A stretch of DNA of 30,425 bases from positions 1 through 30,425 of the IMG/VR virus record IMGVR_UViG_3300042455_000183; one strand, written 5' to 3'. This document shows positions 1-30,425 of the stretch, one piece after another (position 1 is the first letter of the stretch; each line of letters opens with the position of its first letter). A program made the translations under genes and the position numbers. Under the pieces are notes generated by a model that worked only from the letters and a program-made list of their open reading frames with translations, made no database searches and was not told the DNA's origin. The stretch comes from a virus.

Positions 1-127
1 AGAAAAATTCAACTATAGAGCCATTATTAAAGGTATAGATGTGCTCTGACTTGTTATGTCTAGCCACGTCATAAATCTCAAGTGTCTTCATAATTTCTAA
101 GAAGTCTCTCATCACTGTAGCTCTCAA
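1..127. repeat. Terminal overlap, copy 1 (circular closure)
   Basis: These 127 bases are identical to the last 127 bases of the window (30299-30425). The reading frame of the large terminase passes through the overlap without interruption, so the sequence closes into a circle of 30,298 bp. A length of exactly 127 matches the largest k-mer commonly used by de Bruijn graph assemblers, so this is more likely an assembly overlap than a biological terminal repeat. Confidence 0.95.
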
Positions 128-316
128 TGCTGGGAAGGTCTTTCTGATAATACTGACTACCTTGTTAGGATTCTGTAAGCAATAGACAATTATCAGCTGA
201 CAAAGGCTGTATGTCTTACTTGACCTTGAGCCACCCTCATTGATTATAAATCTATGCTCAGGGCTATTGAGTGCCTCGTGATTCTTTTGAAAGATGACAG
301 TTGAATTTAGCTCCAT
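1..316 (-). CDS. terL: Terminase large subunit, N-terminal part (continues at 30298)
   Basis: This is the 5' part of the packaging ATPase gene; the rest is at 29463-30425. Joining across the 127-bp overlap gives an uninterrupted 383-aa protein: 63 codons from 316 to 128, then 320 codons. The start is the ATG at 314-316, because the frame has a TAG a few codons upstream. Residues 26-37 contain a P-loop (EGGSRSSKTYS, with K34 and T35), the Walker A of the ATPase that drives DNA into the procapsid. The small terminase gene ends 55 bp upstream, the usual TerS-TerL order. The assignment is firm; only the linear cut makes the gene look broken. Confidence 0.92.
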   Translation of the reverse strand, partial: MELNSTVIFQKNHEALNSPEHRFIINEGGSRSSKTYSLCQLIIVYCLQNPNKVVSIIRKTFPALRATVMRDFLEIMKTLEIYDVARHNKSEHIYTFNNGSIVEFF

Positions 317-371
317 AGACAAATCATACCACTATTAGTAGTACTTATATTATTATTATTATTAAGATATA
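317..371. repeat. TerS-TerL spacer with ATT microsatellite
   Basis: The 55 bp between the terminase genes contain a run of about five ATT triplets near 350-364. A 7-bp inverted repeat (370-376 and 387-393) overlaps the small terminase stop codon. It could mark a packaging recognition region or simply be an AT-rich spacer; the sequence does not decide. Confidence 0.4.
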
Positions 372-797
372 TTACTCTTTATTAGAAGTAATAATATTAA
401 CCTTTATCTCAGAGATAGCTTCACCCTTAGTAGTAGTATCAACTCTCTCAGTTAGGTTGTTTAGTCTTTGAGTTATGGATGCATTGTACTGCCCAGTCAT
501 CCCTCCTTCAATCTGATCTTTGCGGATGGCTTCCTCTATGTGTGTACAGATTGTCGCATACTCAATATATCTTCCATCCGTATTAGCAAAATAATCTTGC
601 ACTGAACTACCATTCTCAGATGCATAACATCTAAAACCTACTTGAGTCAATGGTCTTTCTAGTGGGATAGCAGTTGCTTCGCCAGTCTTATTAGAAAGTG
701 AGTATTGAAATCTAGGATTAGCTTTGCACCAATCTCTGTAGGATACAAATAAGTCCCACATTGCCTCAGGGGTTGCTATGTATTTAGGCTTAGCCAT
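372..797 (-). CDS. terS: Terminase small subunit (DNA-packaging protein)
   Basis: The 141-aa protein fits the small terminase that recognises phage DNA and hands it to the large subunit. The central part contains conserved-looking words of Bacteroidota phage small terminases and P22 gp3-like packaging proteins (VQDYFANTDGRYIEYATIC, then GGMTGQYNASITQRLNNL at about residues 98-115). Size and position directly upstream of terL support the call. The start (MAKPKY) overlaps the end of the preceding 101-aa gene by 8 bp, suggesting coupled translation. Family membership is from recognition, not from a search. Confidence 0.82.
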   Translation of the reverse strand: MAKPKYIATPEAMWDLFVSYRDWCKANPRFQYSLSNKTGEATAIPLERPLTQVGFRCYASENGSSVQDYFANTDGRYIEYATICTHIEEAIRKDQIEGGMTGQYNASITQRLNNLTERVDTTTKGEAISEIKVNIITSNKE

Positions 798-1095
798 TAT
801 CTTGAGTCACTTTCTTTGTACGTTTCTTTTTAACTGGTGTATCTATTGCCTTAAGAAATTCAGGTGATAAATCATTTTCAGATATTGGTCCTACAATTCC
901 TTTGTATTCAATAACAGTAGACTCAGGAGCTGTAGTAGTCACTACCTCTTCAAATACATGCTTAAGTCCAATTGTCTGATAGTACTTAACTTTGCTTAGG
1001 TCAAGTTGATCTACTATGATTGTCTTAGTACCTTTAAATCTGTCATAGATTTTAACAGTTTTACCTACGAATTCGGGTTTAATTGTGTATTCCAT
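790..1095 (-). CDS. Conserved phage protein of unknown function
   Basis: The 101-aa protein begins MEYTIKPEFVGK and ends in a basic stretch (about residues 88-96, KKKRTKK) that could bind nucleic acid. I do not recognise the family. It is the first gene after the late-type motif at 1111-1122 and directly precedes terS, which it overlaps by 8 bp. It is therefore probably co-transcribed with the packaging genes and may belong to the packaging or head pathway. No signal peptide or membrane segment is visible. Confidence 0.7.
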   Translation of the reverse strand: MEYTIKPEFVGKTVKIYDRFKGTKTIIVDQLDLSKVKYYQTIGLKHVFEEVVTTTAPESTVIEYKGIVGPISENDLSPEFLKAIDTPVKKKRTKKVTQDNG

Positions 1096-1099
1096 AATT

Positions 1100-1639
1100 T
1101 TAGTCTTTATACCTATATTGTATCTCTTTTATATTTTGTTTTATTTCTTTGATTAGAAAGAAAGCCGATGTGCTGTTGATGTCAAAGTACTTAGCCAGTG
1201 CTGTTTGTGTTGAGTGACCTTTGTCATAGTATGCCTCAAAGATAATCTTTTTAATTCTATCATCCAAAGAGTTACGATATATCTCTACCATTGCCTTCTT
1301 GAAATTATAGCTATCCTCTAGATTAACCTTGTGCTCAATGTCAGATGGATCATCTAGTGAGTCACCTAAGTATTCGTGTGACCTATAGATATCATCTTTC
1401 TTAGTTCGTGAGCCTTGAGTCCAGATTAACTCATACTTGATTGTGTTGAGTAGATAGCTCTTTGCTTTGTCTTCTGTAGCTTCTTCTATCTCTAGCTTAA
1501 CACAATGAAGGTAAGCATTGTTAATGACAGCATCAGCTTCTATAGAGCTAGGTATCTTGAGTCGTTGAATGAAGTGCTTAGTGTATTTGAGCACCTCTGT
1601 GTAGTTTTTTTGGATGTATTGGTCAAGCATTCTTTTCAT
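1100..1639 (-). CDS. Sigma-70-like (ECF-type) transcription factor, putative
   Basis: The 179-aa protein has the size and layout of a small sigma factor. An N-terminal helical half (residues 1-75) would correspond to region 2, which binds the -10 element. A middle acidic linker (90-110) follows, then a C-terminal helix-turn-helix-like segment (about 139-175: GHSTQTALAKYFDINSTSAF then a basic helix) resembling region 4. The codons at the very end contain the 12-base motif found before late genes, so it may direct transcription of the late units. The start used (MKRML) overlaps the previous gene by 17 bp; the internal ATG at 1630 is an alternative. Similarity is weak by eye; an unrelated HTH protein is possible. 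Confidence 0.55.
   Translation of the reverse strand: MKRMLDQYIQKNYTEVLKYTKHFIQRLKIPSSIEADAVINNAYLHCVKLEIEEATEDKAKSYLLNTIKYELIWTQGSRTKKDDIYRSHEYLGDSLDDPSDIEHKVNLEDSYNFKKAMVEIYRNSLDDRIKKIIFEAYYDKGHSTQTALAKYFDINSTSAFFLIKEIKQNIKEIQYRYKD
1111..1122 (-). promoter_or_regulatory. Late-type promoter motif, copy A
   Basis: TACAATATAGGT followed by AT, identical to copies B and E. It lies within the last codons of the sigma-like gene and 15 bases before the start of the 101-aa gene ahead of terS. Because the motif is conserved here without abutting a start codon, it behaves like a transcription rather than a translation signal. Confidence 0.6.
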
Positions 1640-1826
1640 ACCAGGATAAAAAGTCCTTATACCACACCTTGCGTCTTACTGTAGAGCAAAAGCATTCCTT
1701 ATCAATCACCTTAGTAGCCATGAATTTAACCATCTTGAGTTGATTGAGTGACCTCTTAGTCATAATCTCCTTCTCAGGTAGATTGATAATTGATTCTACG
1801 AGTTGTATATCAGTTTGTTCAAGCAT
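1623..1826 (-). CDS. Small protein of unknown function
   Basis: A 67-aa protein starting at the ATG at 1826 (MLEQTDIQLVES). A longer reading to 1910 would run far into the upstream gene and is less likely. It overlaps the DUF1360-like gene by 31 bp and the sigma-like gene by 4 to 17 bp. The C-terminal half holds two cysteines and a basic, aromatic stretch (ECFCSTVRRKVWYKDF, about residues 44-59). I do not recognise it; the packed position in the operon supports it being real. Confidence 0.6.
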   Translation of the reverse strand: MLEQTDIQLVESIINLPEKEIMTKRSLNQLKMVKFMATKVIDKECFCSTVRRKVWYKDFLSWYEKNA

Positions 1827-2023
1827 ACTGCTGTGAGTGATGTGGCACAAGCCACTGTGAATGATTGTGAATAAATTAGTGCAGTCCAGAATGACATACA
1901 TTTCCAGCATCCTAGAGCCGTATGTAGCCAGTCTTTTAAGATGAATCTGTTAATTAAGTTCTGAATAGGCTCGAAGTTAACAAACCACCAACTGGCTACC
2001 AACGAAGTAAAGAATGCTGTCAT
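1796..2023 (-). CDS. DUF1360-like small membrane protein
   Basis: A 75-aa hydrophobic protein with the pattern ALGCWKCMSFWTAL (about residues 36-49) followed by a hydrophobic helix rich in Ala and Thr. The C-x2-C pair followed by S-F-W and a membrane segment is the pattern I associate with DUF1360 proteins found in phages and their hosts. The N-terminal 15 residues are also hydrophobic, so two membrane segments are likely. Function unknown. It sits in the intermediate cluster between the HTH protein and the sigma-like gene. Confidence 0.55.
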   Translation of the reverse strand: MTAFFTSLVASWWFVNFEPIQNLINRFILKDWLHTALGCWKCMSFWTALIYSQSFTVACATSLTAVCLNKLIYNS

Positions 2024-2035
2024 GTTGTAAAGATA

Positions 2036-2263
2036 CTAATTTTGAATATACCATTTAAACCATTTGTCATAAAATGCGTCAGTCACAGTGTTACCACTCA
2101 TAAATCTACACAGCTGTGAGTAATGCACTCCGATGTCCTCAGCTATGTGTACCTTCAAGTATCTGTTTGTTATCCTTGCATTAGTCTGCTCTATCATCCA
2201 TTCTTTGATTGAGAAGTCCTTATCTGTTGCGATAGTGATAGTATAAATCTTTGATAAATCCAT
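2036..2263 (-). CDS. Small helix-turn-helix DNA-binding protein
   Basis: The 75-aa protein contains a helix-turn-helix-like stretch at about residues 40-58 (HIAEDIGVHYSQLCRFMSGN), followed by an aromatic C-terminal helix (FYDKWFKWYIQ). This matches the arrangement of small phage HTH proteins of the Cro/XRE type, so a role as transcription regulator is likely. The start (MDLSKI) overlaps the 3' end of the 59-aa membrane protein gene by 44 bp. No partner repressor or integrase is visible, so a lysogeny switch is not supported. Confidence 0.6.
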   Translation of the reverse strand: MDLSKIYTITIATDKDFSIKEWMIEQTNARITNRYLKVHIAEDIGVHYSQLCRFMSGNTVTDAFYDKWFKWYIQN

Positions 2264-2399
2264 GTAGAAAATAAATTAAAATTAATATTGAAACGATTGT
2301 GAGCCCTCTCTTGCCGAGAAAGTAGTGCATGCCATAGAAAAATAGCCCAAAGGTAGCCATTAGGCATAGCACTACTATGATGTACTTAACTAGTCTCAT
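2220..2399 (-). CDS. Small two-segment membrane protein
   Basis: A 59-aa gene. Its ATG (2397-2399) overlaps the TAA of the upstream gene (TAATG junction) and it ends at a TAA inside the HTH gene. Residues 5-22 and 34-46 are strongly hydrophobic, separated by a basic loop (GKRG); the tail is basic and aromatic (LYYHYRNR). It fills what would otherwise be a 135-bp gap in an operon with almost no gaps. Function unknown. Confidence 0.65.
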   Translation of the reverse strand: MRLVKYIIVVLCLMATFGLFFYGMHYFLGKRGLTIVSILILIYFLHGFIKDLYYHYRNR

Positions 2400-2680
2400 T
2401 AGAATAGCTTAGATTTTACCTCAAGTACATTCAATGTATTGTAATGAGTTTCTTTGTATGCTTTACCTCTTAATTCAAACACAAGCTCTACTGTATCATT
2501 CACCTGGATAAAATCTAGTAGATATATCTTATCATTAACTAATTGGAATTTTACTTCTTGCGGATACTTATCATCAGGATCTCCTACCTTGAGGATAAAT
2601 TCTTGCACTCTAAATGTTTCAGTTACTTGCTTTGCGGGCAATTTAGTGATGATTGCTCCTTCTAATTTAAATTGATTCAT
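2399..2680 (-). CDS. DUF3127-like OB-fold protein, possible SSB
   Basis: The 93-aa protein has the order of motifs seen in DUF3127 proteins of Bacteroidota: an N-terminal strand (FKLEGAIITKLPAK), QEFILKV, a YPQEVKFQLVNDK segment (about 39-51), FIQVNDTVELVFELRGK (57-73) and a final Y-N-T-L strand. The family is predicted to adopt an OB fold. Lying downstream of the ERF annealing protein and the exonuclease, it could serve as the phage single-stranded DNA-binding protein; that role is inference. It is expressed after the hairpin region at 2701-2765. Confidence 0.65.
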   Translation of the reverse strand: MNQFKLEGAIITKLPAKQVTETFRVQEFILKVGDPDDKYPQEVKFQLVNDKIYLLDFIQVNDTVELVFELRGKAYKETHYNTLNVLEVKSKLF

Positions 2681-2702
2681 ATTATTTGTTTAATTGTTAC
2701 TT

Positions 2703-2765
2703 AAAAAACCCCTCCTTGTTATTCACATCAGTTTTAACTTCCCAGGTTTTAACTTTGGAGGGGTT
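2703..2765 (-). terminator. Long-loop hairpin with T-run
   Basis: On the minus strand AACCCCTCC (2757-2765) pairs with GGAGGGGTT (2707-2715), a 9-bp stem that runs directly into T residues (2703-2708). The 41-base loop is much longer than in normal terminators, and the downstream DUF3127-like gene has no obvious promoter of its own, so partial termination or mRNA processing are alternatives. A 10-base direct repeat (2731-2740 and 2746-2755) sits in the loop. Confidence 0.4.
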
Positions 2766-2803
2766 GGCTTACCAGAGCCTGATTACTTGCTTTTGCCGAG
2801 CCT

Positions 2804-3016
2804 CTATACTACTTTTTCAGGGAATGGGACCTCAAGTCTCATTTTTGCTACTTCAATCTCTGCTCTTATTGTTAGAGCTTTTGCATACTCATCAGCCATA
2901 GCTGCTACAGTTGAATGAGGTTGTACGTACTCAGCTGCATAGCCATTTCCGATTGCTGATAACAAGCCTTGCATTGCAGCAATCATTGCATTTTGGTAAA
3001 ATTCTTTTTCTGTCAT
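2804..3016 (-). CDS. Small phage protein of unknown function
   Basis: A 70-aa, largely helical protein rich in alanine (MTEKEFYQNAMIAAMQGL, then a helix at 37-60). I recall similar short proteins in Bacteroidota phages but know no function. The start codon overlaps the stop of the 58-aa gene (ATGA). After its TAG stop the same frame continues, past a second stop, into a Pro/Lys/Gly-rich sequence, described as a finding. Confidence 0.65.
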   Translation of the reverse strand: MTEKEFYQNAMIAAMQGLLSAIGNGYAAEYVQPHSTVAAMADEYAKALTIRAEIEVAKMRLEVPFPEKVV

Positions 3017-3189
3017 TTTGTTAATTTATATAGGTTTAAAAATCTTGCTGTGCTACACTTGAACTCTTTCATAGGGTTATCTGTAGTAGCTTGAGTCACT
3101 TGATAGATGACCATTCCTTCTTTCTCTGAGATAGGAACAACCAACTGCTCTCTAGTCTCGTTTTTGTATGTTTTGTTTACTTGTATCAT
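3013..3189 (-). CDS. Small protein of unknown function
   Basis: A 58-aa protein (starts MIQVNKTYKNETREQ). Both ends overlap neighbouring genes by ATGA, the commonest junction in this operon, which strongly supports it. The sequence looks soluble and mixed alpha/beta, with a conserved-looking CSTARF segment near residue 45. Function unknown. Confidence 0.7.
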   Translation of the reverse strand: MIQVNKTYKNETREQLVVPISEKEGMVIYQVTQATTDNPMKEFKCSTARFLNLYKLTK

Positions 3190-3368
3190 TTCTTGTTGTT
3201 TAAGTTGTTAAATTCCTCTTTACTTACCTTCCTAACATCAAGCTGGTCATAGTTCTCTGTGACTAAAATACAATAGTCATGACCTGACTTGTTGAATGTC
3301 TTAGCTGAGTATCTAGCATACTTGAGATTCTCTAAGCTTGACTCAATAATGAAGTAGGATTTTTCCAT
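3186..3368 (-). CDS. Small protein of unknown function
   Basis: A 60-aa protein, MEKSYFIIESSLENLKYARY at the start and a lysine/asparagine-rich end. It overlaps the next gene by ATGA and shares one base with the previous gene. The alternating strand-helix pattern suggests a small alpha/beta domain. No family recognised. Confidence 0.65.
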   Translation of the reverse strand: MEKSYFIIESSLENLKYARYSAKTFNKSGHDYCILVTENYDQLDVRKVSKEEFNNLNNKK

Positions 3369-3766
3369 TACTTAGCTATTGTTTTAGGATTGAAAATTAA
3401 AATATCATCACTTATTTTACTGTAAGCAAATTCTTTTCTATCCTTTTCTTGTGTTATTTCTGTGAAAATAAACTCAATTAATTGAAAAGATGAGAATTTA
3501 ACATTTTGCTTACTTGTTTTTTGTGGTGATCCACAGAATTGAACTCTAAATCCAGCTTCATTATTAAACATAAAAGCTAAATTATCTCCTATTTTTCCAA
3601 TTTTAACAAATTTCTTATCTGTTTTAAAATTATTAGAAATAGTGACAGCATAATTTTTGTTCTTAGTATTATACCAAATAGACAAAGTGTCTTCTAATAT
3701 TCTTCTTCTTCTTACTGGACCACTCCAGTCAAAGTATTCGATTAATTCTTCCATTTTTGTTTGCAT
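3368..3766 (-). CDS. Hypothetical protein, AT-rich codon use
   Basis: A 132-aa protein with no family I recognise. It is richer in Lys, Asn and Phe than neighbouring genes and lacks the GTCA/TGAC words common elsewhere in the genome, which may indicate separate acquisition. A basic cluster lies near residues 18-22 (RRRR). The start is MQTKMEEL, two bases after the exonuclease stop; the internal Met5 is an alternative. It sits inside the recombination operon between the exonuclease and small genes. Confidence 0.6.
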   Translation of the reverse strand: MQTKMEELIEYFDWSGPVRRRRILEDTLSIWYNTKNKNYAVTISNNFKTDKKFVKIGKIGDNLAFMFNNEAGFRVQFCGSPQKTSKQNVKFSSFQLIEFIFTEITQEKDRKEFAYSKISDDILIFNPKTIAK

Positions 3767-3767
3767 G

Positions 3768-4388
3768 TTATTTGTTATTTAATTGTTCAATATACTCATT
3801 GTAATACTCTGTACAAGCTGTTAGCCTCTCTCTAATGGATTCTTCTATAGAAGTGTTACGTTCATACCTTAGCACTGTTATTCTCTTTCTAGGGTCAATG
3901 TGAGATACTTTGTGGATAGATTTGTTATCCCAATCAGTAAGTAAGAAATCATCAGTGTCAATCATGCAGTAGATTAGCTCAGCTGATTCCTTGTCACATA
4001 GCATCATGTAGCCTCTCAATTGCCATTCATAGTCTTTGTTAATGCCTTCAGCTGATATAGCTGGGAACGTCTCTAAGGACCATGAAGTCTTAATGTCAAT
4101 AATTGAATTCTCTAAGATGATATCAGGTGTACCAATTAGGCAGTCATTCTCAATAGTTTCTTCATTCTTGATGTAGAATGAGTCTCTGATCTGATTAACT
4201 AACTCAATTGACTCATGCTCCCAGTCAGTGCCTTTCTGCATTGCTTTTGTAGAGATAAAAGAATTGTAGCCAAAGAAATCTTCTTTTGCTTTAGCTGCGA
4301 TATAAGACTTAGTAGTCTGACTCAATACTTCTGACTTAGTTCTAGACTCAGTCATTAATTTTCCTAGTGATGATGGATGCCATTTCAT
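3768..4388 (-). CDS. YqaJ-like PD-(D/E)XK exonuclease
   Basis: A 206-aa nuclease of the lambda-exonuclease/YqaJ type, expected to resect double-stranded DNA ends to leave single strands for the annealing protein. Visible motifs in order: an N-terminal W-E-H-E-S helix (about 56-60), GTPDII with D89, IDIKTS with D98 and K100 (the D-x-K catalytic core) and YEWQLRGYM with Q123. Length fits the family. It overlaps the upstream ERF gene by 4 bp (ATGA), the classic exonuclease/annealing-protein pair. The assignment rests on motifs and context. Confidence 0.85.
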   Translation of the reverse strand: MKWHPSSLGKLMTESRTKSEVLSQTTKSYIAAKAKEDFFGYNSFISTKAMQKGTDWEHESIELVNQIRDSFYIKNEETIENDCLIGTPDIILENSIIDIKTSWSLETFPAISAEGINKDYEWQLRGYMMLCDKESAELIYCMIDTDDFLLTDWDNKSIHKVSHIDPRKRITVLRYERNTSIEESIRERLTACTEYYNEYIEQLNNK

Positions 4389-4888
4389 AATGCTTGTAAT
4401 TGTTGTTTGGTTAATAAAAAATCTGATTTTAATTTTTCTGCTGTGTACTTGCCTGACTCAATTGACTTAAGAGCTTCTTTGAATCTGTCATCTGTTAGCG
4501 TTGGCTTAGTTGCTGATGCTACTGAGTTACCATCATCATCTACAGCTTGAAGGCTCAGAAGTGATTGAAGTGTAGCTCTTCTGTAGTAAGTCGTTGCACT
4601 AATCATTTTTTGTGGATCAATGTTGTCAGGTAGTGTTAACCATGACTCAATCATCTCACCTGACTCAATGTCAATTATCTGAGTGCTCAGAATCTTATCA
4701 TGGATAGGTTGTAATAGGAGCAGTCCATTCTCATGAAGGATTGGCTCAACTGTTTCTAGCAATGCGTTGATGTCAGCATAGCTCTTTTTAAAGTGAGGAT
4801 TGGTGCTGTTCTTAACAACCTTTCCAATGCTCATCTTTGCCTTGTGAATTTTAATCCACAATGACACTTTGGTTACTTCTGTTTGCAT
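4385..4888 (-). CDS. erf: ERF-family single-strand annealing protein
   Basis: A 167-aa recombinase that anneals complementary single strands during phage recombination. The ERF signature is clear: GKVVKN...NPHFKKSYADINALLE (about 22-45), VEPILHENGLLLLQP (48-61) and the DPQKMISATTYYRRATLQSLLSL region (91-113), then D-D-D-G-N (117-121). Slightly short compared with P22 Erf, as is usual for the compact form. It is the first gene after the strong early promoter at 4910-4939, 21 bp upstream, and is coupled to the exonuclease by an ATGA overlap. Confidence 0.9.
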   Translation of the reverse strand: MQTEVTKVSLWIKIHKAKMSIGKVVKNSTNPHFKKSYADINALLETVEPILHENGLLLLQPIHDKILSTQIIDIESGEMIESWLTLPDNIDPQKMISATTYYRRATLQSLLSLQAVDDDGNSVASATKPTLTDDRFKEALKSIESGKYTAEKLKSDFLLTKQQLQAL

Positions 4889-4909
4889 ATATATTTATTT
4901 AATTGTTTA

Positions 4910-4939
4910 CAAATGTAATAATAATTTTTAGTTGTGCAA
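4910..4939 (-). promoter_or_regulatory. Bacteroidota-type promoter for the recombination operon
   Basis: On the minus strand the -33 box TTG (4937-4939) and -7 box TACATTTG (4910-4917) are separated by 19 bases, the Bacteroidota consensus layout. Transcription would start near 4903, about 15 bases before the erf start codon. The -33 box lies in an inverted repeat (GTTG, two bases, CAAC; 4931-4940) that could be an operator. Confidence 0.75.
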
Positions 4940-4943
4940 CTAT

Positions 4944-5150
4944 TTAGAATAAAAATAATTGAATATACCACCATTTAGGCTCAATTATCTGTCCAATGTA
5001 ATCATCATCTGTATAGTCTTCACCATTCCAAATGACTTGAGTCACTTTGTATAGCTCAACTCCACCAAATGTATTGAGCTTGACTATGTCACCTACAAAG
5101 TAGCAGTCACCATCTTCTGTATCTTTAATCTTATCTCCTATTTTTAGCAT
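4944..5150 (-). CDS. Small protein of unknown function
   Basis: A 68-aa acidic, beta-rich protein. Words such as IGDKIKDTEDGDCYFVGDIV (residues 4-23) resemble a short phage domain I have seen without a function. The C-terminus is aromatic and hydrophobic (KWWYIQLFLF). It overlaps the VRR-NUC nuclease gene by 7 bp and is the last gene before the erf promoter. Confidence 0.65.
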   Translation of the reverse strand: MLKIGDKIKDTEDGDCYFVGDIVKLNTFGGVELYKVTQVIWNGEDYTDDDYIGQIIEPKWWYIQLFLF

Positions 5151-5617
5151 AGCAAAGTATTATACCATTCAACAAATGTATCAAAGTCTCTAGCAATGTA
5201 GTAGATACCTTTTGCACTCTCTATCTTTTGCTGATATTGTTTCTGTGCATCTGACTGTTTATCTTTACCATACTTTACTTCTATCTTGACTGACTTGCCA
5301 TTGATAGTAGCTGAGATGTCAGCAGTGCCCTTAGTGCCTTGACCTGGTGTCCACTTACCAGGTAGTTGTTTAGTGTATGCTATCTCACCAGTTCCTACTT
5401 GTATCTTATTACCTTCTCTGTATTGTCCCTGATTGCTAATTCTTTCAGCTTGATTTCCAGTAGCATTGATGTAAAAGATTATTGACTTAGTCAGGCTATT
5501 AGCTGAGTTATCTGACCATTCTGTAGATGGTAGATAGTTAGGATTCATACTAGGATACTTAACCTTAAGAGTCTCAAGCTCTAATGCTTTGAGTTTAGCT
5601 TTGTTTTCTTTGGTCAT
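5144..5617 (-). CDS. VRR-NUC-like nuclease
   Basis: A 157-aa protein whose C-terminal 65 residues carry a PD-(D/E)XK core of the VRR-NUC type: GTADIS with D100, a short beta hairpin, IEVK with E113 and K115, then Q125 in a helix, ending with a Y-I-A-R-D-F strand-helix typical of the family. Such phage proteins are proposed to be structure-specific endonucleases or Holliday junction resolvases. The N-terminal 80 residues are unassigned. The position between the replication and recombination modules fits. Confidence 0.72.
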   Translation of the reverse strand: MTKENKAKLKALELETLKVKYPSMNPNYLPSTEWSDNSANSLTKSIIFYINATGNQAERISNQGQYREGNKIQVGTGEIAYTKQLPGKWTPGQGTKGTADISATINGKSVKIEVKYGKDKQSDAQKQYQQKIESAKGIYYIARDFDTFVEWYNTLLC

Positions 5618-5754
5618 ATCTTGTGTATTTTATAAGGTGGATTTTGAATTAAGAAATCAAATTTATGCTTATTCACATACTTTTTTACCTTAGTAGGTGT
5701 GTAGTAAATTGGTTGTGGGTGCAGTATCTCAACTGCTTTTTGTAGATAATTCAT
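5614..5754 (-). CDS. 46-aa protein with an NPPY motif
   Basis: A short gene bounded on both sides by ATGA overlaps, so very probably translated. Residues 32-42 read KFDFLIQNPPY, the layout of motif IV of N6-adenine DNA methyltransferases (hydrophobic strand then N-P-P-Y). At 46 aa the protein lacks all other methyltransferase parts, so it is either a remnant or a chance match. No other function can be suggested. Confidence 0.65.
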   Translation of the reverse strand: MNYLQKAVEILHPQPIYYTPTKVKKYVNKHKFDFLIQNPPYKIHKI

Positions 5755-6086
5755 TTTATATTTATTTTATAAGATTCAAATTTCTGTTTTAACTGCTCAT
5801 TCTCTAGCTCCAAATACTTCAAGTGTGAGTGTATCTTATTAAAATGCTCTTGTATCATTAGCATCCTATTGTAAGTCTTCTCAAATCGCTTAATTATAGC
5901 CTCATTTGGTATCTCTTCATTCTGCTTCTTGATTAGATTTCTCTCGACATCAATTAACATTTCATTTAAAAAGTACTCACTTCTTTTATACTGAGCTTCT
6001 AAAATGTAGCTGATATCAACTTTCTCAAATGCTTGCTCCATTTCTTGAGTCTCTGCTAGTATTTGTTTTATATTTACGTGTTTCAT
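5751..6086 (-). CDS. Coiled-coil protein of unknown function
   Basis: A 111-aa, almost entirely helical protein. Charged heptad-like patterns are clearest at the C-terminus (about 85-107, HLKYLELENEQLKQKFES), predicting a coiled coil and an oligomer. It overlaps the helicase gene by ATGA, so it may be a helicase partner such as a loader; that is only contextual inference. Confidence 0.65.
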   Translation of the reverse strand: MKHVNIKQILAETQEMEQAFEKVDISYILEAQYKRSEYFLNEMLIDVERNLIKKQNEEIPNEAIIKRFEKTYNRMLMIQEHFNKIHSHLKYLELENEQLKQKFESYKINIK

Positions 6087-7561
6087 AATTTAGCCTTTTC
6101 ATTTAATTCGTCCCAAATATCAGGAATTACTTTTACAACTTCCTTCTCTCTCTTAATAAACATTATGTGTTTTAATCCATTTGGCTCACTATTATCAACT
6201 TCAATCTCAAAGAATTTAACATACTTATTGAATGCCTGAGTAAAAGCTGTTTTAGTTTTCAATCCATACTTTCCTACATTAGAATTGTAGTCATTAAATA
6301 ACTTCTCATAGTTGTACCAGTCATTGAATTTAAGACCTTGCAACTGGTTGTATAGTTCAATGTTAATCTCAGTCTGTAGCTTTTTTATAGGTAGTGAAAT
6401 TTTATCATAATCCATCAATCCATTCTGTAAGTATTTTTTAATACATTGTATCATGTAGCTGTCAAATCTTGCCCATTCTTGGTCATCCCAGTTATCAAAT
6501 AGCTTATGTCCAAAATAATGGATAGGAGTGTATTTTGAGTTAAAAAATGTACTAAGCTCAACTTCAAATTTTCTAGCATCATGCGAGCCACCTGAGCCTT
6601 TTAAAGTGTAATTTGTGGTAATTAAAATCTTAGGACTTTCAGAGATTGGTAGCTTAATTGTGTCAACACCTTTATAGGTGATGTCTATCCCCTCAGTAAT
6701 CTCAGAGAACAAGTTTTCAAATAAGAAATTCTTTTTAACATCATCATAAACAAGTATTTGAGTATCTGTCTTAACACTTGAGTATTTAAATTTGTCAGTA
6801 TGGTCAAAGAATTTACCATTTAAAGAGTGAACTTTCTTAAGGTGTTTCAATGCGTTCCAAAATAGACCTTTTCCACTTCTACCATTTGGCTCATCTGAGA
6901 TCATCTCATCATTTAGAATTATAGCTCTATTCTCGCATCCAATATTAAAAGAGTGAAGTAGATAACCAATGACCGACTGGAAGGTGTTGTACCTAGCAAC
7001 TGCTTGTTTATAGTTTTCAATCTCTTTTGAGTTAGGTTTGTCACTTAATGTGAAACCTCCTGAGATTAACCAAATGAAAGTTCTATATTCACTCTCATGA
7101 TGGTCACATTCTTTGTAGTCTCTATCTATAATTTGATCCTTCCAAACATTGATGTTTAAATCTTTATAGCTTTTAAGCTCAGTTTTCTCTTTTGTCACCT
7201 CTAAGATGCCATTTCTATAGTAAAGAAAACAACTACTAACAGTATCTTTTAGTAGATTAACCTTCTCAGTCTTTATCATTGATAGATAATCTCGCTTAAA
7301 CATTGATAGCTTAGAAGTTATCAAGTTAAAAACATTCTCATTAAAGTTGTTTTCTTGAATAAAATCTAGAATAAAATCTTTTATATCAATTTCATTAACA
7401 ATATTCAAAAATATACCATCTTTTTTTATGATATTAAAACTACTATTCTCATTAGGTTTATTCTTAAAATAGTTGTTTTTCTCTAAGAAGAGTTTAAACT
7501 GGTAGTTATTTATGTAATACTTACCATCTTGAGTCTTACTCCAAAATTCTTTATATTTCAT
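6083..7561 (-). CDS. SF3-type replicative helicase (phage D5-like)
   Basis: A 492-aa protein with a superfamily 3 helicase/AAA+ core in the middle: Walker A at about 224-233 (EPNGRSGKGLF), Walker B at 268-274 (QILVYDD), motif C at 311-318 (KILITTNY) and an arginine at 330 that could be the arginine finger. The N-terminal 200 residues have no visible primase catalytic motif, so a separate host or phage primase may be needed. It would unwind phage DNA at the origin. It is the first gene downstream of the putative origin and structured leader at 7577-7673. Codon use is more AT-rich than in the structural genes. Confidence 0.85.
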   Translation of the reverse strand: MKYKEFWSKTQDGKYYINNYQFKLFLEKNNYFKNKPNENSSFNIIKKDGIFLNIVNEIDIKDFILDFIQENNFNENVFNLITSKLSMFKRDYLSMIKTEKVNLLKDTVSSCFLYYRNGILEVTKEKTELKSYKDLNINVWKDQIIDRDYKECDHHESEYRTFIWLISGGFTLSDKPNSKEIENYKQAVARYNTFQSVIGYLLHSFNIGCENRAIILNDEMISDEPNGRSGKGLFWNALKHLKKVHSLNGKFFDHTDKFKYSSVKTDTQILVYDDVKKNFLFENLFSEITEGIDITYKGVDTIKLPISESPKILITTNYTLKGSGGSHDARKFEVELSTFFNSKYTPIHYFGHKLFDNWDDQEWARFDSYMIQCIKKYLQNGLMDYDKISLPIKKLQTEINIELYNQLQGLKFNDWYNYEKLFNDYNSNVGKYGLKTKTAFTQAFNKYVKFFEIEVDNSEPNGLKHIMFIKREKEVVKVIPDIWDELNEKAKL

Positions 7562-7576
7562 TTATTATTGTTAGAT

Positions 7577-7660
7577 AAAAAAAGCCTGTTAACTTTCGGA
7601 GGGCAGTCCTACTAATTAACAAGCTTTTACAATAATTCCTTTAAGTTCCTGCCCGAACTC
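7577..7660 (-). ncRNA. Putative kissing-loop RNA or attenuator upstream of helicase
   Basis: A predicted leftward RNA of about 84 bases. Hairpin 1 (7643-7660) has a 6-bp stem GAGTTC/GAACTT closing the hexaloop GGGCAG. Hairpin 2 has a 13-bp stem (7616-7628 with 7580-7592, one G-U pair), an inner GGA/TCC stem and the hexaloop CTGCCC (7601-7606), then a run of seven T (7577-7583). The two hexaloops are exact reverse complements, so the hairpins could kiss. A -7 box lies just upstream and would start the RNA at about the base of hairpin 1. It could be a free small RNA or an attenuator of the helicase gene, whose start is 16 bases downstream. Confidence 0.5.
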
Positions 7661-7665
7661 TGATG

Positions 7666-7673
7666 CAAATATA
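7666..7673 (-). promoter_or_regulatory. -7 promoter box before the structured leader
   Basis: TATATTTG matches the Bacteroidota -7 consensus TAnnTTTG exactly. The -33 position holds only T residues rather than TTTG, so the promoter is incomplete by eye. Its predicted start site near 7660 coincides with the first base of hairpin 1. Confidence 0.45.
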
Positions 7674-7975
7674 CTTATTAATTCAATGTAAAAAAAACTA
7701 TCCTAAAACTTTGTATAAACTTTCTAAAAGTCGGGGAGCATTTTCTTAGTGTCTATAAGGGATTCAAGTATGTTTCCTTACTTTCTGACTTTTTTTTACT
7801 TTATTTTTTTTAAAAACTCCTATACCTTTTTGAATTAAAAAATAGAAAAAAGTAGGGAAAAGTAGGGAAAAGTGTCTCAATCCTTTATGTAGTATAGGTT
7901 TTAGCTTCCCCACTTTTAAAAAGTTTTAGGATAGTTTTCTGTTTTTTACTACTAAAAGTCGGTAAAAGTCGGTAA
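7674..7975. other. Putative replication origin with inverted repeats and iterons
   Basis: This stretch, part of a 390-bp gap, is very AT-rich. Perfect 19-bp inverted repeats (7694-7712 and 7920-7938) face each other across 207 bp. Inside and beside them are short direct repeats: TAAAAGTCGG at 7725-7734, 7953-7962 and 7963-7972, and AGTAGGGAAA in tandem at 7851-7870. It lies between a DnaA-domain-IV-like gene and a helicase gene, the classic place for an origin with initiator-binding iterons and an unwinding element. No ORF is supported. A terminator or recombination site is an alternative. Confidence 0.5.
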
Positions 7976-8350
7976 AATCTCCCTATATTGGTCATTCTCT
8001 ATCCTCTCCTTAATGATTCTCAAATCAGTTGTGTTGTTACATTTCATAACATCCTCAAAGATAGAGTACTTAGGTAGGTCAACTGGTCTATCACTAGGAT
8101 AGAGATAGTATTTAATCTCAGCTATAGCATCATCATAAATCTTGTCACAATTTTGAAATTGATTGTCTACATTAAGTCCATGCATGACAGTGACGTGATC
8201 CTTTTCAAGCATTCTACCTATTTCTGACAAGTTCAATCCTAATTTTTTTAGCTCAGAAAATAAATAGTATCTTTTATAAACTATCCCTCTACTTCTTTTT
8301 GTACTGATTAGATTGTGAAGTTCAATCATGTATTTGATTTTTTCTATCAT
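7952..8350 (-). CDS. DnaA domain IV-like DNA-binding protein
   Basis: A 132-aa protein with a segment (about residues 28-60) resembling the origin-binding domain IV of DnaA: a helix RYYLFSELKKLGLN, then LSEIGRMLEKDHVTVMHGL, which matches the DnaA signature of the form IGR...DH-T-V-H. The ATPase domain is absent, so it would be an origin-recognition or transcription factor rather than a full initiator. Its 3' end runs into the repeats of the putative origin, two of which encode its C-terminal PTFTDF. Its start overlaps the methyltransferase stop by ATGA. Confidence 0.65.
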   Translation of the reverse strand: MIEKIKYMIELHNLISTKRSRGIVYKRYYLFSELKKLGLNLSEIGRMLEKDHVTVMHGLNVDNQFQNCDKIYDDAIAEIKYYLYPSDRPVDLPKYSIFEDVMKCNNTTDLRIIKERIENDQYREILPTFTDF

Positions 8351-9696
8351 AATTTAAATTTTGAAATAATTAATTCTAAACATTTTACTACGATGCTGTT
8401 ACCAGCTTGTTTGTATGCTTGTGAGTCACTTACAACTGAAAAATCAAACGTATCAGGAAAATCCATTAAACGAAAACATTCACGAGGGGTTAGTCTACGG
8501 ATTTTGTAGCCATCCCATAATCTACGGTCATTATTTTGTGCATGTCTTGCTTTAAGTGCTGGACATTCATCGTGAATACTTTGATTGTAAGTATCTAACA
8601 TTTTAATTTCTCCTATTTTTAATTGATTTTTCTCAATTGTTTGATTCAATCTTTTGTCATTATACCTAATAACTGGCTGTCCACTACCATCTTCTCTTGC
8701 TCTTGCTGGTATAGTAGGACAATTGCCATCTTCAATCTCTCTAAATCCTTGACCATCTTTGTGTGTTCTCCAGGTGCCAACCATCACACCTTGACTACAA
8801 GCTGTGTCAAGAGTCTGTGCTACTTCTTTACCAACTCTACCCCTTCTAGTATCTGAGGATGCAAAACCAAAATTAATAGAGTCACCTTCAGTAGCTTCTT
8901 CGTATCCTTTTGCTGTGCCTGATTTTACTTTAAGATACTGTTGATCACGTCCACCCATTTTAAAATATGCAGCGTGAATACATGCACTATTGTTAGGATT
9001 TTCACTTTTTATAATTGGGTTTTTGTGATGTTTTAAAACTTCAATCATTTTCTCACTCAAAAAATACTTATCATCAACATCATTCTCAAGAACATCTTTC
9101 AGTCTAGTAGTCAAATGCTCTTCTTTCGGAAATTGAAAATGGTTGTCAACATCATCTCTGATACCAATCAAGAATACTCTCTCTCTATTTTGTGGCACAT
9201 TGTAATGTTTAGCATTAATTACCTTCCAGTACAAGTGATAAGGTACAGCATAATCTGTAGGGAAAATAGTAGGAGCACCATTAATAGATTTTCCACCTAA
9301 ATAATTTATCCATTCTTGAAATGTATTTCCATTGTCATCTGAAAGTAAGCCTTTAACATTCTCAAAAATGAAATAACGTGGTTTATTTACTTGAATAAAT
9401 TCGTGAGAGTTAAAGAATAACACACCTCTCTTATCATCCTTACCTAATCTCTTACCTGCCAAACTAAATGCTTGACATGGTGGTGAAGTCATGTAGATGT
9501 CAAGTGACTCAGATGGTATCTCTCTATCATAAACATTTTTAGGATAGTATTTTGGCTCACCATAGTTGTGAATAAAAGTCTGTCTAGCATACTTGTCCAT
9601 GTCACATGCGAATACTTCTTCAAAGTCAATACCTAATCTATTTAGAGCCTGATTAAATGCTCCTACTCCACTAAAATCACTTCCTACCTTTATCAT
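8347..9696 (-). CDS. DNA (cytosine-5) methyltransferase
   Basis: A 449-aa enzyme that transfers a methyl group from S-adenosylmethionine to carbon 5 of cytosine. All key motifs are intact: motif I DFSGVGAF (7-14), catalytic PCQ with C74, ENV with E112, QNRERVF (169-175), a long target-recognition region (about 190-390), then IRRLTPRECFRLMDFP and QAGNSI near the C-terminus. No restriction endonuclease gene is adjacent, so it is probably a solitary phage methyltransferase that protects phage DNA. It overlaps both neighbours by ATGA. Confidence 0.95.
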   Translation of the reverse strand: MIKVGSDFSGVGAFNQALNRLGIDFEEVFACDMDKYARQTFIHNYGEPKYYPKNVYDREIPSESLDIYMTSPPCQAFSLAGKRLGKDDKRGVLFFNSHEFIQVNKPRYFIFENVKGLLSDDNGNTFQEWINYLGGKSINGAPTIFPTDYAVPYHLYWKVINAKHYNVPQNRERVFLIGIRDDVDNHFQFPKEEHLTTRLKDVLENDVDDKYFLSEKMIEVLKHHKNPIIKSENPNNSACIHAAYFKMGGRDQQYLKVKSGTAKGYEEATEGDSINFGFASSDTRRGRVGKEVAQTLDTACSQGVMVGTWRTHKDGQGFREIEDGNCPTIPARAREDGSGQPVIRYNDKRLNQTIEKNQLKIGEIKMLDTYNQSIHDECPALKARHAQNNDRRLWDGYKIRRLTPRECFRLMDFPDTFDFSVVSDSQAYKQAGNSIVVKCLELIISKFKL

Positions 9697-9932
9697 AACT
9701 CTTCTTTAAATTCTGTTTCTAACCACTGTCTAAATGCTCTCTGTATGTTTACTTGCTGAGATTGTGCCTCAAGCTCTGCATCATGGATGATTATGTTATC
9801 TACCTTTCTGACCTCATTGATAAACAAGTTAGCGTATCTTTTTGACTGGTGATAGATTTTAACATCTTCAATCAAATCAGCCATCACTGGTAGTAGTGCC
9901 ACTACTGCTAGGAGTTTCTGTTCTTGTGTCAT
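9693..9932 (-). CDS. Small protein of unknown function
   Basis: A 79-aa protein with a hydrophobic N-terminal stretch (about 6-19, KLLAVVALLPVMA), which could be a membrane or signal-anchor segment, followed by a charged helical part. No family recognised. ATGA overlaps on both sides place it in the early operon. Confidence 0.65.
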   Translation of the reverse strand: MTQEQKLLAVVALLPVMADLIEDVKIYHQSKRYANLFINEVRKVDNIIIHDAELEAQSQQVNIQRAFRQWLETEFKEEL

Positions 9933-10051
9933 GGCTTGATATATTTTACAATTGTGTCAACATTAGCAATAGCCACTAACATTATTAAAATGAGTATTAC
10001 TACTATGATAATCGCATAATTTAGGAATTTCAATCTGTTGTCTAGTTTCAT
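9929..10051 (-). CDS. Small single-pass membrane protein
   Basis: A 40-aa protein with a continuous hydrophobic helix (about residues 12-30, rich in Ile, Val and Leu) preceded by basic residues. The stop overlaps the next start by ATGA and the start overlaps the previous stop. The start is preceded by GAGGAGCT, an unusual Shine-Dalgarno-like sequence here. Function unknown. Confidence 0.65.
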   Translation of the reverse strand: MKLDNRLKFLNYAIIIVVILILIMLVAIANVDTIVKYIKP

Positions 10052-10221
10052 AGCTCCTCTACTTTATAACCATTATTAATATACCATTGTGGAGTCTCAG
10101 GAAGGTCATCAGGATATTTCTCATCTTGAAGGCATCCATTGTGATCAAGGTAACAATACCACCAAAAGCCACCTAGCTCTTCTACTGAGTCCTCAAGCCA
10201 AATTCTGTGTGTTGCTTTCAT
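10048..10221 (-). CDS. Small aromatic acidic protein of unknown function
   Basis: A 57-aa protein rich in Trp, Tyr, Asp and Glu, with FWWYCYLDHNGC at about 19-30, suggesting a compact beta fold. It begins after GAGGAGCT and ends in VEEL with the stop overlapping the next ATG. No family recognised. Confidence 0.65.
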   Translation of the reverse strand: MKATHRIWLEDSVEELGGFWWYCYLDHNGCLQDEKYPDDLPETPQWYINNGYKVEEL

Positions 10222-10343
10222 AGCTCCTCAATTTTTAATATTAATACTGGCCATCTGTCCACTAGTAGAATGGCATGGTGTTGATCGTAAGCCTTCACTA
10301 TCTTGAAGGACTTGTCTTTCATTGTAACTCTGTATGTTTTCAT
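10218..10343 (-). CDS. Very small protein of unknown function
   Basis: A 41-aa frame starting MKTYRVTMKDKSFKIV and ending KIEEL, coupled to the next gene by the same GAGGAGCTATGA junction. The composition (alternating strand and basic residues) looks more natural than the longer frame overlapping it (10228-10428), so this frame is preferred for the shared stretch. Confidence 0.55.
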   Translation of the reverse strand: MKTYRVTMKDKSFKIVKAYDQHHAILLVDRWPVLILKIEEL

Positions 10344-10428
10344 TTTTTGCTCTTAAATAGTTAATGTATAGTAGTATATTAAAGTGACCTCTCTTTGTCC
10401 AGTAGGACTCAATATCAGCTAAGTTCAT
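10228..10428 (-). CDS. Possible small protein overlapping the previous frame
   Basis: A 66-aa frame starting MNLADIESYWTKRGHF. Its first half, outside the overlap, looks coding and its start overlaps the stop of the zinc-finger-like gene. Its last 38 residues lie over the 41-aa gene and look like an antiphase shadow (Ser/Thr/Asn rich). It may be real with a long overlap, or a frame broken by a small change. Confidence 0.35.
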   Translation of the reverse strand: MNLADIESYWTKRGHFNILLYINYLRAKNENIQSYNERQVLQDSEGLRSTPCHSTSGQMASINIKN

Positions 10429-10546
10429 ATTCTTCAATTTCTCCATTATTACATCCACACTCCTCTTCTGTGTAGTGAATTTCATTACCAAATGTGCAGA
10501 AGTGTACCTCAATAGTACCTTCTCCATTGCAGTCAGGGCAAATCAT
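10415..10546 (-). CDS. Zinc-ribbon-like microprotein
   Basis: A 43-aa protein with MICPDCNGEG at the start, a C-x2-C-x-G-x-G knuckle like those of DnaJ zinc domains, and a later C-G-C at residues 30-32. Four or five cysteines could bind one zinc ion. Start and stop overlap neighbours (the start by ATGA), so expression is likely. Its partner and function are unknown. Confidence 0.6.
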   Translation of the reverse strand: MICPDCNGEGTIEVHFCTFGNEIHYTEEECGCNNGEIEEYELS

Positions 10547-10773
10547 AGCTCACAAGTTTTAACAGTTGTATACTTTTTATACTTGAATGTGCTTTTATTT
10601 CTCCTAGTAGGAGCAGTCAAGTTGAACTGTTTAATCATGTCTGAGTAAGTGTGCCAGTATGATCTCCATCTTGTTGCTGGTTCTGAGTCTTTACCAAATT
10701 GGCTTAGTGAAAATAGATACATGTCCCAGCAATGTTTCTCTTGTTCAATGATGTGATTAATTAAATTTTGCAT
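10543..10773 (-). CDS. Small protein of unknown function
   Basis: A 76-aa protein, helical with a Trp/Tyr-rich centre (about 33-47, ATRWRSYWHTYSDMI) and a basic C-terminal third (TRRNKSTFKYKKY). A nucleic-acid contact is conceivable but not shown. It is the second gene after the early promoter. Confidence 0.65.
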   Translation of the reverse strand: MQNLINHIIEQEKHCWDMYLFSLSQFGKDSEPATRWRSYWHTYSDMIKQFNLTAPTRRNKSTFKYKKYTTVKTCEL

Positions 10774-10774
10774 G

Positions 10775-10855
10775 TTACTTTGATTTAAGGGTTAAAATTT
10801 TGATTGTTGCTACTATGCTGTAAAGCACTAATAAGTATAAGATTTTTCCTTCCAT
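10775..10855 (-). CDS. Possible 26-aa hydrophobic peptide
   Basis: First reading frame after the early promoter at 10886-10916: 26 residues with a hydrophobic core (about 4-22) and lysines at both ends. It ends one base before the next start codon. The size and place suggest a translated membrane microprotein, but a leader peptide or chance frame cannot be excluded. Confidence 0.4.
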   Translation of the reverse strand: MEGKILYLLVLYSIVATIKILTLKSK

Positions 10856-10885
10856 GATTTATTGTTTTGGTTAATAATTATGAAA

Positions 10886-10916
10886 CAAAGTTAGTAACTG
10901 TTTTCATATATGCAAA
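10886..10916 (-). promoter_or_regulatory. Strong Bacteroidota-type early promoter
   Basis: -33 TTTG (10913-10916), exactly 19 bases, then -7 TAACTTTG (10886-10893), all on the minus strand: a full match to the published Bacteroidota consensus (TTTG and TAnnTTTG). Transcription would begin near 10879 and serve the chain of small genes, the methyltransferase and the DnaA-like gene. Just upstream, TGTTAAAAT occurs twice ten bases apart, a possible activator or repressor site. Confidence 0.8.
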
Positions 10917-10947
10917 CATTTTAACATATTTTAACATTTGAAAGCAT

Positions 10948-10991
10948 AAAAAAACCCATGCAGTTTATATTCGTCAATATTCTTACATGGG
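10948..10991 (-). terminator. Intrinsic terminator between late and early regions
   Basis: CCCATG (minus strand, 10986-10991) pairs with CATGGG (10955-10960); an inner AATAT/ATATT pairing extends the stem, and seven T follow (10948-10954). It lies 32 bp before the early promoter, so it insulates the early operon from late readthrough. Confidence 0.65.
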
Positions 10992-11172
10992 GGTTTGTCA
11001 TAAGTTATACTTTTCAGCTTTCCTTTACACAGAAAAAGACCAGAGATGGGGCTGTGGCAGAACAGTCTCAGGTACTGTAGTACAAATATATAAAAAAAGG
11101 GATAAACTATCTCTAGATCATCCCTCTTAGGTGTTATTGTAACCAAACAATATACATGCAGTACAAATATAA
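10992..11172 (-). ncRNA. Non-coding gap with two candidate small RNA units
   Basis: No convincing gene lies between the early promoter and the charged-repeat gene. On the minus strand TATATTTGTACT occurs twice (-7 boxes at 11164-11171 and 11083-11090), and each copy is followed by a hairpin and T-run (11092-11128 and 10948-10991). The second unit contains an inner hairpin (CCTGAGA with TCTCTGG around a CTGT/ACAG stem, about 11041-11073). This would give RNAs of about 65 and 130 bases. -33 boxes are not evident, so promoter activity is uncertain. Confidence 0.35.
11092..11128 (-). terminator. Intrinsic terminator after the lysis operon
   Basis: AAGAGGGAT (11120-11128) pairs with ATCCCTTTT (11095-11103), one G-U, with a 16-base loop and seven T (11092-11098). 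It ends the transcription unit carrying portal, holin and lysin. Confidence 0.7.
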
Positions 11173-11448
11173 CTATTTTTTTCTTCTGAGAATTAATTTT
11201 ATTAATTTACCTACAAATCCTGACTGCTCATTAACATCTACATTCACCTCACCATTGTTGACTTGTACGTCTACCTTCTCAGTATCTATTTTAAGCTCTT
11301 TTAAGTCACTATCTTTGTAAAAGTCTACGTCTACTTTATCTGTGTCCACTTTAACGTCTGTAACGCCATCTTTTCGGGTTACTTTAATGTCAACATTCTT
11401 AGTGTCAATATTGATGTTGATGTCTTTTTTTTTCTTAGGCTCTTTCAT
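11173..11448 (-). CDS. Charged beta-repeat protein with cationic C-terminal helix
   Basis: A 91-aa protein, last gene of the portal-lysis unit, sharing one base with the lysin stop (TAATG). After a lysine-rich start, alternating Val/Ile and Asp/Lys residues form short imperfect repeats (VDIKV, VKVDTDKVDVDF, LKIDTEKVDVQV, VNVDV), as in a flat beta sheet or short solenoid. The last 15 residues (GFVGKLIKLILRRKK) form a basic amphipathic helix able to bind membrane. No family recognised. The position suggests a role in lysis such as disrupting the outer membrane; this is inference. Confidence 0.65.
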   Translation of the reverse strand: MKEPKKKKDININIDTKNVDIKVTRKDGVTDVKVDTDKVDVDFYKDSDLKELKIDTEKVDVQVNNGEVNVDVNEQSGFVGKLIKLILRRKK

Positions 11449-11963
11449 TATGCTTCGTTTGTTGAGATTCTACCTTGACTCTCTAATTTTATTACTCTTA
11501 CATTAGCTGGTTGTGCTATTTTCCACGCTGTTCTTCTAGCTTGGTGAAGTCTAGTCTTAGCTATTCTCATGATGTTAACTTCATTGCCTTGATTTCCACC
11601 AATGATGTGATAGTGAGTTCTGTCCTCACCAACATAGATTCCTACATGACCTCCGCCATCTCTCTTGAATGTTAGCACATCACCTAGCATAGGCTGATTG
11701 ACATGTGTGCCATACTTTGCCCAGTTCAATGCCCACAATGGACCATCTACTACTTGAACACCAGCCTTGTGAGCACAGTATGCAATGAATAAACCACACC
11801 AGGGGATTTCATCATTTGTGTATGCCTTAATTCCAAGCTGTCTAGCCCAGTCTAAAATGATAGGGTTGTGTGCCTTGCCTACTATCTCCTTAGTACCTAT
11901 CAACTTGATAGCTTGTACTAGTATTCTAGGACCAGTCTCCTCTTCTAACCAACTATATTTCAT
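11448..11963 (-). CDS. Endolysin, NlpC/P60-CHAP-like (TIGR02594 type)
   Basis: A 171-aa cell-wall peptidase expected to cut peptidoglycan peptides at lysis. The cysteine motif PWCGLFIAYC contains C56; GGGHVGIYVG contains H106; a polar residue follows in IIGGNQG (N124), the Cys-His-polar arrangement of this fold. The size fits the TIGR02594 family of small phage peptidases. There is no signal peptide, so export needs the holin, whose gene is directly upstream. Its 5' end overlaps the 23-aa peptide gene by 11 bp. Confidence 0.82.
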   Translation of the reverse strand: MKYSWLEEETGPRILVQAIKLIGTKEIVGKAHNPIILDWARQLGIKAYTNDEIPWCGLFIAYCAHKAGVQVVDGPLWALNWAKYGTHVNQPMLGDVLTFKRDGGGHVGIYVGEDRTHYHIIGGNQGNEVNIMRIAKTRLHQARRTAWKIAQPANVRVIKLESQGRISTNEA

Positions 11964-12024
11964 AATAAATTATTGCAATGATTCCTAACATCACACCACA
12001 TACAGCTCCTATAATAAACATCAT
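11953..12024 (-). CDS. 23-aa membrane microprotein in the lysis cassette
   Basis: MMFIIGAVCGVMLGIIAIIY plus three residues: a single membrane helix. The start overlaps the holin stop by ATGA and the frame ends inside the first codons of the endolysin gene. Such coupling is hard to explain by chance. It may modulate the holin or act as a second pinholin-like protein; this is inference. Confidence 0.5.
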   Translation of the reverse strand: MMFIIGAVCGVMLGIIAIIYYEI

Positions 12025-12224
12025 TTTTGTACTGTTAGTTGAGATAGAGTAGCTCCAATTGTGCCAGCTGTTACTAAGTATCCAGCCATATCTACTACAA
12101 TAGTAGGTAGTGTGAATGGTGAAGTCAATAAGACAGCTCCAATAGTACCAATAGTGATTGATAAATTGCGAACTCTAAGCCAAAAATTAGGAGTTTTGGC
12201 ACACCATCTGTCTCTTAGTGTCAT
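12021..12224 (-). CDS. Putative holin
   Basis: A 67-aa protein with two hydrophobic segments (about 21-35 and 40-60) behind a basic, aromatic N-terminus (TPNFWLRVRNLSITIGTIGA). The layout fits small phage holins with two helices, and it is directly upstream of the endolysin. The word order (a TP-FW...RN start and an AGYLVTAGTIGATLSQLT end) is like putative holins of Bacteroidota phages as I recall them. It overlaps both neighbours by 4 bp. Confidence 0.72.
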   Translation of the reverse strand: MTLRDRWCAKTPNFWLRVRNLSITIGTIGAVLLTSPFTLPTIVVDMAGYLVTAGTIGATLSQLTVQK

Positions 12225-12511
12225 CTTACTAGTTGTATTTCGATTAGTTTCTTAACTGATTGTGTCAACTCACTGATGTGCTCAGCTAAATGCTTAATCT
12301 CTAGCTGTGTCATTTTCTCAATTGAGTCACTTCTGAATCTTGCCTCATTGTCTACCAGGTCAATTTTGCCTTTAAGATGACTAACGTCAGCTATTATCTC
12401 TTTCTGTTCACTTACTATAGCCTTAATTTCACTATGTACACCTTTAAGAAAGTATCCTATAGCTGATAATAAAACTGTAATAATTGTAAATGCTATCTCG
12501 TTGAATTCCAT
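12221..12511 (-). CDS. Membrane-anchored coiled-coil protein, lysis-associated
   Basis: A 96-aa protein with one N-terminal membrane helix (about 6-24) and a long coiled coil (27-90). The layout resembles XhlA-like haemolysin/holin-accessory proteins and some inner-membrane spanins. It precedes the holin (4-bp overlap). The ATG at 12511 shares one base with the adaptor's stop; a GTG one codon upstream is an alternative start. Confidence 0.6.
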   Translation of the reverse strand: MEFNEIAFTIITVLLSAIGYFLKGVHSEIKAIVSEQKEIIADVSHLKGKIDLVDNEARFRSDSIEKMTQLEIKHLAEHISELTQSVKKLIEIQLVR

Positions 12512-13077
12512 CACAAAATAAGTATTGAATTGTTATAACCATTTTCTCTCATTCCACCACAAGGGCATCCACTATGACATTGACCAACACAATGACAAGA
12601 GCACTCATCTATCATTGGTCTAAGGTCAGTGTCTCTATTAGTCTTATCTGTGAATCCAGGATAAAGGTCTTTATTTGCTATTAGATATCTAATTAATCTC
12701 TGCTCATAAAATGAAGCCTTCTGTGCATAGTGCTCCATTCCAAATGCTACCTCATTTCTACTCACTGATGCTGAATAGTCACCAAATTGAGTCTGCAGTC
12801 CTTTGTTTTTTAACTGATAAGTCAATCCAAAGATAGCATCCTCTGCTGATCTCCAAGCTATTACTGGCTGAATAAAGGTGACAAGTACCTCCTCATCATT
12901 GGTAAGTGTCTGAGCATTGTAAGCTCCAAGCAAGTAATTGTAGTATGTGGTCCCAAGTATAGGCATCACTCTCAATTGTGCCTGAGTAGCTATGTATGGA
13001 GTAACATCTGTCACATCTACATTCGCTGTGATAGGTGTATTTACTTTGAGATAGGTCTCTGTTATAAAGTAGATCAT
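12511..13077 (-). CDS. Head-tail adaptor (DUF6712-like) with Cys-rich tail
   Basis: The 188-aa protein has the look of the DUF6712 adaptor of Bacteroidota phages: MIYFITETYLKVNTPITANV at the start, YIATQAQLRVMPILG (about 28-42), and FIQPVIAWRSAEDAI (68-82). These proteins are thought to sit between portal and tail. It overlaps the portal stop by ATGA, which fits. Unusually, residues about 157-172 hold six cysteines (CSCHCVGQCHSGCPC), a possible metal site or disulfide cluster. Confidence 0.7.
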   Translation of the reverse strand: MIYFITETYLKVNTPITANVDVTDVTPYIATQAQLRVMPILGTTYYNYLLGAYNAQTLTNDEEVLVTFIQPVIAWRSAEDAIFGLTYQLKNKGLQTQFGDYSASVSRNEVAFGMEHYAQKASFYEQRLIRYLIANKDLYPGFTDKTNRDTDLRPMIDECSCHCVGQCHSGCPCGGMRENGYNNSILIL

Positions 13078-14387
13078 AGTGCTGGTGTTTCGATTGGTAT
13101 TACGTCACCACCTTCAATTGGTGGTAAAGATGCAAGTGACCTAACTTCATTAGGAGTCATTGCATTGAGTACTTTTGTAGCCACCAATGGACTAAGTGAG
13201 TTGATTGCGTCAGCTGTTTTAGATGCGTCACCTTCAATCTCAACAATTGTCTCATTGATGATTTGAAAGTTGTTGATAGTGTATTCACCTGGTATCTTTG
13301 CGATCTCCAAAAGTTCATTAACTATCTCCTCAACTTGAACTCTCAATGGCATGACAACATTTTTCTCAAATATGACGTATGCTTGCTTAATATCAGCTCC
13401 TCCACCTAATGATCCAGTAGTGCGAACACCCATAAGGATAGGGTCAATGGTGTGAGCAAAGCAAATTTGTTCTGTGTTTAATGCTGAGGCTTCGTGAAAC
13501 AGCTTATCATTGCCATTTGTAGGTAGTGATTCTATTTTTGGTAATTGGTCAGCACTATTAGCAAAGAATGCAACTGCCTTACCAGCATTAGCCGCACCTT
13601 TCAACCTATCAATTGTGTGCTTAATCATTGACTTCTCCTCCTCTGACTGTGGACGTTTTGGAAACATCATAGCAAATGAAGGAAAGACACTATTTTGAAT
13701 ATTACTCTTTGCAAAATAGCTAAGCTCACCACTAAGGAAAGCAAAATTTAGAGCACTTGTGTACTGTGGCAATGGATACCATTCCTGACCTAGTGTCATA
13801 ATCTCATAGACATACAACTGCTCTAGGTCTGAATTAGTAGGATGGTATTTTTTTATAGGTGTTACATCAATTCTAGCTGACCAATCATCACATAAAAAAT
13901 ATGTCTGCTTATCTCTAGCTATTCTGACCTTCTCAGGTGATACATTATATATCTTGTACAGCTCTCTCTTTGCATTGTAGCACAATTTAAAGTAAACTCT
14001 GTGATGTACAGTCAACTGCTGAGCTATTGCTCTCTCTACTTTGCCAAGTTTAATTTTTTTCTCAAATGTATAGAGCTTGAGCTTGTCCTCATTGGTCATT
14101 CCTTCACTCTTAAGAACGTATCCTCCACCTACTACTGAGTTGGTCTTAAAGTCTACAATTGCACCATGCAAAGGTGATGTATAGTAAAGCTGATTAAGTA
14201 GCTCAGGGAACATATTATCCTGACCAAATGGGATGTAGCCAGCTATTTGGTATCTACCATTAACATAAGGGAGTGACAAGTTAGCGTCACCTACTCTACC
14301 GAATGGTGTAGAGAAAGACTGATAGCCTTCTACTACTTCTGTTGTTGTCTGAGGCTTAGTGCCTATGAATCTGTTATACCAAGCCAT
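13074..14387 (-). CDS. Portal protein
   Basis: The 437-aa protein matches the portal of siphophages by size and layout. After MAWYNRFIG come a DNMFPELLNQLYYTSPLHGAI region, a VHHRVYFKLCYN region, a hydrophobic segment near 215-225, a long helix at about 250-275, then TIDPILMGVRTTGSLGGGAD (about 330-350), typical of the stem/crown part of portals. It forms the dodecameric ring for DNA entry. It overlaps the 111-aa neck-like gene by one base and the adaptor by 4 bp. Confidence 0.85.
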   Translation of the reverse strand: MAWYNRFIGTKPQTTTEVVEGYQSFSTPFGRVGDANLSLPYVNGRYQIAGYIPFGQDNMFPELLNQLYYTSPLHGAIVDFKTNSVVGGGYVLKSEGMTNEDKLKLYTFEKKIKLGKVERAIAQQLTVHHRVYFKLCYNAKRELYKIYNVSPEKVRIARDKQTYFLCDDWSARIDVTPIKKYHPTNSDLEQLYVYEIMTLGQEWYPLPQYTSALNFAFLSGELSYFAKSNIQNSVFPSFAMMFPKRPQSEEEKSMIKHTIDRLKGAANAGKAVAFFANSADQLPKIESLPTNGNDKLFHEASALNTEQICFAHTIDPILMGVRTTGSLGGGADIKQAYVIFEKNVVMPLRVQVEEIVNELLEIAKIPGEYTINNFQIINETIVEIEGDASKTADAINSLSPLVATKVLNAMTPNEVRSLASLPPIEGGDVIPIETPAL

Positions 14388-14722
14388 TAGTCATAAATTG
14401 AATTAATAATTGGACCAGCCACTACAAGCCTTCCCTCTTCAATCATGTTCAATCCAATTGGATCTAATGTAGGAGTAGAGCTTTCATAGACCTTATACCT
14501 GTACTGACCTTTAATAAAGTCAATGTCGATAGGGTCTTCAATAGTGAATAGGTTAAATCTTGAGGGCCACAATGAAGTGTCAGCACCTTGCCAGTATATT
14601 GGGTTGGGTGTTGTATTAAACTCATCCTCAAACTCAAATAAATAGTAAGCATTTGATAGTGTTGTGACCTCAGTTAAGGTCAGCACAAAGCTATTAGTTG
14701 AGTCTTTCTCAAGATATATCAT
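14387..14722 (-). CDS. Neck-region structural protein, unknown
   Basis: A 111-aa beta-rich protein starting MIYLEKDSTNSFVLTLTE. A longer frame reaches 14779, but it would run through a terminator and the late motif, so the ATG at 14722 directly after the motif is chosen. I recall similar proteins beside portals in flavobacterial phages without a known function. It is the first gene of the portal-lysis transcription unit. Confidence 0.72.
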   Translation of the reverse strand: MIYLEKDSTNSFVLTLTEVTTLSNAYYLFEFEDEFNTTPNPIYWQGADTSLWPSRFNLFTIEDPIDIDFIKGQYRYKVYESSTPTLDPIGLNMIEEGRLVVAGPIINSIYD

Positions 14723-14734
14723 ACCTATATTGTA
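14723..14734 (-). promoter_or_regulatory. Late-type promoter motif, copy B
   Basis: TACAATATAGGT directly followed by the ATG of the 111-aa gene. Only about 30 bases separate it from the T-run of the terminator upstream, so transcription must restart within this space. An mRNA from here would have almost no leader. Confidence 0.7.
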
Positions 14735-14753
14735 TGACACGAAAATTTTAATT

Positions 14754-14782
14754 AAAAAAAAAGCCTTACATTTCTGCAAGGC
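14754..14782 (-). terminator. Strong intrinsic terminator after the tail-tube gene
   Basis: GCCTTGCA pairs with TGTAAGGC (14775-14782 and 14763-14770; one G-U) around a GAAA tetraloop, followed by nine T (14754-14762). Confidence 0.88.
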
Positions 14783-14807
14783 CTCTTTATCTATGGAGAA
14801 GAATAGA

Positions 14808-15344
14808 TTATGGAGCTGGTGTAATTAAAGCAGCAACTACAGACTCTTCAATTTGGTAAGCTAAAAATTCATTCTCTGCAAGTAGTGTAATGGAATATTT
14901 AGAACCATCCGCGCGAGCTGTACCAGAACCTTCACCAGTAGCAGTTAACTGCAAGTAAGGAAAGAACCAATATAAGCCATTAGCATCTTGAACAATACCA
15001 CTTAAGTATTGCTGACCTGAGCCTAACACCTTGATAGCACTAGACTTGATTGACTCACGTCTGTGAAACATTAGGTTAATAGTCTGAGTCACAAATGAAG
15101 AGCCGTTGATTAAGTCAATGTTTGACTCCTCAGTATAGCTTGAAGTGTTACGTCTGAATTCAAACTCAATAAATGGATCAGCTCCACCTACTAAGTCTAA
15201 AGTGTCAATCAAGTAATCATCAGCTGGATCAACTGACAATGTAGTCATGTCAACATTGTCTTGTTGATTGACGTAAAATTTATAGATACCACCAGTGTTG
15301 TTGTCACAAGACTTTTGGATCGTTTGGAGTGCATCACATGCCAT
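14808..15344 (-). CDS. Major tail (tube) protein, putative
   Basis: A 178-aa beta-rich protein with an early C-D-N-N-T-G-G-I-Y-K-F-Y pattern (13-24), a middle DPFIEFEFRRNTSSYTEE segment, VTQTINLMFHRRE (about 85-97) and a Gly/Ser loop before SKYSITLLAENEF. This fits tail-tube proteins of Bacteroidota siphophages. Terminators on both sides suggest its dosage is set separately from capsid and portal. Confidence 0.65.
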   Translation of the reverse strand: MACDALQTIQKSCDNNTGGIYKFYVNQQDNVDMTTLSVDPADDYLIDTLDLVGGADPFIEFEFRRNTSSYTEESNIDLINGSSFVTQTINLMFHRRESIKSSAIKVLGSGQQYLSGIVQDANGLYWFFPYLQLTATGEGSGTARADGSKYSITLLAENEFLAYQIEESVVAALITPAP

Positions 15345-15364
15345 TTTGTTTATGTTTTAAAAGT

Positions 15365-15394
15365 GAAAAAATAGGAGGACACTTACTGCCCTCC
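15365..15394 (-). terminator. Intrinsic terminator between capsid and tail tube
   Basis: GGAGGGCA (15387-15394) pairs with TGTCCTCC (15374-15381; one G-U), loop of five, then TATTTTTT. The downstream tail-tube gene has no visible late motif, so leaky termination probably sets the capsid to tube ratio. Confidence 0.75.
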
Positions 15395-15404
15395 ATTATT
15401 AATG

Positions 15405-16340
15405 TTAGTCAAAACATACATTGTATACAACAATCTCTGCAGGGTTTGTGTAGTGGAAACCAGCTTTCATGTTAGCACGAGTTCTCAAGTAAGGCTCAGC
15501 TACAGTGTCAGATAAGTTCACAGCTCTCAATGCTTTTGAGTCACCTTCAGCATCAAATGCGTATACTAGGTTGTTTTTCAAAGTCAATACGATAGTGTTG
15601 TCAGGCATACCTTCACATACTACTACATTGATTCCTAAGAATGTCAAGCCTAATGGTAAAGTCACATAAGTTTGTGTGTTACCTTGTGCTGCTTTCAACT
15701 CATAAGCATTAGCTACATTTGTTGATACATACAATCTTAATTCTGATTTTTTACGTACAATTGAAGCTGGTGCAGCGTTAACTACAGCCTCTAATACTGT
15801 CAATACATTTGAAGTAGAGATAGCTCCTGAATATAAACCAGCTGCTAAGCCTTCATCACCACATAATTGAACTAAGTAACCATTACAAAGGCCTAACAAT
15901 GCATCTTCTGATGCGATATCACCTTGCCATCTTAACAACTCTAAGTCTTGACCAATAACATTAGCCATTTCATTCCAGTAGTAAGACATAAAAGATGCTA
16001 CAGTGAAGTCACCATTTGAGCCTTGAGACATTTGAAGAGCTAAGAAAGACTGCTCTAAGTCAAATTGACAAAGTTGAGCCATAGCTGATAAAGGACATAC
16101 ATCAATGTCAATAGCATCTAATGAGTCAGTAGGAGCATTGAAGTTACAAGTAGATGCTTGTAATAAGCTACCAAAAGTTACATTAGCTAACTTAGTTTTG
16201 CTTTTGATACCTGGTAAAGTTCTAAAGTTGTTAGCAATATCAGGGCTAGATAAATAAGCCTTAGAGTAAAACTCATCTGGGTTTGCACACAAAAGTGCAT
16301 TTGTTTCGATGTCTAGATCGAATTTTAGGTTACGTGTCAT
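15405..16340 (-). CDS. Major capsid protein
   Basis: The 311-aa protein has the size, composition and position (directly after the protease-scaffold, one base apart) of an HK97-fold major capsid protein. Supporting stretches are an N-terminal arm (to about 60), the LEQSFLALQMSQGSNGDF helix region (about 95-112), a long central helix, then RLYVSTNVANAYE (about 202-214) and TFLGINVVVCEGMPDNTIVL (about 233-252), the strand pattern of the P and A domains. The C-terminus HYTNPAEIVVYN is typical. No signal or membrane segment. Confidence 0.82.
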   Translation of the reverse strand: MTRNLKFDLDIETNALLCANPDEFYSKAYLSSPDIANNFRTLPGIKSKTKLANVTFGSLLQASTCNFNAPTDSLDAIDIDVCPLSAMAQLCQFDLEQSFLALQMSQGSNGDFTVASFMSYYWNEMANVIGQDLELLRWQGDIASEDALLGLCNGYLVQLCGDEGLAAGLYSGAISTSNVLTVLEAVVNAAPASIVRKKSELRLYVSTNVANAYELKAAQGNTQTYVTLPLGLTFLGINVVVCEGMPDNTIVLTLKNNLVYAFDAEGDSKALRAVNLSDTVAEPYLRTRANMKAGFHYTNPAEIVVYNVCFD

Positions 16341-16341
16341 T

Positions 16342-17298
16342 TTATTTTGATTTTGAAAATTTTACAAATTCTTTAAATTTTTCGTGTGCAGTTAATGCAA
16401 CACTAGCTACTTCTTCTTCAGTCTCTACCGCTATAGATTCTTCAATTTGATTTTTTAATCCAGCTATCATAGCAATAACTGAATTCATGTGCTCCTCTAA
16501 TAAAGGACGTACAATAGCAATAATAGCTTCAGCATCTACAGCTGGGTCAATAGCCATAGCTACTTCTTCTGTTTCAGCTTCTTCTGTAGCTTGAGCCTCA
16601 GCATCAGCCACTTCTTCTTCCACAGCTGGATCAACTGATAACTCAGCCTCCATTTCTGTAGGTAAATCTTTAATCTCAACAACTTCTCCGTCAGCTATGA
16701 CATAGATTTTGTCTCCGATTACATGCTCTCCGTCAGGTAATTTCATAGTATTTAATTTAATTTGTTCCGATAATTTCATGCCAAGAAAGCCCTCAATAGA
16801 ATAACCAATTTGACCAGACTCTACAAGCTCATCATAGTAAGCTCTATCTGTCACTTGACTATTCAACATCAATGTACCTTTTGGTACTTCAATGCCATAA
16901 GTTGTGAATGCCTTGTCAGTTTTAGGACTATCAACTATCCAAGCCTCTAGGATGTATGCTGGTACTTTTTGTTCAGCATTATGCTCTAGATTAAAGATGT
17001 CCTTGTTTTGTAGATTCTGCATGAACTTAGAATGAATAGCCTCAATTACTTCTTCTGTGAATTGAACATCATACTCCTCACCATCCTCATCTTTACGATA
17101 GATGTTCATAGGAATCATTGCTGGTGCAACAACTCTCATTTTAACATCATCCTTGAAAGCCATAGCTACATGAGAATTGAATGCCATACCTTTAACCTTT
17201 ATAGCTGGCTTAGATGTGAAAGCAATCATTTCTATGCCTAAGTTTTCACCGTCAGCATACTCATCCTCAATTGTAATTTTATAGACTGGTCTATCCAT
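16342..17298 (-). CDS. XkdF-type prohead protease fused to scaffold
   Basis: A 318-aa protein with two parts. Residues 1-175 match the XkdF/S78-like serine protease fold: NLEHN with H106, EAWIVDSPKTDKAF (about 118-131), IEVPKGTLM, then GYSIEGF with S167 as the probable nucleophile. The second part (about 210-318) is strongly acidic (runs of Glu, Ala, Val) and helical, as in scaffolding domains. The fused product would chaperone capsid assembly and then cleave itself and the capsid arm. It begins straight after late motif copy C and is followed by the capsid gene. Confidence 0.82.
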   Translation of the reverse strand: MDRPVYKITIEDEYADGENLGIEMIAFTSKPAIKVKGMAFNSHVAMAFKDDVKMRVVAPAMIPMNIYRKDEDGEEYDVQFTEEVIEAIHSKFMQNLQNKDIFNLEHNAEQKVPAYILEAWIVDSPKTDKAFTTYGIEVPKGTLMLNSQVTDRAYYDELVESGQIGYSIEGFLGMKLSEQIKLNTMKLPDGEHVIGDKIYVIADGEVVEIKDLPTEMEAELSVDPAVEEEVADAEAQATEEAETEEVAMAIDPAVDAEAIIAIVRPLLEEHMNSVIAMIAGLKNQIEESIAVETEEEVASVALTAHEKFKEFVKFSKSK

Positions 17299-17310
17299 GC
17301 CTATATTGTA
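17299..17310 (-). promoter_or_regulatory. Late-type promoter motif, copy C
   Basis: TACAATATAGGC immediately before the protease-scaffold ATG; only the last base differs from the common form. It sits in the 44-bp divergent gap facing the plus-strand genes, so no minus-strand readthrough is needed. Confidence 0.65.
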
Positions 17311-17318
17311 AAAGTTCT

Positions 17319-17326
17319 TATATTTG
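17319..17326 (+). promoter_or_regulatory. -7 box for the plus-strand gene pair
   Basis: TATATTTG fits TAnnTTTG and lies 16 bases before the ATG at 17343. No good -33 box is visible at the usual distance. Confidence 0.4.
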
Positions 17327-17342
17327 TTAAAAATTAAAATCT

Positions 17343-17888
17343 ATGGTAACAATATTAGGCAAAGAAGTACCTAATCAATTGAATGAGTTAACGGTACAAC
17401 AGTTTGAAACAATCACCACTATTCATGGTAAAGTAGAACTGGATGCAATTGACAAGCATTTAGAAGTGTTTGAATTCTTAGGAGTTCCTACTATTGACTT
17501 TGATGCAGTTGAGATTGAAGAATTTAAAGAAATAGTAAGAGCTTTCAATGAGATTCAATCAAAGCCTGAGCTAGTGAACACACTAGAAATGGATGGTTAT
17601 ACTTATGTTGCATTTGATGACAAGTTCAAACTATCAGTAAAAGACACTAAGCACATTGAGAAAATCATGAACTCTAGACACAAAGGCTATATCTCAGAAA
17701 TGTTAGCAGTGTTATTCAAACGTACTGACTTAACAAAAGCTGAGCACTATGTAGATGCACACATCAAACTGAAAGCTAAGTTAATTAGAGAGTTGAAAGC
17801 TGAGCTAGCAGTTCCATACCTGGTTGAAATTGGTCAGAAGTTATCTAAACAAATACCAAAAGATGCACCTACCGAAATCATGGAGTGA
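17343..17888 (+). CDS. Tail assembly chaperone-like protein 1
   Basis: A 181-aa helical, acidic protein. It starts MVTILGKEVPNQLNELTVQQFETI, a pattern of small phage proteins that I take to be tail assembly chaperone-like. It appears paralogous to the next gene: both have a L-T/I-V-Q-F/Y helix, an acidic segment ending EIEEF or DIEEV, a middle strand pair and a helix Y-I-S-E-M-L-A-V-L-F-K-R against H-I-G-H-I-A-S-I-V-Y-R-Q. With its partner it is on the strand opposite all other late genes, next to the protease-scaffold. The function is inferred from context and remote similarity. Confidence 0.5.
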   Translation: MVTILGKEVPNQLNELTVQQFETITTIHGKVELDAIDKHLEVFEFLGVPTIDFDAVEIEEFKEIVRAFNEIQSKPELVNTLEMDGYTYVAFDDKFKLSVKDTKHIEKIMNSRHKGYISEMLAVLFKRTDLTKAEHYVDAHIKLKAKLIRELKAELAVPYLVEIGQKLSKQIPKDAPTEIME

Positions 17889-18594
17889 AATAGATGTCTT
17901 TCAATACAAAGAAGTAAGAGATTTATATAGCATTGAAGAAGTATTTAGTAGAGAAATTGAGATACTATCCGCACTAGCAGATATAAACTCTGAAGACATT
18001 GAAGACTTAGATATTGAAGAAGTTACTGTGATGCTTGCTGATATCAAGTACATTAATTCAGAGCCTTCTAAGAACTTTAAAAGACAGCTTGATGACTACC
18101 ACTACAAGCCACTAGATAAGTTAACCATTGGTGAGTACATTGACCTTGAGTTCTACTTCTCAAAGGACTACAATAAGCATATTGGTCACATTGCATCCAT
18201 TGTTTATAGACAAAAATCCACAAATGAATGGGGTGTGACTATCTATGAGCCGTATGCCTTCAGTCCAAGAGATAGACATGAGCTGTTTGATGAGTATAAA
18301 ATCAATGATATCTATGGAATTGTACCTGAGTTCATATCTTTTAGAGAAAACTTCATGGACACCTACGGCAACCTATTCCATGATGAGAGTGATAGTGATG
18401 AGGAAGAGGATAAGCCTACTACTTCTCAGGAGTCTAAGGACTTAAAGCTCAAGAAAAGTGAAATGAAATGGGGATGGGAAAGATTAATCTACAGCCTATG
18501 CAATGAAGACTTGACTAAATTTGATGATGTCACCAACTTACCACTAATTATGACCTTCAATATGTTAGCCATGAAGAAGGAACTTAATTTATAA
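17863..18594 (+). CDS. Tail assembly chaperone-like protein 2
   Basis: A 243-aa protein with the start taken at the ATG at 17863 (MHLPKSWSEIDVFQYKEV); an upstream TTG at 17824 would lengthen it. LPKSW...Q-Y...ILSAL..I (about 3-40) is typical of small phage proteins beside tail genes. A long acidic stretch (SDSDEEEDK, near 180) separates a C-terminal helical part with a WGWERLIYSLCNED segment. The overlap with the first gene is 26 bp in the +1 frame, so a classic -1 slip joining the two is not possible. It shares its stop region with the converging gene at 18589. Confidence 0.5.
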   Translation: MHLPKSWSEIDVFQYKEVRDLYSIEEVFSREIEILSALADINSEDIEDLDIEEVTVMLADIKYINSEPSKNFKRQLDDYHYKPLDKLTIGEYIDLEFYFSKDYNKHIGHIASIVYRQKSTNEWGVTIYEPYAFSPRDRHELFDEYKINDIYGIVPEFISFRENFMDTYGNLFHDESDSDEEEDKPTTSQESKDLKLKKSEMKWGWERLIYSLCNEDLTKFDDVTNLPLIMTFNMLAMKKELNL

Positions 18595-19023
18595 CTGGCT
18601 AGTAAAGGTCAATGGTGCATCAAAGCTACCAGCAATCGGCTCAAAGGTGTAGATAATAGAACGTTTCTCACCTAGTATTCTAGCAACATCTAAGATAGGA
18701 TAACGCTTAGTCATCCACTCAGTATATTGAGCATAGATTTCTGTGGTTATTCCTTGAGCATCAAGCTCTTTTGTGAACTTTTTACATAGATCAAAAGGTA
18801 GCATATTGACTGTACCATTGTTTAAGAATCCAAAATAGTACATTGCTATAATTTGAATCTCAAGCTCACCTAATGCTGGTACTTTTGCATTGATACGTAT
18901 AGATTCATATAGAGCACCAGTGTCAATCAATGACTGCTGATTTATGATACCTTGTAGTATCTTTTGCATCTTTCTCCTAGTAGGATAGAGCACATTGAAT
19001 ACTCCAGCGTTAGTGTATGCCAT
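18589..19023 (-). CDS. Tail completion protein (HK97 gp10-like), putative
   Basis: A 144-aa protein with QSLIDTGALYESIRINAKVP (about 30-49) followed by AMYYFGFLNNGTVNM, the layout of HK97 gp10/phage minor tail proteins that complete the head-tail junction. It shares one base with the upstream 71-aa gene and converges with the plus-strand pair, overlapping it by 6 bp. Confidence 0.6.
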   Translation of the reverse strand: MAYTNAGVFNVLYPTRRKMQKILQGIINQQSLIDTGALYESIRINAKVPALGELEIQIIAMYYFGFLNNGTVNMLPFDLCKKFTKELDAQGITTEIYAQYTEWMTKRYPILDVARILGEKRSIIYTFEPIAGSFDAPLTFTSQL

Positions 19024-19238
19024 TAGTCTAGTGGTATTGGTGGTACATAAGGGCTCAAAGGTATTTCTAATAAATACGCGTATTCAGTTGTTGCTATGTC
19101 AACTTCATCTGAGCTACTCAAAAATAAGAAATATACTTCATTAATATCTTGAACAAAGTTAAAAAAAGTATCTGAGTCAAAGAATACACCTTGTAAATCT
19201 TTAGCTGTTTCTGTTGTTACTATTCTACCTTCTATCAT
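19023..19238 (-). CDS. Small structural-region protein, unknown
   Basis: A 71-aa acidic protein with a Pro-rich end (SPYVPPIPLD). Four-base overlap with the lectin-like gene and one-base overlap with the gp10-like gene. Perhaps a small tail or fibre accessory protein; no family recognised. Confidence 0.6.
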   Translation of the reverse strand: MIEGRIVTTETAKDLQGVFFDSDTFFNFVQDINEVYFLFLSSSDEVDIATTEYAYLLEIPLSPYVPPIPLD

Positions 19239-20032
19239 ACTTGTCTACCTAAAGTTGTGTTAAACGCTTGTACTGCTGTGTAAAGGTTAGCTATTTCAGT
19301 TGAATTTAAAGTGTCTCCAAAATAAACAAATGCCATTTCTCTACTGTCATAAGATTGTATTCCTCCTGTAGTGTTTCTTGCTCCAATAGCAACATTAACA
19401 TTTATTGCTGTATTTAGCGTTGTAGGGGATGCCGTTCTAATTAAACTCCCATTTCTAAAAAGTTGCGTTTGTGTAGCACCAGTTTTTGAAACAACAAACA
19501 ATCCTCTAGTATCTGTAACAAAAATTCCATAACCATTAAGTATGAAATTGTTAGCACAAAAATAAGTGTCGTTGTTCGTAAATTTAGGTGTTATTTGCAA
19601 ACCCTCAAATGAAGTACTACTGACAGCTCCAAATGATGCACCAGTTGTTAGTGTATTGTCTCTGATATAAGCACCCGCTGATACATTTGTCCCTGTTGTT
19701 TGAGTAGATAAATTGAAAAAACTATTGGCAAAAGCTGTTGTTCCGTTTCCTTTAAATCCCGTTGCTGAATGTGTCCAACCCGTTGAAAAAGTTAATCTAA
19801 ATGCTGCATCTAAATCTCTTGGGTCTTTAAGATTGAATTTATGACTGCTTGCCGTGCCACCTACAATTGGATAAATAGCCTTCATTTTAGTCCAAATTCC
19901 ATACGCTTTTAAATCACTAACTAAAGTTATAATTGCACTTTGTTGTGTTGGGTCAGTTATTCCAGCCGCTGTGATAAATGCTTGTGCATCGTCAACTGTT
20001 TTTGGCATTAAAGAGATTAGGCTTCTGTACAT
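19235..20032 (-). CDS. Concanavalin/LamG-like tail fibre protein
   Basis: A 265-aa protein. Residues 10-65 form a helical head (VDDAQAFITAAGITDPTQQS, then a KMKAIYPIVGGTASSHKFNL motif), and residues 70-255 alternate strands with Gly, Thr and Asn, consistent with a jelly-roll lectin domain. The early words are ones I recall from surface-exposed proteins of flavobacterial phages. A role in binding the host surface is probable. Base composition differs from the neighbours (fewer GTCA/TGAC words). Confidence 0.6.
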   Translation of the reverse strand: MYRSLISLMPKTVDDAQAFITAAGITDPTQQSAIITLVSDLKAYGIWTKMKAIYPIVGGTASSHKFNLKDPRDLDAAFRLTFSTGWTHSATGFKGNGTTAFANSFFNLSTQTTGTNVSAGAYIRDNTLTTGASFGAVSSTSFEGLQITPKFTNNDTYFCANNFILNGYGIFVTDTRGLFVVSKTGATQTQLFRNGSLIRTASPTTLNTAINVNVAIGARNTTGGIQSYDSREMAFVYFGDTLNSTEIANLYTAVQAFNTTLGRQV

Positions 20033-21807
20033 GTCCCTACAATATCAAATTTAGTATCTGTTGAATTGTAAATGCAACCAATATAAGTTGTTTTATTTGC
20101 CGTTGTTGTTGTCGGTGCGGTAACTCCTATTGCTCTGAAATTAGTTCCATAAGCAATTGACCTTGCAGTGCCATTGTCTTTAATTCTTATAATCAAAGAT
20201 TGTCCTTCAACAAATGCACCAGTAGGGTTAGCTAGTGTAAGTCCAACCGCTTGAGCTGTAATTGTTACTATGTCATTTGTATTAACTGCTGTTACTGTAG
20301 CACTAGATGTTACTGTCTGAACTCGTGGATTTAAAAACGTTTGGTCACCAGTATTCGTTCCACTTGTATTTCCAATTACGGTTAAATTTGCATCTGTTAC
20401 ATAACGCTTGTTTAAGCTATCTGCTATATCTGCCGTTGTTGCATCTGCTCCAGATGTGACCAACCCTTTTGCATCGTAAGTAATTTTGGTCTTTGTTGCT
20501 CCCGTAATTGCTGTATTTGATGCCACCTTGCCATTGAATGTAGTCCAATCAGCTGAGCTCAATGCACCTCTATTAGTAGCAGATGCTGTAGGTAGATTGA
20601 ATGTGTGAGTAGATGTAGCTGAACTGATTGCAAAGTCAGTGCCACTTGTACCTACTGCTAAGTTCTGTACCTGAGCTGTCAATCCATTCAATGCTGTTAA
20701 GCCAGTTGAGAAGGTAGTTATTATCTGACTAAGATGATTGTCTTCTGTGTGAAGTGTTATTGTTCTACCACTATGAGTGACATATATCCTCACAGCTAAT
20801 CTATCTGTAAGAGCTAAGGTAGTCTGTGGTACTGCTAATGCTGTTAGATACAAGTCTATTACTGTGCCTCCAGTGATGCCTTCAGGATTGGTTGAGTTAG
20901 ATGCTATCAATGTCAATGTAGCACCATCCCATTTGTATAACTCTACATAAAATGAAGGTGTGCCTCCACTACTAGATGCACTAAAATAAGTTTCAAAGTT
21001 CCAATTTCCACCTGGTATCTCTAATTGATTAGGGTCATTAGCATCTGTAATGAATGACTGAATATATCCATTAGCATTGATTGTAAAATCTGTGCCAGCT
21101 CCTATGACTGGTGTCTTATTAATCTCACGCATTGCAACACCACCAAATGTACCCTGACTTACTGAGCCATTAAGGTAATAACTGACAGATGCACCACCAC
21201 CGCTTGATGTTGGAAAGTTAGCAAGTTGACCATCACCTCTGATATATTGTGTTGCAACACCAGCACCAGCTACAGCTAATGTTCCTGATGTTGTTACTGG
21301 ATTGCCAGTCACTGTGAATGCAGATGGCATAGTCAAGTCAACACTTGTAACTGTGCCACTTGTTAAGTCAGCTGTAGTAGCTATTGTGTAGCTACCAGTT
21401 GCTTTGTCAGGGAACTCAAGAATAACACCAGGATTCGTAACTGCTGTATTCTGTAGAGCACTTTCTTCTGCTCCAGTCTTCAATGCAAGTGTACCAGTGT
21501 CACTTAATGTTGCGTGAGTGTCTGCAAGTGTATTCTCAGTCTTAATATCTATTCCACTAACTGTAGTAGCTTCATTAACTCCTGAAGTTATTGTGATTGA
21601 ATTAGTAGTAGTACTTCCTAAATCAGTAACTTGTTGCAAGTCCTGACTACCTCCACCACCACTAGCCGCGTTAATTATCTCTTGACCAGTTATAGAATAA
21701 GTGTCATAACCAGTGCCAGTAAGTACACTTACCTCAAGCAAATCTGTAGCTTGTAGGTTAGCTCCTTTAGGATTCATTTGTGAAATCTTCTGTCTTCTAT
21801 ACGCCAT
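20017..21807 (-). CDS. Tail fibre/receptor-binding protein
   Basis: A 596-aa, Thr/Ser/Gly-rich protein with motifs found in trimeric phage fibres: TVTSVDLTMPSAFTVTGNPV (about 153-172) followed by ATQYIRGDGQL, a SATNRGALSSADWTTFNGK motif (about 425), and NKRYVTDANLTVIGNTSG (about 479). The N-terminal 50 residues would attach to the tail; the C-terminal 100 residues form a small beta domain ending in CTEA. It starts directly after late motif copy D and overlaps the lectin-like gene by 16 bp. Confidence 0.72.
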   Translation of the reverse strand: MAYRRQKISQMNPKGANLQATDLLEVSVLTGTGYDTYSITGQEIINAASGGGGSQDLQQVTDLGSTTTNSITITSGVNEATTVSGIDIKTENTLADTHATLSDTGTLALKTGAEESALQNTAVTNPGVILEFPDKATGSYTIATTADLTSGTVTSVDLTMPSAFTVTGNPVTTSGTLAVAGAGVATQYIRGDGQLANFPTSSGGGASVSYYLNGSVSQGTFGGVAMREINKTPVIGAGTDFTINANGYIQSFITDANDPNQLEIPGGNWNFETYFSASSSGGTPSFYVELYKWDGATLTLIASNSTNPEGITGGTVIDLYLTALAVPQTTLALTDRLAVRIYVTHSGRTITLHTEDNHLSQIITTFSTGLTALNGLTAQVQNLAVGTSGTDFAISSATSTHTFNLPTASATNRGALSSADWTTFNGKVASNTAITGATKTKITYDAKGLVTSGADATTADIADSLNKRYVTDANLTVIGNTSGTNTGDQTFLNPRVQTVTSSATVTAVNTNDIVTITAQAVGLTLANPTGAFVEGQSLIIRIKDNGTARSIAYGTNFRAIGVTAPTTTTANKTTYIGCIYNSTDTKFDIVGTCTEA

Positions 21808-21819
21808 AACTATATTGTA
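21808..21819 (-). promoter_or_regulatory. Late-type promoter motif, copy D
   Basis: TACAATATAGTT directly before the fibre ATG, one or two bases different from copies A, B and E, in a 29-bp gap after the tail-terminator-like gene. Confidence 0.6.
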
Positions 21820-21836
21820 TTAAGATGGTAAATTAG

Positions 21837-22580
21837 TTATAAGATAGGGTTGACTTCAAACGCTTCAAAAATGCTACCCTCCTCGATTGTGTAAGTACCG
21901 AAAGGGCAAGGGGTGTCTTCGGATAGAGTAGCTTGTAAAGTTGTTGGAGAAGCTATACCTGTACTGACAATCCATTCATTATCTATAAACTCTATCCATA
22001 CACCAGTTATAGGTGTAGGAGGTTCATTTATATAAAAAGGTAAAAAGCTTCCAGACCTATCTTTCTCAACATCCACCGTAACAGGCTCTCCACCTACTAA
22101 AGTGTAAGTAACTGATATAGTGTCACAACCTACCACTACTGGCAACTTAAGAGGCACTTGACAATTAGTCCAGTTACTGATGTCAACATCTAAGGTCATC
22201 ACCCATCCAGCCGCATAGTCAAGTAGTTGGTTATTCAATGGAGTAATTGATGGTGAGCCAACGATATCAAAGCTATAATCATTGCTAAAATTGAAATAGT
22301 TGATTAAGTCTACCAATATCTGATGACAGTCTGAGAGTATCACTGTAATGTTAGCTCTGTCTTTTTGAATGATATCTAAGCAATACACCTCTAAACTGAT
22401 AGTGTTCACATCCATTGTAGTAGATGCCACAATTGGAGTAATAAATACTAAAGGATACCTCTCATCCTTAGTAGCAAAGTTAGGAAGTTGCTCATTGAAG
22501 TCACTACCTACTTTCTTAACTTGTAGGTGATCGTTGTAAAATGCTTCAATCTTGTTTATTAGTGCTTGATAACTGGTCAT
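21837..22580 (-). CDS. Tail terminator-like protein with extra C-terminal domain
   Basis: A 247-aa protein. Residues 1-150 (MTSYQALINKIEAFYNDHLQ..., FATKDERYPLVFITPI, LEVYCLDIIQKDRANI, LLDYAAGWVMTLDVDI) match the pattern of tail terminator proteins of Bacteroidota phages. Residues 155-247 are an added beta-rich domain with three cysteines. It overlaps the tape measure start by 4 bp. Confidence 0.65.
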   Translation of the reverse strand: MTSYQALINKIEAFYNDHLQVKKVGSDFNEQLPNFATKDERYPLVFITPIVASTTMDVNTISLEVYCLDIIQKDRANITVILSDCHQILVDLINYFNFSNDYSFDIVGSPSITPLNNQLLDYAAGWVMTLDVDISNWTNCQVPLKLPVVVGCDTISVTYTLVGGEPVTVDVEKDRSGSFLPFYINEPPTPITGVWIEFIDNEWIVSTGIASPTTLQATLSEDTPCPFGTYTIEEGSIFEAFEVNPIL

Positions 22581-25156
22581 AATTCTGCGTTTCTTTGGAT
22601 TCGATTAACTCTATTTTGTGTATTGGTCATTTCTGTCTCACTTACTACAGCTGTGACTGTAAAGTTAGGTGTTGACTGGTCATTGTTCTGATTCTCTCCA
22701 CCAACATTATTAGCGTTATTGCTATTGCCAAATAGGTTAGGTGTTGCCATTGGTCCAGTATTAGTCTGTGAAGTACCACCGCTTACTGGAGTTGGAGCAT
22801 TTCCACCACCCTCAAATGATGTTGCTGAGATAGCTGAGATAGATGCTGCAGTTGCTGCTATAGATGCGGCTATTCTTATACCAGATGCAATACCTAATGT
22901 GAAGTCAGGAACTGATAGGATAGCAAGTATAGCTTGAGCTCCATTGATTGCAGCCATTGCTAGATTCATTTTCTTTTGTTGCTCAAATTGTTGCTTAAGA
23001 ATAGCCTCCTCTTGCTTGCTACCTTTCTCAACATTTTTGAGCTTATTTCTGCTACTAATTTCTTGAATACTTGTGATAGCTCCTAGTGCTTGCTTAGTAG
23101 TATCAAATCCATCATTGATGTTCTTTAAGGTCTTAGCTGTAGCCTCTGCTTCAATTTCTTCAATCTTTTTAGCTGTAGCTTCTTCTGCTGTGATTTTAGC
23201 TTGTCTAAACTTCTCTCTGATAGCTTCTTTCTCAGTCTCAGATAGATTCAAGTTGTTAAGCTCAGCTAACTTCTGTGCATCTAGTACAGCCAATTGTTGA
23301 GCTAAGAATTCATTATTAAGTCTTATCTCCTCATCTTTGTTGCCCTTGAATCTTTCAAGCTCAAAGGCTGCTAATGATAGAGCTGTCTCAACTCTTAATT
23401 TTTCAGCATCAATTAATTTCTTTGTCTTCTCAAAAGCTAGATCAGTTTTAGCCTTCTCAACTACACCTAAGTCAACTGCTAACTGGTCATTAATGTTTTT
23501 AATCTCAATAGCTGTTAGCTCCTCATTCTGTAGTTTTACCTTAGCCTCAGCCTCTAGTAGTTTTATCTTAGCGTCAAGTTTAGCCTCATCTGTTTTAGCA
23601 GTTAATAAGTCATTCTGTGCCTTAGCTAGATTCTCTTTATTGGTTGCGTCACTTACCTTCTTATTATAGTCTTCTTGTAGCTTCTCTTGTTGCTTAAGTG
23701 TCTCAGCTCTAATAATTGTCAATTGGTCCTGACTTAACTTAAATGCCTTAGCATTCTTAGCCATATAGTCAACCTCAGCTTGAAGTGCATTGACCTCAGC
23801 TGTGACTCTTTCTTGAGTTCCCTCTTCTGTAGCTAAGATTAATACCTTGTTAGAGTCCTTAGTAGCTTTTAATTTCTGCTCAAGTGACTTGACATAGCTT
23901 TCATAGTTAGCTTTCTGTCTATCAGCATTCTCTTTTCTTTGTTTCTCAGCTGTCTTCTTAGCCTCATCAGCAACTCTAGTATCTATCTTAGTAGCTTCAT
24001 TAGCATAAAATGCTATGGTGTTTAATTTTGCCTCTTCAAATCCTTTAGTAGATTGACCTAATACCTTAGCATTCCTAATCAAGATGTTAAGCTCTTTAAT
24101 CTCTTTCTCTTTGTCAAGTTTAAGTTGTGCCTTAGCTCTTTCATTCTCATCAGCCATCAATCGCATTCTTGACTTGATAAGTAAGTCATTCTGTCTCTGA
24201 TTGATTTCAATGATAGCTTTAGCTCTAGCTCTTTCGTTCTCCTCTATTGCTTGATTGTTCTTCTTGTACTCATCTTTGAGCTTCTCTCTATCCTTGATTT
24301 GCTCATCTGTAAGCTCTCCACCAGCATCCTCAATAGCTTGTAGTGAGTCAAGCTGTGCCTCAAGTGATTCCTGATTATTCTGTAGCCTTTGATTTTCAAT
24401 ATCAAATGATGACTTGGATGTATCAATCTGTACACCAGTCAACTTTTCCATCATTTCAATTTCCTCTCTGCTCATTGTAGCAGTCATCTCAGCAATTTTC
24501 TTGCGATTCTCAAGAGATTCATTCATTGCCTCTCTCTTAGCTTCTTCAGTCTTTTTAACTACTTCAGCATTTTCTTCGGCTGCAAAACTTGTGAATCCTA
24601 GTGCATCAGTGATCATCTTGAATCCATCAATGATCATGTTGATAGGAGCCATGATAGCCTTAAGCACAGCATCAAGGACACCAAAGTATTTAAGCACCAT
24701 CACAATAGCCGCTACTATAGCAACTATCACAGCTACTAATAAGAATATAGGGTTAGCTAGTATCTGTACTCCTAACTTTACAAATGCACTACCCATAGTT
24801 TTGATGACACCAGTGAAGGCTTTGAATCCTGCAGCAATCTCTTTTGGATTGACGTTACCTAATGCACTAGCAAAAACTTGAGCTTTCTGTTGAGCCTCAG
24901 CAAAATCTAATGATAGCAATGAGTCCTTAATACCACCTAATGAGTTACTCACTTGCTCAAACTTAGAGCCAGTAGCAAAGTTATTCACAGCCTCATTTGC
25001 GTCTGATAGTTTATCTTTCAGCTCACCAGCTCTTTGTGATAGCTTGGCAATTGACTCAGGATCTGTTGCATCTGCAATAGCACCCTTTAACTCTCTTAAC
25101 TCAGCCTTAATGGCACCAATGCCAGTGACCTTTAATGGTATCTCAACTTCATTCAT
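22577..25156 (-). CDS. Tape measure protein
   Basis: The 859-aa protein sets tail length. It has a helical N-terminus, a hydrophobic membrane segment (about 131-160), long Lys/Glu/Ala coiled coils (about 190-720), a second hydrophobic stretch (about 735-790) and a Gly/Asn/Ser-rich end (FEGGGNAPTPVSGGTSQTNT). This is the standard layout of siphophage tape measures. By the rule of about 0.15 nm per residue, the tail would be near 130 nm. Confidence 0.9.
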   Translation of the reverse strand: MNEVEIPLKVTGIGAIKAELRELKGAIADATDPESIAKLSQRAGELKDKLSDANEAVNNFATGSKFEQVSNSLGGIKDSLLSLDFAEAQQKAQVFASALGNVNPKEIAAGFKAFTGVIKTMGSAFVKLGVQILANPIFLLVAVIVAIVAAIVMVLKYFGVLDAVLKAIMAPINMIIDGFKMITDALGFTSFAAEENAEVVKKTEEAKREAMNESLENRKKIAEMTATMSREEIEMMEKLTGVQIDTSKSSFDIENQRLQNNQESLEAQLDSLQAIEDAGGELTDEQIKDREKLKDEYKKNNQAIEENERARAKAIIEINQRQNDLLIKSRMRLMADENERAKAQLKLDKEKEIKELNILIRNAKVLGQSTKGFEEAKLNTIAFYANEATKIDTRVADEAKKTAEKQRKENADRQKANYESYVKSLEQKLKATKDSNKVLILATEEGTQERVTAEVNALQAEVDYMAKNAKAFKLSQDQLTIIRAETLKQQEKLQEDYNKKVSDATNKENLAKAQNDLLTAKTDEAKLDAKIKLLEAEAKVKLQNEELTAIEIKNINDQLAVDLGVVEKAKTDLAFEKTKKLIDAEKLRVETALSLAAFELERFKGNKDEEIRLNNEFLAQQLAVLDAQKLAELNNLNLSETEKEAIREKFRQAKITAEEATAKKIEEIEAEATAKTLKNINDGFDTTKQALGAITSIQEISSRNKLKNVEKGSKQEEAILKQQFEQQKKMNLAMAAINGAQAILAILSVPDFTLGIASGIRIAASIAATAASISAISATSFEGGGNAPTPVSGGTSQTNTGPMATPNLFGNSNNANNVGGENQNNDQSTPNFTVTAVVSETEMTNTQNRVNRIQRNAEL

Positions 25157-25157
25157 A

Positions 25158-27941
25158 TCAGTATGTTCTTATTTCTATTGTGTTAAAATCAAGCTGTCCA
25201 TCTTGAAGTGTGTTAGTGAAGTCAGCAGTTCTAATCTGTACTACATTTGCAGATGTCCAATAAAATCTTATGTAATTATTCGTTTGAGTTATGCTGTTAA
25301 GTAAGTATGTTTTATCTTGGTCAGGGAAAGCTCCTACCAATGTACCTTCATACCTACCAGCTAGTGTCCTTGTCCACACTATGTCACCTATTGTATTCTC
25401 AAGCACTGTAACTGTAGGATCACTTGTGCCGGTCTGACTAATTGTAGCTATATATTTCTTGTAAGGTACTACAACATCACCATTGATTGTACCAGTCACT
25501 GTTAGGTTGCTCACCACCATACCACTTTCACTCAAAGTCTGACCATCACCTACTATGATTCCTTTTGTGCCAGCTGTGACTACATTGCCCTTACCAAAGA
25601 CTTGAGCATTCGCACCTGGTAGTATCACGTTGTTGTTAAAGGTATTTCTACCTACCAATGCATCTACTCCGACACCTATCATCACATCACCAAATGGTCG
25701 TCCTCTGCCTATCTTAAATGGTGCTAGGTCTATCTCAGTGTCAATACTGATAAGCTCTACCTTAGTGAGCTGTCTTTGGTTGCCATTGTAGTCTTGTATC
25801 TTGTTAATATTCCACCAGGAGTTATCTATGTAAATCTTATCATTCAGCTTAAGTGATTGGATGTCTACCTCAGTCAAGTCAAACATAGCTATCAACATTT
25901 TGCCAACATTAATCTGGTTAACTGTGCGTCTCCAATATAGATTGTATAGGTTGTTAGATGTCAGTGATATTGGCTCATAGAAGTAAAAGTCGTTAGTGCC
26001 AAAGTTGATGTCAAAGCTAGGTGTCAACGCATTGTCAAAGTGACCTAGCATTGGATAACTTGTCAATCCAAACTCTCCAGTAGTGCCAAAGTCTAAGATG
26101 TCAAATGGTTGACATGACTGCAAGCCACCATCATACAAGATGCGAATGTTAGTATTTGGTGATGCACCAATTATAGCTGGCACATAAGCTCCAAATGATG
26201 TCAAGAATACTGGTGTAGGTGAGAATATTAACTCCTGAGTAGCAACATCCTTCACATACTCATTGTCAAATGTATACTCTAGCTGACCATACGTCTCACT
26301 AGTAGCTTGCTCATACATTGTATTGAAGTCATCTGTGTCAGGTGCATAAGTTAGCTTGAGCTTCTTGTTAGTCAAGTCAGGAAGGAATATCAACTGTTGG
26401 TCCTTATCCTTAGCTAGCTTTCTGCTCCAGTCTTTCTCAGCTCCTGAGTCATAGTACTCATCACGATGTCTTAAGATTAGATTGTTAGGATTGTTAACAT
26501 CTTGCTCAACATACAAATTGTACATCTGTAGGATAGACTTAACAAAGTCTGACTGCTTGATTTCTTTTGGTACGTATTGATTGATGTTAAGTGTACTACC
26601 AGTTACTTGGATGTTGTTGCTAGGTAGAATCACCATGTTGATTGATATCAAGTCAAGCACTACATTAACGTCTACAAAATTAAATCCTCCACCAGTTGCT
26701 ATCCAATAATTAGAACCTAAGCCACTACCTTGAGTTACTCCATTTTGAGTGCTAACAACCTCAACACCTATCTCAAGAATTTGAATATCACTTGATGATA
26801 TACCTAATATTACACCATTCACTACTGCTGGAATAGTCAAGGTGTCTGAGAATGATAAGATAGTAGTGTTGCCATTAGGTAGTGGTGATGCTACTGGATA
26901 ATCAACTGTAACACTTGAGCCATACACAATAACAGCATTTGTGTTAACACCTACTTGTACCCTTGCAAATACTCTATATCTATTCTCATCAACTGTGCCA
27001 CTTACTATATTAGCAAGGATAGCATTAGCACCACTATTGTTATCTAATATTATTGAGCCACCAATAGTCAAGCCATAGGAGTAATGTTCACTAGCCACAG
27101 CATTAGTGCTAAATGGTGTTGAATACTCACCTACTGTAGGGTCAAAGATATTCTGTGCATCCGTAACCTCTGACCATCCTGAGTCAATAAGTTCCTCAAA
27201 TGTATTATTGTAGCCAGTAGGTTGCACATAGCTTGTGGTCCATGTGTTAGTAGCCTCTACTCTATAGTCATTATAATCTTGGTCATTTGTATCACCATTA
27301 TAAGGAATTAACAACTTGTCAAAGTGAGCTGATGTTAACTCATCCCAAGTGTATGTAAATCCAGCTACAGCGAATATCCTATCAAAGTAAGTCTTAGCAT
27401 AGATTGCTGGCTTGAAGTCATTAGCATTAAAGTCATTGCTCTCAATGTATGGCATCACATACTTGTAACCATCAGCTACAGTGTGACTGAATGAAGCCAC
27501 TATATTTGTAGAGCTAAACACGTGATCTAAGTCACTAAAGTCTAAGTCAGTCAAGTTAGCGTTTGTAATAGCTGTAAAGAACTCAGCTCTACTATCTTTG
27601 ATCAATACATCATAGCTTACCTCATCCTCAAATCTAGTACTTGTCTGTACCTTGTTGACTGATACTAACTGTAGAAGTGCATCGTCTAAGATAGGTACAC
27701 CATTCTGAATGACTTGACACTTTGTTAGTGTGTTGATGTTAAATGTACCAGCTTGGATATTGACATCATAGTAGTGACCAAGTAGGTCGTTGTTGTTCTT
27801 AGTGCCAGCTAATGTGATGGTCTTTGAGAATGTCCCCTTGCGAGAAGACAAATCTCTAATGTCACCAACACTAAATGTGATAGGTAGTGCAAGATTCTCT
27901 GAGACATCAAGCACACCATTTGATAGAACTATTTTAACCAT
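25158..27941 (-). CDS. Large distal tail/baseplate protein
   Basis: A 927-aa beta-rich protein starting MVKIVLSNGVLDVSENLALP. The N-terminal region with RDLSSRKGTFSKTITLAGT (about 30-48) is one I recall from flavobacterial phage tail proteins next to the tape measure. The last 190 residues contain IGVGVDALVGRNTFNNNVIL and VFGKGNVV, suggestive of a beta-helix or hub domain. It probably forms the tail tip. It overlaps the upstream gene by 8 bp and ends one base before the tape measure start. Confidence 0.62.
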   Translation of the reverse strand: MVKIVLSNGVLDVSENLALPITFSVGDIRDLSSRKGTFSKTITLAGTKNNNDLLGHYYDVNIQAGTFNINTLTKCQVIQNGVPILDDALLQLVSVNKVQTSTRFEDEVSYDVLIKDSRAEFFTAITNANLTDLDFSDLDHVFSSTNIVASFSHTVADGYKYVMPYIESNDFNANDFKPAIYAKTYFDRIFAVAGFTYTWDELTSAHFDKLLIPYNGDTNDQDYNDYRVEATNTWTTSYVQPTGYNNTFEELIDSGWSEVTDAQNIFDPTVGEYSTPFSTNAVASEHYSYGLTIGGSIILDNNSGANAILANIVSGTVDENRYRVFARVQVGVNTNAVIVYGSSVTVDYPVASPLPNGNTTILSFSDTLTIPAVVNGVILGISSSDIQILEIGVEVVSTQNGVTQGSGLGSNYWIATGGGFNFVDVNVVLDLISINMVILPSNNIQVTGSTLNINQYVPKEIKQSDFVKSILQMYNLYVEQDVNNPNNLILRHRDEYYDSGAEKDWSRKLAKDKDQQLIFLPDLTNKKLKLTYAPDTDDFNTMYEQATSETYGQLEYTFDNEYVKDVATQELIFSPTPVFLTSFGAYVPAIIGASPNTNIRILYDGGLQSCQPFDILDFGTTGEFGLTSYPMLGHFDNALTPSFDINFGTNDFYFYEPISLTSNNLYNLYWRRTVNQINVGKMLIAMFDLTEVDIQSLKLNDKIYIDNSWWNINKIQDYNGNQRQLTKVELISIDTEIDLAPFKIGRGRPFGDVMIGVGVDALVGRNTFNNNVILPGANAQVFGKGNVVTAGTKGIIVGDGQTLSESGMVVSNLTVTGTINGDVVVPYKKYIATISQTGTSDPTVTVLENTIGDIVWTRTLAGRYEGTLVGAFPDQDKTYLLNSITQTNNYIRFYWTSANVVQIRTADFTNTLQDGQLDFNTIEIRTY

Positions 27942-29433
27942 TGATTGTGTCGTTGTTACCTATTCTTACTTGAATAGATTGCTTGATTAGATTGTTGTTG
28001 CGTTGCTTGAACACTTCAAAGGTGTTGGTAGTGACATTGCAACTCACATATTCAGTGCTCTCAGGCACGTGAATTATACAGCCAGCCTCATCGAATAGTA
28101 CAGCACCATCTTCTGTGATGTGATACAGTACGTTTTTAACGTACGTTTGTGGTGAAGTTAACAACTGTTGGAAGTACTCACCCTCAGCTTCAGTCATGAA
28201 ATTAGTTGATAAGTCATAGAGCTTAGACACCTCAGTGTTGATGTTAACTGTGCCTTGTTCATAACTTTTATATCCCCACTGACCATCAACAACTGCACCA
28301 GGTACATCTTGATTGTAAGTCTGTCTATTGATGTTTCCTCTCTCGTATGCCTTAAGCTGGAAAGCAAAGCTACTCCATGAGCCTAATCTATCTAAGAAAA
28401 CAATGTGACTCTCAGAGATAAGCATACGTCTGTCTATATTTATTAGATACTTGACTGACTTAACTGGGTTGAACACTCCATCTGAGTACCAAATCACATA
28501 GCCCTTAGTGTCATTCTTTACCAATGGAGCTGTGCCACTTACTACAGTGAGTGATCCATAGTTGTTAGGGCCAACTGCTACACCTTTAATGAAGTCATTT
28601 GAATTTAAATTCTTATAGAATGTATCACCGTTATCATTCTTAAAGTATGCTCTTTTATTGCCACCAGTTACTGTGCCTCTATCCTTTAAATTAAGCCATA
28701 AATCTTGACCAGGTGTGCAACTGAATGAAGTAGGTTGATCTGTTAGCCACTCCTTAGTGACACCATTTGTGTTGTAAGTGTCCTCATCCCAATATGGGAA
28801 CTCAAGCCAAGGATATACACCATTGAAGACAAATTTATCAAGTGTAGAGATTATGTCTAAGTCTATAGTCTTTCTCTTATCAGCATACTCTACTACTCCA
28901 TTGATAGTAGCATCTATGACTCCTGACCATAGAGCATTGATTGTGAAGTTAGTTGTGCCAGTGATAGCAATAACTGTATGCAACCCCTCAACACCAGGAT
29001 TCGCAACTCCACCATCTGCTTGAGTGATATTCACTTGGTCACCTACTTGGAATGGATGAGTAGCTGTGATGCGAACATTGCCACTATTATCAGTCAGAGA
29101 TGCTGTGTAGCTCATGTCAAAAATATACTCCTCACCAAACTTTACATCATAGCCAAAATAGCTATTGGATGCATCATAGAAAGTAGTGATTGATGGATTG
29201 AAGTCAAAGCTAACTGAGTTGCTCAATAGCTTAGATAAGTCTTGCTCACCATAGCCAGTGCCATAAGTTGGTAGTGCTTTGTAGTAGCCTATTCTTAGAT
29301 TGGTCACTGAGTCAAACACCTCAAAGATATATCTGAATCCTGACTTATTCTTGTTAGTTGAGTCAATAATAAACTTGCACTCGTTATAAGCTGGAGTGAA
29401 ATCTTGAGGCTGTGCTATGATTGTTGTTGCCAT
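27934..29433 (-). CDS. Large tail protein, putative distal-tail component
   Basis: A 499-aa beta-rich protein starting MATTIIAQPQDFTPAYNECK, with FRYIFEVFDSVTNLRIGYYKA (about 33-53, two strands), a HPFQVGDQVNITQADGG Ig-like insert (about 126-142) and a long C-terminal part with aromatic strands. Such proteins are paired with the preceding large tail protein in related phages. The exact place in the tail is inference. Its ATG directly follows late motif copy E. Confidence 0.6.
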   Translation of the reverse strand: MATTIIAQPQDFTPAYNECKFIIDSTNKNKSGFRYIFEVFDSVTNLRIGYYKALPTYGTGYGEQDLSKLLSNSVSFDFNPSITTFYDASNSYFGYDVKFGEEYIFDMSYTASLTDNSGNVRITATHPFQVGDQVNITQADGGVANPGVEGLHTVIAITGTTNFTINALWSGVIDATINGVVEYADKRKTIDLDIISTLDKFVFNGVYPWLEFPYWDEDTYNTNGVTKEWLTDQPTSFSCTPGQDLWLNLKDRGTVTGGNKRAYFKNDNGDTFYKNLNSNDFIKGVAVGPNNYGSLTVVSGTAPLVKNDTKGYVIWYSDGVFNPVKSVKYLINIDRRMLISESHIVFLDRLGSWSSFAFQLKAYERGNINRQTYNQDVPGAVVDGQWGYKSYEQGTVNINTEVSKLYDLSTNFMTEAEGEYFQQLLTSPQTYVKNVLYHITEDGAVLFDEAGCIIHVPESTEYVSCNVTTNTFEVFKQRNNNLIKQSIQVRIGNNDTING

Positions 29434-29445
29434 ACCTATATTGTA
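29434..29445 (-). promoter_or_regulatory. Late-type promoter motif, copy E
   Basis: TACAATATAGGT then the ATG of the 499-aa tail gene. The motif lies in the 29-bp gap after the large terminase stop and would begin the tail transcription unit. Confidence 0.68.
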
Positions 29446-29462
29446 TTTTTATTAGAATTCAA

Positions 29463-30425
29463 TTAGAAGGATAGATAGCTGTCATCTGTATAGTATTCCT
29501 TCTTGATGTAGGTTGCTGCGTACCTGATAGCATCCATTGCATCATCCCAAAGTTTGACTGGCTCATCTGTAATTGTGTCCCCTATTTTCTTCCACTTATA
29601 ATTCTCGTATTCCTTTTTGATAGCAGGATGGTCTTCACAGAATACACCGAAGGTCTTAATGTTATCTATCCCTTGCTTGACTACCTTGTTAGCATTCTCA
29701 ATGTAATAGCCAGCTCTATCAATTTCAGCTATTGTCTCAGGCCTAGAGTAGTCAGCTAAAATGTTGATGCTCTTCTCAATTCCTAACTGATCCATTCTTG
29801 CGATTAGGTCAGTAGTTGTTAAGTAGCTTTCATAGATGACTGGCTCAATGTATATGTCTTTATCTCTCCAGTATACTCTTACCAATGCTGTAGGGTGATT
29901 ATAACCAAAGTCTAAGCCATAGACATAGGATGTGAACTTAGCTGGTCTATGTTTGACAAATGACCAATTGCTGTAGATGTTGCTTTTGCTGATAGCTTTC
30001 TCTCCTAGTGCATAGATTTGATACTGTGCCTCATCTGTTCTCTTCAAGTCTTCAATCTGTCGCTTGATGCTCTCAGGTAGGAAGGGATTGTCTTTGTAGG
30101 TAGATTTAATCAGTATTGATTCCTCAGCTGGTAGCTCATACAGCCACGAGTTAGACTCTGAAGGATTGTAGTCAAAGATTAGCTTTCCTTCTGTCCTCAT
30201 GTTTAGCTGAGTGAAGTCATCATAGTACAGCTCATTAGCTTCATTACACCATGCAAGGTCACGCTTTCTACCTCTAATCTTCTGCTCATCATCCACTGAG
30301 AAAAATTCAACTATAGAGCCATTATTAAAGGTATAGATGTGCTCTGACTTGTTATGTCTAGCCACGTCATAAATCTCAAGTGTCTTCATAATTTCTAAGA
30401 AGTCTCTCATCACTGTAGCTCTCAA
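29463..30425 (-). CDS. terL: Terminase large subunit, C-terminal part
   Basis: The remaining 320 residues of the 383-aa large terminase (start at 316). In full-length numbering: a Walker B-like segment with the catalytic acid near 124-128 (LAWCNEANEL), an ATPase coupling motif FDYNPSE (about 147-153), and a C-terminal RuvC-like nuclease with D235 in GLDFGYNHPTA, D288 in ILADYSRPE and D361 near WDDAMDAIRYA. The layout resembles XtmB/PBSX-type terminases. It lacks its own start only because the circle is cut here. Confidence 0.92.
   Translation of the reverse strand: MRATVMRDFLEIMKTLEIYDVARHNKSEHIYTFNNGSIVEFFSVDDEQKIRGRKRDLAWCNEANELYYDDFTQLNMRTEGKLIFDYNPSESNSWLYELPAEESILIKSTYKDNPFLPESIKRQIEDLKRTDEAQYQIYALGEKAISKSNIYSNWSFVKHRPAKFTSYVYGLDFGYNHPTALVRVYWRDKDIYIEPVIYESYLTTTDLIARMDQLGIEKSINILADYSRPETIAEIDRAGYYIENANKVVKQGIDNIKTFGVFCEDHPAIKKEYENYKWKKIGDTITDEPVKLWDDAMDAIRYAATYIKKEYYTDDSYLSF
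30299..30425. repeat. Terminal overlap, copy 2 (circular closure)
   Basis: Exact copy of bases 1-127. It lies inside the large terminase gene; the same codons are read in both copies. One copy should be removed before calculating genome size or gene counts. Confidence 0.95.

Follow-up and report, generated by a model that had tools for sequence, protein, structure and literature searches.

Five proposed bipartite late promoters, probably read by a phage-encoded sigma-like protein, in the genome of an uncultured phage

Five exact copies of the 10-mer TACAATATAG are found in the window (the whole stretch of DNA analysed here, 30,425 nucleotides, IMG/VR record IMGVR_UViG_3300042455_000183), all on the minus strand (leftward) and with no exact copy on the plus strand. 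Reading from the sequence, we conclude with good confidence that each copy forms the -10 part of a bipartite late promoter of the phage, most likely used by the host core polymerase together with a phage sigma-like protein. We draw here on several direct observations: the motif itself, its conservation, its two-part geometry, its variable gap to the start codon, its clade-wise change, and the sigma-like fold of a protein whose gene is linked to it. A previous, sequence-only reading of this DNA had reported five leftward copies, and each was found on the minus strand at the position it gave.

An exact 127-bp terminal repeat (1-127 = 30299-30425), which lies inside the gene for the terminase large subunit (terL), indicates that the genome, and therefore the count of five, is complete. 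The record is classed as linear, yet this repeat marks a complete circular genome of ~30.3 kb. Table 1 lists the features, for which the terminase, the head protease (unit C) and the portal protein (downstream of B) were named via family searches. Copy A precedes the gene for the terminase small subunit (terS), terS leads into terL across the circular join, copy E follows terL, and copies D, C and B head further late units. The early region (4385-9696) encodes an ERF recombinase, a protein with a DnaA C-terminal HTH, and a C5 cytosine methylase. The host probably belongs to the Bacteroidota; the sole grounds for this placement are the host-type promoters and distant terminase matches to phages that include those of Flavobacterium and Bacteroides. 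GTDB genomes searched for the host with the capsid and sigma-like proteins yielded no relative; INPHARED held no relative of the capsid, tape measure or sigma-like protein, and its terL matches were only ~33% identical.

Table 1. Coordinates of the candidate promoters and associated features in the window
Feature	Position	Strand	Context	Basis
Copy A core, TACAATATAGGT	1111..1122	-	In the last codons (..IQYRY..) of ORF 1100-1639; predicted +1 at 1110	
Copy A upstream (-35-like) element, AAACAAA type	1135..1145	-		Alignment of sites and relatives
Copy B core	14723..14734	-	Adjoins ATG of ORF 14387-14722, then portal gene	
Copy B upstream element, TTTTTAATTAA type	14747..14757	-		Site alignment
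Terminator-like hairpin, then T tract	14757..14788	-	Directly upstream of copy B	Hairpin search
Copy C core	17299..17310	-	Adjoins ATG of ORF 16342-17298 (head protease), then capsid gene	
Copy C upstream element, TTTTTAACAAA type	17323..17333	-		Alignment of sites and relatives
Copy D core, TACAATATAGTT	21808..21819	-	Adjoins ATG of ORF 20017-21807	
Copy D upstream element, TTATAACTAA type	21832..21842	-		Alignment of sites and relatives
Copy E core	29434..29445	-	Adjoins ATG of ORF 27934-29433, directly after terL	
Copy E upstream element, TTCTAATTGAA	29458..29468	-	Overlaps terL stop codon (TTC TAA), also in relatives	
Sigma-factor-like protein, 179 aa	1100..1639	-	Proposed reader of the five promoters	Structure models, fold search, profiles
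Terminase small subunit (terS)	372..797	-	Downstream of copy A	Family searches
Terminase large subunit (terL), C-terminal part	29463..30425	-	N-terminal part 2-322 across the circular join	

The full 12-mer TACAATATAGGT is present at three of the five copies (1111, 14723 and 29434), while the 10-mer is followed by GC at 17299 and by TT at 21808. In 1000 dinucleotide shuffles of the window, exact copies of TACAATATAG averaged 0.11 (maximum 3) against the five observed, and copies followed by NN-ATG averaged 0.002 against four. The expectation that a genome-wide count would return these sites only held for exact matches; when one mismatch was allowed, a single further site was added, at 25931-25940 on the plus strand.

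The same arrangement is strongly conserved before the corresponding genes of related phages, as the sequence-only reading had suggested should be checked. In 80 loci (848 kb) fetched by the capsid protein alone, TACAATATAG occurs 170 times exactly in the sense orientation, 169 of them with NN-ATG after it, and never in antisense, which speaks against scattered copies in unrelated coding sequence. When 80 loci were fetched with the ORF 1100-1639 protein, only three did not show copy A, and each of these has its gene match truncated by a contig end. A scan of viral contigs with the motif alone recovered further contigs in which distant relatives of ORF 1100-1639 stand right at the motif; single matches in large, apparently unrelated viral contigs are taken to be chance. 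Although the word is short and AT-rich, the shuffle counts, the strand bias in relatives and the unrelated flanks of the five sites exclude chance or the recent duplication of one segment as its origin, and we treat that explanation as practically negligible.

For 12 whole genomes from five clades, we located homologues of the downstream genes by profile and read the DNA upstream of them without using the motif. It stands before B, C and D and behind the sigma-like gene in all 12, and before E except in clade 4, where a promoter is retained in the usual context after terL though the next gene is D rather than E. In these 12 genomes it was never found before the portal, capsid, tape measure or terS genes. 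The common motif is thus limited to late transcription units, and it is distinct from the primary promoter of the host phylum that we infer, both as expected of a phage sigma system. The gene that follows copy A (1093-1110) differs among relatives: in L244 and others it is replaced by a small ORF whose ATG adjoins the motif, and the motif stays.

The core differs between clades, changing together at most sites: it reads TACAATATAG, nnTAATATAG or nACAATATAA. In a more distant clade, whose loci were fetched by its own capsid protein, TATAATATAG followed by NN-ATG occurs 91 times in sense with no exact antisense copy, and variants there include TTTAATATAG and AGTAATATAG. In the third clade, with the promoter ACAATATAA, four of the five sites read nACAATATAA, one of them being the copy within the sigma-like gene (where it changes Arg to Lys); in the fourth, nnTAATATA precedes a G, T or A. 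Parallel shifts of this kind at several unlinked sites are the expected result if the sites have one reader in common and that reader changed. In the fourth clade, copy A follows the sigma-like gene at a distance of ~50 to 60 bases, outside its codons, so it is not kept only for the amino acids it encodes in the window, and coding constraint as the cause of copy A is excluded.

We aligned deduplicated sites with unrelated flanks (coding end, stop codon, terminator, intergenic), which brought out a second element 13 to 23 bases 5′ of the core, reading TTnTAAYnRAA in the window's clade and of TAAACA type in others. A looser AAC/T element upstream of all five copies had been noticed in the initial reading; it is indeed present at each and was seen again in relatives. 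With numbering from the A of the ATG (+1), positions -12 to -1 are taken up by the core T-A-C-A-A-T-A-T-A-G-G-T, and the second element falls at about -35 to -29 (TTnTAAY in the window's clade, TAAAC in others); a candidate promoter with its core at -12 and an element at -35 has normal sigma geometry. Across the 12 whole genomes, the general two-part pattern was found 59 times in sense and 3 times in antisense; shuffled sequence gave a mean of 0.2 to 0.6 per genome. A scan of generic sigma70 -35/-10 elements gave background level only.

Re-reading the window gave the same picture as before of four copies adjoining an ATG, each with a gap of two bases, and a copy A with no adjacent ATG. Across relatives the gap between core and start codon is mostly 2 nt, in some cases 3 or 4, and far larger at copy A, and some of the starts are GTG; the spacing between the two elements, meanwhile, is constant within one or two bases. 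The variable distance to the start codon marks the unit as a promoter rather than a ribosome-binding signal, and the proposal that the conserved unit is a transcription signal gains further from the retention of copy A without an adjacent ATG. The fixed two-base gap in most copies could instead mark a translation initiation signal just before the start codon, which we consider highly improbable: copy A and one relative's D site keep the motif without an adjacent ATG, gaps of 3 and 4 and GTG starts occur, only operon-leading genes have the motif (those for portal, capsid, tape measure and terS have none), and the Kozak-like signal of Flavobacterium favours A at -3 (PMC6847099), where the motif mostly has G. 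A ribosome-binding role was rejected on the variable gap, the copies without ATG and the restriction to operon-leading genes.

Transcription is expected to begin at the start codon itself, so that four of the five mRNAs would have no leader or almost none. From the -12 register of the core we predict leaderless messages at B to E and a leader of ~15 nt at A, where the ATG is at 1095; under this prediction the copy A message, unlike the others, would not be leaderless. In F. johnsoniae, the host-type promoter TAHHTTTG, the primary promoter of Bacteroidota, has T at -12 and A at -11, followed by TTTG (PMC6847099). The TA of TACAAT shares this T-12 A-11 register and the rest of the phage core does not match it, with ATATAGG in the phage against TTTG in the host (PMC6847099). 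This fits the earlier remark that the motif is unlike TAnnTTTG, all intergenic minus-strand copies of which are in the early region of the window.

The best candidate for the reader is the product of ORF 1100-1639, which fold matches, and sequence-profile matches that are weak yet full-length, suggest to be sigma-like. Structure models of it are all-helical, with a mean pLDDT of 70 and 81, and with a pTM of ~0.4 that leaves the arrangement of the parts uncertain. Foldseek searches of the PDB with both models returned almost only sigma factors, with a best probability of 1.00 and E-values above 1e-3 (best 2.5e-3). Twelve of the 44 family members give a match to the NCBIfam sigma70-ECF model TIGR02937, the best at E 1.3e-5; for the window protein the match covers residues 5-170 with an E of 0.008 and 15.8 bits, under the curated cut-off of 42.9 bits. 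A profile comparison with seven ECF sigma factors, which left out loci L428 and L429 (plasmids of pathogenic species, sigma gene stretches only), was collinear but weak (E 0.009, probability 4%). Searches of Pfam, PHROG and PDB sequences with the protein or profiles gave nothing significant for sigma factors. As no family model reaches its curated cut-off with this protein family, we do not file it in any named sigma family.

The profiles also bear on a different role, in which the protein would be a late activator of the RinA/Ltr type that binds upstream DNA and aids a host sigma factor instead of replacing it. A RinA model weakly matches 13 of the 44 members (best E 0.0014; the window protein scores 13.5 bits against a cut-off of 31.9), and the gene has the genome place of Ltr regulators, at the end of the early cluster and directly 5′ of the terS promoter, and carries target sites at its own 3′ end (PMC13123087). 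However, the sigma models score better (E 1.3e-5) and cover nearly the whole length of the window protein. The RinA and Ltr proteins of Gram-positive phages are activators at one promoter, where Ltr proteins use several repeats 5′ of it, whereas the window has five promoters and no cluster of upstream repeats near copy A, and here the -10 region itself is common to all five and unlike the host consensus. We therefore regard an activator of this type as unlikely.

A sigma-like reader is also in keeping with the linkage of gene and motif. All 20 record searches of near-complete relatives, in which one record was searched twice, turned up exactly one sigma-like gene, so that none of these relatives lacked it, and the 12 genomes that were analysed whole carried the motif. 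The motif might instead be read by an alternative sigma factor of the host or by a different polymerase, given that the core resembles a sigma70-type -10 hexamer (TACAAT/TATAAT) and that no gene for an RNA polymerase was recognised in the searched set of window proteins. Nevertheless, the motif differs from one phage clade to the next and a sigma-like gene was found in each of the near-complete relatives tested, so that no outside reader is needed, and we consider one distinctly improbable.

With the sigma-like protein as reader, we infer a mechanism in which host-type TAnnTTTG promoters would drive the early genes, including ORF 1100-1639, and the product of this ORF would have sigma activity, join the host core RNA polymerase, bind the motif and redirect the polymerase to the five bipartite promoters. 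Five leftward units, late in timing, would then start: terminase from A, the tail region from E and D, protease and capsid from C, and portal onward from B. Transcription would begin at or beside the start codon, with RNA ends that give leaderless messages at B to E and the ~15-nt leader at A.

Phage T4 has a small sigma factor of its own, gp55, and a late -10 element dedicated to it, TATAAATA; T4 late transcription needs coactivation by the clamp, and T4 late promoters have no -35 element. The window resembles it in pairing a small phage sigma-like protein with a dedicated late -10 element, and would differ from it on both of those latter points. The closest analogues, in our best reading, are the phage sigma systems of phiEco32 and 7-11 (PMC8948821, PMC4331800). 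The sigma-like protein SaPh711_gp47 of phage 7-11 guides the host polymerase to late promoters of bipartite form, GTAAtg-(16)-aCTA, of which eight were identified; these had eluded computational prediction until experiments mapped them (PMC8948821), which calls for caution here. The likeness lies in a phage-encoded sigma-like protein and bipartite promoters before late genes (PMC8948821), and is drawn from the promoters and the description of the system; the motif is different, the host of 7-11 is proteobacterial, and no fixed register between motif and start codon is described in the passages considered (PMC8948821). For phiEco32, the same source gives middle/late promoters of the form tAATGTAtA for the sigma factor gp36, with start sites 6-8 bp downstream (PMC8948821). 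Here too a phage encodes a sigma factor whose promoter element is highly conserved (PMC8948821), although it is a single element without a -35 part, and a profile comparison of our protein with gp36 detected no similarity.

Our literature searches found no paper on this phage group, nor on a Bacteroidota-phage sigma factor with mapped late promoters. With chances that we put somewhat short of even, the family could be an unrecognised one of minimal phage sigma factors, with probable Bacteroidota hosts, in which the core runs into the start codon, so that the switch to late transcription would double as one to leaderless translation, and one promoter lies in the last codons of the sigma gene itself. 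Among hundreds of related uncultured contigs, a small sigma-like protein varies along with its promoter, a natural series on which sigma specificity can be tested directly. Leaders longer than 10 nt are found on 87% of the F. johnsoniae transcripts that have a probable promoter (PMC6847099). Should the leaderless reading be right, these phages would supply a well-delimited group of late messages that lack leaders, in a phylum without Shine-Dalgarno sites whose messages mostly have leaders.

Some individual sites have features of their own. At promoter C (17311-17342), a host-type -7 element, TATATTTG (17319-17326, plus strand), overlaps the promoter on the opposite strand and stands 17 nt before a divergent gene pair that begins at 17343. 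At this site CAAATATA is kept in genomes of all clades examined, once as CAAATTTA, which is still TAnnTTTG; it is possible that the region is a two-way promoter with early/late exclusion. The pair itself (17343-18594, plus strand) lies within the late minus-strand region and has the same orientation in the more distant clade (locus L129); no family match was found for either gene, and from their position we suspect tail assembly chaperones. The claim that copy B restarts transcription just after a strong terminator agrees with the terminator-like hairpin read there from 14788 to 14757, and in most relatives examined a GGGGCTTTTTTT-type or GGGGCTTTTTT-type sequence occupies the position of this hairpin. 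A second terminator-like hairpin (15374-15394, minus strand) comes just after the capsid gene (ORF 15405-16340), upstream of ORF 14808-15344.
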